Assembly: GCA_023384575.1 (NCBI GenBank) | Contig: JAHDVP010000001.1 | Span: forward strand, 55,443-119,037 | Source of the DNA: Acidobacteriota bacterium | GTDB taxonomy: Bacteria; Acidobacteriota; Vicinamibacteria; Vicinamibacterales; JAFNAJ01 | Direction of reading: 5' to 3' | DNA length: 63,595 nucleotides | Made by a program: the position numbers and the translations under genes | The notes under the pieces: model-generated | Told to the model about the DNA's origin: nothing | What the model saw: only the letters and a program-made list of their open reading frames with translations | Databases searched by the model: none | In this document: positions 1-63,595 of the stretch, in pieces | Layout: each line of letters begins with the position of its first letter | Position numbering within the stretch: the first letter of the stretch is position 1

Positions 1-3000
1 CTGCTCGTCGCGCACGGTGACTCGAAGCGACGCCCGCGGCGCGAGGACGACGGGCACGTCGACCTCTTCGCCCTCGAACTGGACGCGGCCCGTGGCCGTG
101 CCCTTGGCGCCGGTCACGGGATCCTCGGCCTCGAGCTCGACGCTGCCTTCCGAGATGCCCTCGAAGCGGAAGCCGCCGTCGGCATCGGTGGTGACGACGA
201 GGCGTTCGGCCAGGGTGCCTCGACCCGTCAACGTGACGCGCGCGGCGGGAATCCGGGTGACGCCGTCCGCGTTGAACACGAAGCCGACGACCGTGCCCCG
301 CGGCACCTGCACGACGGTCACGTCGACGACCTGGCCCTCGAACTGCAGCTGACCCGCCCCGCGGCCGCGCCGGCCGGTCAGCACGTCGGTCGCGTCGATG
401 CTGAAGGGGCCGACGGGAATGGCGACGACCTCGAAGCGACCCGATCCGTCGGTCGACGTGAAGGCGCGCACGCTGCCGCTCGTGAGCGCGATCTTCGCAA
501 ACGGAATGGGAGCGCCGGTGGCCGCGGTGACGAACGTGCCGGTCACGATGCCGGAGGCGACGATCGTGAGCGGCAGCTCGACGTTCTGGTCGCGGACGAC
601 GATGCCGCTCGCGCGCCCGCCGAGGCCCGTGCCCTGCTCGATGGCCTCGACGCTGAACTCGCCCTCGCTCACGTTGAGGAACTGCACACGGCCGTTGGCG
701 TCGGTCGGCAGCAGGAGCCGTTCGGACGGGAAGGTCCCGCGCTGGAGCGTCACGACGGCATTGGTCACCGGGACACCGCCGGGTCGTACCACGTCGACGG
801 TCACGCTGCCGAGGCCGAGCAGCCGCACGACGACGTCGACGCTGCCGCCGGGCTGAACGATGGCCACCGTCTGGCCGCGCAGGCCGCCGACGAGCGTCTG
901 TGCCGTGACCGTGTAGTTGCCGGCCGGGATCGGCAGGCGCGCGTCGAAGCGGCCCGCGTCGTCGGTGCGCACGACCAGGTCGCCAAAGCTGATGGCGACC
1001 TGCGTGTTGGCAGGAGCCGGGGTGACGCCGTCGGGCAGGAGCACCAGACCGGTGATCCGGCCGTTGGTCTCGTCGGGCGACGGGAAGCGCAGCACCAGAT
1101 CGGTGCGATCGGGCGTCGCCGTGTTCAACTGCCCCGACACGGACACGATCGTCGGGCTGAAGGGCGTCGCGGCCTCGACCTGGAAGTCGGCGCGCACGCC
1201 AGCCGACTGGAACGTCTGGAGGTCGAAGCGCGGGATGCCCGTGTAGAGGAACGCCCCCGTCGCCGCGTCGCTGTTGCGGCGGGCGATCTCGCCGAAGAGC
1301 GGATGCCCCTTGATGCCGACTTTGAGCGCCCTGACTCGCGTCAGCGCGCCGGTGGGTCGCATCTGGGAGTCGACCGTCGTCCCCCCGACGAGTCCCTGCT
1401 CGAGGAAGCGGATGTCGGCCACCTGCACCGTGTCGTCTTCGAACAGCCGCGCCTTGTTCCAGCCGAAGCCGCCAAGATCCTCGATGGGGAGACCCGTGAG
1501 TGCCGCTTCGTTCACGTTGAGGAAGATCTTCAGCGCTTCTTTGTACGCCTGGAGCGCTCGATTGACGTCGCCGCCGATCGGCTCGGGGTCGCCGCCGAGC
1601 TCCGGCGGGACGTCGCCCGACGTGAAGGCGCTACGCGGGTCGAGGCCGTTCTCCTGCATCCACTCGATCAACGACTCCTGCGACGGCCCCGGAGCCTGCA
1701 TCAGGTAGTCGCCAAGCGGCAGGTCGGGGAAGGTGAAGACCCCGGAATTGTTGGCAAAGACGAACGTGAAGCCGCCATCGCTCGGAATGCGCACCGTGGC
1801 GCGCGGCACCGGGTTGCCCGCGGCATCGAGCACACGGCCGCGGATGGTCGCGCGCGATTCGAGCGTGATCGCGACGCTCACGGTCTGGCCGGGCACGACG
1901 TTGACCCGCGCCTCCCCGCGCTTCCGCGACACGGGATCGCCCGCCTGAATGCTTCGCTGGCCCGCCGGCACGCCCTCGAGCCGGAAGAAGCCGTTGGCGT
2001 CGGTCTCGACGAGCGCGATGCCGCCGGCCACGAGCGCGCCAGCGACGAGCTGGCCGCGCCCGTCGAAGACGACGCCCTCGACGCTGCCCACCGACTCCAT
2101 CACGATGCTGACCGCCGTCGTGATGAGCGGCTGAACCACGGCGCGGACGACGCCGATCTGGCCGCTGGCCACGTCGACGGCCACGACGTCCCACTGGCCC
2201 GCCGGCACGGTCCGGCCGAGCGCGAAGCTGCCGGTGGCGTCGGTCGTCGTGATATCGATGGCTTCGATCGTGCTGTACCCGCGGTTGTACGTGCCGACGT
2301 ACACCGGGAAGCCGACGGCCGGCGTCGCGCCGTCGCTCAGGAAGACACGGCCGACGAGACGGCCGCCTTCTTCGGGCACCTCGAGCAGGGCGATGTTCAC
2401 CGTGATGTCGGTGTCGCCACGCTCCACGATCCCGGTGACCTGGCCGTAGGCGCCGGTGAGCGGCGCGTCGGCCCGCAGGGTGAAGAGCCCGACGGGCACG
2501 TTGTCGAACACGAACTCGCCGACGGCGTTGGCGCGCGTGGTGAAGCCAGAGCGCCCCAACTGGGCTCCTGGGAGCAGGACGACGCGCGCGTTCGGCACCG
2601 GCGTCACGCCGTCGGCGGCGTACGCCGTGCCTCGCACGATGCTGCGGCCGGCGAACGTCGGGTTGAGCAGCAGCTGCTGGCCCGGGGCACGCACGCGCGC
2701 CGACACCGACGCGAGCTCGAGGGTGACGGGATGCTGCGCCGTCAGGTTGAACCCGTCGGTCATCCTGACGAAGTCGAACTCGAACGTCCCGTCGCGCTCG
2801 ACCTTGATGGTGGCCGCCGTCAGGGCCCTGTCGCCGACCGCGATCGTCAGACGCAGCACGGCCTCCGACACGCCCTGGCCATCCGCGTTCCGGACGATTC
2901 CGAAGACCTGCGCGCCGTCGCCCAGCGTGGCGACGATCGGCTGCGTCGAGCTCGCCACGGTGTGGCCGCGATGGTCGGCGACGCCGCTCACGGTGAGGTG

Positions 3001-5667
3001 ACGCTGGACGAGCATGCCGACCGGGCGCTCGAGGTACAGGTACACGAGCCGCCCACTCGGCTGGATCTGCGACCCGATGGCGCGGTTGGCGCTGTCGAAG
3101 ACGTAGTGCGACCGGTCCTCCGCGCTCTCCTTCGTCACGGGTTTGTCGAAGAGCACGCCGACGATGAGACCGAAGGCCGCCGGGTCGAGGCCGCCACGCA
3201 GACCGGGCGACCGCTCGAGCTGTCGAATGCCCACGACCTGCGGCGCCTGCTCGACGAGGGCGAGCGGCTGCGGCGCGACGCTGCCGTCGGCTGCGCCGTC
3301 TCCATCGACGTCGACGACGAGGCCCGGCGTGCCGGGCGCCGCGAGATCGATCACGAGCCGCGCGGTGCCGCCGGTCAGGAGGTCGACCGATCCAAACTGT
3401 AGGAACGTCGACGTGCCGGGCGCGCCCGGCACCGCCACGCCCAGATCGATCGGACCCGCCGACGTCGCGGTGACGTCGACGACATACCGGGTCGGCGCGG
3501 TCACCGCCACGACGGCCAGGCCGCCACGGCCGGTGGCCTCGTCGGCGATGGACAGGAAGTTCGCGCCGACGAGCGACCGCACGTTCGAGCCGGTCGCGCC
3601 GCCGCCGTCCTGGCTCACACGGACGATCGGCCCGGGACCGGCCGCGCTGCGGGCCAGCACGGTCAACGGCGGGGCCTCACGGCCCAGCAGTTCCTCGGCC
3701 AACGCGGCGTGAGCGGCGAGCGACGCGTCACCGGCCAGCGGGCCGCCAATCACGGAGGCCACTTCCGACAGGAATGCCGCGCCTGCCTCCGTCTCGCGCA
3801 GGATCTGGTCGAAGCCGGGGTCGAGCCCCTTGTTGCCGAGCCAGTCGACGAGCAGATCCCGCACGACGCTCTCGACCGACTCTCCGAACTCGATGCGCTG
3901 GCCGGCCTCGCCCAACTCGAGCCCGCGGTCGACCACGGTTTGGCGCCGCACGAACAGCACGCCCTCGGGCAGCGCTTCGGCCGGCGCCGTGGCGATGCTG
4001 AACGCCTGTCCCAACACGCGCTGCGCGGCCGTGATGAGCGAGATCGGCAGGAAGTCGCTCGTGGACGGCAAGACGATGGCGTTCGGCGCCAGCGGGGCGC
4101 CGCGCTCGTCGACCCCCGTCACGAGGCGGATGCCGCCGTCGGGTCCGGTGAAGGAACTGGCCGTCACCTCGCCCGTCTGCTGGGGGCTGAGGCGAAAACG
4201 CGCCGTCACGGCCTGGCCGGGCAGCAGCGTGTCGAAGCTGACCGTCGGGTCCGACAACAGCACGGCCCCCGAGATGGCCAGGGGATCGAGGCCCACGCTG
4301 ACGAGGTTCGCGGCGGAGCGCGACGTGTTGGTGACCGTCGCGAAGATGTCGTAGGGCTCCCCGGCCCGCACGACCCGAGGGTGCGCCAGCGTGACCGAGA
4401 ACGTGGGATTGCGCACGAACACGGCCCCGGCGGCGACGCCCTGGATGTCGACCGGGCCCGAGGGCAGACCGTCGAGCACGGCGCGAATGTCGATGTCGAT
4501 GAGGTGCGCGCCCTCGAGCAGCCCCTCGACCAGGAACTCGCCGCTGCCCTGCTGCTGCGGCCGGATGAGGAAGACGTCGTCGGCCGTGCCCAGCTCGCCA
4601 TCGGGACCGGGCAGCGCCACCGGGACGGTGGGCTGCTGCCCCACACCCTCGATGCGCGCGAAGCGCAGCGGGTCGTCTCCGGGGTTCTCGTAGGTGCCCG
4701 CGATGCGGTCGAGGCCCTTCGGCAGGATGGCCGTGCCCATGACGTCGCGCAGCACGAGCGGCGTGCCGTCGGGCGCCACGTTGGCCACCATCAGCATGAC
4801 CGAGAAGAACTGGTTCAGGAAGCCGACGTTGCCCGGGATGAGGATGAGGCCCGTGATGGGGGGCACGTCAAACGGCGGGTCATCCCCGTCCTCGGCGATG
4901 ATTGGGAAGAACGGCAGGGCCGCGATCGAGAAGTTGAGCCCCGGCCGATCGAACTGCGGCGGCAGCGCCGTCTGCAGCGTCGCGAGCTGCTGGTTGACGA
5001 TCTTGAGCTCCTCGATGACCTTCTCGCGGCTGGACGCGAGGCGGAGCATGTCGGCCGTCGGCAGCGCCACGGGCAGCTCGATGCGGAACGGCGCGCCCTC
5101 GATGTTGAAGGCCACCTCGAAGTTGACCGCGCTGAAGTTCGTCTCGTCGATGACGATGCCCTTGCCCTTGATCTCGTCGAGCGAGAGCGGCCGCGACGTG
5201 ACGCTCGTCACGAGGATCTCGGCGATGACGTGAATGGGGACGAAGGTCGCCGGACGGCCGTCGGGCGCCGTCGCGTCGAGCAGCGTCTCGCCGTCGCGCA
5301 CGAGGCGGATGTTGTCGAGGATGTAGTCGCCAGGCAGCGCGAAGGCCGGCAGCGGCAGCGGCTGGCCAGGCACCGCGGTGATGCGGGTCGCGGGAAACGA
5401 CGGCCCGCGCAGCTCGGCCTCGACGATGGCGCCGGCCGTGAGGCTGGCCACGGCGTCGCGCACCTCGTCGCCAGCCGCAGGCGGCACCGCGAGCGACGTG
5501 TTGATCTGCGTCGCGATGTTCTTCGGCACCGTCAGGGCCGGCGGGTCGACGACCAGCCTGACCCCGACGATGTCGAGCTGCAGCTCCGTGAGAATGGGCG
5601 GTGTCTGGGCGGCGGCCGGCAGGGCCAGGCCCAGGCAGGCCGCCAGCGCCGGAATCAGGGTCCGCAT
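1..5667 (-). CDS. Giant exported repeat protein (carboxypeptidase-regulatory-like domains), C-terminus cut by window edge
   Basis: The frame is open from an ATG at 5667 to the window edge, giving at least 1889 residues with no stop. Residues 1-21 look like a signal peptide (hydrophobic run ending AAAQ). About 900 residues of extracellular-type sequence follow. From about residue 910 there are at least nine related beta-sandwich units of roughly 85-100 residues, each of the pattern G-x-V-x-G-x-V ... T-D-A-x-G-x-F ... G-x-Y/F; starts are near 913, 1008, 1100, 1191, 1273, 1535, 1621, 1703 and 1790. This is the carboxypeptidase regulatory-like/CNA-B fold usual in secreted adhesin-like proteins. 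A short Asp-rich loop (DVDGDGAADG) may bind calcium. It begins 43 nt after the stop of the larger protein upstream, so the two are probably co-transcribed. A GTG about 12 codons upstream, preceded by TGAGG, is an alternative start. The substrate or partner is unknown. Confidence 0.85.
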   Translation of the reverse strand, partial: MRTLIPALAACLGLALPAAAQTPPILTELQLDIVGVRLVVDPPALTVPKNIATQINTSLAVPPAAGDEVRDAVASLTAGAIVEAELRGPSFPATRITAVPGQPLPLPAFALPGDYILDNIRLVRDGETLLDATAPDGRPATFVPIHVIAEILVTSVTSRPLSLDEIKGKGIVIDETNFSAVNFEVAFNIEGAPFRIELPVALPTADMLRLASSREKVIEELKIVNQQLATLQTALPPQFDRPGLNFSIAALPFFPIIAEDGDDPPFDVPPITGLILIPGNVGFLNQFFSVMLMVANVAPDGTPLVLRDVMGTAILPKGLDRIAGTYENPGDDPLRFARIEGVGQQPTVPVALPGPDGELGTADDVFLIRPQQQGSGEFLVEGLLEGAHLIDIDIRAVLDGLPSGPVDIQGVAAGAVFVRNPTFSVTLAHPRVVRAGEPYDIFATVTNTSRSAANLVSVGLDPLAISGAVLLSDPTVSFDTLLPGQAVTARFRLSPQQTGEVTASSFTGPDGGIRLVTGVDERGAPLAPNAIVLPSTSDFLPISLITAAQRVLGQAFSIATAPAEALPEGVLFVRRQTVVDRGLELGEAGQRIEFGESVESVVRDLLVDWLGNKGLDPGFDQILRETEAGAAFLSEVASVIGGPLAGDASLAAHAALAEELLGREAPPLTVLARSAAGPGPIVRVSQDGGGATGSNVRSLVGANFLSIADEATGRGGLAVVAVTAPTRYVVDVTATSAGPIDLGVAVPGAPGTSTFLQFGSVDLLTGGTARLVIDLAAPGTPGLVVDVDGDGAADGSVAPQPLALVEQAPQVVGIRQLERSPGLRGGLDPAAFGLIVGVLFDKPVTKESAEDRSHYVFDSANRAIGSQIQPSGRLVYLYLERPVGMLVQRHLTVSGVADHRGHTVASSTQPIVATLGDGAQVFGIVRNADGQGVSEAVLRLTIAVGDRALTAATIKVERDGTFEFDFVRMTDGFNLTAQHPVTLELASVSARVRAPGQQLLLNPTFAGRSIVRGTAYAADGVTPVPNARVVLLPGAQLGRSGFTTRANAVGEFVFDNVPVGLFTLRADAPLTGAYGQVTGIVERGDTDITVNIALLEVPEEGGRLVGRVFLSDGATPAVGFPVYVGTYNRGYSTIEAIDITTTDATGSFALGRTVPAGQWDVVAVDVASGQIGVVRAVVQPLITTAVSIVMESVGSVEGVVFDGRGQLVAGALVAGGIALVETDANGFFRLEGVPAGQRSIQAGDPVSRKRGEARVNVVPGQTVSVAITLESRATIRGRVLDAAGNPVPRATVRIPSDGGFTFVFANNSGVFTFPDLPLGDYLMQAPGPSQESLIEWMQENGLDPRSAFTSGDVPPELGGDPEPIGGDVNRALQAYKEALKIFLNVNEAALTGLPIEDLGGFGWNKARLFEDDTVQVADIRFLEQGLVGGTTVDSQMRPTGALTRVRALKVGIKGHPLFGEIARRNSDAATGAFLYTGIPRFDLQTFQSAGVRADFQVEAATPFSPTIVSVSGQLNTATPDRTDLVLRFPSPDETNGRITGLVLLPDGVTPAPANTQVAISFGDLVVRTDDAGRFDARLPIPAGNYTVTAQTLVGGLRGQTVAIVQPGGSVDVVVRLLGLGSVTVDVVRPGGVPVTNAVVTLQRGTFPSERLLLPTDANGRVQFLNVSEGEFSVEAIEQGTGLGGRASGIVVRDQNVELPLTIVASGIVTGTFVTAATGAPIPFAKIALTSGSVRAFTSTDGSGRFEVVAIPVGPFSIDATDVLTGRRGRGAGQLQFEGQVVDVTVVQVPRGTVVGFVFNADGVTRIPAARVTLTGRGTLAERLVVTTDADGGFRFEGISEGSVELEAEDPVTGAKGTATGRVQFEGEEVDVPVVLAPRASLRVTVRDEQ

Positions 5668-5710
5668 CGTCACGCGTCCGTTCGCCTTGTGCGCGGTCAC
5701 CACAGGAACC

Positions 5711-8700
5711 TCAGAACGGGTTGAAGACGCCGATCGTCGCGCGACGTCGGACGAACTGCTGTGTCGGGAGGGTGGGCGATCCGTAGATCGACCACGTGAG
5801 CGATTCGTTGTCGGGACCGGTGGCCGGGCCAAGCGCCGCCTCGATGGCCAAGATGTCGAGCGTCTGCCGCACGAGGCCGTTCTGGTCGCGCACCTCGACC
5901 CGCACGATGGGGGCCGCGCCGACGCCGAAGTTCGAGAGCACCCGCACCGGCGCCCGCGTCGGATCGGACGGGAAGATGATGGGCGGACCGAGCACCTGGC
6001 TGAACTCGGCGCCCGTGTCGTCGACGAGCACCACCTGCCAGTTCTCGGTGGGGGTCGTCGGACTGGTGATCTCGACCCAGATGTCGGCGTTGTCGACCGT
6101 CCCGTTGCCAGGCATGTCGTCGAACGGCACGCCGTTGCCGCCGCTCGAGTCGTTCCAGTCGCGCTGCGGCCGGAGCACCATCTCGCTGATGACCGGGCCT
6201 CCCGTGGGGACGGAAACCCTGCTCTCGATGAAGCCCGCCGCGGACGCCACGTTGACGACCTCGCCGACCTGGTTCGGCATCGTGTAAGCGATCGTCACCG
6301 TCCTCGACTCGTTCGGCGCGAACGTTCCGAGGAACGTCTGCGTGGTCGTCTCCTGTGGAGGTCCGGTGGGCGCGGACTGCGAGCCCGGATAGAACGTCGT
6401 GGTGTCGACGAGCACGACGTCGAGCACCTCCTGCTGGCGCGGGTTGGCGAGCTCGATGGTGAAGGTCACGGTGCTGCCCGGCTCGAACACCAGCGACTGG
6501 TCGGAGATGCTCTTGACGAGGAAACCCGTCGCGCAGTCGCAGATCTCGACCTGGCCCAGTCCCGGCGCCTGACCGAGGCCGACGATCTGCACGGTGTTGT
6601 CGATGAAGCTCCGGCCCACCCGGTTCTTGTGGCGCAGGTGGGTGCGGAACCGGATCGGCCCGCCGAGCGTCGAGGTGACCGCGTCGGCGAGCGAGGCGTC
6701 GCGCACGAGATAACCGTTGGTGATCCCCGGGACGTTGGTCGGCACCGTGAAGCCGAACTGGAAGCCGCGCACGGCAATCCCGTTGCCCTCGAGGGCGACC
6801 GTGCCCCTGACGAACAGGTCGAGGTTCTCGGTGATCGAGAACGTCGTGCCCTCTGCGGTGGCAGTCCGCATGAACTCGGGCAACACCGCCTCGGCGAACT
6901 CGGTGACGTCTGCAAACGAGTCCGGCAGCTCGAGCGTGGCATCGTCGAAGACCCGCAGCTTGGCGAGGCTGCGAATCGTCGGACCCGGCACTGGAGGATC
7001 GGCGCGGTTGATGACGGTCTTGTGCGGCTTCACCTCGACCGTGTCGAGCTCGGGCAGGACGAGCGTCACGACCGAGTCCGACTTCTTGCCGAGGCCCACG
7101 CGGTAGGTCTGGCCGAGCACGGTGAACTCGTTGAGATCGAGCGTGCCGGTGACCTCGGTCACCCCGGGGTTGAGGCCCTTCACGCACCCGTCGACATCGA
7201 TCACGCCCGGGCAGCCGACCGAGGCGATGTCGGTGTTGCCCGACTCGAGATCGAGCAGGAACTCCGTGGCCGTGACCGACGTGGCGAGGGTGACGATCTT
7301 CTTGAGGATCTTCGCCTTCGTCCCGACGACCTTGGCCTTCTTGAGCAGTGCGTCGAGCGCCTTCTCGAGGTCCTCGACCGCGAGCGAGCCCTGGCCGAGG
7401 AACTTGAACTTGACGTCGACGAGGCGGACGTAGCCGACGCTCGCGAACCAGGCGGCGTCGAAGGTCGTGAGCAGGAGCGGGGCGTTGTTCTCGCCTTCCT
7501 TCACGAGATCCATCAGCGTGTTGATTCCGGTCGTCAGGGGCGACTCGGGCTCGATGGCGATCTTGTCGAGCTGGAGCCCCATGAACACGACGGCAAACGA
7601 TGAACCAACCGCGTCGGGATGCGTCGCGCGAATCACCTGCAGGCCCGGGCTCACCGCGTGCAACATGCGGCTGGCGTCGACGCTGATCTCGCCGATGTCG
7701 AACGGCACCGGCACGCCGTCCTCGGCGAGCTTCGTTCGGATCTCCGCCAGGATTTCGTTGAGATCCTCGACCTCGCCGGGCAGCAGGCCGTTGCCGAGCC
7801 ACGTGATCGTCGTGTCGGGCGACGTCGTGACGTCGACCTCGCTGCCGTCGACGCGCTTGAGCACGACTTTCAGCTGCTTGGCATCCTGCGCCTGCGACGG
7901 CGCCTCGATGAAGAAGTTGGCGAGCGGCGTCAGCTCGAGCTGGTTGAAGTTCGGCTGGGCGGCGGTGTCGTCGAAGACGACGTCGAGGTCGACGATCGAC
8001 AGGCGCTCGTTGGCCGGCACGTCGACGTAAGCCTGAATGACGACGCGGTACCGATGTCCCTGGACCGGCTGCGCCTCGGGGTAGAACAGCGCCCCGAACT
8101 GCGCCGTTGTCGTGCGCCGCTGGATGGTCTGCGCGTCAAGTTGGACGGGCTCCTCGTAGACGAGCGTCGGATCGCCGTTCTGATCGGGAGTCGACCGGTC
8201 GTACACCGACACGACGAGCTTGCGGATGCGCGCGTCGCGCCAGCCGACGTGAATGGCCGTGCCCCGCGTGACGTGGTCGCCGAAGCGCGGCGACTCGATG
8301 TAGACGAACGGCTGCACGGCGACGCCGCGCGGCCGGATGAAGTCGGTCGGGGTGCCGCCGGCGCGGTGCTCGTAGTAATGCGTGACGACCGGCTGCGCGC
8401 AGGTATTGACCTGAGAGCTGATGATGCTGGCCTGCCGGCACACCGGAATCGTCGAATAGTACGGACGCGTGGTCCCGCTCGAGAAAATCGGGAGGTCGAT
8501 TTTCGCTTCGAGATCGGCCGTGATGGCCTGATCGTCGATGATCGTGACCGCGCCGCCGCTCTTCTTGAAGGTGTACGAGCCACCGACCGACACGGGGTTG
8601 CCGTTCTCGTCCTCGCCCGACGTGCTCGACTGCGAGATCTGCCAGCCGCGCAGCGTGAGCGAGGCAAACGTTCGGTCACTCTGCGTCCAGTCCGGCAGCG

Positions 8701-11700
8701 TAATCGTCACCTCCGACGGCCGGCTGGTGCCGACGTGCGTGGCCACGGCAAACCGGCCGTTCTGGGCGTAGACGATCTCCTGCGGGTAGAGCAGCGCCTC
8801 GTCGCGGCTCGGCACGAGGTTGTTGAGCCCCTGGCGGATGACGCCCGCCGACGGCCACAGGTGGTTGTCGAGCGGCAGAGCGCGGGTCACGCCGACGACA
8901 CCGTGGAACATGTCGTCGGGCAGGCCGCCGAGGCTGGTGTTCGGCGACGACACGGTCTGGAACGCCTGCTGCGCATCGAGGTCGAGAATGGCGAAATTGC
9001 CGGTCTGGAAGAGCGCCATCAGTGCCCGCCGGCCGTCGTGCCGCACCGTCATCGCGAACGGTCGCTTGGCGAACACGCTCGGGAACCGGAACTGGTTGAC
9101 GACGAGGCCGCCGCTCGTCGCCGGCGGGTTCCACCCGAAGACGACGTTGCTCGGGAAGAACCACGTCTGGGCGGGCGTCGCGCCGTCGACGCTGAAGACG
9201 CCGGTCATCGACGGCGCGCTGAGCAGCGTCTGCCCGCTCTCGGCCTGCAGCCTGATGTCCTGGGCCATCTGCGTGTAGAGCGCCGAGGCTCCGAGCGACA
9301 AGATGCCGACCGAGGTCAGCAGACCCGGCAGCCCGAGGCTCGCCGTGGCCGTCGCGCCAACCGCCGACGCGCCGAAGATCATCAGGTAGGTGCCGATCTC
9401 GAGATCGCCGGGCGGAATCGCCTGGAAGAAGTTCACGCCGCCGTTCACCAGGTAGATGTACTTCCCGTCGGCGCTCACCGCGACCGACGCGGGCTCGTCG
9501 CCGCCAGGGAACTGGCCGGGCCTGGCCATCGCGAGGGTCGGCACGCCGTCGAAGGCCGGGTTCATGTAGCGCGTGAGATCGCTCTGGAGGCCCGGGACGC
9601 CAGGGGCCCCGTCGGTGTAGAGGTCGACGTCGATCGGCATCACGAAGCCCGGCTGCATGCCGCCCCCGCCTCCCGTCGACACGGCGGCATAGAGCCGGCG
9701 CCCGTCAGGCGAGAGCGCAAGCGACGAGATCTGCGTCCCGGCCCGACCGTTGACGCCCGCCGTGGCGATGCCCTGCAGCGCGTTCAGCCGGTCGGCGAGG
9801 CTTGCGCCCTGCGTGGTCGAGGCGAGGGCGCGGTACTCCACCGGCAGATCCGCGAACGACTGGACGACGGCGTTCGACGCCGTGTTCACGATCGTGATGC
9901 CGAGCCCCGTCGCGACGTAGAGCAGACGGCCGTCGCGCGAGAACGCCATGCCTGGTCGAGGCGCCGACGGGGCGGCCGGCAGCGGCAGGAAGCCCTCGGC
10001 CCGCTGCGACGAGGTGTTGATGCGCATCAGGCCCCTGCCGCCCGTCGTCGACACGACCACGTAGGCGCGATCGCCGACCGGCGAGATCGCGATGCCCGTG
10101 GGCCGGGTCCCGGAGACGGCCAGCAGGCCGACCGACGTCTCGAGCGGAATCACGCGATCGGAGGCCGGTGCCAGCTTGAGGCCCGTCAGCGGGTCGATCT
10201 CCATCGCCACGAGCGAGCCCGTGCCGCCCGCGTCCTGGTCGGCCACGTAGATGGTCTGCGTGTCGGAAGGCGGCAGGAGCGCGCGCACCGCGGCGAGCGC
10301 GTTCACGCGGCGCATCGGGCCCGGATCCCACGTCGAGGTGATGTCGTCAGCCGTATCGAGAAGCAGCGCGCGCAGTTGATCGGGCGCGATGGCCGCCGCG
10401 TTCGGCCGGATGGCCTGCAGGATGGCGGCAATGCCCGCCATCATGGGCGAGGAATACGAGGTGCCGCGGCTGCGCGTGTACGCCACGCCGCCGGTCGACT
10501 TCTCGACCGAGAGCGCCACGTAGATGTCCTCACCCGGCGCGGCCAGCGTCACCGTTGGGCCGCAGGCCGAGCCGTCGAGCTTGGTGATGGGGTCGCAGGC
10601 CAGGTGCGCCAGGTTGTCGGCGATGTTGTTGCCGAAGACGGCCCGCCGGTCGGCCAGTTCGCCGGTCCCATCGGAGTTGAGCACCCCGACACCCGCAATG
10701 CTCATCACGTACGGGAGGCTCCCTGCCAGCGAGTCGGGCAGGCTGAAGGACGAGTCGATGCCTTCGTTCCCCGCCGCGACGAAGATCGTGGTCTTGCCGC
10801 CGAAGAGCGCGAAGGCGTCGACCAACGACTGCCGATAGTCGAGGAACGCCTGCGTGGCGGACGGATACTCGCGACCCCAGCTCGCGTTCAGGATGTCGAT
10901 GTTTGCGGCGGCCAGCACGGTCAGCGCCGCCAGGTTGGCATTGCCCCACGACTTCCCGTCCGACGACTGGTTCGCGTACGACAGCAGCTGGAAGTTGGCC
11001 TCGTTCGGCTTGAACAGGCTGCCGAAGGTGCCGCTGAAGGTGCCGCCGTTGTTCAGGCCGGCGATCACGCTGATGACCTTCGTGCCGTGCCCGTGGGCGT
11101 CACTGAAGCCGGCCTCGAACGCGCCGGTCGTCGCGTTCGGCCGGAAGGCCTGGACGAGGTCGACGCCGTTCACCTGGAAGTCGCCACGGTTCACAGGGTT
11201 GAAGCCAGTGTCGATCACGCCGATCCGGACGACCTTGAACGCGTTCGGGTCGTCCACGAACCCCGGCGTCGACCGGATGGCCCGGATGGCGTCGATGACG
11301 CGCGCCTGCGACAGATAGGTGGCGACGGCGCCGCCACTGATCCAGTTCGACCCGCGATCGACGATGTCGATCGAGAAGTCGCGGAGGTCGACGGTGCTCA
11401 CCGCCGACAGGTAGCGCACGCCAGGACGGTTCCGGAGATCGCGTCCGAGCGCGTGGTAGCCAGCAAGCGTCCGGTTCGCGGCGAACTGGAACTCGGCGGT
11501 CTGCAGGACGACGTTCCGCCCGACGATCGTCGCCCCGACCGACGCCGCAAGCGCCTCGATCTCGCTGGCCTCGACGCCTGGCTCGAAGTGCACGGTCCAG
11601 CGGTCGACGGCCACTTCGCCGCCGCTTGCCGGATCGAAACGCGCGGCGGCGGCAGCGACCGGCGCGAAGGTCGGCGGCGGCAGCGGCGTGTCGTTGCCGA

Positions 11701-14700
11701 CGACGAAGGTCGGCCCTTCACCCCGGCGCGCCGTCACGATGACCACGAGCTGACCGTCGCGCCCCTCGGCGGGCACGATGGCGTCCACTCGCGACGGCGT
11801 CACGGCGGCCACGCGGCCGGGAACGCCGCCAAACAGCACCCGCACGCGCTCGACGTCGTCGCCAAACCCGCTGCCCTCGATGGCCACGGCAGTTCCTGGC
11901 CCGCCGGACGCGGGCTGCACGGCCGTGATGCTCACCGGACCCTGATCGAGGCGCGACGACACCTCGTACTCCACCGACGCCCCGTTGGCGGCTTCGATGC
12001 CCAGGAACGCGGGCCCGGCGGCTACCGGCTGCGTGACGCGTTCGACCCGGGAGGTGGGCGTGACGCGCTGCAGCTCGTTGCCGCCCGCGTCGAGGAAGAG
12101 GACCCGCACGTCGGCCGGGCTCGTCGTCGGGCCGAGCTGCACGGTGCTCACGACGGCGCCGGCAAGCGGCACGTCGAGCCTGAAGACGTCGCGGCTGTCG
12201 CCGCTGCCGAGCGTGCCGCGTACGGGCGCGTCGAGCGCAGCCGGCGTCGCCGTCGCCACCGTGTCGTTGGGCTCCGCGTCGACGCCCGCTTCTTCCACGA
12301 CGAGTGCCGTCGTCGCCTCGAGGGTCGCGCCGCCAGTCGGGTTGACCACCGCGGCCCTGAGCGTGGTCGCACCGGCCACGAGCCGCATCACGCGCACACG
12401 CGCGATGCCATCGAAGTCCGTCACGGCCGGATAGGTGCGCGCGCCCGGCACGCCAATGGCGACCGTCAGCCCCTCGAGCGACCCGGTGCCGGTCACCCGC
12501 GCCGTGACGTCGACGACGCCTGGCACCGAGGGCACGGGGTCGGGAACAGGGTCGAGCGTGAGCGCGGTGAGGTCGGGGGTGGTCCGCAGCTCGACGGCCA
12601 CCTGCACGACCTCGACGAGGTCGCCGGCGCGCACGGTGACCGTCGCCAGGCCGTTGCCCACCGCGAGCAGCCTGCCGCTGTCGTCGACGGTGACGACCGA
12701 CGTGTCGCTCGACTCGAACGTGATGCCGAGGGCCGCGAAATCGACCGACGCCTCACCGTTGGTGAACTGGGCGGCAAGGCGCAGGCCCAGCAGCTCGCCC
12801 GAACCGGTCAGCGTGTAGTTGTTCTGCCGGACCTCGAGCGTCTCGAGCGCTGCCGGCGCATCGACCGTGACGCGCGCCGCGCCGAACACGGTACCGTTGC
12901 GCACCAGGATTTCCGTCGTGCCGCCAGCCACGGCGGTGACGAGCCCCGTCTCCGACACGCGCGCGATGCGCTCGTTCGCCGAGAAGTAGGTCGTGCCCGA
13001 CGCGGGCGACGTCACGTTGATCACGCGGCCGTCGCGCATGCGGGCCGACACCGACAACTGCTGCGCACGCACGCTCGACGACAGGTCGACCACGAAGGGC
13101 ACGATCCCAAGGGAGTCGACCGTGGACGTGGAGAGATCGGGCGCGACGAGGCGGAAGTCGAACGAGTCGACGAGCTGGCCGGCCAGCGTCTGGATCCGCA
13201 GGGTGACGGCACTGCCCGTCGACACGGCGGCCCGGTCGAGCAGCAGCTCGAGGTCGTTCCGGCCGGTCACGAGCCGCGTCGACGTCGTCCCGTCGGCAAA
13301 CGACAGCAGACGCGGGCTGCCGGCGTCGGGCTCTTCCTGAATCACGAGCGCGAGGTCGACTCCAGGCGGAATCGCCGCGAGCACGCGGACGAGAATCGCC
13401 TCGTCCGATACGAACGCCGAGCGCGAGGTCGCCATCGACTGTTCGTCGCCAGCGAACCCACGCACCGGATCGCGGCGAATCGTCTCGAGGACCGTGCGCG
13501 CCGGACGAAGCTGTACCGCCGTGAGGCCGCTCGAGCCGTCGGCGACGTAGCCGATACCGAGGCCGGCGTCGAACGCGAGACGGCCCGCGAGGCCCGGCGT
13601 GTCGACGATGCCGAGCACGCGGTCGTCGAGCCCATTGCGATCGAGGTCGATCGGCGAGATCGCGGCGATCCCCGTCAGGTCGACCACGGCGATCCCGCGC
13701 GAGCCGATGCCGACGTAGGCGAGCCGATCGGCGGTGTCCACGACGACGCCCGTCGCGTCGCCCGGCAGGCGGATCACGGAGAACCGCTCGGGCCGGGTGG
13801 GGTCGGTGACGTCGAACAGCTGCACCGTCGCCTCGCCCGAGGTCGCGAGCACGGCGAGGTCGAAGATCTCGCGATCCGGGTGGATGACGCCGTCGCCGTC
13901 GCGATCCATATCGAAGCGCGGCACCACGGCCAGCGCGCGCGCGTCTCCGAACGGCCCGACGTTGCCCGTGCGGGCAAATGACGTTCGGTCGAGGACCGAG
14001 AGGCCGTTGCCGCCCGCCACGACGACTCGTTCGTCGAGGACGGCGGCTTCGACAATCGACTCCGCGGGTTCAGCGGGATACCGGCCGTCGAGACCGCGTG
14101 CGGGGTTGGCGGCGTCGAGCGGAATCGCCTCGCCGAGCGTCACCTGCTGCACGCCGCCGCCGGCGAGCGCCACGAGCGCCTCGCCGCCTGCCACGCCCAC
14201 CGCCCCGGGGGTTCCCGCGACATTCGGCACGCCGGCCGGAGGCGTCTGTCCAGCAGGCGTCGTCACCTGCGTCGATCCAATGCGGACCGGCGCCGCGCTG
14301 CCCGAGACGGTCCACGACTCGAGGCGTCCCGCCTCGCTGCCGCCACCGGACGAGACGACGCCAACCTGGCCCGCCACGAGCGCGTTCTCGCGATCGCGGA
14401 CGACGCCCTCGTCGGTGAACCGCACCCCGCGCGCACCGCCGGCGATGGGCGCCTGCGCGACCACCTGCGGCTGATCCGGGCGGGCGACGTCGACCACGGA
14501 GAAGCCGTCGGCGGTGGCCAGCAATGCCACGTCGGTCCCGAGCGCGACGTCACGCGCGGCGCCGACGGCCAGGTTCGCCATCACGCGCGGCGCGAACGCC
14601 GTGAATTCGCCCGTGAACGCCACCGGCAGCCGCGCACCCGACACGGCGGCCACCGTCGTCGACACACCGAAGCGGTAGCGGGTGCCGAAGCGCCACCGGC

Positions 14701-17700
14701 GGAGCGGCTCGAACGTGGCCGTCGTCCCGCCGCCCGACAGCGATACGCGCCCGAAGATCCGGTTGCCGAGCTGATCGGTGACGACGAGGCCCTCGCCCGC
14801 GAGGGTCTGGGGATCGATCGGCTCTGAGAAGCTGAAGACGAGCGGGCGGCTGATGTCGACGCCGGTCGCCCCCGTGAGGTTCGCGGTGACCGTGAGGGTC
14901 GCCTCGGGCGAGCCGAGCGGGAAGCCCAGATCCTGCCGACCCGACGGGCCGGCCACGCCGCTGACCGTGCCGAGCAGCGCCCCGGTCGAGGCATCGGAGA
15001 AGCGCAGCGAGAAGGCCTCATCAGCCGGCACTGGCAGGATGAACGCGCCATTGGGGCGTCCGGTCTCGGCGGCGAGCGGCCAGCCGTCGGCCGTCACGAC
15101 GGCCGCCGGGCCGCTGACGCGTCCGGTGAGATTGACGAGCGGCCCCGACGAGGCCACCGCGCTCAAGGCGCCGCCGGTCGTCGTGCCAGGGAACTCGCGT
15201 CCGACCGTGCGCAGGAACACCTGGCCGTCGCGCGAGACCGGCTCGAGGCGGTCGACCACCGAGAGGTGGGCTTCGCCGTTGACGTCGATGACGCGGCCGA
15301 CGAGCACGGTGGTCGTCGGCGCAGGCGCCGCAGCGACGGGCAGTTCGAAGTCAACCCGGGCTGCCGGCGCGTCGCCGCGCACGGTGACCTGCTGGTTCGG
15401 CAGGGCCTGCCGCGGCACGTCGACGAAGACCGACGGGAACTCGAGGTCGTTGCCCGCCACGATGCGGGTGGCGTCGGGACTGGCCTCGACGACCGTGATG
15501 GCGCCCTCAATCGAGCGGCGCAGACCGCTGACATCGGTGACGCTGGCCGTGGCCCGCAGCGTCGCCGAGACGAGGAAGTTGAACGCGACGGTGACCTGGC
15601 GCTCGGCGGCAAACGGCGACTCGCCAACCTGTGACGGCGCGATCGTCGAGTTCGAGAACGCGAGCGAGAACGAGCCGACCTGGTTGAACGCGGCGCCGTC
15701 GGCGTGCAGGACGAACCGGTCGGCATGCGACAGCGTGGATGGCAGCACGGGCCAGGTGCCAGCGGCGACATCGGCGTCGTCGATGCGGAAGAGCCCAGGG
15801 GCCGTGAGGCTGCGTGGGATGATGCGGCCCACGCGCCCGTTCGCGCCGCGGATGACCCCGCCGCGCAGGCCAATGGCGCTCGTGCCGTCTTCGCCATCGA
15901 GCTGGGCGATGGTGAAGGTGACCTCGCGGCCGTCCTCGCCGCGCAGGATGAGCGCGAGGTCGTCGCCCGCGATCGCCGTCAGACGGAACCGGAACGAGCC
16001 GTCGTCGAGGGCGAGCACGGTCACGGTTTCCTGCGTGCGCAGGTTCGTGCCGGACACCGGCGTGAGCGGCTCGGCGCTGCCAGCCGTGCCGAAGATCAGG
16101 ACGAACCCGTCCTCGTCGGGCAGTTGCGCCGTGATGAGGCCCGCGGTGGGTTGCGGCGGCTTCGACGGGTCGAAGGTGGTGAAGTTGATGGGGGCGAACG
16201 GCAGCACGGCGCGGCCCAGCGGGCTCCGCAGCCCGTCGTCGATCGCGAGCGTGTGGAGGGTGAGCCCGGCGAGCGCGCTGTCGGGCCGCAGCGTGACGCG
16301 CCGGCGATCGGCCGAGACGAGCCGCTGCGCCGCGATGGGCTGGCCTGCGGCGCTCAACACGATCGTCGCGTCGGTCACCGTGAGCGGGTCGATGGGCTCC
16401 GAGAAGTCGATCACGATCGACGTATCGAGCGGCACGTTGCGCGCGTCGGCGGCGGGACTGGTCGAGATCACGCTCGGCGCGATGGCGGCCAGCGTGAGGT
16501 CGAGCGGCGCCACGCCGGCCACGGCGACGACGGTGGCCACCCCCGTGGCCGACGCGCCGCCGGCGAAGTCGAGCGCCGTGACCCGCGCCTCGATTCCGAC
16601 GATGCCGGCGACGACGTAACGTCCATCGGCGCCAGTGAGGTCGGCGAGCGCCGTGGCATCGCTCGTGACGAGTGCGCCGGGCTGGGGAGTGCCGCCGCCC
16701 GGCTGGAACACCGCGCCCGCCACGAAACCAAGCGGCGCGGTCGGCACGAGGAACAGGAAGTCGCCGCCGCCGGTCACGCCGGGCAGCGTCAGCGCGCCGA
16801 GCGTCCGACCCGTCGCGACACGCGAGGCGGTGACGTCGCCAATGGCGATGATGCGCAGGCGCTGGCCGCCGAGCGGGTCGACGAAGGTCTGCGCCACCAC
16901 GACCAGCGCGTTGGCGTCGAGCGACACGGGACGCACGATCGACAGCACGGCCGGCTGGCCGAACAGCGCGCCGACCAGATCGACACGCACGCCGCCCGCG
17001 AGCGTGAACCCCTCCGGCACGTTGACGCTCGCCGGCACGATGGGCCTGAGCTCGATTGGAGTGTCGTCGGCGAGCGCGCCCGCGGGGACGTCGAGGCGGT
17101 TGCCCGCCTCGTCGGTCACCGATCCGCCCCCGGTGCCGACCACCGCCCCGCCCTCCCCCGCCCCGGGCGCCGAGACGGCCAGGCGCACCTGGCCCTGCAG
17201 CAGGTCGAGCAGGCCGAAGTTGAGCGACGGGGCCACGACGAAGCGCGCGGCGAGCGAGTCGGATCCGCCGAGGCGCGGCCGCGCGTACGTGATGAAGTCC
17301 TGCGTGAACGGCAGCGGCACGACCGCCGAGTTGTCGATGAGATCGAACCGCTCCGTGACCCTCGCCTGCACGGCGAGACCGCTCGGCAGAGGCGCGTCGG
17401 GGTCGAGCACGACCTGCCCGGGCGCCCAGACGTCGTCGCCAGGGGTCACCGACCGCGGAGTCACCTCGCCCGACGCGGCCACGTCCTCGGGCAGGGCAAC
17501 GGGTTCGACGCCCGCGAGGTCGGCGCCCGTCGCAGGCAGCGGCGGCGTGAACGGGGCGGGGTCGGGCACGGCCGCCGCGAACTGACCGGCCTGGTCGATG
17601 GCAGCGACGATCGTCCGGCCGTCGTTCGACACGACGCCGGGAGCCTGCGCCACCCACGCACCCTGTAGGCGGTCGTAGCGCGCGAGCACGACCTCGGCGC

Positions 17701-19678
17701 CGGCCGGCAAGCCGACGGTATTGGGCAGGCGAAGGGTCGCCGGCTGAGCGAAGGTCATCGGCGACGGGAAGATGTCGGCGACGGCCGCGGGCGACCAGCC
17801 GTATGGCAGCCGACCGGCAAGGCCCTGGCCCGAGATCGACGTCAGCCGAATCGTCGTGTTGACGGCAATCGCCCCGGGCGGGAGCGTCAGCGACATCGTC
17901 TGGTCGGCGTTCCGCGCGTCGCCGCCGAAGGCCGAGAGGATCTCGTTCAGCCGCGGGTCGATGGGCGTCAGCCTCGCGTCGAGCAGGCTCGTCGCCGTAT
18001 CGGGCTCGATGCGGCCGCGACGGTCAACCGAGGTGAAGCCGGGCTTCTCGACGCGCACGAGCACGTCACCGGCCGCGCCGGGCAGCACGAAGCGTCCGCG
18101 GGCGTCGGCCACGGTGGTCGCAGGCGTCGGCAGCGGGCCGGTGCCGTCCTCGAGCAGCGTGATGGTGGCGCCGGCGAGCAGTCGGCTTCGCGAGTCGTCG
18201 AGCACCTGGCCGCGGACGAACCCCGTCGCGGTGCCGAAGACGACGCGCACGGCAGCCGTCGCGAAGAGACCGCCGTGGTTGGCGGTGATCGTCGCCTCGC
18301 CCTCCGCAACGGCCGTGACGAGACCAGTGGCGCCAACCGTGACTGCCGTCTCGTCATTCGAAGCATAGGTTGTCGCTGGATCGGCCGTGAGGTCGCGCGT
18401 CGAGCCATCGGAGTAGCGACCGAGCAGTCCGAGCTGCGCCGTGGCGTTCTCGGCCCGAAGCGTCGTCTGCAGCGGGCGAAGCTCGAGAGCGGTCAGCGTC
18501 ACCGGCGATTCGACGACGACCACGAAGTCCTGCGTGGCGAGACCGCCGCGGCCGTCGGACACCTCGAGGCCGACCTCGTGCGGGCCGACCTGGCTCTCGG
18601 ACGGCGTCCACACCACGGCGCCTTCGGGGCTGATAGACAAACCAGCGGGTCCGCGCGAGAGCGCAAACGCCAGCGGGTCACCGTCCGGGTCGTTCGCGAC
18701 GACCTGGTACAGATAAGCCTGACCGATGCGCGCGGTGGTGACCGGCGTCGACGTGATGACCGGCGGTTGGTTGCGGCGCGTGACGGTCACGGCCTGCGAG
18801 GCGCTGGCCGTGCCGCCGTTGCCGTCGGAGACCGTGAGCCGCACGGTGAAGACGCCTTCGGCGGCGAAGATGTGCGTGACGCTCGCGCCGGTGCCGGTGG
18901 CGCCGTCGCCGAAGTTCCAGGCGAACGACAGCGGGTCGCCATCAGGATCGCTGGCAATGGCCGAGAACGTGACCTGGTCGCCGACGAAGGTCTCGGTGGG
19001 GCCCTGGATCTCGGCGGACGGGGCACGGTTGGGCGGCTGGTTGACGGTGACGGTGAACGCGCCCGTCGCGATGGCCTGATGGTTGGTCGAGATCGCGGCG
19101 ACGTTGCGAACACCTGGTGTCGCGGTCGCCGAGATGTTGATGGTGGCCTCGAGCGTCGTTGCCGAAATGAACGCCGTCGAGACGACGGTGATGCCGGCCC
19201 CGAACGCCGCGCGCGCACCGTTGACGAACTGCGTGTTCGGCGAGGCCTGAACGCGCACGCGGAGGTTCTGCGAGCCAAGCGGACCAGACGTCACCTCGGG
19301 GAGGCCGATCTCGATGACCTCGAACGACACGCCTTCGCTGATCTCTCCGGTGAGGGTGTTGGTGACGCGCACCGCCGTGCGCCCCACCAGGATGCCCTGG
19401 GGCAATCGCACGGAGACGCGGCGGACGTCGGTCGTCGGCGAGACGACGGAGATCGCCGTCGGCACCGCCGTCGTCGTCGCGCCAGTCGCCACGTGCGTGA
19501 ACGTGACGGTGTTGTCGGCGGCGGTCGGCGCGAACCCCGTGCCGGTGACGTTCACCGTGACGTCGGCCGAGGCCGCGAGCGGCGTAATCACCGAGAGCGA
19601 TCCGGCGCTTGCGCTCGATGGCCAGACGAAGGCGAGCGCGAGGGCGGCGAGGAGTTTGGCGTGTCGAGAGATCACCAT
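5711..19678 (-). CDS. Giant exported multi-domain protein with active-type subtilisin (S8) protease domain, 4655 aa
   Basis: The chosen start is the ATG at 19678, because it gives a clean signal peptide (MVISRHAKLLAALALAFVWP, cleavage after SASA); the frame is open 54 codons further upstream. Rough domain order by residue: PKD 220-305 (NFGDG); cadherin/He-PIG-like Ig 305-390; Big2-like Ig 393-485; carboxypeptidase-regulatory-like 485-570; SbsA-type Ig near 1070 and 1600 (FSEPIDP in both); beta-propeller-like 1710-2070 with an EF-hand-like loop (DMDRDGDGVIHPDREIF); two Big2-like units 2190-2360; IPT/TIG 2580-2665; propeptide-like 2690-2765; S8 protease 2815-3110; second propeller-like 3137 to about 3800; DUF11-like near 4380-4490. 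The S8 site is complete: D2823 in VIDTG, H2864 in GHGT, oxyanion N2971 in AAGNEG, S3074 in GTSYSSP. No PEP-CTERM or LPXTG tail is seen. Role (adhesin, processing protease or matrix degradation) is inferred only. Confidence 0.93.
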   Translation of the reverse strand: MVISRHAKLLAALALAFVWPSSASAGSLSVITPLAASADVTVNVTGTGFAPTAADNTVTFTHVATGATTTAVPTAISVVSPTTDVRRVSVRLPQGILVGRTAVRVTNTLTGEISEGVSFEVIEIGLPEVTSGPLGSQNLRVRVQASPNTQFVNGARAAFGAGITVVSTAFISATTLEATINISATATPGVRNVAAISTNHQAIATGAFTVTVNQPPNRAPSAEIQGPTETFVGDQVTFSAIASDPDGDPLSFAWNFGDGATGTGASVTHIFAAEGVFTVRLTVSDGNGGTASASQAVTVTRRNQPPVITSTPVTTARIGQAYLYQVVANDPDGDPLAFALSRGPAGLSISPEGAVVWTPSESQVGPHEVGLEVSDGRGGLATQDFVVVVESPVTLTALELRPLQTTLRAENATAQLGLLGRYSDGSTRDLTADPATTYASNDETAVTVGATGLVTAVAEGEATITANHGGLFATAAVRVVFGTATGFVRGQVLDDSRSRLLAGATITLLEDGTGPLPTPATTVADARGRFVLPGAAGDVLVRVEKPGFTSVDRRGRIEPDTATSLLDARLTPIDPRLNEILSAFGGDARNADQTMSLTLPPGAIAVNTTIRLTSISGQGLAGRLPYGWSPAAVADIFPSPMTFAQPATLRLPNTVGLPAGAEVVLARYDRLQGAWVAQAPGVVSNDGRTIVAAIDQAGQFAAAVPDPAPFTPPLPATGADLAGVEPVALPEDVAASGEVTPRSVTPGDDVWAPGQVVLDPDAPLPSGLAVQARVTERFDLIDNSAVVPLPFTQDFITYARPRLGGSDSLAARFVVAPSLNFGLLDLLQGQVRLAVSAPGAGEGGAVVGTGGGSVTDEAGNRLDVPAGALADDTPIELRPIVPASVNVPEGFTLAGGVRVDLVGALFGQPAVLSIVRPVSLDANALVVVAQTFVDPLGGQRLRIIAIGDVTASRVATGRTLGALTLPGVTGGGDFLFLVPTAPLGFVAGAVFQPGGGTPQPGALVTSDATALADLTGADGRYVVAGIVGIEARVTALDFAGGASATGVATVVAVAGVAPLDLTLAAIAPSVISTSPAADARNVPLDTSIVIDFSEPIDPLTVTDATIVLSAAGQPIAAQRLVSADRRRVTLRPDSALAGLTLHTLAIDDGLRSPLGRAVLPFAPINFTTFDPSKPPQPTAGLITAQLPDEDGFVLIFGTAGSAEPLTPVSGTNLRTQETVTVLALDDGSFRFRLTAIAGDDLALILRGEDGREVTFTIAQLDGEDGTSAIGLRGGVIRGANGRVGRIIPRSLTAPGLFRIDDADVAAGTWPVLPSTLSHADRFVLHADGAAFNQVGSFSLAFSNSTIAPSQVGESPFAAERQVTVAFNFLVSATLRATASVTDVSGLRRSIEGAITVVEASPDATRIVAGNDLEFPSVFVDVPRQALPNQQVTVRGDAPAARVDFELPVAAAPAPTTTVLVGRVIDVNGEAHLSVVDRLEPVSRDGQVFLRTVGREFPGTTTGGALSAVASSGPLVNLTGRVSGPAAVVTADGWPLAAETGRPNGAFILPVPADEAFSLRFSDASTGALLGTVSGVAGPSGRQDLGFPLGSPEATLTVTANLTGATGVDISRPLVFSFSEPIDPQTLAGEGLVVTDQLGNRIFGRVSLSGGGTTATFEPLRRWRFGTRYRFGVSTTVAAVSGARLPVAFTGEFTAFAPRVMANLAVGAARDVALGTDVALLATADGFSVVDVARPDQPQVVAQAPIAGGARGVRFTDEGVVRDRENALVAGQVGVVSSGGGSEAGRLESWTVSGSAAPVRIGSTQVTTPAGQTPPAGVPNVAGTPGAVGVAGGEALVALAGGGVQQVTLGEAIPLDAANPARGLDGRYPAEPAESIVEAAVLDERVVVAGGNGLSVLDRTSFARTGNVGPFGDARALAVVPRFDMDRDGDGVIHPDREIFDLAVLATSGEATVQLFDVTDPTRPERFSVIRLPGDATGVVVDTADRLAYVGIGSRGIAVVDLTGIAAISPIDLDRNGLDDRVLGIVDTPGLAGRLAFDAGLGIGYVADGSSGLTAVQLRPARTVLETIRRDPVRGFAGDEQSMATSRSAFVSDEAILVRVLAAIPPGVDLALVIQEEPDAGSPRLLSFADGTTSTRLVTGRNDLELLLDRAAVSTGSAVTLRIQTLAGQLVDSFDFRLVAPDLSTSTVDSLGIVPFVVDLSSSVRAQQLSVSARMRDGRVINVTSPASGTTYFSANERIARVSETGLVTAVAGGTTEILVRNGTVFGAARVTVDAPAALETLEVRQNNYTLTGSGELLGLRLAAQFTNGEASVDFAALGITFESSDTSVVTVDDSGRLLAVGNGLATVTVRAGDLVEVVQVAVELRTTPDLTALTLDPVPDPVPSVPGVVDVTARVTGTGSLEGLTVAIGVPGARTYPAVTDFDGIARVRVMRLVAGATTLRAAVVNPTGGATLEATTALVVEEAGVDAEPNDTVATATPAALDAPVRGTLGSGDSRDVFRLDVPLAGAVVSTVQLGPTTSPADVRVLFLDAGGNELQRVTPTSRVERVTQPVAAGPAFLGIEAANGASVEYEVSSRLDQGPVSITAVQPASGGPGTAVAIEGSGFGDDVERVRVLFGGVPGRVAAVTPSRVDAIVPAEGRDGQLVVIVTARRGEGPTFVVGNDTPLPPPTFAPVAAAAARFDPASGGEVAVDRWTVHFEPGVEASEIEALAASVGATIVGRNVVLQTAEFQFAANRTLAGYHALGRDLRNRPGVRYLSAVSTVDLRDFSIDIVDRGSNWISGGAVATYLSQARVIDAIRAIRSTPGFVDDPNAFKVVRIGVIDTGFNPVNRGDFQVNGVDLVQAFRPNATTGAFEAGFSDAHGHGTKVISVIAGLNNGGTFSGTFGSLFKPNEANFQLLSYANQSSDGKSWGNANLAALTVLAAANIDILNASWGREYPSATQAFLDYRQSLVDAFALFGGKTTIFVAAGNEGIDSSFSLPDSLAGSLPYVMSIAGVGVLNSDGTGELADRRAVFGNNIADNLAHLACDPITKLDGSACGPTVTLAAPGEDIYVALSVEKSTGGVAYTRSRGTSYSSPMMAGIAAILQAIRPNAAAIAPDQLRALLLDTADDITSTWDPGPMRRVNALAAVRALLPPSDTQTIYVADQDAGGTGSLVAMEIDPLTGLKLAPASDRVIPLETSVGLLAVSGTRPTGIAISPVGDRAYVVVSTTGGRGLMRINTSSQRAEGFLPLPAAPSAPRPGMAFSRDGRLLYVATGLGITIVNTASNAVVQSFADLPVEYRALASTTQGASLADRLNALQGIATAGVNGRAGTQISSLALSPDGRRLYAAVSTGGGGGMQPGFVMPIDVDLYTDGAPGVPGLQSDLTRYMNPAFDGVPTLAMARPGQFPGGDEPASVAVSADGKYIYLVNGGVNFFQAIPPGDLEIGTYLMIFGASAVGATATASLGLPGLLTSVGILSLGASALYTQMAQDIRLQAESGQTLLSAPSMTGVFSVDGATPAQTWFFPSNVVFGWNPPATSGGLVVNQFRFPSVFAKRPFAMTVRHDGRRALMALFQTGNFAILDLDAQQAFQTVSSPNTSLGGLPDDMFHGVVGVTRALPLDNHLWPSAGVIRQGLNNLVPSRDEALLYPQEIVYAQNGRFAVATHVGTSRPSEVTITLPDWTQSDRTFASLTLRGWQISQSSTSGEDENGNPVSVGGSYTFKKSGGAVTIIDDQAITADLEAKIDLPIFSSGTTRPYYSTIPVCRQASIISSQVNTCAQPVVTHYYEHRAGGTPTDFIRPRGVAVQPFVYIESPRFGDHVTRGTAIHVGWRDARIRKLVVSVYDRSTPDQNGDPTLVYEEPVQLDAQTIQRRTTTAQFGALFYPEAQPVQGHRYRVVIQAYVDVPANERLSIVDLDVVFDDTAAQPNFNQLELTPLANFFIEAPSQAQDAKQLKVVLKRVDGSEVDVTTSPDTTITWLGNGLLPGEVEDLNEILAEIRTKLAEDGVPVPFDIGEISVDASRMLHAVSPGLQVIRATHPDAVGSSFAVVFMGLQLDKIAIEPESPLTTGINTLMDLVKEGENNAPLLLTTFDAAWFASVGYVRLVDVKFKFLGQGSLAVEDLEKALDALLKKAKVVGTKAKILKKIVTLATSVTATEFLLDLESGNTDIASVGCPGVIDVDGCVKGLNPGVTEVTGTLDLNEFTVLGQTYRVGLGKKSDSVVTLVLPELDTVEVKPHKTVINRADPPVPGPTIRSLAKLRVFDDATLELPDSFADVTEFAEAVLPEFMRTATAEGTTFSITENLDLFVRGTVALEGNGIAVRGFQFGFTVPTNVPGITNGYLVRDASLADAVTSTLGGPIRFRTHLRHKNRVGRSFIDNTVQIVGLGQAPGLGQVEICDCATGFLVKSISDQSLVFEPGSTVTFTIELANPRQQEVLDVVLVDTTTFYPGSQSAPTGPPQETTTQTFLGTFAPNESRTVTIAYTMPNQVGEVVNVASAAGFIESRVSVPTGGPVISEMVLRPQRDWNDSSGGNGVPFDDMPGNGTVDNADIWVEITSPTTPTENWQVVLVDDTGAEFSQVLGPPIIFPSDPTRAPVRVLSNFGVGAAPIVRVEVRDQNGLVRQTLDILAIEAALGPATGPDNESLTWSIYGSPTLPTQQFVRRRATIGVFNPF

Positions 19679-19911
19679 GACCTGATGTCTTCGTCTCTGA
19701 GGTGGCGGCCTCGCCGGGGCGGCGGCCAACGCACACTGATGGCTTCGGTGAAGGAAACGCCAGCCGCGAGGCGTTTCCCTCAGCGTCGATCCGACGAATT
19801 TTCGAAGAAATCTCAGGTGAAACGGCGGCGCACGGCACACGCGCGCCGCGTCGAGCGTGAGGGGGCTCGCACGAGCGGATACGGTCGTTCAGGCGCGCGA
19901 CCGCGCGCGCT
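19679..19911. other. Spacer upstream of the giant S8 protein
   Basis: 233 bp between the start of the S8 protein and the stop of the PEP-CTERM gene, both on the minus strand. I see no additional gene and no clear sigma70 promoter or strong terminator. The stretch nearest the S8 start lacks a strong Shine-Dalgarno; only a weak AGG lies just before the ATG. Confidence 0.5.
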
Positions 19912-20484
19912 TCACGACGTCGGTTGGCGCCGCCGCCGGAGCATCGCGCCACCGACGCCGAGCCCCATCAGGAGCAGAGCCGTCGGCTCGGGCACCGAGG
20001 CCGGTGGTGCCGTCTCGAAACCAATGCGGACGGCGCCGTCGCCAGTCAACGTCATCGCGGTCAGGGCTGAAGAGAACGTCACGCCACGGAAGATGAAGTC
20101 GACCGCGGCGGATTGGAGCCCCACCAGGGAGATGAGTGCGGTGTCCGTCTGGAACCCGGCCGCAAGCACCAACGGAAAGGAACCAAGGGTCGCCAGGTCG
20201 ACGAGGCCGCCGCCGATATCCACCCACACAACGATGTCGGTGAGGTCGTCGGCAAACGCCGCAAACGCCGGGTCGGTATCGCTGATGTTGATCAGCGTCA
20301 ACACCGGCTCGAAGAAGTCCGGGTCTCCGAAGCCGAAGATGTCGACCTCAGCCCACTCGAACTGCGCGACCGGCATGCAGGTCGGCGAGCTGAAGTCGAG
20401 GCACGGGACGGCCTCCGCTCGCGCCACGGGCAGCAGGGTGCCGACCGTCACGAAGAAGGCGAGGGCGAGAACACGTCGACTCAT
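19912..20484 (-). CDS. PEP-CTERM sorting-domain protein
   Basis: 190 residues from the ATG at 20484, which begins a signal peptide (MSRRVLALAFFVTVGTLLPV, then ARAEA). The body is a small acidic beta-rich domain rich in hydrophobic, Phe and Asp residues (residues 25-160), with two Cys near the N-terminus. The C-terminus is a textbook PEP-CTERM tripartite tail: VPEP, a hydrophobic stretch TALLLMGLGVGGAML, then RRRRQ. In known systems exosortase cleaves at PEP and the protein is delivered to the surface or exopolysaccharide. No exosortase gene lies in this window. The frame is open further upstream, but earlier starts would bury the signal peptide. It sits between the CHAT-protein gene and the giant S8 gene on the same strand, which suggests a shared role at the cell surface. 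Confidence 0.88.
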   Translation of the reverse strand: MSRRVLALAFFVTVGTLLPVARAEAVPCLDFSSPTCMPVAQFEWAEVDIFGFGDPDFFEPVLTLINISDTDPAFAAFADDLTDIVVWVDIGGGLVDLATLGSFPLVLAAGFQTDTALISLVGLQSAAVDFIFRGVTFSSALTAMTLTGDGAVRIGFETAPPASVPEPTALLLMGLGVGGAMLRRRRQPTS

Positions 20485-20605
20485 GGGCTTGGTCCTGGTC
20501 ACCGCGATTCGCGTTACAAGATCAACGCCAACCCGACCGCGGCGAGAAACGTTCGAAAAATCTACCGTCGGGCTGAGGACCGCTGTCCTTCGGTCAACCC
20601 TGAAG

Positions 20606-20619
20606 CAGACTTCAGTCTG
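20606..20619. repeat. Perfect inverted repeat upstream of the PEP-CTERM gene (candidate operator)
   Basis: CAGACT-TC-AGTCTG, two 6-bp perfect arms with a 2-bp centre, about 120 bp upstream of the PEP-CTERM start. It lies inside a 265-bp spacer (20485-20749) that is less GC-rich than the surrounding genes. No convincing -35/-10 pair was found beside it, so the operator role is a guess. Confidence 0.3.
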
Positions 20620-20749
20620 AACCATCCCGAACAACACCAGCTAAGTCCATGTCCTGCACGGAGTTAGCAATCGAGAGAGATCACAAAAAGACGATAACGA
20701 ACCTCAGGCCCCGTTTCCCTCAGTCCATGAGAAGAAACCTGCCGGCTGG

Positions 20750-23569
20750 TCACGACGCCACCTCCCGGCTGCGCCGGTGCCGTTCCCACCACCAGCCTCC
20801 GGCCGACACACCCACGAGCGCAACGACGACCCCGCCCCACCACGGCCACGCCGGCGCGGCGCCGCCGGGAATCGGCACGACCTCGGCATCGCCGATGACG
20901 ACGAGGCCGGACCAGGCGGCGGCCGGCCGCCCGGCCAGCATCAACTCGCGTCGCGCAGCCGCCACGGCGGCCCCCAGGCTCTCGCCTCGTCCCAGGTGAA
21001 AGTAGAGCCGCTGCACGATGTCGGCCGCCTCCGCATCGCGCACGGGCCACAGGTTGGCCACCACCGCGCGCGCACCTGCCTGGAAGAAGCCGTGCGCCAG
21101 GCCCATGAGGCCCTCTCCGGGAATGAACCGGCCCGACGCACTGCGGCACGCCGACAGGACGACGACGCGCCCACCGAGACCAAGGCCGACGACCTCGCGC
21201 AGCTGCAGCAGGCCATCTTCGGTCTCGCTGCCCGGCGCGAGCAGCACGGCCGTGCGCGCCGGCTGCTCCTCGTCGACGAGCGCGTGGGCCGCGAGGTGGA
21301 GGATGCGATACCGGTCGATGCCCCCGGTCTTCACGAAGTGCTCGCTCGCGCGGGCCCCGTCGAGCACGCGGCTGCCGCGCCCGGCCTGACGCGCGAGCGC
21401 CCGCGCTTCGACCCGCGCGTAGGGCAGCTGGCCGACCGGCACGCCGGTGCCGGACGCGCGCTCGAGGGCGGCGACGACGGCCTCGTCGCGGCCAGAGAAC
21501 GCCGGGTCGGCCAGTGCCAGCACCGGCTCGGCCGCGAGGTCGAACGGCTGCTGCCGCCACCTGAGCCACACCGAGGCCGACGGCGCGAGCGAGATCTGGA
21601 ATCGCACGCCGAGCGGCTCGCCATCGGCGGTGGCGCGCAGCACGTCGAGCGGCACGCGGTGGAGCGCATCGTCGGGCACGACAACGAGCTTCGTGATGCC
21701 GTCGGGCAGCGATTCGACGAGTGGCGCGAGGTAGTCGCGGTAGATTCCCGTCGAGGCGATGGCCTCCGACCCGTCGCGCCGTTCGAGCAATCCCAGGAAC
21801 AGGTCGACCGCCGAGCTGAGGTAGCGAACGTCGGGCAGCGGTCGCACCTCGACCTGCGTGCGGGTGATGGCCCAGCCCCAGGCGCCGATGGGCTGACGCT
21901 GGACATCCCACAGGTTGCTGACGAGGTGGAGGACGACGATCGCCTCGTCGGGCGCCAGCGCCCGGCGAAGCGCCTCGATCGACGCCAGGTGCGGCTCGAC
22001 GGTCGAAGCGAACACGGGGTCGCGCCGGGTGAGTTCCGCGGAGAGGCGCGCCTCTTCTCGTTCCAGCGCGTCGCGCGCCGCGAGCCGTTCCCGGCGCGCG
22101 TCGTCGGACAGTCTGCGGTCGGCGAGCTCGCGGTTGGCGCGGGCGAGTCGGGCGAGGACATCGCGCCGTTCGGCGTGCAGCGGGTCGTCCGACAGCAACT
22201 GGCCGGTGGCCGCGGCGGCGTCGAGCCGGTCGAGCAGCGACCGCGCGCGCAGCCGCTCGATCGTCTCGAAGGCGAGCTGCCGGTCGCGCGCGATGGCCTC
22301 GGGGTCGGCGTGTTCACGCAGCTCGCCCGCCAGCAGGCGGCCCGCGAGCAGATAGTACTGGCCTCGCCACTGGGCGAACCGCATCGCCCGAATGTCGGTC
22401 TCGGGCTGGAGGTTGCGGAGCGCCTCGATCAGGCCGAGCGTGGTCTGCGCGTCGGCAATCGCCTGTTCGCGGGGACCGACGCGCCAGCGCATCGACGTCC
22501 GCAGCACCCACTGGCGCACCAGCTCGTTGGCGTCGCCGCTGCGCCGCGCGTCGTCGATCGACGCATCGATCAATGTGAACGCCTGCTCCGGATCGACGTC
22601 GAGCGTGCGGAAGGCCAGCACGCGCCTCGCGCGCAGCAGGCCCTCGGGATGGCCGATGGCCACGTTGATCTCGATGGCGCGCCGCGCGTGGGCGCGCGAC
22701 TCCTCGCCTGGCGTCGCTTCGGCGAGGTAGTAGTGCGCCGACGCCTCGGCCCGCCGGTTGCCGGCGCGCCTCGCCAGGTGCAGCGCCTCCTGTGCCAGGC
22801 GCACCTTCTCGTCTCCGGAGACGAACAAGAGCACGTTGACGCGGGCGATGGCCTCTTCGTGGAAGTCGCCGCTGGCGTGCAGGAGGTCGGCCTGCCGGAG
22901 GTAGAGCGCCTTCGCGTCGGGGTGCTGGCCGAGCGCCCAGAGCGTGGCCGCGCGTGCGCTCAGCCAGTCGGAGTGCGCGTCGTACGGCACGGCGTCCAGA
23001 CCGCCGGCCACAGCGTCGAGCAGCCGCAGTGCGCCGCCGTAGTCGAGCCGGCGGTATGCGAGCCACGCCTTCGACACCGCCGTGCGGACGGTCAACTCGG
23101 AGCGTCCGTCCACCGAGGCAATCGCCTGCGCCTCGTCGAGCGGCGTCTCGGAATCGTCTTCGCGATCGGCGCGCTGCAGCAGCGACGCCAGCGACGTCCG
23201 CGCCAGCACCCGGCCGTAGGCATCGCCCCGGCGGTCGTAGGCCGCGATGGCGTGCCCGTAGGCCGCCTCGGCTTCGGGACGCCGGCCGTCCCGGTCGTGC
23301 GCCTGGCCGAGGGCGAGCCACGCGGGCGCGTTCTCGGGGTCGAGCAGTGTATAGCTCGTCAGCCTCGCGATGGCCTCGTGCAGCGTGCCCCGGCCGTCAC
23401 GGGTCACGAAGTTGTAGCAGCGGTACGAGGCCGGCTCGCGCGGCGCACGTCTGACGAGCGCATCGCACTCGTCGAAGGTCGCCGCTGGCTGCGCCGCGGC
23501 GGTCACGACCGGCGCCACCGCCAAGGCCACGGCGAACACGAGGCGGGCGCGCAACCGCAGCTCGGGCAT
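20750..23569 (-). CDS. Exported TPR-CHAT protein (caspase-like peptidase), C-terminal membrane anchor
   Basis: 939 residues from the ATG at 23569, 5 nt after the stop of the anti-sigma gene. Residues 1-28 form a signal peptide (LVFAVALAVAPVVTAAAQ). Residues 30-470 are helical TPR-type repeats (for example AWLALGQAHDRDGRRPEAEA), followed by a charged helical segment to about 600. The CHAT domain spans about 640-890. Its expected His/Cys pair is visible: H758/H762 in ILHLAAHA and C808 in VVLSACRSASG, the latter matching the family's LSAC-x-T/S-x-x-G signature. A hydrophobic segment at about 905-927 (WWGGVVVALVGVSAGGWWW) followed by ERHRRSR is a membrane anchor with a positive cytoplasmic tail. 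This places TPR and CHAT domains in the periplasm, an inference from topology rules. CHAT proteins are caspase/separase-clan peptidases. Coupling to a sigma/anti-sigma pair suggests a signalling role; the substrate is unknown. Confidence 0.9.
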   Translation of the reverse strand: MPELRLRARLVFAVALAVAPVVTAAAQPAATFDECDALVRRAPREPASYRCYNFVTRDGRGTLHEAIARLTSYTLLDPENAPAWLALGQAHDRDGRRPEAEAAYGHAIAAYDRRGDAYGRVLARTSLASLLQRADREDDSETPLDEAQAIASVDGRSELTVRTAVSKAWLAYRRLDYGGALRLLDAVAGGLDAVPYDAHSDWLSARAATLWALGQHPDAKALYLRQADLLHASGDFHEEAIARVNVLLFVSGDEKVRLAQEALHLARRAGNRRAEASAHYYLAEATPGEESRAHARRAIEINVAIGHPEGLLRARRVLAFRTLDVDPEQAFTLIDASIDDARRSGDANELVRQWVLRTSMRWRVGPREQAIADAQTTLGLIEALRNLQPETDIRAMRFAQWRGQYYLLAGRLLAGELREHADPEAIARDRQLAFETIERLRARSLLDRLDAAAATGQLLSDDPLHAERRDVLARLARANRELADRRLSDDARRERLAARDALEREEARLSAELTRRDPVFASTVEPHLASIEALRRALAPDEAIVVLHLVSNLWDVQRQPIGAWGWAITRTQVEVRPLPDVRYLSSAVDLFLGLLERRDGSEAIASTGIYRDYLAPLVESLPDGITKLVVVPDDALHRVPLDVLRATADGEPLGVRFQISLAPSASVWLRWRQQPFDLAAEPVLALADPAFSGRDEAVVAALERASGTGVPVGQLPYARVEARALARQAGRGSRVLDGARASEHFVKTGGIDRYRILHLAAHALVDEEQPARTAVLLAPGSETEDGLLQLREVVGLGLGGRVVVLSACRSASGRFIPGEGLMGLAHGFFQAGARAVVANLWPVRDAEAADIVQRLYFHLGRGESLGAAVAAARRELMLAGRPAAAWSGLVVIGDAEVVPIPGGAAPAWPWWGGVVVALVGVSAGGWWWERHRRSREVAS

Positions 23570-23574
23570 GCCGT

Positions 23575-24267
23575 TCAGCGGACGAAGAGGACGTGGACGG
23601 GCGACTGGAGGCGCGCCCGGCCGGGACCGAGCGCCTCGACCTGCCACAGGAGTTTCGTGCCCGGCTGGAGGCGCTCGAGCGCGGACGCGGGCACGTGATA
23701 CTCGGGCTCGAGCAGGTTCGACGCCGTGGCCACGATGGCGAGCGTGTCGGTGGTGACCCGCACGGCATAGTGCGACGCCCCGGCGGGAGGCTCCCATCGA
23801 AGCACGAACGCCTCACGGGGCAGTTCCGCGCCGTCGGGCACGGAGAGCACCAGTTCGCGCCCTCCGCCGGCCCGCAGGGTCGTGCCGCTGTCGCTCGGCC
23901 GTGGGCCCCAGGCGCCGTGGTCGATCGCCAGTCCGACGACGAGCACGACGCTCGCCGCGGCGGCGGGCAGCCAGACCCACGGTGAGCGCCAGGCCGGCCG
24001 GACGGCGGCGCGCACCGGTGCCGGGCCCGTCACCTCGACACCACTCGCCAGCGCCAGCTCGCGCGCCAGCCTCCACGCCTCCGAGCATTCGCCGCACTCG
24101 GCCAGATGGAGGACGGCCGATCGGACCTCCGCCGCCGGACGCTCGCCAGCGAGCGCCGTCCACATCCACTCCGGGTCGAGGCAGGCCTCGTCGGTGCGCG
24201 GCCGATCGGTCAGGCGCTCGAACGCCTGCCTCAGTCGCACGACATCGTCGGCCATCTCTGGCGTCAC
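23575..24267 (-). CDS. Membrane anti-sigma factor with zinc-finger motif and periplasmic Fn3/Ig-like domain
   Basis: The start is taken as the GTG at 24267, whose GTGA overlaps the sigma-factor stop by 4 nt (translational coupling); an ATG at 24255 is an alternative. 230 residues. The cytoplasmic part carries the anti-sigma zinc motif H-x3-C-x2-C at H54, C58 and C61 (HLAECGEC). One membrane span lies at about 97-115 (WVWLPAAAASVVLVVGLAI). Residues 125-230 form a beta-rich periplasmic domain with an Fn3-like pattern (LRWEPPAGASHYAVRV and LLWQVEALG). The family sequesters its cognate sigma factor until an envelope signal releases it; degradation or conformational release cannot be told from sequence. 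The gene lies between the sigma and CHAT genes with almost no gaps, so the three are very likely one transcript. Confidence 0.85.
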   Translation of the reverse strand: MTPEMADDVVRLRQAFERLTDRPRTDEACLDPEWMWTALAGERPAAEVRSAVLHLAECGECSEAWRLARELALASGVEVTGPAPVRAAVRPAWRSPWVWLPAAAASVVLVVGLAIDHGAWGPRPSDSGTTLRAGGGRELVLSVPDGAELPREAFVLRWEPPAGASHYAVRVTTDTLAIVATASNLLEPEYHVPASALERLQPGTKLLWQVEALGPGRARLQSPVHVLFVR

Positions 24268-24818
24268 GGCTCGAGTCCTTTCGCGGCCAGGCAGCGACGC
24301 AGGTCGGCGAGGCCGCGGTACACGAGGTTGTCGGCGCGCTTCTCGGGCCACCCCAGGAGTCGGGCGACCTCGGGCACACGATGCCCCAGCAGGAACAGCG
24401 TCACCGCCTGGCGACGCGCCTCGACGACTCCCCCAAGGCAGTCGCGTAGGGCGTCGTTGAGCTCGCGACGCCGTACAGTCGTCTCGGCCGACCCGCTCGA
24501 CCCGCCCGCCAGCACCTCAGGGTCGACGTCGTCGAGGCGTGCCTCGCGCCGCCGCCGCATCCGCCGGATCTCGTCGACCGTCGCGCTGTACGCCACCTTC
24601 GTCAGGTAAGACGACGAGAAGACCCGATTCCCCTCAGCCCGCTGGAGTTGGTGCACCTTCAGGACGGCCGCCTGGACGATGTCGTCCTGCTGGGCGGTCA
24701 GCCACGCGGGGCACGCCCTCGACACGGCGCGCGCCAGCCGGGCCCGCAGGTCGTCGTAGTCGAGCTCGTCGACTCGCGCCTCGTCGAGACCGGCCGGAAG
24801 CTGAGAGCGGTCGTCCAT
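24264..24818 (-). CDS. ECF-like RNA polymerase sigma-70 family factor
   Basis: 184 residues. The region 2-like part lies at about 25-90 (DDIVQAAVLKVHQLQ, then a DEIRRMRRRREAR promoter-melting/-10 segment). After a short linker, the region 4-like helix-turn-helix lies at about 120-180 (AVTLFLLGHRVPEVARLLGW, then KRADNLVYRGLADLRRCL). There is no region 1 or 3, so it is an ECF-sized alternative sigma factor. It directs RNA polymerase to a specific promoter set. The first likely targets are its own operon and possibly the surface-protein genes downstream; this is inference. Its stop overlaps the start of the anti-sigma gene. A TACAAT box lies about 115 nt upstream. Confidence 0.85.
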   Translation of the reverse strand: MDDRSQLPAGLDEARVDELDYDDLRARLARAVSRACPAWLTAQQDDIVQAAVLKVHQLQRAEGNRVFSSSYLTKVAYSATVDEIRRMRRRREARLDDVDPEVLAGGSSGSAETTVRRRELNDALRDCLGGVVEARRQAVTLFLLGHRVPEVARLLGWPEKRADNLVYRGLADLRRCLAAKGLEP

Positions 24819-24933
24819 GGGTGCGGCGGCTGGCCTATCAGATGGCCGTTTCGTCCACCCCGTGGCCGGGGACGTCTCCGCCGCGCGTGGCGGCAGCAGG
24901 GGCGCCTGGCATTACTGTCGAGGTGTCGAGAGG

Positions 24934-24954
24934 ATTGTAGCAGCCTCGGCTGCT
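24934..24954 (-). promoter_or_regulatory. Candidate promoter -10 box plus overlapping inverted repeat before the sigma-factor operon
   Basis: On the minus strand CTGCTACAATC gives a TACAAT -10 box (24934-24939). Immediately upstream, overlapping it by one base, is a perfect inverted repeat AGCAGCC-N2-GGCTGCT (24939-24954), a likely place for a regulator. A weak -35 (TTGCGC) lies 19 bp upstream. The same 11-base string CTGCTACAATC occurs before the acyl-CoA synthetase gene. Confidence 0.4.
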
Positions 24955-24966
24955 GAGGGCGCAAAG

Positions 24967-25273
24967 GGGGCAGAGGGCGCTGAGAAAGACACCGCAGAGG
25001 CGCGAAGACGCAGAGACGGGCGGGGAGGCCCGGCGGGCGCGGCAGAGCCGCGCGACGTGCGCCGTGGGGCAGCGCGGGCGTGAGCCGGACTGACGACCAT
25101 GTCGGCTCACGCCCGCGCTGCCCACGGCGCACGCCACTCGGTCGCTTCGCGACCGGCCGCCGGGCCGGGACGCACGCCTCCGCCGTCAGCCACTGGCCTC
25201 CCCCACCCGCAGACCTCAGCGCGTCTCGGCGTCTCGGCGCCTCTGCGGTGAATTCCTCGGCGGCCTCCGCCCC
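24967..25273. repeat. Nested inverted-repeat element between sigma operon and superoxide dismutase gene
   Basis: About 307 bp of two-level symmetry. The inner arms, 25056-25087 and 25103-25133, are reverse complements over 31 bases with one bulged G and a 15-nt loop. The outer arms, 24967-25018 and 25222-25273, are imperfect reverse complements over about 52 bases, including a perfect 14-bp core (24990-25003 and 25237-25250, containing CACCGCAGAGGCGC). The right outer arm ends 9 nt from the superoxide dismutase stop, so any transcript from that gene runs into the structure. It encodes no plausible protein. It could be a non-autonomous mobile or REP-like element that also works as a terminator or stable RNA. 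Confidence 0.8.
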
Positions 25274-25282
25274 TCGTCGTCG

Positions 25283-25882
25283 CTACTTCAGGCGCGCGGC
25301 GACCGCCGGCCAGTTGACCACGTTCCACCACGCATCGACGTAGTCGGGGCGACGGTTCTGGAACTTGAGGTAGTAGGCGTGCTCCCAGACGTCGAGCCCG
25401 AGGAGCGCCGTCCGTCCGTCCATCATGGGGTTGTCCTGGTTGGGCGTGCTCTCGATCGCCAGCTTGCCGTCGACCAGCACGACCCATGCCCAGCCGCTGC
25501 CGAACCGGCCGAGCGCCGCCTTCTTGAACTGGTCCTTGAACGTGTCGAAGGATCCAAAGGCGGCCGTCATCGCGTCGGCCAGCGCGCCCGTCGGCGCGCC
25601 GCCGGCGTTGGGCGCCATCCACTGCCAGAACAGGGTGTGATTCACGTGCCCGCCGCCGTTGTTGCGCACGGCCGTGCGAATGTCCTCCGGCACGGCGGCG
25701 AGGTCGGCGATGAGCGCGTCGACGGTCTTGGCCTGCAGGCCCGGATGCTTCTCCAGCGCCGCGTTCAGGTTGGTCACATACGCCTGGTGATGCTTGCCGT
25801 GATGGATCCGCATCGTCTGCTCGTCGATGTGGGGTTCGAGGGCGGCGTAGTCGTACGGCAGCGGAGCGAGTTCGTGCGCCAT
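25283..25882 (-). CDS. sodA: Superoxide dismutase, Mn-type (Fe/Mn family)
   Basis: 199 residues. The ATG at 25882 is preferred over the one at 25891 because GGGAG sits 9 nt upstream of it and the family N-terminus ([10 protein letters not shown]) then starts cleanly. Metal ligands are visible: H27 in the RIHHGKHH helix, the His of HVNHTLFW, and Asp and His of [15 protein letters not shown] and STPNQDNP (Gln in the second shell) are hallmarks of the Mn-type rather than Fe-type enzyme, although cambialistic use is possible. It converts superoxide to hydrogen peroxide and oxygen. There is no signal peptide, so it is cytoplasmic. It stands alone between the acyl-CoA synthetase gene and the inverted-repeat element. 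Confidence 0.95.
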
Positions 25883-25986
25883 GATGGCCATCTCCCAGAG
25901 AAAGACGCTCCCCAGTGGCGGACCCTGAGAAGCGAGTGGTTCGTGTGCTGGTCTCTCAACCGTCGATCTTGCAGTCTATCATCCCC

Positions 25987-27567
25987 TTACCGCAGCATCC
26001 GCTTGAGGATCTTCCCGGTCGCCGTCATGGGCAGGCTGTCGCGGAACTCGACGAGCCTCGGCGTCTTGTGCGCGCCGAACTGCTCCCGGCACCAGCCCAG
26101 CATCTCGGCCTCGGTCGTCGTGTCGCCGCCCGCGCGGACGATATAGGCCTTGACCTCCTCGCCAAGGCGCTCGTCGGGCACACCGACCACCGCGCAGAGC
26201 GACACCGCGGGGTGCGTCATCAGCACCTCTTCGATCTCGCGCGGGTACACGTTGAACCCGCCCCGGATGATCATGTCCTTCTTTCGATCGACGATGGCGA
26301 GGTAGCCGTCGGCGTCGATCACCCCCATGTCGCCCGAGTGGAACCACCCGTTCCGCATGACCTCGGCCGTGGCCTCCGGGCGCTTGTAGTAGCCCTTCAT
26401 GATGTTGTGTCCGCGGATGACGACCTCGCCCACCGCGCCTGGCGCCACGGGGCGATCCTGATCATCGACGACGGCCACTTCGACACCCGCCACCGCCTGC
26501 CCGACGGTGCCGGGCTTCGATGGCCGCTCGGCGTGGTTGAAGGTGGCGACGGGCGATGTCTCCGAGAGACCATACCCCTCGAGGATCCGCACGCCGAAAG
26601 CCGACTCGAACCGCTGCATCAACTCGACCGGCATGGCCGACCCGCCAGAGAGGCACAGCCGGAGGTGCTCTCGGATGTCCGAGACATCGGTGCCCGTCGA
26701 CGCCACGTGCTCGGTGAGCCCCCAGAACATGGTGGGGACCGCAGACCAGTGGTTGACACGCTCGCGCCTCAACACCTCGAGGGCCGCGGCCGGCTCGAAC
26801 CGGGGGAGCAGGGCCAGCCGGTCGCCTCCGGCCACCCCGGCGACCAGCTGGCAGACCTGTCCGAACGAATGGAAGAGCGGCAACGTCACGAGCTGGGTGT
26901 TCTGTGCGTCGGCGCCGGTGTCGTGGAACGACCGGCCCATCTGCCTGATGGTGAACGCGTTCATCGCGATGTTGAGGTGCGTCAACTCCGCGCCCTTGGG
27001 TTGCCCGGTCGTGCCCGACGTGTAGAGGATCACGGCGGTGTCGACCGGCGAGGTCGGGTGCGTGTCGAGCCCCGCACCACCCTTCGCCATGAGGGCGCCG
27101 AGCGAGAGGGCGCCGTCGGGCCCCTCGGGTGCTGCGGGGTCGACGGTCATCACCACGAAGTGCTCGCAGCCCGGCACCTGGTCGAACGCCTCGCGCCCCC
27201 AGGCCGCCATTGGCAGGTCGGCCGTGCCCTCGAAGCACAAGTAGGCCTTCGCGTCGCTGTCCTGCAGGTGGTAAGCGATTTCCCGCGGCTTGAGCAGCAC
27301 GTTGAGGGGCACGACGACGGCGCCCGCCTTGAGCAGACCGAAATAGGCGATGGGAAAGTACGGCACGTTCGGACAGGTCAGCGCGACGTGGTCGCCCGGT
27401 TGGATGCCCAGCGCGCGCAGGCCGCCCGCCACGCGCGCCGCCATGCCTGCGAGCTGGGCGTAGGTGAGGCGGCGGTCGCCCATCACGACCGCCTCGCGGT
27501 CGGGCCGCTGCCTGGCGTGATGGTCGACGAAGTTGGCGAGGTTGAGCGTCGTGGCAGCAGTCAACAT
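25987..27567 (-). CDS. fadD: Long-chain acyl-CoA synthetase (AMP-forming ligase)
   Basis: 526 residues, full length for the ANL superfamily. The core motifs occur in order: YTSGTTGQPKGAELTH (ATP phosphate loop), GYGLSETSP (adenylate site), GWFHSGDMG (ribose-binding Asp), DRKKDMIIRGGFNVYP (hinge), and TGKILKR near the C-terminus with the catalytic Lys. The enzyme activates a carboxylic acid, most likely a fatty acid, to acyl-AMP and then acyl-CoA in the cytoplasm. Exact chain length cannot be read from the sequence. It is preceded by a 126-bp spacer with a TACAAT box; mqnE upstream is on the same strand but unrelated in pathway. The gene symbol follows the family and is not proof of orthology. 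Confidence 0.9.
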   Translation of the reverse strand: MLTAATTLNLANFVDHHARQRPDREAVVMGDRRLTYAQLAGMAARVAGGLRALGIQPGDHVALTCPNVPYFPIAYFGLLKAGAVVVPLNVLLKPREIAYHLQDSDAKAYLCFEGTADLPMAAWGREAFDQVPGCEHFVVMTVDPAAPEGPDGALSLGALMAKGGAGLDTHPTSPVDTAVILYTSGTTGQPKGAELTHLNIAMNAFTIRQMGRSFHDTGADAQNTQLVTLPLFHSFGQVCQLVAGVAGGDRLALLPRFEPAAALEVLRRERVNHWSAVPTMFWGLTEHVASTGTDVSDIREHLRLCLSGGSAMPVELMQRFESAFGVRILEGYGLSETSPVATFNHAERPSKPGTVGQAVAGVEVAVVDDQDRPVAPGAVGEVVIRGHNIMKGYYKRPEATAEVMRNGWFHSGDMGVIDADGYLAIVDRKKDMIIRGGFNVYPREIEEVLMTHPAVSLCAVVGVPDERLGEEVKAYIVRAGGDTTTEAEMLGWCREQFGAHKTPRLVEFRDSLPMTATGKILKRMLR

Positions 27568-27646
27568 GACAGACCCTCCGGTCGTCGGCGTCGCGCGGGC
27601 CCACGCGGGGCCCGGATTGTCTCTCCTGAACGTGAAGCGAGGCGAG

Positions 27647-27652
27647 ATTGTA
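27647..27652 (-). promoter_or_regulatory. Candidate -10 box (TACAAT) for the acyl-CoA synthetase gene
   Basis: On the minus strand CTGCTACAATC lies about 80 nt upstream of the start codon. The -35 region 17 bp upstream is poor. The 11-base string is identical to the one before the sigma-factor operon. Confidence 0.35.
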
Positions 27653-27693
27653 GCAGGTTGGTCGGACGCGCGGTCCGGACGAATCCGAAGCGC

Positions 27694-28830
27694 TCAGACG
27701 GCCGCGGGGATCAGGTTGTAGAGCGTATCGCGCTCGCACGGCTCCCGTCCCGCAGTCGCGATGAGCCGTCGGATTTCGGTCGTCGACATGGCCTCGGGCG
27801 TGCGCGCGCCGGCCATATGATAGATCTTCTCTTCCTGCACGGTGCCATCGAGGTCGTCGACGCCGAACCAGAGCGACATCTGCGCCACTTCGACGCCCGT
27901 CGCGATCCAGAACGCCTTCACGTGCGGGATGTTGTCGAGCACGAGGCGCGACACGGCGTGCACCCGCAGCGTGTCGGCGGCCGTCGGCGCGGGCAGCTTG
28001 CGCATCTGGTTGTTGTCTGGGTGGAACGCGAGCGGGATGAACGCCTGGAACCCGCCCGTCTCGTCCTGCAGCGCGCGGGCGCGCAGCATGTGGTCGACCC
28101 GTTCGGCCGCGGTTTCGATGTGGCCGTAGAGCATCGTCACGTTCGACCGCATGCCGAGCTGGTGGGCGGTGCGGTGGATGGCGAGCCACCGGTCGCCGTC
28201 GCACTTGTCGTGACAGATCTTGCGGCGCACGCGCTCGGCGAACACCTCGGCCCCGCCGCCGGGCAGCGAGTCGAGGCCGGCGGCCATCAGCTCGCGCAGC
28301 ACCTGCTCGTCGGTCATCCCGTAGAGGTCGGCGAAGAAGGCGATCTCGACGGCCGTGAACGCCTTCAGGTGAATCTCCGGCCGGAGGCGCTTGAAGCCCG
28401 ACAGCAGGTCGGCGTAGTACGAGAACGGCAGGTCCGGGTGCAGCCCGTTGACGATGTGCACCTCGGTCAGCGGCTGGTCGGCGCGGTCGCGCAGCTTCTG
28501 CCACGCCTGCTCGAGCGACATCGTGTACGACCCGGGGTCGCCCACCTTCAGCCGCGCGAACGAGCAGAACAGGCAACTGGCCACGCACACGTTGGTCGCC
28601 TCGATCCGGATGTTGAAGTTGTAGAAGGTTCGATCGCCGTGGCGCCTCTCGCGCTCCCGGTTGGCGAGCCAGCCGACGGCGTGGTGGTCGGGCGACTCGA
28701 ACAGCCGGACACCGTCGTCGAGATCGAGCCGCACGCCGGCGTCGAGCTTGGCGGCGACCTCGGCCAGGCCTGCGTCGGCGAGGCGCGAGGCCCCCAGTGC
28801 GGCAGAGGCGTTCGTGTGCATGCGTCCCAT
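27694..28830 (-). CDS. mqnE: Aminodeoxyfutalosine synthase (radical SAM, menaquinone biosynthesis)
   Basis: 378 residues. The radical-SAM cluster motif C-x3-C-x2-C is visible as CVASCLFC near residue 80, preceded by FNIRIEATN; EVHIVNGLHPDLPF and FIPLAFHPDNN further on are typical of the MqnE/MqnC/CofH group. MqnE joins the enolpyruvyl-benzoate product to S-adenosylmethionine to make aminodeoxyfutalosine, an early step of the futalosine menaquinone route. The N-terminal pattern (DAGVRLDLDDGVRLFES) and the presence of mqnD in the window support MqnE over CofH (F420) or MqnC. It is divergent from the cobalamin operon with about 50 bp to that promoter. Confidence 0.85.
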   Translation of the reverse strand: MGRMHTNASAALGASRLADAGLAEVAAKLDAGVRLDLDDGVRLFESPDHHAVGWLANRERERRHGDRTFYNFNIRIEATNVCVASCLFCSFARLKVGDPGSYTMSLEQAWQKLRDRADQPLTEVHIVNGLHPDLPFSYYADLLSGFKRLRPEIHLKAFTAVEIAFFADLYGMTDEQVLRELMAAGLDSLPGGGAEVFAERVRRKICHDKCDGDRWLAIHRTAHQLGMRSNVTMLYGHIETAAERVDHMLRARALQDETGGFQAFIPLAFHPDNNQMRKLPAPTAADTLRVHAVSRLVLDNIPHVKAFWIATGVEVAQMSLWFGVDDLDGTVQEEKIYHMAGARTPEAMSTTEIRRLIATAGREPCERDTLYNLIPAAV

Positions 28831-28878
28831 CGGCGATCTTAGGGCACGGCTCGGCCAGTCGGCAAGGCGAGCTTGAGG

Positions 28879-28884
28879 TATACT
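28879..28884 (+). promoter_or_regulatory. -10 box (TATACT) of the cobalamin-uptake operon
   Basis: TATACT lies just ahead of the riboswitch, placing transcription start near 28891, where the aptamer begins. The -35 element is weak. The position relative to the riboswitch is the main support. Confidence 0.55.
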
Positions 28885-28889
28885 CCTCG

Positions 28890-29150
28890 GGACAGTCGAC
28901 GCTCTCCCGGCGTCTCAGGGAAGTTGGGTGCAAGTCCCACACGGTCCCGCCACTGTGAACGGGGAGCAACGATCCAGGTTCCGTCCGGCCAGGTGCCGGC
29001 GGCGCGTCACTGTGCCCCTCTCGGGCATGGGAAGACAGGATCGCTTGCGACGATCCGCAAGTCAGGACATCTGATCGCCGGGCCTCGTCCTCATTCGCCT
29101 CCGCCTCACCCGGCGGGGGTCCGGCGCGTGGACACGCCGGAGGAGGCCCC
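28890..29150 (+). promoter_or_regulatory. Cobalamin (B12) riboswitch with Shine-Dalgarno-sequestering expression platform
   Basis: The aptamer has the conserved order AGGGAA, GGGTGCAAGTCCC, the B12 box GCCACTG (28949-28955), GGGAAGACAGGA (around 29030-29040) and GTCAGGA (29061-29067). The expression platform follows: CCTCCGCC near 29098 can pair with the purine-rich ribosome site GGAGGAGG (29139-29146), and CCGGCG/CGCCGG arms around 29121-29140 form a hairpin abutting it. There is no U-run, so control is probably translational: B12 binding would hide the ribosome site of the TonB receptor gene four bases downstream. The operon below encodes B12 uptake, which fits exactly. Confidence 0.93.
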
Positions 29151-31433
29151 ATGTTCGCTGCTGTACACCGCATCGCTGGCCCGGTCGTGTGTCTGGGCCT
29201 GCTCGTCCCGTTCCTCGTTCCCTCGAACCTGCACGCCGCCCCGGACGACCACGCACGGTTGACGGTGCACGTGATCGACCCCGCGGGAGCGGTCGTGCCG
29301 GGCGCGCTCGTGCGCCTGTCGACGCGGGTCGGCACCGTGCGCGAGGAGCACTCGGGGGCAGCGGGCGAAGCCGTCTTCGCCGGCCTCCCACCCGCCCGCT
29401 ACGCGCTGCACGTGGTCGTCGACGGATTCCGCGCCGACCCGCGTGAGATCGACCTGGTCGGTGGCGCCGACGTGCGCGAGGCCGTCGCGCTCCGCGTGAG
29501 CGCGCTGACCGACACCGTGGTCGTCTCGGCGAGCCACGTCGAAGCCCCGCTGTCACGTCTCGCGGCCTCGGCCTCGGTGTTCACCGACACCGACCTGGCC
29601 GCCCGGCAGGCGGAGACCGTCGCCGAGATGCTGCGAGCGGTGCCCGGCCTCGTCGTCGCGAGCAACGGCGGACGCGGCTCGGTCACGTCGGTCTTCACGC
29701 GGGGCGGCGAGTCGGACTTCACGCTGGTGCTCGTCGACGGCCTCCGGCAGAACGACTTCGGAGGCGCCCACGACTTCGGCCACCTGCCGATTGCCGATGT
29801 CGAGCGAGTAGAGGTGGTGCGCGGGGCGCAGAGCGCCCTCTTCGGCAGCGATGCCATCGGCGGCGTCGTCCACCTCGTGACGCGACGAGGCGGTCGTGCG
29901 CGGTGGGACGCGCTCGCGGAGGGCGGGCACTTCGGGACGACGCGCCTGAGCGGATCGGCCGCCGGCAGTCGAGGCCTCATCTCGTGGGGCGTCGCCGGCG
30001 AACGCCTCGAGTCGGCCGGATACGAAGGCCTTGCGCCAGCGACGGGTGAGCTCGTGAGCAACGACGACTATCGCCGCGCCGACGTCTCGGCCACCTTCGG
30101 CTATGGCGGGCGGTTGCACGAGGCCCGCGGGTCGGTGCGGCACGGTCAGTACGAGCGCGGCTACCCCGGCCCGTTCGGCCGCGATCCGAACGGCACGTTC
30201 GACGGCGTCGACCGTGTCTCCCGGGGCGACAACGAACGTACGGCGCTCTCGGCAGGCTGGACGAGGAACTGGGCGGGGCGTACGCGGCTCGGCGCCGAGG
30301 GCGGCTGGACTCGCTTCGACAGCCGCTTCACGAGCGCCTTCGGCGACTCGTCGAGCGGCACGCGGCGTGCCACCGGGCGCGTGCAGAGCGACGTCGCGGC
30401 CGGACCGGCCATCGGACTCTCGGGCGGAGTCGAGGTCCTCTCCGAACAGGGACGCAGTTCGTTCATCGCGGCCGATGGACGCGACGAGCTGCCGATCGAA
30501 CGCTCGGTCGTGGGCACCTTCGGCGAGGCACGCTACGAACGGGGGCCGGTGTTCGTGGTGGCCGGGCTTCGCGTCGAGCGCATCCACCGGGACGCGGTGA
30601 CGGGCGACAGTCGCGCGTTCGTCGGCCGCCCGACGCTGGCAGCGCAGACGGTCGTGTCGGCCAACCCGAAGGTGGCCGCCAGCTGGTTCCTGCGGCCCCC
30701 GGGCGAGCGGGCACCCGGCTGGACTCGCGTGCGCGCGAGCGCGGGTACGGGCATCCGCCCGCCCGACGCGTTCGAGATCGCCTTCACCGACAACCCGGGG
30801 CTCCGCCCCGAGCGCAGCCGCAGCCTCGACATCGGTCTCGAGCAGGCGTGGCTCGGCGGCTCGGTGATCGCCGAGCTCACGTGGTTCGACAACCGGTACA
30901 CGGATCTGATCGTCGCCGTCGGTCAGTCGTTCCGTGACGCGAGCCGGTACCGCACCGACAACATCGCCAACGCGCGGTCGCGCGGGGTCGAAGCCGGCCT
31001 CCACCTGCGCACGCGCGGCGGCGTGCGAATCGCCGGCGCGTACACGTGGCTCGACACGGCGGTGCTCGACGTCGACGGCGTCGCCGGGCGGGCCCCGGCC
31101 CCCTTCGTCATGGGCGACTGGCTGATCCGGCGTCCACGCCACGTCGGCGGCGTCGACGTCTCCGTCACGCGCGTCCGATGGTCGGCCTTCACACGGGTCG
31201 CGGCGCGGGGCCGCGCCCTCGACGTCGATCCGAGCTTCGGTGCGTTTGGCGGCAAACTGTTCGCACCGGGGTACTGGACGGCCGACGCCGGCGGGGCTCT
31301 CCGGCTCGTCGGCGGAGTCGAGGCCTTCGCACGAATCACGAACCTCTTCGATCGCGATCACGAGCCGGCGCTGGGCTTCCCCGGGCTCGGCCGTGCCGCG
31401 ATGATGGGCGTGCGCGTTGCTCGACGCCACTGA
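29151..31433 (+). CDS. btuB: TonB-dependent vitamin B12 outer-membrane receptor
   Basis: 760 residues. Signal peptide 1-29 (LGLLVPFLVPSNLHAA). Residues 35-115 form a carboxypeptidase-regulatory-like domain, as often seen on TonB receptors of Acidobacteria and Bacteroidetes. A TonB-box-like stretch (TDTVVVSAS) precedes the plug domain (about 125-240, with LVLVDGLRQNDFGG and VEVVRGAQSALFGSDAIGG). The rest is a 22-strand-type beta barrel ending in an aromatic/basic C-terminus (MMGVRVARRH) rather than the usual terminal Phe/Trp. It imports cobalamin using TonB energy; specificity is inferred from the riboswitch and the btuDCF-like genes downstream. AGGAGG lies 4 nt before the ATG. The last 17 nt overlap the ATPase gene. 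Confidence 0.92.
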   Translation: MFAAVHRIAGPVVCLGLLVPFLVPSNLHAAPDDHARLTVHVIDPAGAVVPGALVRLSTRVGTVREEHSGAAGEAVFAGLPPARYALHVVVDGFRADPREIDLVGGADVREAVALRVSALTDTVVVSASHVEAPLSRLAASASVFTDTDLAARQAETVAEMLRAVPGLVVASNGGRGSVTSVFTRGGESDFTLVLVDGLRQNDFGGAHDFGHLPIADVERVEVVRGAQSALFGSDAIGGVVHLVTRRGGRARWDALAEGGHFGTTRLSGSAAGSRGLISWGVAGERLESAGYEGLAPATGELVSNDDYRRADVSATFGYGGRLHEARGSVRHGQYERGYPGPFGRDPNGTFDGVDRVSRGDNERTALSAGWTRNWAGRTRLGAEGGWTRFDSRFTSAFGDSSSGTRRATGRVQSDVAAGPAIGLSGGVEVLSEQGRSSFIAADGRDELPIERSVVGTFGEARYERGPVFVVAGLRVERIHRDAVTGDSRAFVGRPTLAAQTVVSANPKVAASWFLRPPGERAPGWTRVRASAGTGIRPPDAFEIAFTDNPGLRPERSRSLDIGLEQAWLGGSVIAELTWFDNRYTDLIVAVGQSFRDASRYRTDNIANARSRGVEAGLHLRTRGGVRIAGAYTWLDTAVLDVDGVAGRAPAPFVMGDWLIRRPRHVGGVDVSVTRVRWSAFTRVAARGRALDVDPSFGAFGGKLFAPGYWTADAGGALRLVGGVEAFARITNLFDRDHEPALGFPGLGRAAMMGVRVARRH

Positions 31434-32223
31434 CCTCTCGTTCGCCTATCGCGGCGCGCCGGTCGTCGACTCGCTGTCGCTCCGGGTCGGGCAGGGCCAG
31501 CTCGTGGGCCTGCTCGGCCCGAACGGCGCGGGCAAGACGACGCTGCTCGGGCTGCTCGCGGGGCTGCTGCGCCCGACGCGGGGCGTGGTTCGCCTCGATG
31601 GACGGCCGCTCGGCACGCTGTCGCGGGCGGAGGTCGCCCGGCGGCTCGCGGTCGTGCCGCAGGAGACGCAGCTCGCGTTCGACTACACCGTGCTCGAGAT
31701 GGCGCTGATGGGCCGGTACCCTCACCTCGGACCGTTCGAGATCGAGGGCCCCGACGATCTCGCGATCGCCCGCGCTGCGCTGGCCTCGACGGGCACCGAC
31801 CACCTCGAGGCGCGTCGGTTCGCGACGCTGAGCGGCGGCGAGAAGCAGCGAGTCGTCATCGCGAGCGCGCTCGCGCAGTTCGGCGCCGCTTCGCCGGCCG
31901 CGGGCGAGCCTGCGGGGCTGCTGCTGCTCGACGAGCCGACGGCCTCGCTCGACCTGCACTTCCAGATGGAGGTGGCCGGGCTGCTGAGGCGTCTCAACCG
32001 CGAGCGAGGCCTCACGATGCTGGTCTCGACACACGATCTGAATCTCGCGGCGAGCCTGTGCACCGAGCTCGTGCTCATGCGCGACGGACGGGTCATCGCG
32101 AGCGGACCCACGGCGAGGGTGCTCACGGCCGACGCCGTGCACCTGCTGTACGGCATGGACGCGGACGTCCGGTGGCACGACCGCGCGGGCCACCTCACGG
32201 TGGTCCCGCTCGCGACCGCGTGA
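31417..32223 (+). CDS. btuD: Cobalamin ABC transporter ATP-binding protein
   Basis: 268 residues from a TTG codon at 31417 inside the 3' end of the receptor gene. Walker A GPNGAGKTT, Q-loop QETQL, signature LSGGEKQR, Walker B LLLLDEPTASLD and switch His (STHDLN) are all present, so it should hydrolyse ATP. The sequence groups with FecE/BtuD-type siderophore and B12 importers. It powers the permease encoded next: its stop overlaps the permease GTG start by 4 nt. An unusual start codon and no clear ribosome site suggest coupling to btuB translation. Confidence 0.9.
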   Translation: MLDATDLSFAYRGAPVVDSLSLRVGQGQLVGLLGPNGAGKTTLLGLLAGLLRPTRGVVRLDGRPLGTLSRAEVARRLAVVPQETQLAFDYTVLEMALMGRYPHLGPFEIEGPDDLAIARAALASTGTDHLEARRFATLSGGEKQRVVIASALAQFGAASPAAGEPAGLLLLDEPTASLDLHFQMEVAGLLRRLNRERGLTMLVSTHDLNLAASLCTELVLMRDGRVIASGPTARVLTADAVHLLYGMDADVRWHDRAGHLTVVPLATA

Positions 32224-33236
32224 GCGACACGATGCGCCCGCTCGGCCGACGGCTCGTGCGCGTGGTCGCGGCCTTCGGGACCCTGGCGCTCGCGGCTGCG
32301 GTTCTGGCGCCCCTCGTGGGCAGCACGAGGATCGACCTCCTGCGCGTGTTCGACACGTCGGTGCCGTTTGCCGACAACGTCGACGCGCAGATCTTCTTCA
32401 TCGCGCGACTGCCGCGCACGCTGGCCGCGCTGCTCGTCGGCAGCACGCTCGCGGCCTCGGGCGTCGTGCTGCAGGCGCTGCTGCGCAATCCGCTCGCCAC
32501 GCCGTTCACCCTCGGCGTGTCGGCGGGCGCGTCGCTCGGCGCCATGCTCGCCATGACCTTCGCCCCGCCGATGGCGATCGCCGGGCTGACCGCGGTGCCG
32601 CTCGCGAGTTTCGCCGGCTCGATCGGCGCGGTGAGCATCGTCTACGCGCTCTCGACGATCAGGCACCGGGGATTGTCGACCGACGTGCTGCTGCTCGCCG
32701 GCGTCACGCTGAACTCGTTCTTCTCGGCCCTGATCCTCTTCGTCCAGTATCTGGCCGACGCCACCGAGACGCTGCAGAACGTGCGCTGGCTGATGGGCGA
32801 CCTCGATGTCGGCGGCTACGAACCGATTGTCGCGTCGCTGCCGCTCGCGGGTGCCGCGCTGTTCTGCTTCGCGCTCCTGCCGCGCGCCCTGAACCTGCTC
32901 GCGCTCGGCCCCGAGAGCGCGGCAGCGCGGGGCGTCGACGTGCACCGTGCGCAGCGACTGGCGTTCTTCAGCGCGTCGATCGCCACAGGCGCGGCCGTGT
33001 CGCTCGGCGGCCCGGTGGGCTTCATCGGCATCGTCGTGCCGCATCTCGTCCGGCTGATGGTGGGGGCCGACCACCGGCTCGTGCTGCCTGCGTCGGCGCT
33101 CTTCGGCGGAGCATTCCTCGTGGGCTGCGACCTCGTCGCCCGCACGGCCTTCGCACCGATGGAACTGCCGGTGGGCATCGTCACCGCGATGATTGGAGGA
33201 CCGTTCTTCCTGTGGCTGCTCGTCAGGCACCGCTGA
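32220..33236 (+). CDS. btuC: Cobalamin ABC transporter permease (FecCD family)
   Basis: 338 residues from the GTG at 32220 (GTGA overlap with the ATPase stop); ATG at 32232 is the alternative. About nine to ten hydrophobic spans are visible. Family motifs include ARLPRTLAALLVGSTLAASG near the N-terminus, NPLATPFTLGVSAGASLGA, and GGPVGFIGIVVPHLVRLMVG with DHR following, which faces the ATPase. It forms the inner-membrane channel for B12. The 3' end overlaps the binding-protein gene by 25 nt. Confidence 0.92.
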   Translation: MSDTMRPLGRRLVRVVAAFGTLALAAAVLAPLVGSTRIDLLRVFDTSVPFADNVDAQIFFIARLPRTLAALLVGSTLAASGVVLQALLRNPLATPFTLGVSAGASLGAMLAMTFAPPMAIAGLTAVPLASFAGSIGAVSIVYALSTIRHRGLSTDVLLLAGVTLNSFFSALILFVQYLADATETLQNVRWLMGDLDVGGYEPIVASLPLAGAALFCFALLPRALNLLALGPESAAARGVDVHRAQRLAFFSASIATGAAVSLGGPVGFIGIVVPHLVRLMVGADHRLVLPASALFGGAFLVGCDLVARTAFAPMELPVGIVTAMIGGPFFLWLLVRHR

Positions 33237-34108
33237 AACGACGATCCGTCGCTGCGACACTGGTCGCGTGCGGAATGCTGGCGAGCGGCATCGCGCCCGC
33301 CGGGCAGGAAGGCGTCCGGCGACCGGAGCGCATCATCTCCATCGTGCCGGCCGCCACGGAGATGCTGTTTGCCATCGGCGCCGGCCCGCGGGTCGTCGCC
33401 GTCGGCAGCTACGACGCCTACCCGCCGGAGGCGGCGCTCCTCCCGCGCGTTGGCGCGCTCATCGACCCCGACGTCGAGCGGATGTTGTCGCTCACCCCGG
33501 ACCTCGTCGTGGTCTACGGTTCGCAGCACGATCTCATCGCCCAGCTCGAGCGCTCCCGGGCGGCCCTCTTCCGGTACCGCCACGGCGGCCTGGCCGACGT
33601 CCTGACGACGCTGCGTGCGCTCGGCGAGGCCGCGGGCGAGCCGAAGCGGGCCGACGCCCTGGCCCGCCGGATCGACGCCGATATCGACCGCGTGCGGCGC
33701 CGCGTGGCCGGACGTTCACGCCCTCGAGTCCTGCTGGTCTTCGGCCGCGAGCCCGGTGGCCTGCGTCACATCCACGCAAGCGGCGGGATGGGCTTCCTGC
33801 ACGACATGCTCGAAGTCGCCGGCGGCGACAACGTGCTGGCCGACGTGGCGCGCGAGTCGTTGCCGTTGACGACCGAGCAAGTGCTGGCTCGGCGGCCCGA
33901 TGTGATTCTCGAGGTGCGTGCGGTCGGACCGACCGACGCCGAGCTCGCGAGGGAGCGCGCCGCGTGGGACCGCCTGGCGGCCGTGCCAGCCGTCCGCTCG
34001 GGGCGCGTCGTGTTCCTCACGGGCGAGGATCTCGTCGTGCCGGGCCCCCGCGTCGCCGGCGCCGTCGAACGCCTGGCCGCCGCGTTGCACCCCGACATCC
34101 GGCCGTAG
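33212..34108 (+). CDS. btuF: Cobalamin-binding periplasmic protein (ABC substrate-binding, BtuF-like)
   Basis: 298 residues from a GTG at 33212, inside the end of btuC. The N-terminus is a signal sequence (KRRSVAATLVACGMLASG); LVAC fits a lipobox, so it may be a lipoprotein anchored at C20. The mature part is a class III binding protein with RIISIVPAATEMLFAIGAG, VGSYDAYPPE, LTPDLVVVYGS and HASGGMGFLHDMLEVAGGDN in family order. It captures B12 in the periplasm and hands it to the permease. Overlapping gene order B-D-C-F under one riboswitch makes this a complete uptake system. Confidence 0.9.
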   Translation: MAARQAPLKRRSVAATLVACGMLASGIAPAGQEGVRRPERIISIVPAATEMLFAIGAGPRVVAVGSYDAYPPEAALLPRVGALIDPDVERMLSLTPDLVVVYGSQHDLIAQLERSRAALFRYRHGGLADVLTTLRALGEAAGEPKRADALARRIDADIDRVRRRVAGRSRPRVLLVFGREPGGLRHIHASGGMGFLHDMLEVAGGDNVLADVARESLPLTTEQVLARRPDVILEVRAVGPTDAELARERAAWDRLAAVPAVRSGRVVFLTGEDLVVPGPRVAGAVERLAAALHPDIRP

Positions 34109-34140
34109 CCGACCCGACGAGGACCATTCGCGAGACCATT

Positions 34141-34215
34141 GTCCGCCCGCAGCGGCAGGGGCACCCACCGCCCGCCGCGGCAGGGCCATCATCGTCCGCC
34201 CGTAGCGGCAGGGGC
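34141..34215. repeat. Three tandem near-copies of a 26-27-bp G/C-rich unit
   Basis: Copies start near 34141, 34168 and 34194, each containing CCGCCCG-Y-rich then GCGGCAGGG (GTCCGCCCGCAGCGGCAGGG, CCGCCCGCCGCGGCAGGG, GTCCGCCCGTAGCGGCAGGG). The last copy runs into the hairpin at 34206-34229. They fill the gap between the convergent btuF and mqnD genes, which otherwise holds no gene. Confidence 0.7.
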
Positions 34216-34229
34216 TTCAGCCCCTGCCG
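34206..34229. terminator. Bidirectional hairpin between convergent btuF and mqnD
   Basis: CGGCAGGGGCT-TC-AGCCCCTGCCG: 11-bp perfect arms with a 2-nt centre. It lies about 100 nt after btuF and 30 nt after the mqnD stop on the other strand. There is no T-run, so it may terminate weakly or protect 3' ends. Confidence 0.6.
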
Positions 34230-34260
34230 ACCCGGATCGGCGGTACGAAGGCCCGAACCC

Positions 34261-35091
34261 TCACTCCACGAACTCGATCGCCGCCGGCCTCGGAATGAGC
34301 CGCAACTCCCACGCATCGTCGAGGAAGCGCTGCACCGCCTTGCGACCGCGGTCGCCGTAGGCGAGCGTCAACCGGTTCACGTACATGCCCACGAAGCGGT
34401 CGGTCCGATCGTGGTCGAGGCCGCGGCCGAACTGCTTGGCGTACTCGAGTGCCTCCGCGCGGTGGTCGAGGGCATGGCTGATGCTCGCGTGCAGCAGCTT
34501 CGACACGCGCGACATCAGGTTCGCCCCGAGGTCGCGTCGGATGATGTTCCCGCCGAGCGGCAGCGGGAGGCCCCCGGTGCGATCGGCCCACCACGCGCCG
34601 AGGTCGACCACCTTGCGCAACCCCTCATCCTGATACGTGAGCTGCCCTTCGTGGATGAGCAGGCCCGCATCGGCCCGCCCGTCCCGCACGGCCTCGAGGA
34701 TCTCGTCGAAGGGCATGACGACGAACGCCAGTCCGGGACGGAACATCTGGAGCGCGAGCCAGGCCGAGGTGAGCGTGCCGGGAATCGCCACGGTGACGCC
34801 CTCGAGGTCCAGCGGCCGGTCGTCGCGGACGACGACGATCGGCCCGTAGCCATCGCCCATGCTCGCGCCGTGCGGCAGGAGAAGATAGCGTTCGGACAGG
34901 TGGGCGTAGGCGTGGAACGACACCGCCGACACCTCGTAGCGACCCTCGAAGGCGGCGCGGTTGAGCGACTCGATGTCGGCGAGCACCTGCTCGACCATCA
35001 GGTCGCCGGTGTCGACCGCCCCGGACGCCAGGCCGTAGAACATGAACGCGTCGTCGGAGTCGGGACTGTGGGCCACGGTGATTCTGGTCAT
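34261..35091 (-). CDS. mqnD: 1,4-dihydroxy-6-naphthoate synthase (futalosine menaquinone pathway)
   Basis: 276 residues, the usual length. The N-terminal AHSPDSDDAFMFYGL is diagnostic of MqnD; MqnA lacks it. Further family features are VSFHAYAHLSERYLLLPHGA, DRPLDLEGVTVAIPG and LGGNIIRRDLG. MqnD converts cyclic dehypoxanthinylfutalosine to 1,4-dihydroxy-6-naphthoate, the fourth step. It has no signal peptide despite its periplasmic-binding-protein-like fold. It is not clustered with mqnE (6 kb away) but belongs to the same route. It is convergent with btuF. Confidence 0.92.
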   Translation of the reverse strand: MTRITVAHSPDSDDAFMFYGLASGAVDTGDLMVEQVLADIESLNRAAFEGRYEVSAVSFHAYAHLSERYLLLPHGASMGDGYGPIVVVRDDRPLDLEGVTVAIPGTLTSAWLALQMFRPGLAFVVMPFDEILEAVRDGRADAGLLIHEGQLTYQDEGLRKVVDLGAWWADRTGGLPLPLGGNIIRRDLGANLMSRVSKLLHASISHALDHRAEALEYAKQFGRGLDHDRTDRFVGMYVNRLTLAYGDRGRKAVQRFLDDAWELRLIPRPAAIEFVE

Positions 35092-35146
35092 GATTGGTCT
35101 CGTACACGCACACGTCGGGCGGCGCCCGACTGGATCGTGCTCCCGT

Positions 35147-35956
35147 TCAGGCTGGGGTCATCTCGGGTTTCGCGCAGTCGACCAGACGTTCGAGCAGGCG
35201 CTCGACGGCCTGGGGGTCGTCCAGCTGGAACCGCGCGGCCGACGGACGGTCGCCGACGGCCACGGTCACCGCCGAGGCCCCGAGAGCGACGATGGCATCC
35301 TCGTCGGTGATGTCGTCGCCAGCGTACAACACGGCCGGCGGCTCGCCCAGCCTCTCGGCGACGCGCTCACGAATCCAGTGCGCCGCATCCCCCTTGTTCC
35401 ATGGAGTCGCCGGCAGCAGCTCGCAGATGGCCTTGCCGCGCATGAGGCGGAGTTGCCGCCGGTCGAGGGAGGCCCGCGCCAGCTCGAGCACGAGCCGCTC
35501 GACGAGCGCGTGATCGTCGGGCGAGGCCTGACGCCAGTGCACGGCCAACGAGACGCCCTTGTCTTCGAGGATCACCCCGCGCATCCCCGACAGACCGTTG
35601 GCGAGCAACGGCCGCACGAGCGAGAGGGCTTCGCGCGCGTCGTTGAGCGCCGGATGACGAAACGAGCAGTCGGGGCCGACGATCTCCTGACCGTGCATCC
35701 CCGAGAGGAAGATGGGACCCTCGACCTTCAGCCGCTGGCGCAGGTCGTCGAGGCGCCGGCCTGAGACGAATCCGACCGTCACGCGCGGCCGCGCCGCCAG
35801 GGCCGTCAGCAGCGCGCGCCTGGGCACGGGCAGCCTGGCCAGCTCGGGCGTCGGCGCGAACTCCGCGAGCGTGCCATCGAAGTCGAAGAGGAGAAGCCAG
35901 GGGCGGCCGGGCGCGTCGAGCGCCTCGACGATGGCCTCTGTCCGAGTTCGTTCCAC
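35147..35956 (-). CDS. otsB: Trehalose-6-phosphate phosphatase (HAD superfamily)
   Basis: 269 residues from the GTG at 35956. The frame is open further upstream, but the homologous sequence starts about here. HAD motif I LLFDFDGTLAEF (nucleophile and acid Asp), motif II-type TVGFVSGRRLDDLR, and motif IV GDDITDEDA are all present; LSGMHGQEI is typical of trehalose-phosphatase caps. It removes phosphate from trehalose-6-phosphate to give trehalose, a compatible solute. The partner synthase otsA is not in the window, so either it lies elsewhere or the gene works alone. Confidence 0.88.
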   Translation of the reverse strand: MERTRTEAIVEALDAPGRPWLLLFDFDGTLAEFAPTPELARLPVPRRALLTALAARPRVTVGFVSGRRLDDLRQRLKVEGPIFLSGMHGQEIVGPDCSFRHPALNDAREALSLVRPLLANGLSGMRGVILEDKGVSLAVHWRQASPDDHALVERLVLELARASLDRRQLRLMRGKAICELLPATPWNKGDAAHWIRERVAERLGEPPAVLYAGDDITDEDAIVALGASAVTVAVGDRPSAARFQLDDPQAVERLLERLVDCAKPEMTPA

Positions 35957-36102
35957 TACCCGTGATCTTGCCACACCTGATGGGCCGAGGCACCCGGCAA
36001 TGACCTCGTGGCGAGCGCGCGGTCCCGACTGCCCCGGCGGGGGTCGACGGCGGGTCTTGCCGCGGCCTTGCAGTGGGTTCGCCGCACGGGTTAGCCTCAG
36101 GC

Positions 36103-37434
36103 ATGCCCGCGCCACCGCCCGTTCCAAGCCGCTCCGGGCGTGAGACGCGCCTGCTGCTCGTCACCATCGCGGTGTCGGTCGGCGTGCTGCTGCTGCTCGC
36201 CCGCTTCAGGTTCCCGGAAGCGCCCCGCGCGGCCGCCACCGCCACGCAGCCGCTCGAACGCCTGGCGGCGCGGGCCACGTACGACGAGCTGGCGGCCATC
36301 ATCGAACAGCTCGAGTCGCGCGTCGCCCCGTCGGCCCTGGTGCTCCGGATCAGCGCCTCGCGCTCGGCCTCGCCGAGCATCGATGCGGGGTCCGAACAGC
36401 CGCGCTTCGTCCCCGGATTGCGCATCCGCGACGACCTCGTGCTGGCCGCGCTCCACCCCGAGGATCGGGTGCAGGGCATCGTGGGCAACGCCGAGGCCGT
36501 GCCGATGATGCTGGCCGCCGACCGCGTGCGAGGCCTGGCCCTGGTTCGCGTCCCGGCGCAGCCGACACAGCTGCCGGTCGCCGAGAGCCCGCGCGTCACG
36601 ACGAGCCCGCGCTACGTCGCCGCGCTCGAAGGCACCCGCGGCGGCCCCTCGTTGCGTCCCCTCTTCCTGGGCCGCACCGATCCGGTCGTCGGCCCGCGCT
36701 GGGATCGCCCCCTGCTCGCGCTCGGGGGGACGCCCCAAGCCCAGATCGGGTCGATCGTCTTCACCTTCGATGGCCGCCTCGCCGGCATGGTCGTGGCCGA
36801 CGAGGGCGTGCCGCTGCTCGCGCCAGGCGATGCGCTCCTGCAGGCCGCCGACGCGCTCCTGCAGGGCCGAACGGCCCAGACGGGCGACCTCGGCGTGACG
36901 TTTCAGCCGCTCACGCCCGATCTGGCGCGCGTGACCGGCGCGTCGCGTGGGGCCGTCGTGGCCCACATCGATCCGGACGGGCCGTCGGCCGGGATCCTGC
37001 GCCTCGGAGACGTGATCGAGACCGTGGCCAACGAAGCCGTGTTCTCGGCCGACGCGCTCGACCTGCGCATTGCCCGCGCGCAGCCGGGCCAGCGCCTGCC
37101 CGTCAAGGCCAGGCGCGGAAGCGACGCCATCGACGCGATCCTGACGGTCCGCGCGTACGAGCCTGCCGCCCCGGCACCGCTCGTCGGCCAGCTCGGCCTG
37201 ACGCTCGCCGCCGTTCAGGATCTCGGCAGCGAAGTGGCCCGTGTCGAACCCCGGTCGCTCGGCGCCCACGCCGGGCTGATGGCCGGCGACATCATCACCC
37301 GGTTCGGCGACATCGACGCGCCGACACCCGCGGACATCACGCGGACCTTCGCGCGGAGCGCGACGGGTACCACCTGGCTCGTGGGCGCCGCCCGGCGCGA
37401 CCGGCACTTCGTCATCGTGCTCGAGAAGCCGTGA
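36103..37434 (+). CDS. Membrane-anchored HtrA-like protein with two PDZ domains; protease part degenerate
   Basis: 443 residues from the ATG at 36103. One N-terminal span (RLLLVTIAVSVGVLLLLARF), then a 190-residue beta-rich part resembling a trypsin-fold remnant. The usual GNSGGP serine motif is replaced by QIGSIVFTFDGRL and no catalytic triad is visible, so proteolysis is unlikely. PDZ1 spans about 245-335 (GDLGVTFQPL and GPSAGILRLGDVIE) and PDZ2 about 345-440 (AHAGLMAGDIITRFGDID). The topology is periplasmic. The stop overlaps the next gene's GTG start (GTGA), so it is translated with the two antiporter-like genes and may act as their periplasmic scaffold or sensor; this is inference. Confidence 0.75.
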   Translation: MPAPPPVPSRSGRETRLLLVTIAVSVGVLLLLARFRFPEAPRAAATATQPLERLAARATYDELAAIIEQLESRVAPSALVLRISASRSASPSIDAGSEQPRFVPGLRIRDDLVLAALHPEDRVQGIVGNAEAVPMMLAADRVRGLALVRVPAQPTQLPVAESPRVTTSPRYVAALEGTRGGPSLRPLFLGRTDPVVGPRWDRPLLALGGTPQAQIGSIVFTFDGRLAGMVVADEGVPLLAPGDALLQAADALLQGRTAQTGDLGVTFQPLTPDLARVTGASRGAVVAHIDPDGPSAGILRLGDVIETVANEAVFSADALDLRIARAQPGQRLPVKARRGSDAIDAILTVRAYEPAAPAPLVGQLGLTLAAVQDLGSEVARVEPRSLGAHAGLMAGDIITRFGDIDAPTPADITRTFARSATGTTWLVGAARRDRHFVIVLEKP

Positions 37435-38612
37435 CACGTCGCGACGATGCCGCCGAAGTCGGCGGCGCCGACCCGCTCGACGCCGAGATGGGCCACCGGC
37501 CGGTGCCGGTTACGGTGCCGTGGTTCACGCCTCTCTTCCGATCGCGGGCCGCGCTCGGCATGAGGCCCATCACCGCGCCCGCGGTGCTGTTCGTTCCACT
37601 GGGGTACCTGATGGGGCCCTCGGTCGCGGGGATCCTGTCGCAGACGGCCGTGGCACAGCTCGACCCGGTGGTGTCGGTCGCGCTCGCCGCGCTCGGGGTG
37701 TTCGTGGGCCTCGCGCTCGACCTCCGCACGGCCGACGCGCGGCGCCTGTTCGTCGCGGCGAGTGCCGAGGCCTCGATCACGGTGGCGACGGTAGCGGTGT
37801 TTACGGGCCTGCTGCTGTGGCAGTGGCAGCTCCCGCTCGGGGTCGGCGCCACGTTCGTCGCCCTGGTCCTGGGAGTTTCGGCCTCGGCGTCGTCGGCCAC
37901 GAGCGCCGCGGCGGGCCCTCATCCGTCGCTCGGCGTTGCGTCGCGAATCGCCGACCTCGACGACGTCCTGCCGATCGCGATCGGTGCCGGCCTCGTGGCA
38001 TCGCTTGCCGCGACGTCGTTTGGTGATGGCGTGCGTCTGCTCGTCCTGACGGCCGCCCTCGGGCTCACGATCGCCGTCGCGGGCTGGCTGCTCTTCGAAC
38101 GAGCCCGGTCGGCTGCCGAACGCGTCGTGTTCGTCGGCGGCGCGTTGATGCTGCTCGGCGGCGCGGCGGCCTACCTGTCGCTCTCGCCCCTGATGACGGG
38201 GATGGTGGCCGGGCTCTTCTGGACGTTCTCGCCGGGACGGGCCGACCAGGTAATTCGCGAGGACGTGCAGAGGCTCCAGCACCCGCTGGTGGTGCTGCTG
38301 CTCATCACCGCGGGCGCCAGCCTGGTGTACAGCCCGCTCGCGCTCTGGCTCTTCGCCCCGTTCACGGTCTTCCGGCTCACCGGCAAGCTGCTCGGCGGGC
38401 GGGCGGCGGTGGGCCTGTCGGGCGGGCTCGCGCCCGCCGATCTTGGCGCGTGGCTGCTGCCGCCGGGCCTGCTCGGGATCGCCTTCGCCCTCAACGTGGA
38501 GCAGGTCGGGGCCTCACCGGCCGGCGGCGCGCTGCTCTTCGCCGTGGTCGTGGGATCGATTGCCAGTGAAGTGATCGCGGTCGCCGTCGCCCCGGGGAGA
38601 GGTCGCGACTGA
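37431..38612 (+). CDS. Cation/proton antiporter-like membrane protein (CPA2/Kef-related), divergent
   Basis: 393 residues from a GTG overlapping the preceding stop. There are about ten to eleven hydrophobic spans, with a soluble 40-residue N-terminus. AVLFVPLGYLMGPSVAGIL and ALGVFVGLALDLRTADARR resemble the G-x-x-x-GP and L-x-x-G-L-E/D motifs of CPA2 exchangers, though weakly. Half-lengths and some conserved charges differ from the next gene product, and no RCK/TrkA-N regulatory domain follows. Substrate unknown; Na+ or K+ against H+ is the family expectation. The stop overlaps the next ATG (TGATG), so the two are probably made together and could form a heterodimer. Confidence 0.65.
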   Translation: MTRRDDAAEVGGADPLDAEMGHRPVPVTVPWFTPLFRSRAALGMRPITAPAVLFVPLGYLMGPSVAGILSQTAVAQLDPVVSVALAALGVFVGLALDLRTADARRLFVAASAEASITVATVAVFTGLLLWQWQLPLGVGATFVALVLGVSASASSATSAAAGPHPSLGVASRIADLDDVLPIAIGAGLVASLAATSFGDGVRLLVLTAALGLTIAVAGWLLFERARSAAERVVFVGGALMLLGGAAAYLSLSPLMTGMVAGLFWTFSPGRADQVIREDVQRLQHPLVVLLLITAGASLVYSPLALWLFAPFTVFRLTGKLLGGRAAVGLSGGLAPADLGAWLLPPGLLGIAFALNVEQVGASPAGGALLFAVVVGSIASEVIAVAVAPGRGRD

Positions 38613-39931
38613 TGCGCCGGCTGCTCGCCCTGTCGATCCTGCTCGCGACCGTCTGGGTCGTGCGGACCACGGGAACCGAGGACGTGGCCGCGCGGGGCAC
38701 GGCGCTGGCGCTCGGCTTCGCGCTGATCGCCGCGGCGCTCGCAGGCGACCTGATCGAACGCCTGCGCCTGCCGCGGATCACGGGATACCTGCTCTTCGGC
38801 ATGCTGTGCGGGCCGTACATTCTGAACCTGATCAACCGGCCGATGGCGCGCGACCTGCAGCTGGCCAACGGGCTCGCGGTGGCCCTCATCGCCTTCATCG
38901 CCGGCCTCGAGCTGAACTTCGCCCGGCTGCGGCCGCGGCTCGCGGCCATGATGCGGCTGGGTGCCACCATGCTGCTCGTCATGTACGCCGGGCTCGGCAG
39001 CCTCTTCTGGATTGCCTGGCCGTGGATTCCGATCCTGCCCGAGGCGACAGGTGTGGCCCGCCTGGCGCTCGCCTTGCTGACAACGACCGTGGTCGTGAGC
39101 TTCTCACCCACCGTGACCATCGCCGTGATCGCGGACAGCCGCGCACGCGGTCCGCTGAGCGAGCTGACGGTTTCGATCGTGGTCTTCGCCGATCTGGTGC
39201 TCATCCTGTTCTTCACGCTGGCGATGCAGTTCGTGCGCTGGGCACTCGGAGACGCCGCGGCCGGTGACGTCAGCCTGCTCGGCAGCCTGCTGTGGGAGAT
39301 CATCGGGTCGTTCGCCTTCGGCGCGGCCGTCGGGTCGGTGTTCGCGTTGTATCTTCGCTACGTGGGACGCGAGTTGACCGTGGTCCTGCTCGGCCTCTGT
39401 GTGCTGCTGAGCGTGGTCGGCCGGGCGCTGCACTTCGAACCGCTGCTCGCGGCACTCGCCGCCGGCCTCGTGGTCGAGAACATCGCGCCGCCGCGCGGCG
39501 ACGCCTTGAAGTCGGCGGTCGAACGAGGATCGCTGCCTGTACTCGTGGTGTTCTTCGCGGCAGCCGGGGCGTCGCTTCAGCTCGATGCCCTCGCGACCAT
39601 CGGCCTCGTCGCCCTGCTCCTCGCGGGGGCGCGGGCCGTCGCCATCTGGCTCGGGGCGCGTGTTGCCACCCGAGCCTCAGGCATCGACCCGGAGCACGGA
39701 CGCCTCGTCTGGATGGGGCTGGTCTCGCAAGCGGGGGTGACGCTGGGGCTCTCGGCGCTCGTGGCCAGCGAGTTCCCGACCTGGGGCCGTCCTCTCGAGA
39801 CGATGGTCGTGGCCCTGATTGCGTTTCACCAACTCGTCGGACCGGTCCTCTTTAAGCAGGCCCTCGTGCGGGCCGGGGAGGTCGGCCGAGGCGAACGTGA
39901 GCTGGTCCCAGCACCAAGACCGGCAACCTGA
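38612..39931 (+). CDS. Cation/proton antiporter, CPA2 (Kef/NapA-type) membrane domain
   Basis: 439 residues with about 12 to 13 hydrophobic spans. Clear family motifs: LIERLRLPRITGYLLFGMLCGP (Gly-Pro end of the second span), AFIAGLELNF, FSPTVTIAVIADSRARGPLSE and, near the C-terminus, WMGLVSQAGVTLGLSALV. It exchanges Na+ or K+ for protons across the inner membrane. It lacks the C-terminal TrkA-N domain of KefB/C. It is the last gene of the PDZ-antiporter-antiporter operon and is convergent with the small exported protein gene. Confidence 0.85.
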   Translation: MRRLLALSILLATVWVVRTTGTEDVAARGTALALGFALIAAALAGDLIERLRLPRITGYLLFGMLCGPYILNLINRPMARDLQLANGLAVALIAFIAGLELNFARLRPRLAAMMRLGATMLLVMYAGLGSLFWIAWPWIPILPEATGVARLALALLTTTVVVSFSPTVTIAVIADSRARGPLSELTVSIVVFADLVLILFFTLAMQFVRWALGDAAAGDVSLLGSLLWEIIGSFAFGAAVGSVFALYLRYVGRELTVVLLGLCVLLSVVGRALHFEPLLAALAAGLVVENIAPPRGDALKSAVERGSLPVLVVFFAAAGASLQLDALATIGLVALLLAGARAVAIWLGARVATRASGIDPEHGRLVWMGLVSQAGVTLGLSALVASEFPTWGRPLETMVVALIAFHQLVGPVLFKQALVRAGEVGRGERELVPAPRPAT

Positions 39932-39944
39932 AGGGCGAACCCTC

Positions 39945-39969
39945 GCCGGTCGGTCCCGCGACCACCGGC
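39945..39969. terminator. Hairpin between convergent antiporter and small exported-protein genes
   Basis: GCCGGTCGGTC-CCGC-GACCACCGGC pairs with one bulge and a 4-nt loop, in the 51-bp gap between two converging genes. There is no T-run. Confidence 0.4.
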
Positions 39970-39982
39970 CCGGCAGCGGTGG

Positions 39983-40513
39983 CTACCTCGGCTGAGGCTG
40001 CGGCGGGCGTTGATCGTAGATGCGGCGGGCGTCCTCGCGCGCGCGGCGCTCCTCGGCCTCGCGCCGCCGCTTCTCGGCTCGCTCGTAGGCCCACTGTGCG
40101 GCCGCGAACGCCAGGCTCGACAGCGACATCGTCGGGCTGCGGAACGCCTGCGGCGTCGTGAGGTCGAGGAACTCGCGGTGGGTCATGCCGCCGTACTGGA
40201 CCGCCCCCGAGGTGAAGTCGAAGCCCTGCAGCACGTCGATGCGGGCGGACTTCCCGTAGACCTCGATGTAGTAGTTGAGCCGCAGCTCGTCGTCGCCCCG
40301 CGACCGCTCCCTGGCCTCCTCGCGCTCGAGCAGCGTTCGAACGCGGCTCACCGAGAGCGGCCAGTCGTCGGATGGCTGGGGCGTCGGCGTGGTCTGGCCT
40401 TCGGCCTGCCGTGGCGACCGACGCGCGTCTGGCAACGGCTGACCCGCCAGGGCCGCTGGAAGCCCGAGGCAGGCCGCCAACGACACGACCCGCATGACGA
40501 TCCCGTGCACCAT
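39983..40513 (-). CDS. Small exported protein of unknown function
   Basis: 176 residues from the ATG at 40513; an ATG at 40495 is nearly as good. A signal peptide (MRVVSLAACLGLPAALAGQP) is followed by a Pro-rich linker and a Glu/Arg-rich helical stretch (RVRTLLEREEARERSR). A compact central domain follows (RLNYYIEVYGKSARIDVLQG, then GAVQYGGMTHREFLDL), and then a highly charged coiled-coil-like tail (ERAEKRRREAEERRARED). I do not recognise the family. It follows iscA by about 36 nt on the same strand, so it may be the last gene of the sulfur operon, but a periplasmic protein there has no obvious job. Confidence 0.65.
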   Translation of the reverse strand: MVHGIVMRVVSLAACLGLPAALAGQPLPDARRSPRQAEGQTTPTPQPSDDWPLSVSRVRTLLEREEARERSRGDDELRLNYYIEVYGKSARIDVLQGFDFTSGAVQYGGMTHREFLDLTTPQAFRSPTMSLSSLAFAAAQWAYERAEKRRREAEERRAREDARRIYDQRPPQPQPR

Positions 40514-40549
40514 GCCTTCTTTGGACGCGCGCAGCCGACGTTCAGCCGG

Positions 40550-40885
40550 TCAGACCGAGAACGACACACCGCAGCCGCACGTACCCTTGGCGTTCGGGTT
40601 CTCGAAGAAGAAGCCCTTGCTGAGGAGGCCGGTGTCGTAATCGAGCGTCGTGCCGCCCAGGAACCGCAGGCTCTTGGGGTCGACGAACACTCTCGCGTCG
40701 TGGCCCCCCTCGAGCACGGTGTCGGTCGGCCGCGGCTCGGCCTCCCAGGCGAAGACGTAGCTCATGCCGGAGCACCCGCCCGCCTTGACGCCAACGCGCA
40801 GGCCACCGCCGGCGAGCCCCTGCCTGTCGAGCAGCTTGCGAATCTGCCGGCTGGCGTTGTCCGAGATCTGAATCATCGCGTTCAT
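40550..40885 (-). CDS. iscA: A-type iron-sulfur carrier protein (IscA/HesB family)
   Basis: 111 residues (ATG at 40885; a second at 40876 is possible). The three family cysteines are visible: one in VKAGGCSGMSY and two in the C-terminal GTCGCGVSFSV. These bind an Fe-S cluster or iron for delivery to target apo-proteins. It lies 48 nt after iscS in the same direction, so it is supplied with sulfur by its neighbour. IscU is not encoded between them, which is unusual for an isc operon. Confidence 0.92.
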   Translation of the reverse strand: MNAMIQISDNASRQIRKLLDRQGLAGGGLRVGVKAGGCSGMSYVFAWEAEPRPTDTVLEGGHDARVFVDPKSLRFLGGTTLDYDTGLLSKGFFFENPNAKGTCGCGVSFSV

Positions 40886-40933
40886 TTTATCGCGACCGTC
40901 GGGCGCGTGGACCGCTGGTCGAGATCGGCCCGC

Positions 40934-42103
40934 CTACAGGCCCAGCTCTGCCCGGAGCTCACGCAGCCGGGCCACCACGCTGGCCACCTTCTCGACCGCG
41001 TAGTCGACCTCCGCCTCGGTCGTCGTCCGGCCGAGGCCGAAACGGATCGACGCCATGGCCAGCTCGTCGTCGAGGCCGAGGGCCGTGAGGACGTGCGAGG
41101 GCGCCGCCTTCGCGGTCGAGCACGCCGAGCCCGACGAGACGGCGAGATCGTCGAGCGCCATCCCCAACGACTCGCTTTCGATGTCGGGGAAGCTCACGTT
41201 GAGGTTGTGCGGCAACCGGTGCTCGAGCGAGCCGTTCACCCGCAGCGTGGGCACGCGGGCGATGAGGCCGGCGAGCAACCGGTCGCGCAGCGCGGCGAGG
41301 CGCCGGCCCTCGGTGGCGAGGAGCTCGCCGCCGATCTCGACGGCCTCGCCGAATCCGACGATGGCCGGCACGTTCAACGTGCCCGACCGCAGCCCGCGCT
41401 CGTGGCCCCCGCCGTGGATGATCGCCGTGACGTCGAGCCCTGACGCCTTGCGCCGGACGTAGAGCGCGCCCACTCCCTTCGGGCCGTAGAGCTTGTGGCC
41501 GGTGAACGACACGAGGTCGACGCCAAGGTCGTCGACATCGAACGGCACCTTGCCGATGGCCTGCGACGCATCGGTGTGCACGAAGACGCCGCGGTCGCGC
41601 GCGAGGCGCGCGATCTCGCGAATCGGCTGGAGCACGCCGATCTCGTTGTTTGCGGCCATCACCGAGACGAGCACGGTGCCGTCGGTGAGCGCGGCGGCCA
41701 CCGCGGCGGCGTCGACGATCCCGTCGGGTCCGACCGGCAGGTAGGTCACCGCACAGCCGCCCGCCTCCAGGTACCTGCAGGTGTCGAGCACCGACTTGTG
41801 CTCGGTCTGCACGGTGACGATGTGCGTGCCGCGCGCGCGACAGCCCTGCGCCACGCCCTTCAGGGCGAGGTTGTTCGACTCGGTCGCCCCACTCGTGAAG
41901 ACGATCTCGGTGTGGCTGGCGCCAATGCCGCGTGCGCACTGTTCGCGGGCTTTCTCGACGGCCTGCGCCGCCTCCCATCCGTATCGATGGTTACGGCTCG
42001 CCGCGTTGCCGAAGCGCTCCGAGAAGTAGGGCAGCATGGCCTCGAGCGCCCGCGGGTCGACGGGCGTCGTGGCGTGGTAGTCGAGGTAGATTGGTGGCGG
42101 CAT
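40934..42103 (-). CDS. iscS: Cysteine desulfurase (IscS/NifS family)
   Basis: 389 residues. PLP-enzyme features: YLDYHATTPVDP at the N-terminus, FTSGATESNNLALKG, HTDASQAIGKVPFDV, the PLP lysine in SFTGHKLYGPKG, and the catalytic loop Cys in SSGSACSTAKAAPSHVL. It takes sulfur from cysteine as a persulfide and passes it on, leaving alanine. Likely acceptors in this operon are IscA and the rhodanese domain of the ubiquitin-like/E1 fusion protein encoded two genes upstream. It starts 18 nt after iscR. Confidence 0.95.
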   Translation of the reverse strand: MPPPIYLDYHATTPVDPRALEAMLPYFSERFGNAASRNHRYGWEAAQAVEKAREQCARGIGASHTEIVFTSGATESNNLALKGVAQGCRARGTHIVTVQTEHKSVLDTCRYLEAGGCAVTYLPVGPDGIVDAAAVAAALTDGTVLVSVMAANNEIGVLQPIREIARLARDRGVFVHTDASQAIGKVPFDVDDLGVDLVSFTGHKLYGPKGVGALYVRRKASGLDVTAIIHGGGHERGLRSGTLNVPAIVGFGEAVEIGGELLATEGRRLAALRDRLLAGLIARVPTLRVNGSLEHRLPHNLNVSFPDIESESLGMALDDLAVSSGSACSTAKAAPSHVLTALGLDDELAMASIRFGLGRTTTEAEVDYAVEKVASVVARLRELRAELGL

Positions 42104-42121
42104 GAGGGGCGGGCCGCCCGC

Positions 42122-42583
42122 TCACCGGGGGGCGGGAGGGCGGCGGCTGATCGTGAGCGGCGACGCCGCGGGTGGCGGCGCGTCGTGGGCGATCTCGAAG
42201 ATGCTGCAGGCGGCGAGCGCCGTCAGGATGCGGTCCTTGATCCGCCAGAGCGGGTCGCGAATGCTGCACTTGGCGTACTGATCGCAGTTCTCGTCGTCGG
42301 TCGCGCAGGCGGTGACCGTGAGCGGGCCGTCGACGGCCTGGATGACGTCGGCCACCGAGATCAACGTCGCCGGGCGGGCCAGCGCGTACCCGCCTCGCGT
42401 GCCCTGCTGCGAGACGAGCAGCGACTTTCGCGCCAGCCGCTGCAGCACCTTGGCCATCAGCTCGACGGGAATGTCGTACTGCTCGGCAATCTCGCGCGCG
42501 CTCGTCGACCCGCTGTCGGCGTTGAGCGCCAGGTGCTTCATGGCCATCAACGCGTAGTCGGCCTTCTTCGAGAGCCTCAGCAT
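42122..42583 (-). CDS. iscR: Rrf2-family transcription regulator, IscR-like
   Basis: 153 residues. The winged helix occupies the first 70 residues (RLSKKADYALMAMKHLAL, STSAREIAEQYDIPVELMAKVLQRL, GTRGGYALARP). Three cysteines spaced C-x6-C-x5-C (CATDDENCDQYAKC) match the cluster ligands of IscR. The Pro-rich C-terminus is unconserved. In known systems the Fe-S form represses the isc operon. Its place inside this operon, 13 nt after the fusion gene and 18 nt before iscS, supports autoregulation. No IscR operator was identified. Confidence 0.9.
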   Translation of the reverse strand: MLRLSKKADYALMAMKHLALNADSGSTSAREIAEQYDIPVELMAKVLQRLARKSLLVSQQGTRGGYALARPATLISVADVIQAVDGPLTVTACATDDENCDQYAKCSIRDPLWRIKDRILTALAACSIFEIAHDAPPPAASPLTISRRPPAPR

Positions 42584-42596
42584 CGGACGACTTTCT

Positions 42597-44063
42597 TCAG
42601 TACTTCGGCTGGGACGGATCGATCTTGTCGATCCACTCGAGGATCCCGCCCTTCAGATTGACGGCCTGCACGAACCCCTTGTTCTGCAGGAAGCCGACCG
42701 CCCGCGCGCTGCGCACGCCGGAACGGCACATCACGACCCACTCGGCCCCGGCGTCGAGCTCGGCGTACCGCTTCGGCAGCTCGCCGAGTGGCAGCAGGAT
42801 CGCGCCGTCGAGACGGCAGATCTGCAGCTCGTGCGGCTCGCGCACGTCCAGGATGGGCGGCCGGTCGCCTCGATCGAGGCGCGCCTTCAACTCTTCGACC
42901 GTGATCTCGGGGACCACCAATCCTCCCGATGCCGATGCCGACGCCGGCGATGCCGCCGCGGGGGCCGGCGAGACCCCGCAGAACTGCTCGTAGTCGATGA
43001 GCGCCCGCACCGTCGGCTCGGGGCCGCACACCGGGCAGGCGGGATCCTTTCGGATCTTCAGCTCACGGAAACGCATGCGCAGCGCGTCGTAGAGCAGGAA
43101 CCGTCCGACGAGCGGCTCGCCGACGCCGAGCACGATCTTGATGGCCTCCGTGGCCTGAATCGTCCCAATGATACCCGGCAGGACGCCAAGCACGCCACCC
43201 TCGGCGCAGCTCGGCACGAGCCCCGGCGGTGGAGGTTCCGGGTACAGGCACCGGTAGCAGGGGCCGTCCTTCGTTGCGAAGACCGACGCCTGCCCCTCGA
43301 AGCGGAAGATGCTGCCGTACGCGTTCGGCTTACCGAGCAGCACGCAGGCGTCGTTCACCAGGTAGCGTGTCGGAAAGTTGTCGGTGCCATCGACGATGAC
43401 GTCGTAGTCCGCGAAGAGATCCAGCGCGTTCTTCGAGGTGAGTGGCGTCTCGTAGGTCTCGACCCGCACCTCGGGATTGAGCGCCGTCAGTCGGTCGCGC
43501 GCCGAGTCGAGCTTGGGCCGGCCGACGTCCGGCGTGCCGTGCAGCACCTGCCGCTGCAGGTTGCTGAAGTCGACGACGTCGAAATCGACGATGCCGATCC
43601 GGCCCACCCCGGCAGCCGCGAGGTAGAGCGCCGCCGGTGAACCGAGGCCGCCGGCCCCGATGCAGAGCACGCTCGCCTGCTTGAGCCGCCGCTGCCCGTC
43701 CATGCCGACCTCGGGCATGATCAGGTGGCGGCTGTACCGCTTCACCTCGTCGTGACTGAGCACCGGCGGCATGGCGACGGCGGCCTCCGACCCACCTGCG
43801 ACCGAGGGGATGATGCTCAGCGTGTCGCCGGGCTTGACGGGCGTGGCTTCCTTCTCGAGATAGCGGATGTCCTCGTCGTTCAGGTAGACGTTGACGAAGT
43901 GCCGCAACCGGCCCTCTTCGGTGTACAGGTGCCTGCGGAGGTCGGCGTACTTCGCCGTCAGCCCGGCAAGGGCCTCGCCGACGGTCGCGCCCTCGACCTC
44001 GACGACGTCGAGATGATCGGTGAACGGGCGCAGCGGCGTGGGGATGTGGATGGGTGTCGGCAT
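42597..44063 (-). CDS. Ubiquitin-like carrier - E1-like activating enzyme - rhodanese fusion (CysO-MoeZ-like)
   Basis: 488 residues from the ATG at 44063, chosen because MPTPIHIPTPLRPFTDH matches the CysO N-terminus. Residues 1-91 are a ThiS/MoaD/CysO-type ubiquitin-like domain (HFVNVYLNDEDIRYLE, SIIPSVAGG) whose Gly-Gly (90-91) is internal. Residues 105-360 are the ThiF/MoeB adenylating domain: GAGGLGSPAALYLA nucleotide loop, DFDVVDFSNLQRQ, DGTDNFPTRY, and zinc ligands CYRC and CPVC. Residues 390-488 are a rhodanese with CRSGVRSA. In Mycobacterium, MoeZ adenylates and thiocarboxylates separate CysO for cysteine synthesis; here carrier and enzyme are one chain. The iscR-iscS-iscA genes downstream would supply persulfide. 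Whether the carrier is cut free or acts in cis is unknown. Confidence 0.88.
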   Translation of the reverse strand: MPTPIHIPTPLRPFTDHLDVVEVEGATVGEALAGLTAKYADLRRHLYTEEGRLRHFVNVYLNDEDIRYLEKEATPVKPGDTLSIIPSVAGGSEAAVAMPPVLSHDEVKRYSRHLIMPEVGMDGQRRLKQASVLCIGAGGLGSPAALYLAAAGVGRIGIVDFDVVDFSNLQRQVLHGTPDVGRPKLDSARDRLTALNPEVRVETYETPLTSKNALDLFADYDVIVDGTDNFPTRYLVNDACVLLGKPNAYGSIFRFEGQASVFATKDGPCYRCLYPEPPPPGLVPSCAEGGVLGVLPGIIGTIQATEAIKIVLGVGEPLVGRFLLYDALRMRFRELKIRKDPACPVCGPEPTVRALIDYEQFCGVSPAPAAASPASASASGGLVVPEITVEELKARLDRGDRPPILDVREPHELQICRLDGAILLPLGELPKRYAELDAGAEWVVMCRSGVRSARAVGFLQNKGFVQAVNLKGGILEWIDKIDPSQPKY

Positions 44064-44241
44064 GGGCGTCTGATCCAGGGTTCGGTCGACTCGTCGCGCC
44101 TCGTCGTCGGCGGCGGCGCGGCTGCGGCACGCGATGGCAGGCCTCCATTGTCGGGCGACACGCCCGCGCCACGAAGCCCCGACCGTGTCATACGGGCCCG
44201 TCGTGCGCGGGTGGCCGCAATCTCCGACCGAATGAGTCGCC

Positions 44242-44247
44242 ATTATA
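44242..44247 (-). promoter_or_regulatory. Candidate -10 box (TATAAT) before the CysO-MoeZ-like gene
   Basis: A consensus TATAAT on the minus strand directly follows the stop of the upstream hypothetical gene, leaving a roughly 180-nt leader before the fusion gene. The -35 region is poor. It suggests the sulfur operon can be transcribed apart from the upstream gene. The leader (44064-44241) holds no gene I recognise. Confidence 0.35.
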
Positions 44248-44682
44248 TCAAGGAAGGGCCGGACCTGGCGTGGCCAGCGGGTAGAGGCGGACCATCTCGA
44301 CGAGCTTCACGCCGCGCGTCTGGTAGGGCGCGACGATCCGCTGCGTCTTGAGGTACTGAAGCATGCCCTCGTCCGCGTAGTCGGGCGGACCGATGTGGTC
44401 GAGCCCCGAGAGGCGCGCCTCGAGGTCCTTGAGGCCGAGCGCGGGCACCACGCGCGTTCGGCGAAGGGGCAGCCAGCCCATCCAGCGGGTTACCTCGACC
44501 TCGTCGCGCGAGGCGAAACCGACGAACACCTCGTTGCTGAGAAAGGCATAGCCCTGTTCGGCGCGGCTCGCGGGGGAGTCGGCCACACGCAGGAACGCGA
44601 CCTCGGGCATCGTCCGAAGCGCCGCCACGAGGGCCTCGGTGAAGTCGCCGTCGCCCGACCAGTCCGCCGTCTCGATCTGCAT
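44248..44682 (-). CDS. Conserved-looking cytoplasmic protein of unknown function
   Basis: 144 residues, no signal peptide or membrane span. Features: acidic N-terminus (MQIETADWSGDGDFTEAL), GYAFLSNEVFVGFASRDEVE in the centre, and ARLSGLDHIGPPDYADEGMLQYLKTQ followed by a hydrophobic C-terminus. The high density of well-formed secondary structure and typical codon use indicate a real gene. I do not recognise the family. It lies 180 nt upstream of the ubiquitin-like/E1 fusion on the same strand; a role with that system is only suggested by position. Confidence 0.7.
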   Translation of the reverse strand: MQIETADWSGDGDFTEALVAALRTMPEVAFLRVADSPASRAEQGYAFLSNEVFVGFASRDEVEVTRWMGWLPLRRTRVVPALGLKDLEARLSGLDHIGPPDYADEGMLQYLKTQRIVAPYQTRGVKLVEMVRLYPLATPGPALP

Positions 44683-44846
44683 GCGCGTCCCTCAGGCGGT
44701 CTCCGACGATCCTGCCGGCCGTCGCCGGGCGCACCCGTGTGTCGAGAGACGGGTGAACCGGGCGCAGTCGCCGCAGGAGCCAGTGTAGCGCGACGGGCGC
44801 ACGGCAGCCGATGCGGTATGCTGGGTCGCCGGGGACGGATGCACCG

Positions 44847-45278
44847 ATGATGGAGACTGCCGAGATTCGCCGCCGCCTGCTGCAGACGATCGACCGCGCG
44901 CGGCGAGAGAACGCCGTGCACCGGCAGGAGGCCGACACGGCGTCACGCCACTTCGATCGGTTCCTGTCGCAGGTGGCCGCGCCGATCTTCCGCACCCTGG
45001 CGCAGGCGCTCCGGGCCGAGGGTCATGCCTTCCAGGTCGCGACGCCGGCCGGTGCGATCCGCCTCGTCTCGGAACGATCGCCCGAGGACTTCATCGAGCT
45101 CGAGCTCGACACGACCCGGCGTCCCGTCGCGATTCTCGGACGCACGAGACTCGCACGCGGGCGACGGCTGATCGATCGCGAGTCGGTGTTCTTCCAGGGG
45201 CCCGCGGTCGACCAGCTCGAGGACGATCACGTGCTCGAGTTCCTGCTGAAAGAGCTCGAGCCGTTCGTCGAGCGTTGA
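44847..45278 (+). CDS. Small cytoplasmic protein of unknown function
   Basis: 143 residues from the ATG at 44847; earlier in-frame starts exist. The first 45 residues are helical and charged (ETAEIRRRLLQTIDRARREN), likely coiled coil. The rest alternates beta and helix (HAFQVATPAGAIRLVSERSP, FIELELDTTRRPVAILG, LEFLLKELEPFVER). No known motif. It is divergent from the unknown gene at 44248, and its last 52 nt overlap the methyltransferase gene tail to tail. A TATGCT box lies about 25 nt upstream. Confidence 0.65.
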   Translation: MMETAEIRRRLLQTIDRARRENAVHRQEADTASRHFDRFLSQVAAPIFRTLAQALRAEGHAFQVATPAGAIRLVSERSPEDFIELELDTTRRPVAILGRTRLARGRRLIDRESVFFQGPAVDQLEDDHVLEFLLKELEPFVER

Positions 45279-46111
45279 CCACCGGCTTCCCGCGCGTCAC
45301 CGTCGGCGACGGTGGGCTCGACGCCGCGAGGCCGACTTGCGGGAGTCGGTCCACGACGTGCCGATGTCATCCCCATCAGGCCGCCGAGCAGCGGGTGCCA
45401 CGTGACTTGGTCGAATCCCGCCGCGCGCCAGCGCGCGAGGAGGGCGGGAGCGCCCGGGTAGCGCCGGAGCGACGCGGAAATGTAGCGGTACGTGTCGGCG
45501 TCGCGGTGCAGCGCCCAGCCGAGGATGCTGCCGACGGCATCGAGGTAGCCGAGGTACACGCTCCTCACGAGCGTGCTTGCCGGCCGGTTGAAGTCGAGTG
45601 CCACGATCCGTCCTCCCGGGCGAAGGACCCGGTGCATCTCGAGGAGGGCCGTGTCGAGATCCGGCACGTTGCGCAGCGCGTAGCCGGCCGTGACCAGGTC
45701 GACGCACGCGTCGGCCACGGGCAGGCACGTGATGTCGGCCGCGACGAAGGTGACGCGGCGCGCCTCTGCCTTGCGCCGGGCGAGGCGGATCATCGGCAGG
45801 GCGAGATCGACGCCGACCACCGCGACGCCTCGACCCGCCAGGCGGATCGCCAGGTCGCCGGTGCCGCACGCCAGGTCGAGCCCCCGCGCCCCTGGCGCTG
45901 GCGAGGTCAGCTCGACGACGCGGTCCTTCCAGCGTTGGTCGAGGCCGCAGGACAGCACGCGCGTCACGAGGTCGTATCTCGGCGCGATGGTCGAGAACAG
46001 CCAGCGGTTGTATCCGCGTTTCACCTCGGGCGTCGCGAACGCCTCGGCGAGCGGCACGCGCCCGTCCTGCCACGGTCTCTGCACGCGGTCGCGCCTGGCG
46101 CGGTTCGGCAC
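45227..46111 (-). CDS. menG: Demethylmenaquinone methyltransferase (UbiE/MenG family)
   Basis: 294 residues. The N-terminus VKRGYNRWLFSTIAPRYDLVTRVLS and motif I GLDLACGTGDLA with VVGVDLALPMIRLARRK are typical of UbiE/MenG; also DLVTAGYALRNVPDL and EMHRVLRPGGRIVALDF. It transfers a methyl group from S-adenosylmethionine to demethylmenaquinone, the last menaquinone step, matching mqnE and mqnD in this window. The C-terminal 45 residues after LLGGLMGM are Pro/Arg/Ser-rich and unlike the family's short end. They run 52 nt into the convergent gene, so the natural stop may have been lost. Confidence 0.85.
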   Translation of the reverse strand: MPNRARRDRVQRPWQDGRVPLAEAFATPEVKRGYNRWLFSTIAPRYDLVTRVLSCGLDQRWKDRVVELTSPAPGARGLDLACGTGDLAIRLAGRGVAVVGVDLALPMIRLARRKAEARRVTFVAADITCLPVADACVDLVTAGYALRNVPDLDTALLEMHRVLRPGGRIVALDFNRPASTLVRSVYLGYLDAVGSILGWALHRDADTYRYISASLRRYPGAPALLARWRAAGFDQVTWHPLLGGLMGMTSARRGPTPASRPRGVEPTVADGDAREAGGQRSTNGSSSFSRNSST

Positions 46112-46170
46112 GGGAGCATGGTACCCTGTGAGGACCCGCGCCGGGTCGACATCCGGAGGATCTCCAGCCC

Positions 46171-46848
46171 GTGCTGCCGTCGAGCACCGTCGAGAACTAC
46201 CTCAAGGCCGTCCACCACGCGCAGTCGGCGCTCGAGGCCGACGCGCTCGTCCCGATGGGACAGCTCGCCCAGGCGCTCGGGGTCGTGCCCGGAACCGCCA
46301 CGGCCATGGTCAAGGCGCTCGCCGAGTCGGGGCTCGTGCGCTACGAGCCGTACGCGGGCGTGAGGCTGACCCCGGCCGGCGACCGGCTGGCCGGCCTCGT
46401 GCTTCGTCGTCACCGGCTGATTGAGCTCTTCCTCGTGCGGGTGATGGGCCTCCGCTGGGACGAGGTCCACGACGAGGCCGAACACCTCGAGCACGCGATG
46501 TCCGACCGGCTCATCGACCGGATGGACGAGATGCTCGGCTGGCCGGCGGTCGATCCGCATGGCGACCCCATTCCCGACCCGCAGGGCACGGTCCCGCGGC
46601 GCGAGTACCTGTCGCTGGCCACCAGCCCGATCGCCACGCCGCTCGTCGTGTCGCGCATCGCCGACCAGGATGCCGAGTTCCTCCGGTTCGTCGAACGCAG
46701 CGGATTGAAGCCGGGCACGCCGATCTCCGTCGAGGTGCGCGATGCCGCCTCGGACGCGGTCCACGTCGTCACCGGCGACGGCCGTCGCCTCACGCTCGGC
46801 CTGAGGGCGGCGTCGAAGCTGCTGGTCGAGATTGCCGGACGCCCCTGA
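46171..46848 (+). CDS. DtxR/MntR-family metal-dependent transcription regulator
   Basis: 225 residues from a GTG (AGGATCTCCAGCCC upstream). N-terminal winged helix: STVENYLKAVHHAQ, VPMGQLAQALGVVPGTATAMVKALAESGLV, then RLTPAGDRLA. The dimerisation/metal region (RRHRLIELFLVRVMG, EVHDEAEHLEHAMSDRLIDRM) contains the His, Glu and Asp expected for Fe or Mn binding. Residues 150-225 form an SH3/FeoA-like domain. In the family, metal-loaded protein represses iron- or manganese-uptake genes. No target gene is adjacent, since neighbours are menG (divergent) and a phosphatase (convergent, 7 nt gap). Confidence 0.88.
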   Translation: MLPSSTVENYLKAVHHAQSALEADALVPMGQLAQALGVVPGTATAMVKALAESGLVRYEPYAGVRLTPAGDRLAGLVLRRHRLIELFLVRVMGLRWDEVHDEAEHLEHAMSDRLIDRMDEMLGWPAVDPHGDPIPDPQGTVPRREYLSLATSPIATPLVVSRIADQDAEFLRFVERSGLKPGTPISVEVRDAASDAVHVVTGDGRRLTLGLRAASKLLVEIAGRP

Positions 46849-46855
46849 GTCTGGC

Positions 46856-47536
46856 TCAGGCCTCGGCGGCGTTCGCGTCGCCGGCGAAGGCCTCGAGCAG
46901 CGCGAGCGGGCGACTGACGAGCCGCACGCCGGCGAGATCCGCGGCGGCCATCGCCTGGAACCCGAAGCCATACGCCGCGCAGACGGCCTGGGCCCCGGCG
47001 GCCCGGGCCGTCTGGAGGTCGACCCACGAGTCGCCGACGAGGGCGCACGCGCGGCCGGTGGCGTCGAAGCGCCGCATGAGGTCCAGGACCGAAGACGGAT
47101 CGGGTTTGCGAGGGAACGGCCCGTCGCCGCCCACGATCGAGCTGAGGTACGGGGCAAAGCCGAAGTGCTGCAGCAGCCGGACGGCCGGGGCCGCCGGCTT
47201 GTTGGTCACGACGGCGAGGACCGAGCGTTCGGCGAGCGCCCGCACCATGTCGACCGCGCCGTCGTACGGACGCGTCTCGTCGAGGAGACAGTCGTCGTAG
47301 TGGGCGAGGTACCGCGTCAACGCGTCGGACGGCCACCGATCGGCCGGCAGCCCGCGTGCGGCCAGCACGCGGTCGACGAGCAGCCGCGCGCCCTCGCCGA
47401 CCATACCGGCCACGGTGGCCGGTTCAAGGGGGTCGAGACCGTACGAGGCGAGCATGCGGTTGGCCGCCGTGGCAAGGTCGTCCCGCGAGTCGACCAGCGT
47501 GCCGTCGAGATCGAAGACGACGAGGCGGGGAGTCAT
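46856..47536 (-). CDS. gph: Phosphoglycolate phosphatase-like HAD hydrolase
   Basis: 226 residues from the ATG at 47536, which overlaps the queD stop (ATGA). HAD motifs: VVFDLDGTLVDSRDDLA (nucleophile), VVTNKPAAPAVRLL, FPRKPDPSSVL (Lys) and LVGDSWVDLQTARAAGA. The long helical cap after motif I fits the Gph subgroup. It most likely dephosphorylates 2-phosphoglycolate formed by DNA repair or oxygenation; other small phosphates are possible. Translational coupling to queD is probably incidental rather than one pathway. Confidence 0.85.
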   Translation of the reverse strand: MTPRLVVFDLDGTLVDSRDDLATAANRMLASYGLDPLEPATVAGMVGEGARLLVDRVLAARGLPADRWPSDALTRYLAHYDDCLLDETRPYDGAVDMVRALAERSVLAVVTNKPAAPAVRLLQHFGFAPYLSSIVGGDGPFPRKPDPSSVLDLMRRFDATGRACALVGDSWVDLQTARAAGAQAVCAAYGFGFQAMAAADLAGVRLVSRPLALLEAFAGDANAAEA

Positions 47537-47937
47537 TCCCCGGTGTAGACCGCCGAGGACGAGGGCGTTTCGTAGACCCGCACCGCAACGACGGGGAACC
47601 CGAGGCTTGCCGCCTGGTCGAAGATCAGCTTGGCGATCCGCTCCACCGTGGGGTTGCTCTCGAGCAGGTACATCGGCTCGCCCAGAGCACGCAGGGGTCC
47701 CACGAGCGGGTCGTCGTGGCGCAGGATCATCTTGTGGTCGAGCTCCCGATCGATCCACCCTTTGACGAGCCGCTTGATGTCGCTGAAGTCGGCCACCATG
47801 TTGCGAGAGTCGAGCGCGCCGCTGCGTACCTCGATCTCCGCCACGGCGTTGTGGCCGTGCGGGTGCTTGCACACGCCGTCGTAGTCGAGCAGGCGGTGCC
47901 CATAGCAGAACTCGATGCGCTTGGTCACAGAATACAT
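47533..47937 (-). CDS. queD: 6-carboxytetrahydropterin synthase (QueD family)
   Basis: 134 residues. Zinc-binding histidines appear in FCYGHRLLDYDGVCKHPHGHN (H at GHR and the HPHGH pair), with the catalytic Cys (VCKH) three residues before the second site; MVADFSDIK and LDHKMIL are also family motifs, as is the C-terminal VRVYETPSSSAVY. It converts dihydroneopterin triphosphate to 6-carboxytetrahydropterin in queuosine/preQ0 synthesis. queC starts 36 nt away in the opposite direction; queE is not in the window. Confidence 0.92.
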   Translation of the reverse strand: MYSVTKRIEFCYGHRLLDYDGVCKHPHGHNAVAEIEVRSGALDSRNMVADFSDIKRLVKGWIDRELDHKMILRHDDPLVGPLRALGEPMYLLESNPTVERIAKLIFDQAASLGFPVVAVRVYETPSSSAVYTGE

Positions 47938-47973
47938 GGCAGGAACCCGGGCGAGAGACGGGGCGTCTCAGGA

Positions 47974-48672
47974 ATGCCGATGGTAGTGGAACGCGCAACA
48001 CGGGGTCAAGCGACCGCGGTGCTGTGTTCGGCTGGTCTCGACAGTGCCGTGCTCGTGGCGCTCGAGGCCCGGACGGGACCCGTCGTGCCGGTGTACGTCG
48101 CGGTCGGCTTCGCGTGGGAGGCCGCCGAGCAACGGGCGCTCGAACGCCTCTTCGCTGCGGGGGCCTACGGCGGGCAGGTCGACCGGCCGGTGACACTCGC
48201 CCTCGACATGCGCGACGTCTACGCGCCGTCCCACTGGGCCGTCCGCGGTGATCCACCCGGCTACCACACCCCGGATGAAGACGTCTACCTCACGGGCCGC
48301 AACGTCGTGCTGCTCGGCAAGGCGGGCGTGTTCTGCGCCACGCGCGGCCTCCATCGACTCGCCATCGGGCCGCTCGCCGGCAACCCATTCCCCGACGCGA
48401 CGCCGGAGTTCTTCCGCGCGATGGCCTCGGCCCTGTCGCTCGGCCTCGGGCACGACATCGAGATCGTCGCGCCACTGCAGGCGATGCACAAGGACGAGGT
48501 GATCGCGCTCGGGCGTGAGCTCGGCGTGCCTCTCGAGCTGTCGCTCTCGTGCATGAACCCGAGCGACGACCTGCACTGCGGCCGGTGCAGCAAGTGCCGG
48601 GAACGGCACGACGCGTTCGTGGCGCTCGGCGTCGACGACCCGACGAGCTACGCCGCGCCGCGGCCAACCTGA
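47974..48672 (+). CDS. queC: 7-cyano-7-deazaguanine synthase-like PP-loop ATPase (QueC family)
   Basis: 232 residues from the ATG at 47974; the frame is open far upstream, but only antisense to queD. The PP-loop is LCSAGLDSAV instead of the usual SGG-x-DS. RNVVLLGKAGVFC, the region around PLAGNPFPDATPEFF and the C-terminal zinc site (C-x8-C-x2-C-x2-C in CMNPSDDLHCGRCSKC) identify the family. QueC makes preQ0 from 7-carboxy-7-deazaguanine using ATP and ammonia. It is convergent with the DUF5615 gene (3 nt gap). The altered PP-loop Ala and a somewhat divergent sequence leave room for a related substrate. Confidence 0.82.
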   Translation: MPMVVERATRGQATAVLCSAGLDSAVLVALEARTGPVVPVYVAVGFAWEAAEQRALERLFAAGAYGGQVDRPVTLALDMRDVYAPSHWAVRGDPPGYHTPDEDVYLTGRNVVLLGKAGVFCATRGLHRLAIGPLAGNPFPDATPEFFRAMASALSLGLGHDIEIVAPLQAMHKDEVIALGRELGVPLELSLSCMNPSDDLHCGRCSKCRERHDAFVALGVDDPTSYAAPRPT

Positions 48673-48675
48673 CGG

Positions 48676-49113
48676 CTATCGCCCGTTCCAGTCGAGATGC
48701 GCGTGGAGCTTGCGTCCGGCAAGGGGCAGCTCACGCGGCTCGGACGGACGGCCGACATCCGCCTGGCGCATGACGTGGCGATCGACGCGCCGCAGCACCT
48801 TCTTCAGCTGGCGCTCGTCTGGCGCCGCGAGCACGACCACTCCGCCCGACTGCGCCGTCGGGAAGCGGCGCTCGTCGAAGTAGTCACGGTCGAGCGTCAC
48901 GAGCGTGCGGTGCATCTGCGCGGCGAGACGGAAGTGCTCGGTGTCGCGCGCGCGGCGCAGGTCGGGGTGCTCCATCACGAAGAAGACGTCCCACGCCAGC
49001 TCGCGGCGCATGAACACCACGAGGCCCGTGGGGACATTGGCGTCGGCGTACACGCGCGGCGCCGACGTGGTGCGTCCCAGCATCGCGCCGAGCTCCGTCG
49101 CGAGCGTTCGCAT
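48676..49113 (-). CDS. DUF5615 PIN-like protein (possible toxin-type nuclease)
   Basis: 145 residues. The fold signature is visible: VYADANVPTGLVVFMR near the N-terminus, DVFFVMEHPDLRRARDTEHFRLAAQ, then RTLVTLDRDYFD. These spaced Asp/Glu residues correspond to the metal site of DUF5615/Mut7-C-like PIN proteins, commonly the toxin half of a toxin-antitoxin pair. No DUF433 or other antitoxin gene is next to it, so it is either an orphan or not a toxin. The C-terminus is basic (RRVDRHVMRQADVGRPSEP). It follows the deoxyhypusine-synthase-like gene by 18 nt on the same strand. Confidence 0.75.
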   Translation of the reverse strand: MRTLATELGAMLGRTTSAPRVYADANVPTGLVVFMRRELAWDVFFVMEHPDLRRARDTEHFRLAAQMHRTLVTLDRDYFDERRFPTAQSGGVVVLAAPDERQLKKVLRRVDRHVMRQADVGRPSEPRELPLAGRKLHAHLDWNGR

Positions 49114-49131
49114 GATCTCCTCCCGCCGCTG

Positions 49132-50262
49132 TCACGACGACCCGGCCCGCTCGGTGGCGGCCGCGAGCGCCTGCCGCTTCAGGTCGGCGACGAGCGCATC
49201 GCGGCGGTGGTAGAGCGCCTTGCGCTGGCGCGTGTGCCGCTCGGACCCGACGACGTACTCGCAGAAGATCGGGAAGGCGATGGTCGAATCGGCGTAGGTG
49301 ACCACCGTGTCGGGCAGGACACCCGGGTTGACCTTGCCCCAGCTCACCGCCTCGGACGGGGTCGCGCCCGACAATCCGCCCCAGACCACCTGGTCGGTCG
49401 TGATCTGGATGAAGTAGTCGTTGCCGCCCTTCGGAATGCCGTACACCTCCCACAAGGTCGGCTGGCCCTGCAGGTAGAAGTTCTTCGGCGACCCGCCGCC
49501 CAGGATCACGCAGCCGTTGCGTTCACCAGCCAGGATGATGGCGCACACCTCGTTGACGTCGCGGTTCGGGTCGACCATCAACGTGCTGCCGCGCATCAAC
49601 TCGTTCCATGCCACGTTCATGCCGATGGAGCTGTCGCCTGGCGACGACGTGTAGACCGGCACGCCGCAGGCGGCTGCCGCCGCGACGACGGAGTGGGCCT
49701 CGCAGCCCGGGTACTGCGCCGCGAGATCGAGCCCGAGGCCGTAGTGGAGCTCGGCGGTCGACACCGGTCCGTCGAGGCCGCTGCGCTCGAAGAACCCGCG
49801 CAGGTAGGCGTCGGTCTCGAGCAGCACGCTCGCCGGGAACAGCACGTCGTAGATGCGGATGACGCCATCGGCGTACAGCTCGCGGTCGTCGAGGAAGGGC
49901 GAGCCCCGGTGGAGCGTGAAGTTCAGCGCGTAGTGCAGATCGTGGTAGAGGTTCGCGCCCGTGCTGATCACGAAGTCGACGAGGCCGCGCTCCATCAGCT
50001 CGATCACGCAGCCGCCGAGCCCGGCCGGCGTCAGCGCCCCGGCCACCGTCAGCCCGATGGTCGTGTCGTGGGCGGGGTCGAGCATCTTGTCGGTGAAGAT
50101 GCGGCAGGCCTCGCCGAGGCGCCCCGCGTTGAACGCCTGGAACCCGTGATCGACGAGCTGCCGCACGTCGGCGCTGCCGCGCGGGCGGTAGTAGCGGATC
50201 GCCTCGCCGCCGAGGTGCTTGCGGGCGGAGGAAACGGGCGTCCCGGGAGCGCGGTGCGGCAC
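49132..50262 (-). CDS. Deoxyhypusine-synthase-like enzyme (possible homospermidine synthase)
   Basis: 376 residues from the GTG at 50262, chosen because GAGGAGA sits 7 nt upstream. Family features: ISTGANLYHDLHYAL (NAD site), VYTSSPGDSSIGMN, VILGGGSPKNF and EAVSWGKVNPG with YADSTIAFP following. K310 of SWGK aligns with the lysine that carries the aminobutyl group in eukaryotic deoxyhypusine synthase (human K329), so the enzyme should perform NAD-dependent transfer of aminobutyl from spermidine. Bacteria lack eIF5A, so the acceptor is probably putrescine (giving homospermidine) or another amine; this is inference from known bacterial homologues. No signal peptide. Divergent from the short-chain dehydrogenase gene. 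Confidence 0.85.
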   Translation of the reverse strand: MPHRAPGTPVSSARKHLGGEAIRYYRPRGSADVRQLVDHGFQAFNAGRLGEACRIFTDKMLDPAHDTTIGLTVAGALTPAGLGGCVIELMERGLVDFVISTGANLYHDLHYALNFTLHRGSPFLDDRELYADGVIRIYDVLFPASVLLETDAYLRGFFERSGLDGPVSTAELHYGLGLDLAAQYPGCEAHSVVAAAAACGVPVYTSSPGDSSIGMNVAWNELMRGSTLMVDPNRDVNEVCAIILAGERNGCVILGGGSPKNFYLQGQPTLWEVYGIPKGGNDYFIQITTDQVVWGGLSGATPSEAVSWGKVNPGVLPDTVVTYADSTIAFPIFCEYVVGSERHTRQRKALYHRRDALVADLKRQALAAATERAGSS

Positions 50263-50476
50263 GGTGGTCTCTCCTCGCAACGAAACGGCACGGATCGAGC
50301 GACGGCCTCGCGGAGCGCCGCTGTACGGCCCGCCTCCGCCCCCAACCCGACGGTCCGATCAAGGGTAGCTTACCGCGACGGGGCCCCGAAGCTCTGAGGC
50401 AGCGCGGGGTGTGCTATCGTCCGGGGAAGGCGCGTGCCGGACGCCTCCACCGGACCCGCGCGACGTGGAGGCTCGT
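50263..50476. other. Divergent spacer between DHS-like and short-chain dehydrogenase genes
   Basis: 214 bp. On the plus strand TGTGCTATCGT (near 50410) resembles an extended -10 box for the dehydrogenase. GAGGAGA on the minus strand is the ribosome site of the DHS-like gene. Nothing else is recognised. Confidence 0.35.
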
Positions 50477-51292
50477 ATGCGGAACCTGGCGGGCAAGCGC
50501 GTCCTCATCACCGGCAGCGCCTCGGGCATCGGCAGGGCACTCGCCGAACGGCTGGCCGCGGAACGTGCCGTCCTGCTGATGGTCGACCTCAACGAGGCGC
50601 TGCTCGACGAGACGGCCCGTGCGATGACCGCCGCAGGCGCCACGGTGCGCACGTATGTGGCCGACGTCACGGACACGCCAGCCCTCGTGACCCTGCGCGA
50701 GCGCGTGCACGCCGAGGGTGGCCCCATCGACGTCCTCGTGAACAACGCGGGCGTGGTCTTCGGTGGGCCGTTTCTCGACGTGCCGCTCGAGAAGCACGTG
50801 CTCACCTACCGGATCAACACCCTCGGCCTCGTCACGCTCACGCACCTGTTCCTGCCCGACCTGATCGCCCGGCCCGAGGCTCACCTCGTGAACGTGGCCA
50901 GCGCCTCGGGGTTCATCGGGCTGCCGTTCGGCTCGACCTACGCGTCGAGCAAGTGGTCGGTGATCGGGTTCTCGGAGTCGATCCAGCAGGAACTGGCCCT
51001 GCTCGGCCACCACCACGTGAAGGTGACCATCGCGTGCCCCAGCTACGTGAGCACCGGCCTGTTCGATGGCGCCCGCCCCCCCTTCCTGACACGGCTGCTC
51101 ACGCCGCAGCGCCTGGCCGACCGGGTCGTCTCGGCCATCACTCGCGAGCGTTTGTGGGTGCTCACGCCCTGGCTGGTCAGGGTGACGCCTGCGCTGAAGG
51201 GTCTGCTCCCGACGCCGGTGTTCAATGCCATCTCGGGCATGCTCGGCGCGACGTCGAGCATGACCGGCTGGAAGGGACGCGCCGGACACTGA
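50477..51292 (+). CDS. Short-chain dehydrogenase/reductase
   Basis: 271 residues from the ATG at 50477 (GGAGG 5 nt upstream); the frame is open earlier. Rossmann motif VLITGSASGIGRALAE, NNAGVVFGG, catalytic Ser in NVASASGFIGLPFG and Y-x3-K in STYASSKWSV are all present, so it is an active classical SDR using NAD(P)H. The acidic residue after beta-2 (MVDLNE) favours NAD. The C-terminal extension (about 40 residues, LRVTPALKGLLPTPVFN) is as in long-chain alcohol/retinol dehydrogenase-like members. The substrate cannot be read. It stands alone. Confidence 0.85.
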   Translation: MRNLAGKRVLITGSASGIGRALAERLAAERAVLLMVDLNEALLDETARAMTAAGATVRTYVADVTDTPALVTLRERVHAEGGPIDVLVNNAGVVFGGPFLDVPLEKHVLTYRINTLGLVTLTHLFLPDLIARPEAHLVNVASASGFIGLPFGSTYASSKWSVIGFSESIQQELALLGHHHVKVTIACPSYVSTGLFDGARPPFLTRLLTPQRLADRVVSAITRERLWVLTPWLVRVTPALKGLLPTPVFNAISGMLGATSSMTGWKGRAGH

Positions 51293-51361
51293 GGCAACAC
51301 GATCAGCTCGGCCGCGTGGCCGAGGCCACCCGGTCCACGAACGCCCTGCGCTCGGCCGCCC

Positions 51362-52489
51362 TTACGCCCGGTGCGGTGCGGCCGGCTCCTCTTCGTCGCC
51401 CACGTGCCCCACGACCGGGTGGTCGACGAGGTGCAGCGGCGCGACCTCGTCGGTCGGCACCGCGAGCCGCATCGAGAAGTAGAGGGCGACGCCGAGCACC
51501 ATCGCGGCGAGCAGGACCACGAGCAGCAGCAGGTACCAGCCGAGCGATCGCACCGGAGCGAGCAGCTCATCTTCGGCTTGCGAGACCGCCACGATCCACC
51601 CCAGGTTCGGATAGCTGAGCCCGAGTTGACTCGACGCCAGGCCGACGACGCGCGAGGTATCGCCCGCCGCGGACGTGAAGAACGTCCCCGCGTCGGGGCC
51701 GAGATCGCGCAGCGCGTCGAGCCGTGCAACGAGCGCATCGCGGGCGAAGAACCGCGCGTTCGGATCGCTCGTGCGCCGGCTGAACACGACCGAGCCGTTG
51801 TCGCGCAGCAGTACGGCGTCGCCCGTCGACCCGAGCGACACGCCCCCGACGAGGGCGAGCAGCTCGCGGCTGTCGACCACGACCTTGAGGACCCCGGCGA
51901 GCGTCTCGGTGTCGGGTGCCTCGACCGGGACGGCGACCTCGAGGATGTGCGTCCGCGTCGCCTCGTCCCATCGGACGTCGGTGATGCTGACGCCACCACG
52001 CTGGCCGCTCTCGGCCGCGCTCTTCCACCAGTCCTCGTCGCCGACGAAGGCGATGTCGGCGCGGTGCGAGGCCGCCACGATCCGGCCGTACCGGTCGGTC
52101 AGCAGCGCCTCGCGGTAGATGCGGTCGTGGACCACGAGATCGGCGAGGTAGCGCGAGGCCGCGGTGTCCCAGACGGCATCGGGCCACGACCGCGCCCGGC
52201 GCGCCGACTCCTCGTTCGAGAACGGCTGGGCCGAGCCCCTCGCGGCCTCGGCGCGCAGATCGGGCGTCCGGCCGACAAGCGAGATGTCGAGGATGCGCCG
52301 GAACACGTAGGTGTCGACGGCCGACGCGACCTGTTGAGCCACCTGCGACAGGTGCTCGCCCTGGCTGGCCGTGAGCCTGGCCTGCCCCTGCCAGAGGATG
52401 ACCATGACGCCAAGAGCCAGGATGGGGAGGCCGACGATCAGGAAGACCGTCAGCACGCGGGGATTCAGCCGAAGGTGACGCGAACCCAT
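51362..52489 (-). CDS. Membrane protein with periplasmic double-Cache-like sensor and no output domain
   Basis: 375 residues from the ATG at 52489 (GGGAGGG 5 nt upstream). One N-terminal span (LTVFLIVGLPILALGVMVIL), then about 270 extracytoplasmic residues of Cache pattern: helical stalk QGEHLSQVAQQVASAVDTYV, REALLTDRYGRIVAASHRAD, DEDWWKSAAESGQRGGVSIT, and GVLKVVVDSRELLALV. A second span (GWYLLLLVVLLAAMVLGVAL) is followed by a 30-residue cytoplasmic tail. Cache proteins usually carry HAMP, kinase, GGDEF or chemotaxis output; none follows here or is encoded beside it. It may signal through a partner protein. Confidence 0.8.
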   Translation of the reverse strand: MGSRHLRLNPRVLTVFLIVGLPILALGVMVILWQGQARLTASQGEHLSQVAQQVASAVDTYVFRRILDISLVGRTPDLRAEAARGSAQPFSNEESARRARSWPDAVWDTAASRYLADLVVHDRIYREALLTDRYGRIVAASHRADIAFVGDEDWWKSAAESGQRGGVSITDVRWDEATRTHILEVAVPVEAPDTETLAGVLKVVVDSRELLALVGGVSLGSTGDAVLLRDNGSVVFSRRTSDPNARFFARDALVARLDALRDLGPDAGTFFTSAAGDTSRVVGLASSQLGLSYPNLGWIVAVSQAEDELLAPVRSLGWYLLLLVVLLAAMVLGVALYFSMRLAVPTDEVAPLHLVDHPVVGHVGDEEEPAAPHRA

Positions 52490-52652
52490 GGCGCCCTCCC
52501 TGTGAACGTCGGGCGCCGGCACGGCGCTCGACAGAGGCCGAATCGACAGACCACACCAATGACGGGGGCCGCCCCCACTCTCGCGCCGCGCCGCCCCGCT
52601 GTCAAGCGAAACCGGGCCGATGAAGGGCGCGTCCCGCCGCCGCGCCGACGCG

Positions 52653-54350
52653 TCAGCCTTTCAGGCCGGCCAGCGCGAGCCACGGCACCGCCAGCCACGA
52701 CGGGTGCGCCTCGAACCGGGTAGCGCGCTCGCCCAGCTCGCGGAGGTTCCGGTGGTCGGCGAACCACATCGGCGTCGGCCACATCCGGAACGGCCCGCGC
52801 ACCACCGACTTCTGCGGGTAGTCGAAGAACATCGTGTTGTGGACGAACCCGATGCCCGACCGGACGTGGTCGAGCGTGTTGCCCGGGTAGGCCCCCCAGC
52901 TCGCGACGCCGAGGGCGAAGTTGACGCCGGCCCAGACGTTCACCGCGACGCCGCCGTAGCGCAGGTCGGCGATGGCCTGCTCGACGGCCGCCCGATGCCG
53001 GCGGCCGGTGATCCCATCGACGATCAGCATCGCCGAGAGATTCCCCCAGACGTGCTCGTTGACGAACGGCACTGCCTGTCGGAGGAACGACGGCGCGTCG
53101 GACACGTCGAGGCTGACCTCGGCCAGCACGCCGCAGAAGGCCTCGCGGGTGAGCGCGTACTCACCCGCGTCCGGTGGGACGTTGGGAATCATCGTCCACG
53201 GAACGACGTGCGGCCCACCAGGCCCGAAGACCCGGGCATTCGGGTAGTGCTCGCGGAACCCGTGGTACCGCTCCTCGGCGCCAGGATAGTACGCCCGACG
53301 CGCGGGCAGCCTGACCAGCACGTCGTGCAGCCGGTCGAGGAACGCGTCGCGCTGGTCCCAGCCTCGCGCCAGCACCAGCACCTTGGCGGCGTTGCAGTTG
53401 AAGGACGCGTTGTTGGCGAGCATGCTCGCCACGTTGCGTGCCTGGTAGGTCAGGTCGGCATCCGACCAGCGCCCGGGAACGACGAGCACCGGCGTCACGC
53501 ACCCGAGCTCGGACGTCACGTGCTTGGCGAGGCGAGGCTCGCGGCGCACCCGCCGGGCCTCCTGCTCCTCGGCGGTCTCGCCCCAGACGATGGCGTCGTG
53601 GGTCCGATCCGACCCGGTGAGGTGGATGCTGTCAATCGAAGGGTGCGCACAGAGGTACTGGCCGACGTCGGCGCCGCCGGTCACGATGGCGAGGTACCCG
53701 GGTTCGACGAGCGACCGGAACGCCCTGGCGAACACGGGCGCGAGGTACTCGTTGACGGGGTTCATCTTGAGGACGACGACCTCGTCTTCGGCGAAGAGCT
53801 TGTGCGCGACGTCGAGCGGACCGATCGACGAGACGTTGCCGGCCCCGAGCACGAGGGCCGTCCGTCCGGGCCGCCGCTCTCCGGCCGCCTTCCGGCGATA
53901 GAGGGTGCCCTGGCTGGGTGGCCGCCCCGGCTCGATCCAGACTTCGACCGACATGCGCGAGTACACGAGCCACTCGCGCAGCCCGGCGGGAAAGACGTGC
54001 GCGACGATCTGCCCATCGGGCCGGGTCTCGAGACGCCTTGGCCGCGGCGCGGCGCCGGCCTCGAGCGCATCGGCCATCTGGCGCAATTGCAGCACGGTCA
54101 CGAGCGGACCCGAGAACCACTCCTCACCGGCGAGCGGCGAGGTCTGGTCGATGCCCTTCGCGACGCACCCGAGCTTCACCCAGTCGCCGGCGACGGCCAC
54201 AACGTCGTCGATGGTCCGGCGGAGCAGGGCCACTCGTTCGGACAGGTCCACCCGGATCCAGGCCTCCCTGCGCGCGGCGACGTGATCGACCACCGGGTCG
54301 AGAGTGGCAGCCAGCCGGTCGGCGGCCGACTCGGGTGTCGTGACGGTCAT
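52653..54350 (-). CDS. Aldehyde dehydrogenase superfamily protein, atypical and long
   Basis: 565 residues from the ATG at 54350 (GGGGAGA upstream), longer than the usual 480-500. ALDH features: LVLGAGNVSSIGPLDV, VVVLKMNPVNEYLAPV (cofactor Lys), SIHLTGSDRTHDAIV, active-site Glu in TSELGC and the candidate catalytic Cys C319 in NNASFNCNAAK. About 60 residues at the C-terminus (RMWPTPMWFADHRNLRELGE onward) are not typical. NAD(P)-dependent oxidation of an aldehyde or reduction of an acyl group is expected; the substrate is unknown. It is divergent from the HMG-CoA reductase operon across a 123-bp region that holds the promoter and palindrome listed here. Confidence 0.8.
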   Translation of the reverse strand: MTVTTPESAADRLAATLDPVVDHVAARREAWIRVDLSERVALLRRTIDDVVAVAGDWVKLGCVAKGIDQTSPLAGEEWFSGPLVTVLQLRQMADALEAGAAPRPRRLETRPDGQIVAHVFPAGLREWLVYSRMSVEVWIEPGRPPSQGTLYRRKAAGERRPGRTALVLGAGNVSSIGPLDVAHKLFAEDEVVVLKMNPVNEYLAPVFARAFRSLVEPGYLAIVTGGADVGQYLCAHPSIDSIHLTGSDRTHDAIVWGETAEEQEARRVRREPRLAKHVTSELGCVTPVLVVPGRWSDADLTYQARNVASMLANNASFNCNAAKVLVLARGWDQRDAFLDRLHDVLVRLPARRAYYPGAEERYHGFREHYPNARVFGPGGPHVVPWTMIPNVPPDAGEYALTREAFCGVLAEVSLDVSDAPSFLRQAVPFVNEHVWGNLSAMLIVDGITGRRHRAAVEQAIADLRYGGVAVNVWAGVNFALGVASWGAYPGNTLDHVRSGIGFVHNTMFFDYPQKSVVRGPFRMWPTPMWFADHRNLRELGERATRFEAHPSWLAVPWLALAGLKG

Positions 54351-54403
54351 GACAGTCTCCCCGGGCGGCGGGCAGGCCGCGCCCATTGGTGTCGTCCCGG
54401 TGT

Positions 54404-54432
54404 TTGGCAACACCCGGCGGATCGCATATAAC
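54404..54432 (+). promoter_or_regulatory. Sigma70-type promoter of the HMG-CoA reductase-ubiB operon
   Basis: TTGGCA (54404-54409), 17-bp spacer, TATAAC (54427-54432): five of six consensus bases in each box. Start of transcription is expected near 54438. One of the best promoter matches in the window. Confidence 0.75.
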
Positions 54433-54443
54433 AAGGGCCCTTG
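54432..54443. promoter_or_regulatory. 12-bp perfect palindrome at the predicted transcription start (candidate operator)
   Basis: CAAGGGCCCTTG is centred on the predicted +1 of the HMG-CoA reductase promoter and also lies ahead of the divergent aldehyde dehydrogenase gene. A repressor bound here would block open-complex formation. Confidence 0.45.
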
Positions 54444-54473
54444 GCACTTCGACGCTCGCGAGGCGCGTCACCC

Positions 54474-56021
54474 ATGAAGATTCCCCACCTCATCCTCCGG
54501 CAGCTCTATACCTTCGGCAGCCTGGCGTCCTCGGCCGACGGCGTCCGCTTCACGCTCAAGAACCGGCTCAGCGACGCGTCGCTCACGGGCCTGTCGCGCG
54601 TGGCCGTTGGCGGACTCGATGTCCCGCTCGACCGCGTCACGCTGGCGTCGGGCGACGACGGGCCCATCGGCGCGGCGTCGGTGTCGGGCGCCTCGCCGCT
54701 CGACTTCCCTCTGCGCCGTGCGGTCGTCGTCCACGCGGCGGGGGTGCAACTGCCCCCGGGCAAGCACGAGATCGCGCTCGCCTTCGACGTCGACCCGTTC
54801 GGCGCGCTCGCCTTCACCGTCGAGGACGCGCTCGCGGCCGACGAGCCCGCGACAGGCCGCCCGCAGCTGCCGTACGACAAGGACGACAACCAGACGCCCG
54901 CGATCATCCGCGCGCGCCAGGCGTTCGTGGAGCAGACGACCGGCGCCCCCCTGCGCCACGTCCCGCACTACTCGTTCGACCCCGCCGCGACACGGGGCAA
55001 CATCGAGAACTTCACCGGTGTCGCCCAGGTGCCGATCGGACTCGCCGGGCCACTCGTCGTCAACGGCGAGCACGCCCGGGGTGAGTTCCTCATCCCGCTC
55101 GCGACGACGGAGGGCACGCTCGTCGCGTCGTACAACCGCGGCATCAAGGTGCTCAACCTCGCCGGCGGCGTGACGTGCACGGTCGTCGACGACTGCATGC
55201 AGCGCGCACCCGTGTTCGCCTTCGACTCGGCTCGCGAGGCGCGCGACTTCCGCGACTGGGTCGATGGGCACCTCGCGCAGATCCGCGAGGCGGCCGAGGC
55301 GACGTCGAGCGTCGCCAAGCTGCTGTACGTCGACACCTACCTGGTGAACAAGTTCGCCTACCTCCGCTTCAACTTCGCCACGGGCGACGCCGCCGGTCAG
55401 AACATGGTGGGCCGCGCGACGTTCGCCGCGTGCAGCTGGATCCTCGAGCAGATCGACACCGTCAGGAAGTTCTACCTCGAGTCGAACTTCGCCACCGACA
55501 AGAAGGCCAGCCAGATCAACATCATGCGCACGCGCGGCAAGCGAGTGACGGCCGAGGCCGTCGTGCCGCGGCACGTGCTGGTCGAGGTCATGCGCGTCGA
55601 GCCCGAGAGCCTGGCCTACCATTCGAACGTCGCGACCATCGGCGCGTTCTTCTCGGGGGCGAACAACAACGGGGCCCACTCGCCAAACGGCATCACCGCG
55701 ATGTTCATCGCGACCGGCCAGGACGTCGCGAACGTCGCCGAGTCGTCGGCCGGCATCCTCTACACCGAGATCACGCCCGCGCGCGACCTGTACATCTCGC
55801 TCACGATTCCCTCGCTCATCGTCGCCACCCACGGCGGCGGGACGGGGCTCGCCACGCAGCGCGAGTGCCTGTCGATGCTCGGCTGCACCGGCCGCGGGTC
55901 GGTGCGGAAGCTCGCCGAGATCATCGCGGGCGTCGCGCTGGCGGGCGAACTCTCGCTCGGCGCCGCCATCTCGTCGCTCGACTGGGTCTCGAGCCACGAG
56001 AAGTACGGAAGGAACCGCTAG
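54474..56021 (+). CDS. Hydroxymethylglutaryl-CoA reductase with extra N-terminal domain
   Basis: 515 residues from the ATG at 54474. The catalytic part starts at about residue 140: ENFTGVAQVPIGLAGPL (E178 begins it), catalytic Glu in ATTEGTLVASYNRG, Lys in FATDKKAS, Asp in ATGQDVANVAESS, GTGLATQRECL, and a C-terminal His in SSHEKYG. These make a complete set for reduction of HMG-CoA to mevalonate with NAD(P)H. TDKKAS resembles the class I (eukaryote/archaeal) form. The first 140 residues form a beta-rich domain I do not recognise; it is soluble, so not the sterol-sensing membrane domain. The TAG stop overlaps the ubiB GTG by one base. Mevalonate would feed isoprenoids such as the menaquinone tail, if the rest of the route exists elsewhere. 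Confidence 0.9.
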   Translation: MKIPHLILRQLYTFGSLASSADGVRFTLKNRLSDASLTGLSRVAVGGLDVPLDRVTLASGDDGPIGAASVSGASPLDFPLRRAVVVHAAGVQLPPGKHEIALAFDVDPFGALAFTVEDALAADEPATGRPQLPYDKDDNQTPAIIRARQAFVEQTTGAPLRHVPHYSFDPAATRGNIENFTGVAQVPIGLAGPLVVNGEHARGEFLIPLATTEGTLVASYNRGIKVLNLAGGVTCTVVDDCMQRAPVFAFDSAREARDFRDWVDGHLAQIREAAEATSSVAKLLYVDTYLVNKFAYLRFNFATGDAAGQNMVGRATFAACSWILEQIDTVRKFYLESNFATDKKASQINIMRTRGKRVTAEAVVPRHVLVEVMRVEPESLAYHSNVATIGAFFSGANNNGAHSPNGITAMFIATGQDVANVAESSAGILYTEITPARDLYISLTIPSLIVATHGGGTGLATQRECLSMLGCTGRGSVRKLAEIIAGVALAGELSLGAAISSLDWVSSHEKYGRNR

Positions 56022-57682
56022 TGCACGATGCCGGCCACCGGGCCGTGGACGACGCGGTCGCGCCCGACACGCCGTCGCCCGGGCTCGTCCGGCGGTTCTT
56101 CACGACGGGCCGTCACCTCGGCGGCCTCGTGCTCGGCCTCCTCGTCTGGTGGGCCGAGGCGGGCCGGCGTGCCGATCCGCCCGCCCGGGGCACCACGTTC
56201 CTCCTGCAGCGGCTCTTCGCGGCGTTCGTCCGGCCGTTCCTCGATCGCTCGCTCAGGTCGCAGCCGTTTCCGGTCCAGTTCCGTCGCCGCCTCGAACTGC
56301 TCGGCCCCACCTACATCAAGCTCGGGCAGATTCTGAGCCTGCGCGAGGACCTGCTGCCGCCCGACATCACGGCGGAACTCAAGAACCTGCTCGATCGTCT
56401 GCCGGTCGTGCCGTTCGACCGCCTGGCCCGCATCATCGAGGGCGACCTCGGCCGGCCGCCAGAGCAGGTGTTCGCCTGGGTCGACCGCTCGCCCATCGGC
56501 TCGGCGTCGATCGCGCAGACCCACCGCGGCCGCACGCACGAGGGCGACGAGGTCGTCCTGAAGGTCGTCAAGCCCGGCATCCGCGAGACGCTCGAACGCG
56601 ACGCGGTGCTGCTCAAGCTGTTCGGCCGCGGGCTCCAGGCCGTGCTCTCGCGGTTCCAGCCGCGCCGGATCATCGAGGAGTTCGTCGACTACACGCTGCG
56701 CGAGGTCGACCTGCGGCGCGAGGCGGACAACGCCGAGACGTTCGCGGCCAACTTCCGCGACCTGCCCGACGTCGTATTCCCCAGGATCTACAGGAGCTAC
56801 AGCGGGCGCAACGTCCTCTGCATGGAGTTCCTCGACGGCTACAAGCCCTCCGATCCGCGGGCGCAGACGCTCGCCGACGCCGACCGTGCCCGCCTCATCG
56901 ATCTCGGCGCGGCGTCCATCATCCGGATGCTCTACCAGGACGGCTTCTTCCATGCCGACCTGCACCCGGGCAACCTCGTCGTGCTCCCGGGGCCGAGATG
57001 CGGCTTCATCGACCTCGGCATGGTGGGGCGCTTCGACGAGGAACTGCGCCGGACGCTCATGTACTACTTCTACTGCCTGGTCATCGGCGACTCGGAGAAC
57101 GCGGCGCGCTACCTGCTCGCGGTCGCCTGGCCCGGTCCTGGCGCCGACCCGGCCGGTTTCCGGCGCGACGTGGAGGACGTCTCGCGGCGCTGGTCGCACA
57201 GCGCGAACTTCCGCGATTTCTCGATCGCCCGGCTGATCCTCGAATCGGTCGGCCGCGCCGGCCGCTATCGGCTCTACTTCCCGGTCGAAACCGTGCTCAT
57301 GGTGAAGGCCCTCGTCACGTTCGAGGGCGTCGGCCAGATGCTCCGTCCCGGCTTCGACGTGGCCGCGGTCTCGCGCCCGCACATCCGCCAGATCTTCCTC
57401 AACCAGTTGAGCCCCCTCCGTTTCCTCAAGGACGGCCTCCGCTACGCTCCCGACATCGTCGACGCGCTCGCGAAGGCGCCGCTGCTCATCACGGAGGGCG
57501 TGCGGCTGGTCGAACGCAACCTGCGCGAGCCCCCTCCCGACCCGTTCAGGCCCATGCGCTCCGCGCTGCTGGCGGGCGCGTGCCTGGTCGGCGGCGTCCT
57601 CGCCCTCGTCTTGAACGGGCCCGCTCCGCTGTGGGTCGGTCTCTTCGCGATCGCCCTCCTCCTCGCGTTGCGCCGGCGGTGA
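56021..57682 (+). CDS. ubiB: UbiB/ABC1-family atypical protein kinase
   Basis: 553 residues from a GTG sharing one base with the preceding stop; GGAAGGA lies 8 nt upstream. The UbiB hallmarks are visible: K-x-G-Q motif in YIKLGQILSLREDLLP, the A-rich loop GSASIAQTHRG, ATP Lys in VVLKVVKPG, FFHADLHPGNLVVL and metal site GFIDLGMVG. Two C-terminal membrane spans (ALLAGACLVGGVLALVLN and LWVGLFAIALLLAL) anchor it. UbiB proteins are ATPases supporting quinone synthesis and lipid homeostasis. Coupling to HMG-CoA reductase suggests support for isoprenoid or quinone synthesis at the inner membrane. It is convergent with the patatin gene (7 nt gap). Confidence 0.93.
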   Translation: MHDAGHRAVDDAVAPDTPSPGLVRRFFTTGRHLGGLVLGLLVWWAEAGRRADPPARGTTFLLQRLFAAFVRPFLDRSLRSQPFPVQFRRRLELLGPTYIKLGQILSLREDLLPPDITAELKNLLDRLPVVPFDRLARIIEGDLGRPPEQVFAWVDRSPIGSASIAQTHRGRTHEGDEVVLKVVKPGIRETLERDAVLLKLFGRGLQAVLSRFQPRRIIEEFVDYTLREVDLRREADNAETFAANFRDLPDVVFPRIYRSYSGRNVLCMEFLDGYKPSDPRAQTLADADRARLIDLGAASIIRMLYQDGFFHADLHPGNLVVLPGPRCGFIDLGMVGRFDEELRRTLMYYFYCLVIGDSENAARYLLAVAWPGPGADPAGFRRDVEDVSRRWSHSANFRDFSIARLILESVGRAGRYRLYFPVETVLMVKALVTFEGVGQMLRPGFDVAAVSRPHIRQIFLNQLSPLRFLKDGLRYAPDIVDALAKAPLLITEGVRLVERNLREPPPDPFRPMRSALLAGACLVGGVLALVLNGPAPLWVGLFAIALLLALRRR

Positions 57683-57689
57683 CCGGGCC

Positions 57690-58925
57690 TCACGCCTCCT
57701 GGCGGGCCATGTAACGCTCGAGGTCGGCCAACGCCCGATCGAGCTGATCGGCAACGCCGAGCTCGCCGCGAATCTCGTCGCCGCGCGGCCCGCCATCGAG
57801 GCCGACGCCGGCCCAGAGGTCGCGTGTCGGGTCCTCGAGGACGTCGAGGCGCAGCCTCACGCCGTGCCGGGCGAACACCGGCCCGAGCTCGGCGTACCGC
57901 TTCAGCAGGTCGCGGCGCGTGGCGCGATACGCGTACTCGCAGACGGCCTTGCGCGACGAGAAGCTGAAGATGTTGGTGAAGAACATCCGGTAGTCGTCGG
58001 GCTGCGGCTCGAGCAGGACGATGTCCTGGTTCGGAAAGCGGGGGGCGTAGGCCGCCAGCCCGACACGCATCCTCGAGTGAATCAGCGTCCGGAAGGTCTG
58101 CGACATCACCGTCGGCAGGCCGTAGGTCGTCAGTCGGCGCCGCTCGACCCCGTGGGCGGCGTTGAGCGTGTCGACCGGCACGATCGGGTTGATGCAGATG
58201 ACGAGCTCGGCCCCGGCCTCGAGCGCAACCGATGCGTGCATCGTCTTGAGCAGGACGCCGTCGACGTAGTGCCGCCCCTCGATGACCACCGGCGGGTAGA
58301 GGCCTGGCAGGGCGGTGCTCGCCTGCACGGCGAGCGAGATGGGCACGTGATCCCAGCCGGGATCGCCGAAGCGGACCGCCTGGCCCGAATCGAGCTCCGT
58401 CGCGACGACGACCAGCTTGCGATCGAGCGCGCGAAAGTCGTCGGTGCGCCCCCTGATGCTGTAGATCGTCGACAGGTACTGGCGGATCGGCTCGTTGTCG
58501 AAGAGGCCCACCGGCAGCGCCCGGGTGAGACGCATCATCGACTCGAGGACCGTCTGGTCGGTGGGATGACGGATGTAGTCCCAAATCGCCTCGACCAGCA
58601 GCGAAGGGGTCATCAGGCTGCGGCGGACCAGCTCGCCGACGGCCGGCGTGAAGAAGGTCTGCGGCACGAAGGGGTGTTCGCCCGGCTCGTGCTTGACGAT
58701 GGCGCGGACGTTCTGCGCCGTGCTGATGTGGTTCGCGAGATTCGCCGTCAGGAAGGCGCCGGCACTGACGCCCACGTAGACGGGTAGCTCGTTGAAGTCG
58801 ACCCCGTCGAGCGCCTCGTCGAGGGCCCGCAGGACGCCGATCTCGTAGATCGCGCCTTCAGGCCCCCCGCCGGCGAGGGCGAGGCCGACGCGGGCCGACT
58901 GGTCCCGCGTCGCGCTGGTCAGCAT
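57690..58925 (-). CDS. Patatin-like serine hydrolase (phospholipase or granule-associated)
   Basis: 411 residues. Oxyanion loop LALAGGGPEGAIYEIGVL, nucleophile G-x-S-x-G in GVSAGAF, and the dyad Asp in HYVDGVLLK (D-G-x). Residues 160-290 include QASTALPGLYPP, typical of patatins. No signal peptide. The C-terminal third (YRMFFTNIFSFSSRKAVCEYAY) is unfamiliar. Patatins hydrolyse acyl esters; here the gene follows two phasins 18 nt downstream, so it may act at the surface of polyester granules, for example as a depolymerase or on the phospholipid coat. This is inferred from context. Confidence 0.85.
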   Translation of the reverse strand: MLTSATRDQSARVGLALAGGGPEGAIYEIGVLRALDEALDGVDFNELPVYVGVSAGAFLTANLANHISTAQNVRAIVKHEPGEHPFVPQTFFTPAVGELVRRSLMTPSLLVEAIWDYIRHPTDQTVLESMMRLTRALPVGLFDNEPIRQYLSTIYSIRGRTDDFRALDRKLVVVATELDSGQAVRFGDPGWDHVPISLAVQASTALPGLYPPVVIEGRHYVDGVLLKTMHASVALEAGAELVICINPIVPVDTLNAAHGVERRRLTTYGLPTVMSQTFRTLIHSRMRVGLAAYAPRFPNQDIVLLEPQPDDYRMFFTNIFSFSSRKAVCEYAYRATRRDLLKRYAELGPVFARHGVRLRLDVLEDPTRDLWAGVGLDGGPRGDEIRGELGVADQLDRALADLERYMARQEA

Positions 58926-58943
58926 CGGCCGCCTCCCGGGAGG

Positions 58944-59318
58944 TCAGCCCTTCGCCTTCAGGGCTTCGATCGAACGCGTCAACTGCTCGACCCGCTTGCC
59001 GAGCTCGCCAATCTCGTCCTTGGTCGGAACGCCGAGGCGGTGCAGCACCGCCGTGATCTGTGCGTCGATGAGTGCCTGGACGTTGAGCCACGCCTGCTCG
59101 GCGCCACCCGCGGCGTCCTTCACGCGGGTCACCGGCGACTGGCCCTCGTCTTCCATCTCCTGGCCCTTCTCGACCAGCGTGTGGAACAGCTTGTTGCTCT
59201 CCGCGACGAGCTTGCCGCCCTCCTGCTGCGCGAGGGCCATGGCGCCGAGGCCGGCGAGCCAGATCTTCTGGGCTGTCTCGACCATCTCGGCCGGCATCGT
59301 GGCTTCCTTAACTGGCAT
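58944..59318 (-). CDS. Phasin-family granule-associated protein (second of a pair)
   Basis: 124 residues from the ATG at 59318, or 117 from the ATG at 59297, which has the better ribosome site (AAGGA at 7 nt). All-helical: ETAQKIWLAGLGAMALAQQEGG, a coiled-coil-prone middle, and VLHRLGVPTKDEIGELGKRVEQL, the shared end of the PhaI/PhaF-like family. Phasins coat polyhydroxyalkanoate granules. Its start lies within the last 11 nt of the preceding phasin gene. Confidence 0.85.
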   Translation of the reverse strand: MPVKEATMPAEMVETAQKIWLAGLGAMALAQQEGGKLVAESNKLFHTLVEKGQEMEDEGQSPVTRVKDAAGGAEQAWLNVQALIDAQITAVLHRLGVPTKDEIGELGKRVEQLTRSIEALKAKG

Positions 59319-59706
59319 GGTGTGCGGCTCCCTTCTTCGACAGCGACTCGACCTTCGCGGTGAGCAGCTCGACGCGATGGCTCAAATCGGCGATGTCCTT
59401 GCGCGACGGCATGCCGAGCCGGCTGATGGCCGCCTTCGAGGTCTTCTGCACCGTGTCGTCGACGACGTGCACGGCCTGCTCGACGGCCTCGACGGCCTGC
59501 GCGACGACCTTGTTCACCTTCTTCGACTGGCGCGCCTGGAAATGGCGCCCCTCCTCGACGAGCATCCCGAACACGGCTTCGGTGGTCGTCCCCGCCATGC
59601 CCACGGCCCCGAGGCCCGCCAGATACACCTGCCGGCCAGCCTCGAGCACGTTGGTGGGCAGTGCCTTCACGTGCTCCTCGACCTGCTTGCCCTTCACCAT
59701 CGTCAT
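59308..59706 (-). CDS. Phasin-family granule-associated protein (first of a pair)
   Basis: 132 residues. Same layout as the next phasin: VLEAGRQVYLAGLGAVGMAG, a long amphipathic helix (VVAQAVEAVEQAVHVVDDTV), and SRLGMPSRKDIADLSHRVELL. The Lys/His-rich C-terminus (KKGAAHHAS) is not conserved. The ATG overlaps the phaR stop (ATGA), so regulator and phasin are translationally coupled. It probably coats polyhydroxyalkanoate granules. The duplicated phasins look like a tandem duplication that diverged. Confidence 0.87.
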   Translation of the reverse strand: MTMVKGKQVEEHVKALPTNVLEAGRQVYLAGLGAVGMAGTTTEAVFGMLVEEGRHFQARQSKKVNKVVAQAVEAVEQAVHVVDDTVQKTSKAAISRLGMPSRKDIADLSHRVELLTAKVESLSKKGAAHHAS

Positions 59707-60236
59707 GCTCCCTTCTTCCTGTGAGTCTTCGCGGCCGCCCTGACGGGCTCGCGCCGGGCGACGGCCACGGCCGCCGGACCACGGCCCCGGACCTTGTCGC
59801 GCGAGGTGGCCCGGCCCCGGGCCGGCTCGTGCGCATCGATTTCCTCCAGGACGGCCTCGAGGCGCTCAAGACGACGCCGCAGCTCCTCGGTTTCGTCGCG
59901 GACGCGGCGCAGCGGGCCCACGCGGTCGACCGAGGCCTGGAGGAGCCGGTCGACGCCCTGCTGGATCGACTCGACGCCGGTCGCGACGACCTGCTCGCCG
60001 CGCCGGATCAGGTCGTGCAGGAAGGCGCTCGAGAACGGGGGCTGCCCCCGCTTGCCTTCCTCGAGGATCACCTGTGTCAGCGTCTGGGACGTGACGTCGT
60101 CCGCGGTCTGGTTGTCGACCACCTGGACCTCCTGGCCCTGCCGCACCCAGTCGCCGATTTCCTCGAGCGACACGTAGCGGCTTTCCTCGGTGTCGTAGAG
60201 CTTTCGGCTCCCGTAGCGCTTGATGACTCTGATCAC
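59703..60236 (-). CDS. phaR: PHA accumulation regulator, DNA-binding (PhaR-like)
   Basis: 177 residues from the GTG at 60236, chosen because AAGGAG lies 6 nt upstream. The diagnostic N-terminus RVIKRYGSRKLYDTEESRYV, then EEIGDWVRQGQEVQVVDNQT and DVTSQTLTQVILEEGK, is the conserved PHA-accumulation DNA-binding domain. Residues 85-135 form a long coiled coil. The last 40 residues are Arg/Lys-rich and disordered. PhaR binds both DNA and PHA granules and represses phasin genes until polymer appears. It leads the phasin operon, and its own promoter holds two palindromes that are good candidates for its binding sites. Confidence 0.92.
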   Translation of the reverse strand: MIRVIKRYGSRKLYDTEESRYVSLEEIGDWVRQGQEVQVVDNQTADDVTSQTLTQVILEEGKRGQPPFSSAFLHDLIRRGEQVVATGVESIQQGVDRLLQASVDRVGPLRRVRDETEELRRRLERLEAVLEEIDAHEPARGRATSRDKVRGRGPAAVAVARREPVRAAAKTHRKKGA

Positions 60237-60282
60237 GCTGTGCTCCTTGCGCGGTGCCGGGACCGCCCCCGGGAATCCAGGA

Positions 60283-60337
60283 ATGCCGCACCGCGGCATC
60301 ACAGGGGGACTATACCGCAGCGCGGCATCGATGTCCA
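60283..60337 (-). promoter_or_regulatory. phaR promoter with two 17-bp palindromic operators
   Basis: On the minus strand: -35 TGGACA (60332-60337), 17-bp spacer, -10 TATAGT (60309-60314). A palindrome ATGCCGC-N3-GCGGCAT lies at 60283-60299 (perfect). A second copy, with one mismatch, lies at 60312-60328 in the spacer between the boxes. Centres are 29 bp apart. Occupied sites would block RNA polymerase. Confidence 0.8.
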
Positions 60338-60427
60338 ACCACTGGAGGCACGGAGCCGGCGGTCCTGTCAGGACACCACGGAGGCGGCTGCGCCGGGGCC
60401 GGTGGGGTGGATTCGGGGACCGAATGC

Positions 60428-62383
60428 CTAGACCAGGTCCACGTATCCTTCGGGCAGCGTATCGTCCGGGTGGGCGCCGAGGTGCCCGAGCAGGTCGGCG
60501 ATGATGACGGCCTTGTCGCGCGCGTCGCGGCGCGACCACGTTCGTGACTTCACCTCGACGAAGGAGTCGTCGACGGGCGGGCGCACGAGCCGGTCGAGGT
60601 GCACGTAGAACTCGACGCCCCGGTAGGCGACGAGCCAGCGTCGCCGGTCCTTCTCGACGGCGCGCTCGGCAGCGGGCTTGAAGTACTCGCGGTAGAAGCG
60701 CAGCGAGTGGGTGGCCGGTGCGAGGTAGCGCGATCGGAAGAGGAGCACGCGCCCGAACTCGGCCTCGCGCGACTCGCCGGTGAGCGTGAGCCTGGCGCGC
60801 ACGCCGGTGACCTCGCCCTTCTCGTCGAGGAACTCGTCCTCTCGAAACCGCAGCCGGCCCTGCGACGGGTCGTCGAACAGGAAGTACGTGTCGTACTGGT
60901 GGTATCGCGCGGTGCGAATCACCGTGACGTCGTCGCCCGCGATGGCGCCGAGCACGGTGTCGGGGCTGGTGACGCGGGCCTTCACCTGCACCTCGAAGCT
61001 CTCCTCCTCGACGGCGCCGCCGATGGCGATGAGCTTCTTCAGGACGCTCTCCTCGCGCGCGATCAGGAACGTGTCGATGCGCCTGGCGTACGCGGCCGCC
61101 TCGCGGGCGAGCGCCGGCTCGTCGATGGTGAGCAGCCGCCGGCCGCGCATCAGCCATCGGCCGTTGCACAGCACGTCGGTGACGTCACTCGACTTCGCCG
61201 CGTAGACGATGCGCGAGTACACGGCCTGGGGGTCGCGCGCGAAGGCGGGCGTGTTGTGGACCGCGCCGACGTCGACGAGGATCAGGTCGGCGCGACGGCC
61301 GACCTCGAGCGAGCCCGTCAGCGCCCCGAGGCCGATGGCCGAGGCCCCGAGCCGCGTTGCCATCAGCAGTGCCTGCCGCGCCGGCAGCGCCGTGGGGTCT
61401 CCCGAGATGCCCTTGGCGAGCAGGGCCGCGAGCCGCACCTCCTCGAACATGTCGAGGTCGTTGTTCGACGCCGGCCCGTCGGTCCCGATCCCCACGTCGA
61501 GGCCCACGTCGAGCATCGTCGTCACCGGCGCGACGCCCGATCCGAGCTTCAGGTTGCTCGACGGGTTGTGCGAGACGCCGGCGCCGGCGTTCTTCATCGT
61601 CCGCATCTCGCCCACGTCGACGTGCACGCAGTGAGCCGCGAGCACGTGCGCGTCGAACACCCCCTGCTTCTTCACCCAAGGGATGACGGGCATCCCGTGC
61701 GTCTTGCGCCACTGCTCGACCTCGAGGAGCGTCTCCGAGAGGTGCGTGTGGATGGGGACGTCGAACTCGACGGCGAGGTCGGCGCACGCGCGAAGGATGT
61801 CGGCCGTGCAAGTGTAGGGCGCGTGCGGCGCGGGTGCCGGCACGATGAGCGGGTGGTCCTTCCAGCGGACGATGAACTCGCGGGCGCGCGCGAGCGAGTC
61901 CTCGTAGCTCGGCGCGTCCGGCGCGGGGAACTTCAGGACGGTCTGGCCGCACAGGGCGCGCATCCCGGCGGAAGCGGTAGCCTCGGCCACCGCCTCCTCG
62001 AAGTAGTACATGTCGGCGAAGGCCGTGACGCCGGACCGGATCATCTCCGCACAGGCAAGGCCCGTCCCGAGACGGACGAAATCAGGGCTCACGAACTCGC
62101 GTTCGACGGGCATCATGTAGCCCATCAGCCACACGTCGAGCCGGAGGTCGTCGGCCAGGCCGCGCAGCAGCGTCATCGGTGCGTGTGTGTGCGCGTTGAC
62201 GAGCCCGGGCATCACGATGCGGCCGTCGCAGTCCACGACCTCGGCGGCAGTGTAGGCCGAGACATCGCCCACGGCGACGATGCCGTCGCCGGTGACGGCC
62301 ACGCCCCCGGGGTCGTGGACGGCGAACTCGCCGTCCATCGTGACGACGAGCGCGTTCGCGAGCAGGAGATCGCAGGTGGGCAT
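60428..62383 (-). CDS. Amidohydrolase (methylthioadenosine/SAH deaminase-like) fused to a C-terminal CYTH domain
   Basis: 651 residues from the ATG at 62383. Residues 1-450 are a metal-dependent deaminase: PGLVNAHTHAPMTLLRG (metal HxH), IHTHLSETLLEVEQW, AAHCVHVD, SHNPSSNLKLGSGVAPV and GIGTDGPASNNDLDMFEE, a close fit to MtaD-type enzymes that deaminate 5'-methylthioadenosine and S-adenosylhomocysteine. From about 458 a CYTH/triphosphate-tunnel-like domain follows: FEVQVKARV in place of E-x-E-x-K, RFREDEF, GVRARLTLTG, RRRWLVAYRGVEFYV, DSFVEVKSRTW. CYTH domains act on triphosphates or nucleotides. The frame is continuous, so it is a true fusion. A 6-bp hairpin (60411-60425) follows the stop. Confidence 0.82.
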   Translation of the reverse strand: MPTCDLLLANALVVTMDGEFAVHDPGGVAVTGDGIVAVGDVSAYTAAEVVDCDGRIVMPGLVNAHTHAPMTLLRGLADDLRLDVWLMGYMMPVEREFVSPDFVRLGTGLACAEMIRSGVTAFADMYYFEEAVAEATASAGMRALCGQTVLKFPAPDAPSYEDSLARAREFIVRWKDHPLIVPAPAPHAPYTCTADILRACADLAVEFDVPIHTHLSETLLEVEQWRKTHGMPVIPWVKKQGVFDAHVLAAHCVHVDVGEMRTMKNAGAGVSHNPSSNLKLGSGVAPVTTMLDVGLDVGIGTDGPASNNDLDMFEEVRLAALLAKGISGDPTALPARQALLMATRLGASAIGLGALTGSLEVGRRADLILVDVGAVHNTPAFARDPQAVYSRIVYAAKSSDVTDVLCNGRWLMRGRRLLTIDEPALAREAAAYARRIDTFLIAREESVLKKLIAIGGAVEEESFEVQVKARVTSPDTVLGAIAGDDVTVIRTARYHQYDTYFLFDDPSQGRLRFREDEFLDEKGEVTGVRARLTLTGESREAEFGRVLLFRSRYLAPATHSLRFYREYFKPAAERAVEKDRRRWLVAYRGVEFYVHLDRLVRPPVDDSFVEVKSRTWSRRDARDKAVIIADLLGHLGAHPDDTLPEGYVDLV

Positions 62384-62814
62384 GGATGCGCCGGGGTGCG
62401 CCCCCGCAGCGGTGGGCCGCGGGCGTGGACCTTCGGTGCAGTCTACCCCAATCCGACATTCGGCTCGCGGCTGCCGGCGAGCGGCTACCGGAGAGCACGA
62501 TGAAGATCGCCGTCTTCTCCGCGAATCGGTGACCTCACGGGGAGTGAAGCGGAGGCCAGCCGTCCAATCGTCGAGGTCTCCACCCCGGCCACCAGCCGTC
62601 AGCCTGCAGCCGCCAGCCAGTCTGTCGGATCGGGGTCTACCCCAGTTCGACGATCGGGCCGCAGGCTGGTCGCTGCGGGCGGCAGGCGACGGGCCGAAGG
62701 CCCACGACGGGCCGCGAGCGGCCGGTGGACGCTGGTTTCCCCGAGGGGCGGATCGGGGTCGAGGCGTGGACAAGGGGGCCGCGAGCGGCCGACCGCGCCG
62801 GCGGCGCACCGACG
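62384..62814. other. 431-bp non-coding spacer with short direct and inverted repeats
   Basis: No complete gene. GTCTACCCCARTYCGAC occurs twice (near 62441 and 62636). The perfect 14-bp inverted repeat GGCCGCGAGCGGCC occurs twice (62710-62723 and 62777-62790). A possible gene remnant sits at 62500-62532. The repeats and the remnant suggest a site of past recombination. Confidence 0.5.
62500..62532 (+). pseudogene. Possible N-terminal remnant of a D-lactate dehydrogenase-like gene
   Basis: A 10-codon frame, MKIAVFSANR then stop, preceded by GGAGAGCACG, which looks like a ribosome site. MKIAVFSA is the usual first beta-strand of D-2-hydroxyacid (D-lactate) dehydrogenases. Nothing downstream resembles the rest of the enzyme. 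Ten residues can match by chance, so confidence is low. Confidence 0.3.
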
Positions 62815-63519
62815 TCAGTCGTGCATGTGTTCGAGATAGATGCGCTCGAGATCGGCGTGGCCGATCTCGTTGGTGTCGAGCGTCGCGACGAGGCGGCCGT
62901 GCTTCATGATGCCGACACGCGTACCCGATTCCTTCGCGCGGAACAGGTCGTGCGTCGCCATCAGCACCGCCACGCCGGCCTCGCTCAGCTGCTCGAGCAG
63001 CGCCGAGAACTCGTTGGCGGCCTTCGGGTCGAGGCCCGACGTCGGCTCGTCGAGCAGCAGCGCTTCGGCCCGCTTCGCCAGAGCGATGGCGATGCCCACC
63101 TTCTGGCGCATCCCCTTCGAGTACGTACCCACGCGACGCTCGGCGGCCTCGTGAGACAGCCCGACGCGGTCGAAGAAGTCGAGCAACTCACGGCGCGCGT
63201 GGTCGGGCCGCCCGGCCAGGGCACTGAAGAACTCGAGGTTCTCGAGCCCGGTGAGGTTGCGGTACAGCATCACCGTCTCGGGGATGTACGCCACGTATTT
63301 CTTGGTCTCGAGGGCGTGCGTGGTGACGTCGAGCCCCTTGATCTTCGCGGTCCCGCCCGAGGGCTGGATGAAGTTCAGGAACAGGTTGATGGTGGTCGTC
63401 TTGCCGGCGCCGTTGGCGCCGAGCAGGCAGAAGACCTCGCCGGGCTCGATCCGCAAATCGAGCGGATGGAGCGCCGGTGTGCCGTTGTACTGTTTCGCGA
63501 GGCCGATGGCTTCGAGCAT
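62815..63519 (-). CDS. ABC transporter ATP-binding protein (ABC-2/drug or gliding-type exporter)
   Basis: 234 residues. Walker A LLGANGAGKTTTINLFLNF, signature YSKGMRQKVGIAIAL, Walker B ALLLDEPTSGLD and switch His MATHDLF are intact. The KGMRQ signature and short C-terminus place it with CcmA/NosF/DrrA-type exporters that pair with a separate membrane protein. The permease is not downstream, where the amidohydrolase lies after a 431-bp gap, so it is presumably beyond the right edge. Substrate unknown. The last 76 bp of the window upstream of it hold no recognisable complete gene, only a 7-bp-arm hairpin (63533-63552). Confidence 0.88.
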   Translation of the reverse strand: MLEAIGLAKQYNGTPALHPLDLRIEPGEVFCLLGANGAGKTTTINLFLNFIQPSGGTAKIKGLDVTTHALETKKYVAYIPETVMLYRNLTGLENLEFFSALAGRPDHARRELLDFFDRVGLSHEAAERRVGTYSKGMRQKVGIAIALAKRAEALLLDEPTSGLDPKAANEFSALLEQLSEAGVAVLMATHDLFRAKESGTRVGIMKHGRLVATLDTNEIGHADLERIYLEHMHD

Positions 63520-63595
63520 GGCTCCACTCCCTGGCCAGGGTGACGCCTGGCCTTCTCGAGTTCCAGACGGATGTCGCTGTCGTGCCTGGGCGACG

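Follow-up and report, generated by a model that had tools for sequence, protein, structure and literature searches.

An ECF sigma factor, a putative one-pass anti-sigma factor and a predicted exported TPR-CHAT protein form a recurrent gene trio that may be a split module of envelope signaling

We analyzed a stretch of 63,595 nucleotides from an Acidobacteriota genome (the window) and found three neighboring genes on its minus strand, which encode an ECF sigma factor (24264-24818), a putative one-pass anti-sigma factor (23575-24267), and a TPR-CHAT protein predicted to be exported (20750-23569). Our preferred but tentative reading, to which we give a probability of about 0.4, is that they form an envelope-signaling module in which the TPR-CHAT protein would be a dedicated exported protease that cuts the anti-sigma linker at site 1. 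Sigma and CHAT genes are linked beyond chance, and the conservation of the trio suggests that the protease helps to release the sigma factor upon sensing at the cell surface, with the CHAT protein most likely acting in the sensing arm of the window's sigma/anti-sigma pair.

The GTG start of the anti-sigma gene lies inside the stop codon of the sigma gene (GTGA, 24264-24267), and only 5 nt (23570-23574) separate the anti-sigma gene from the CHAT gene. Both features had been given in a preliminary description of this DNA and were correct on re-checking; its wording that the three genes are translated as one unit is better replaced by the statement that the trio is probably co-transcribed and translationally coupled. 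Directly downstream of the CHAT gene and on the same strand is a gene for a PEP-CTERM protein (19912-20484, minus strand; PF07589, 25.9 bits), a neighbor not seen among the listed loci of relatives. The window also holds a giant ORF of 4709 aa (5711-19840, minus strand), whose product is apparently exported and by eye contains a subtilase-like segment and numerous stretches that resemble repeats.

The 184-aa product of the sigma gene scores above the cut-off for the sigma70-ECF superfamily (TIGR02937, 45.4 bits against 42.9) and for sigma region 4 (PF08281, 28.3 bits against a Pfam cut-off of 25.7), and region 2 reaches 16.2 bits in Pfam, under the cut-off of 24. Judged by its sequence, it fits an ECF sigma factor, a type with sigma70 regions 2 and 4 only. 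The 230-aa product of the overlapping gene was assigned as its putative one-pass membrane anti-sigma factor from the reading frame, a zinc-type motif, a single transmembrane helix, and orthologs that adjoin CHAT genes among the 60 relatives searched (as direct neighbors in G006, G028, and G037; in G001, at a contig end, the N-terminal part of a CHAT protein follows the anti-sigma gene). The motif H54-x3-C58-x2-C61 (24085-24108) is present although the zf-HC2 profile gives a sub-threshold 15.2 bits (cut-off 22.2). In the anti-sigma orthologs of L051-L053, L216, and L224 this HxxxCxxC motif is missing, with the remainder of the protein conserved. The AlphaFold model and hydropathy place one transmembrane helix at residues 99-118 (23914-23973), followed by a predicted periplasmic linker (residues 119-138, 23854-23913) that carries Arg-132 (23872-23874) and is disordered in the model between residues 120 and 133 (pLDDT <50), and then by a confidently modeled, predicted extracytoplasmic β-sandwich (residues 139-230, 23578-23853) with Foldseek matches to Fn3/Ig folds.

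The third gene encodes 939 aa, for which the structural model has a pLDDT of 84. Its N terminus (residues 1-27, 23489-23569) resembles a signal peptide in hydropathy and composition and precedes a TPR solenoid at about residues 32-418 (22316-23476), which is weak in Pfam but clear in the structural model as helical hairpins, with TPR families also returned by a PDB profile search. The CHAT protease domain (residues 609-894, 20888-21745; PF12770, 184.6 bits) contains the His/Cys pair of this family at His-762 (21284-21286) and Cys-808 (21146-21148), which at the level of sequence identifies a CHAT protease. A C-terminal helix spans residues 910-938 in the model, and we assign residues 910-935 (20765-20842) as a membrane helix; it is Trp-rich and falls under the hydropathy threshold used, whereas the corresponding helix of relatives is more hydrophobic, and a C-terminal transmembrane helix is common to the clade of the window CHAT. 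Every element of the architecture that the preliminary description had proposed for this protein was thus found again, and its suggestion that protease and anti-sigma C-terminal domain share one compartment agrees with the predicted signal peptide and transmembrane topology. PADLOC gave no more than weak BovA matches for the CHAT domain.

Among sigma-linked CHAT proteins that cover the region, His and Cys are both kept in 73 of 73, and by a simple rule most of the linked proteins have a signal peptide, which is also visible by eye in several of the cases that the rule missed. Export in most linked cases together with the invariant pair favors the proposed module. The same pair is kept in 28 of the unlinked CHAT proteins that were scored, and an intact pair therefore speaks for intact chemistry rather than for a specific role, which weakens the argument to that extent.

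Gene linkage was surveyed in three ways. In the taxonomic order, where all frames of the retrieved loci were searched with the sigma profile, 28 of the 47 related CHAT genes have an ECF gene within 4 kb. The class and phylum searches yielded loci in which this holds for 46 of 58, and in a scan of named genome contigs 55 of 81 have an ECF gene within 3.5 kb. The loci of this last scan were picked by similarity to the window CHAT, and some of them overlap with the earlier surveys, so that the three counts are not independent. Chance would give about 8%, calculated from an ECF density of 7.6 per Mb in eight genomes, and the excess is significant even at an assumed background of 20%. The sigma/anti-sigma/TPR-CHAT linkage to which the preliminary description had drawn attention is thus widely conserved. 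The genomes examined are rich in ECF genes and in CHAT genes alike, and their neighborhood might be without functional meaning simply because both are common; these counts, and the natural zinc-TM-TPR-CHAT fusions described below, make that highly improbable. Records in the named-contig scan include Myxococcus, Pyxidicoccus, Corallococcus, Gemmatimonadetes, and Proteobacteria, and trios of this kind are present in Acidobacteriota, Myxococcota, and other phyla. The presence of the trio in Myxococcus xanthus AM003, a strain of a genetically tractable species, makes the proposal testable.

Four gene orders occur among 54 trios, with sigma, anti-sigma, and CHAT on one strand in 42, a convergent arrangement in 6, a divergent one in 3, and CHAT first in 3; eight of the anti-sigma/CHAT junctions have a 4-nt overlap. 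That the neighborhood is kept in several orders points to a shared function beyond shared transcription, and linkage far over background in three surveys and four orders favors the module. Sigma, anti-sigma, and CHAT distances are correlated (r about 0.8), which counts little here because vertical descent alone would give the same result.

The frequent one-strand order would also suit a different arrangement, in which the CHAT protein is the output: the sigma factor would drive the operon, the exported protease would be an effector directed at envelope or foreign proteins, for example in stress clean-up or conflict, and the anti-sigma factor would be switched by other means. Sigma, anti-sigma, and CHAT on one strand in 42 of 54 trios is what autoregulated output would produce, and the anti-sigma family can apparently work free of CHAT, given that its linker arginine is kept in members without one (see below). 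Against this stand the myxobacterial protein DdvA and the fusions of anti-sigma-type parts with CHAT, which put CHAT inside the switch, and, as a weak test, the search for a two-part ECF-type promoter motif shared ahead of the sigma genes, in which nothing rose clearly above shuffles. On balance we consider output a rather unlikely role. The sequence upstream of CHAT contains a conserved TATAGTCG box in four convergent loci, and no clear counterpart was seen upstream of sigma in those four loci, where the sigma regions are poorly aligned.

Several loci depart from the simple trio. The window's own genome has five other CHAT genes (L007-L010) with no ECF gene within 4 kb. One sigma gene stands between two CHAT genes in L186, L193, L195, and L198, one CHAT protein having a C-terminal transmembrane helix and the other none, and in L186 and L198 an anti-sigma factor was recognized beside the sigma. 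In some Vicinamibacteria-like and Myxococcus loci the space between anti-sigma and CHAT holds a gene for a small protein whose N terminus resembles a signal peptide (L051:3964-4437, L052:5568-6062, L223:5295-5846, L238:5397-5948, and L246:5310-5819); no Pfam family scored over cut-off for it, and the window has no such gene.

Natural fusions connect the same parts within one chain. In L067 a single frame of 1059 aa comprises two zinc-type motifs, a transmembrane helix, a β-rich stretch, TPRs, CHAT, and a C-terminal transmembrane helix, and in L086 a protein directly behind the sigma gene joins a zinc motif, a transmembrane helix, TPR, and CHAT; the zinc parts of both were called from the motif alone, zf-HC2 not being reached. 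Adjoining the L067 fusion is an ECF sigma factor with a C-terminal CarboxypepD_reg domain (L067:4875-5798, minus strand). These fusions and the structure of DdvA independently connect CHAT with anti-sigma factors, and L067 and L086 favor the module on their own account. A further point for it comes from L074, where a PDZ-TPR-CHAT protein (L074:5635-9288; PDZ_2, E 2.5e-11) adjoins a sigma/anti-sigma pair, since a PDZ domain is also present in DegS.

Among the 44 linked anti-sigma factors only two positions are invariant, Ala-104 in the transmembrane helix and Arg-132 in the linker, the latter reaching the maximal 4.32 bits where neighboring positions have about 1.4-2.1, a pattern that at first resembled a cut site for a caspase-clan enzyme and made Arg-132 the best candidate in the sequence. 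Of 39 further family members, all 27 with a CHAT gene near have the arginine, as do 10 of the 12 without one in the aligned column, the remaining two having an arginine nearby by eye; it is also kept in G221, G275, G396, and G540, genomes that are 77-90% complete and gave no CHAT match. This control is small, as one orthologous locus seems to account for many of the unlinked cases. Stand-alone sigma/anti-sigma pairs that keep the linker arginine with no CHAT nearby occur in L339, L341, L346-L350, L354, and L356, and in several loci the stand-alone pair adjoins the same housekeeping genes.

We therefore no longer take Arg-132 to prove a cut by CHAT, because it is equally kept where CHAT is not near and in genomes with no detectable CHAT. 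It is a trait of the anti-sigma family and no evidence for CHAT, which weakens the case for the module, and if anti-sigma factors that lack a CHAT partner are cut at all, the cut would have to come from another source. From its conservation, Arg-132 may have a structural role or mark where a more general protease cuts, and for CHAT it is at most a candidate cut site. A general protease would fit an unlikely alternative in which the CHAT protein controls the anti-sigma factor but does not cut it. As a sensor or scaffold in the periplasm, it would bind the Fn3-like domain and either alter the hold on sigma or make the anti-sigma factor accessible to a site-1 protease of a general kind. A TPR solenoid is a platform for binding, and DdvA carries CHAT as part of an anti-sigma factor whose signal is unknown (PMC4374960), both of which suit such a role; the His/Cys pair, kept in every linked CHAT protein that covers the region, instead suggests a need for catalysis.

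Returning to cleavage at site 1, we infer from these computed features how the CHAT protein might act on the anti-sigma factor, with cleavage as the mode, and what site, signal, and regulon this would entail. The anti-sigma factor would keep sigma at the membrane, with its flexible linker and Fn3-like domain outside, and the exported CHAT protein would be tethered to the same membrane via its C-terminal helix. The protease would become active when the TPRs, or a partner, perceive a signal, and would make the site-1 cut in the periplasmic linker of the anti-sigma factor. Further cuts by an RseP-type site-2 protease and by cytoplasmic proteases would release sigma for transcription of its regulon, to which its own operon probably belongs. 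An M50 (RseP-type) site-2 protease gene is present in the window's own genome (G000:C1:195673-196908, 230.8 bits), a weak indicator since such genes are nearly universal. This gene and the flexible linker between transmembrane helix and Fn3-like domain favor the module, and the near universality of M50 genes weakens that support.

It is possible, if doubtful, that a large family of ECF anti-sigma factors, spread over Acidobacteriota, Myxococcota, and other phyla, has a caspase-clan CHAT protein as its dedicated site-1 protease in the periplasm, and that DdvA is a fused version of the same device. If so, CHAT proteins would be a new class of site-1 protease in a central bacterial signaling pathway, many uncharacterized exported CHAT proteins would gain a function, and the logic of Craspase, in which a CHAT protease cuts an anti-sigma factor, would be tied to ordinary envelope signaling.

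Among known folds, the CHAT model is most similar to Csx29 (Z 23.9), followed by separase (5fby; Z 19.4, rmsd 3.4 over 316 residues) and DdvA (8rw5; Z 19.2, rmsd 6.0 over 629 residues), the last comparison covering the whole TPR-CHAT fold. Separase has the same protease fold but is eukaryotic and cleaves cohesin, with no sigma factor involved. The presumed aspartate of its Arg pocket does not appear to align with a conserved acid in the window CHAT. The matches to DdvA and to Csx29, which cleaves Csx30, favor the module.

In the RIP systems (DegS-RseP-RseA and relatives), as in the window, a one-pass anti-sigma factor with an extracytoplasmic domain is encoded by a gene that overlaps the sigma gene, but the site-1 proteases named in the cited literature are not CHAT proteases. 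The context of ECF54 has conserved genes for CHAT, subtilase, and carboxypeptidase proteins, and proteolytic control has been proposed for it in the absence of an anti-sigma factor (PMC8999054). The window shares the CHAT neighbor but has an anti-sigma gene overlapping the sigma gene, and in this differs from the ECF54 context as described.

DdvS/DdvA of Myxococcus xanthus (structures 8rot and 8rw5) likewise pairs an ECF sigma factor with a membrane anti-sigma factor and shares the TPR-CHAT fold, and DdvS becomes active once an unknown signal inactivates DdvA (PMC4374960). DdvA aligns with the window CHAT with His and Cys present, and the L067 and L086 fusions are similar to it in layout. DdvA is one chain, however, whereas the window has separate anti-sigma and CHAT ORFs, the CHAT protein with its own predicted signal peptide and C-terminal anchor. 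A role of CHAT in anti-sigma control is thus already known, in fused form.

Craspase, a type III-E CRISPR system with Csx29, Csx30, and CASP-sigma, ties a TPR-CHAT protease to an ECF sigma factor as in the window, and Csx29 cleaves Csx30, an anti-sigma factor, within a flexible loop (PMC10028731), which shows a CHAT protease able to cut an anti-sigma factor and makes site-1 cleavage the most economical mechanism. Craspase is RNA-guided and cytoplasmic, working with Cas7-11 and crRNA, whereas the window CHAT is predicted to be exported; by inspection, no Cas proteins were recognized among the neighboring ORFs, and unlike the window anti-sigma factor, Csx30 is not a one-pass membrane protein. 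On the reading we prefer, the window CHAT would act on the anti-sigma factor, probably as a site-1 protease, in a split periplasmic variant. Hence, although the preliminary description knew of no earlier account of the layout, DdvA, Craspase, and the ECF54 context are precedents for it, and what stands of that claim is the split, exported arrangement: the finding is a variant of a partly known theme and not a new kind of system.
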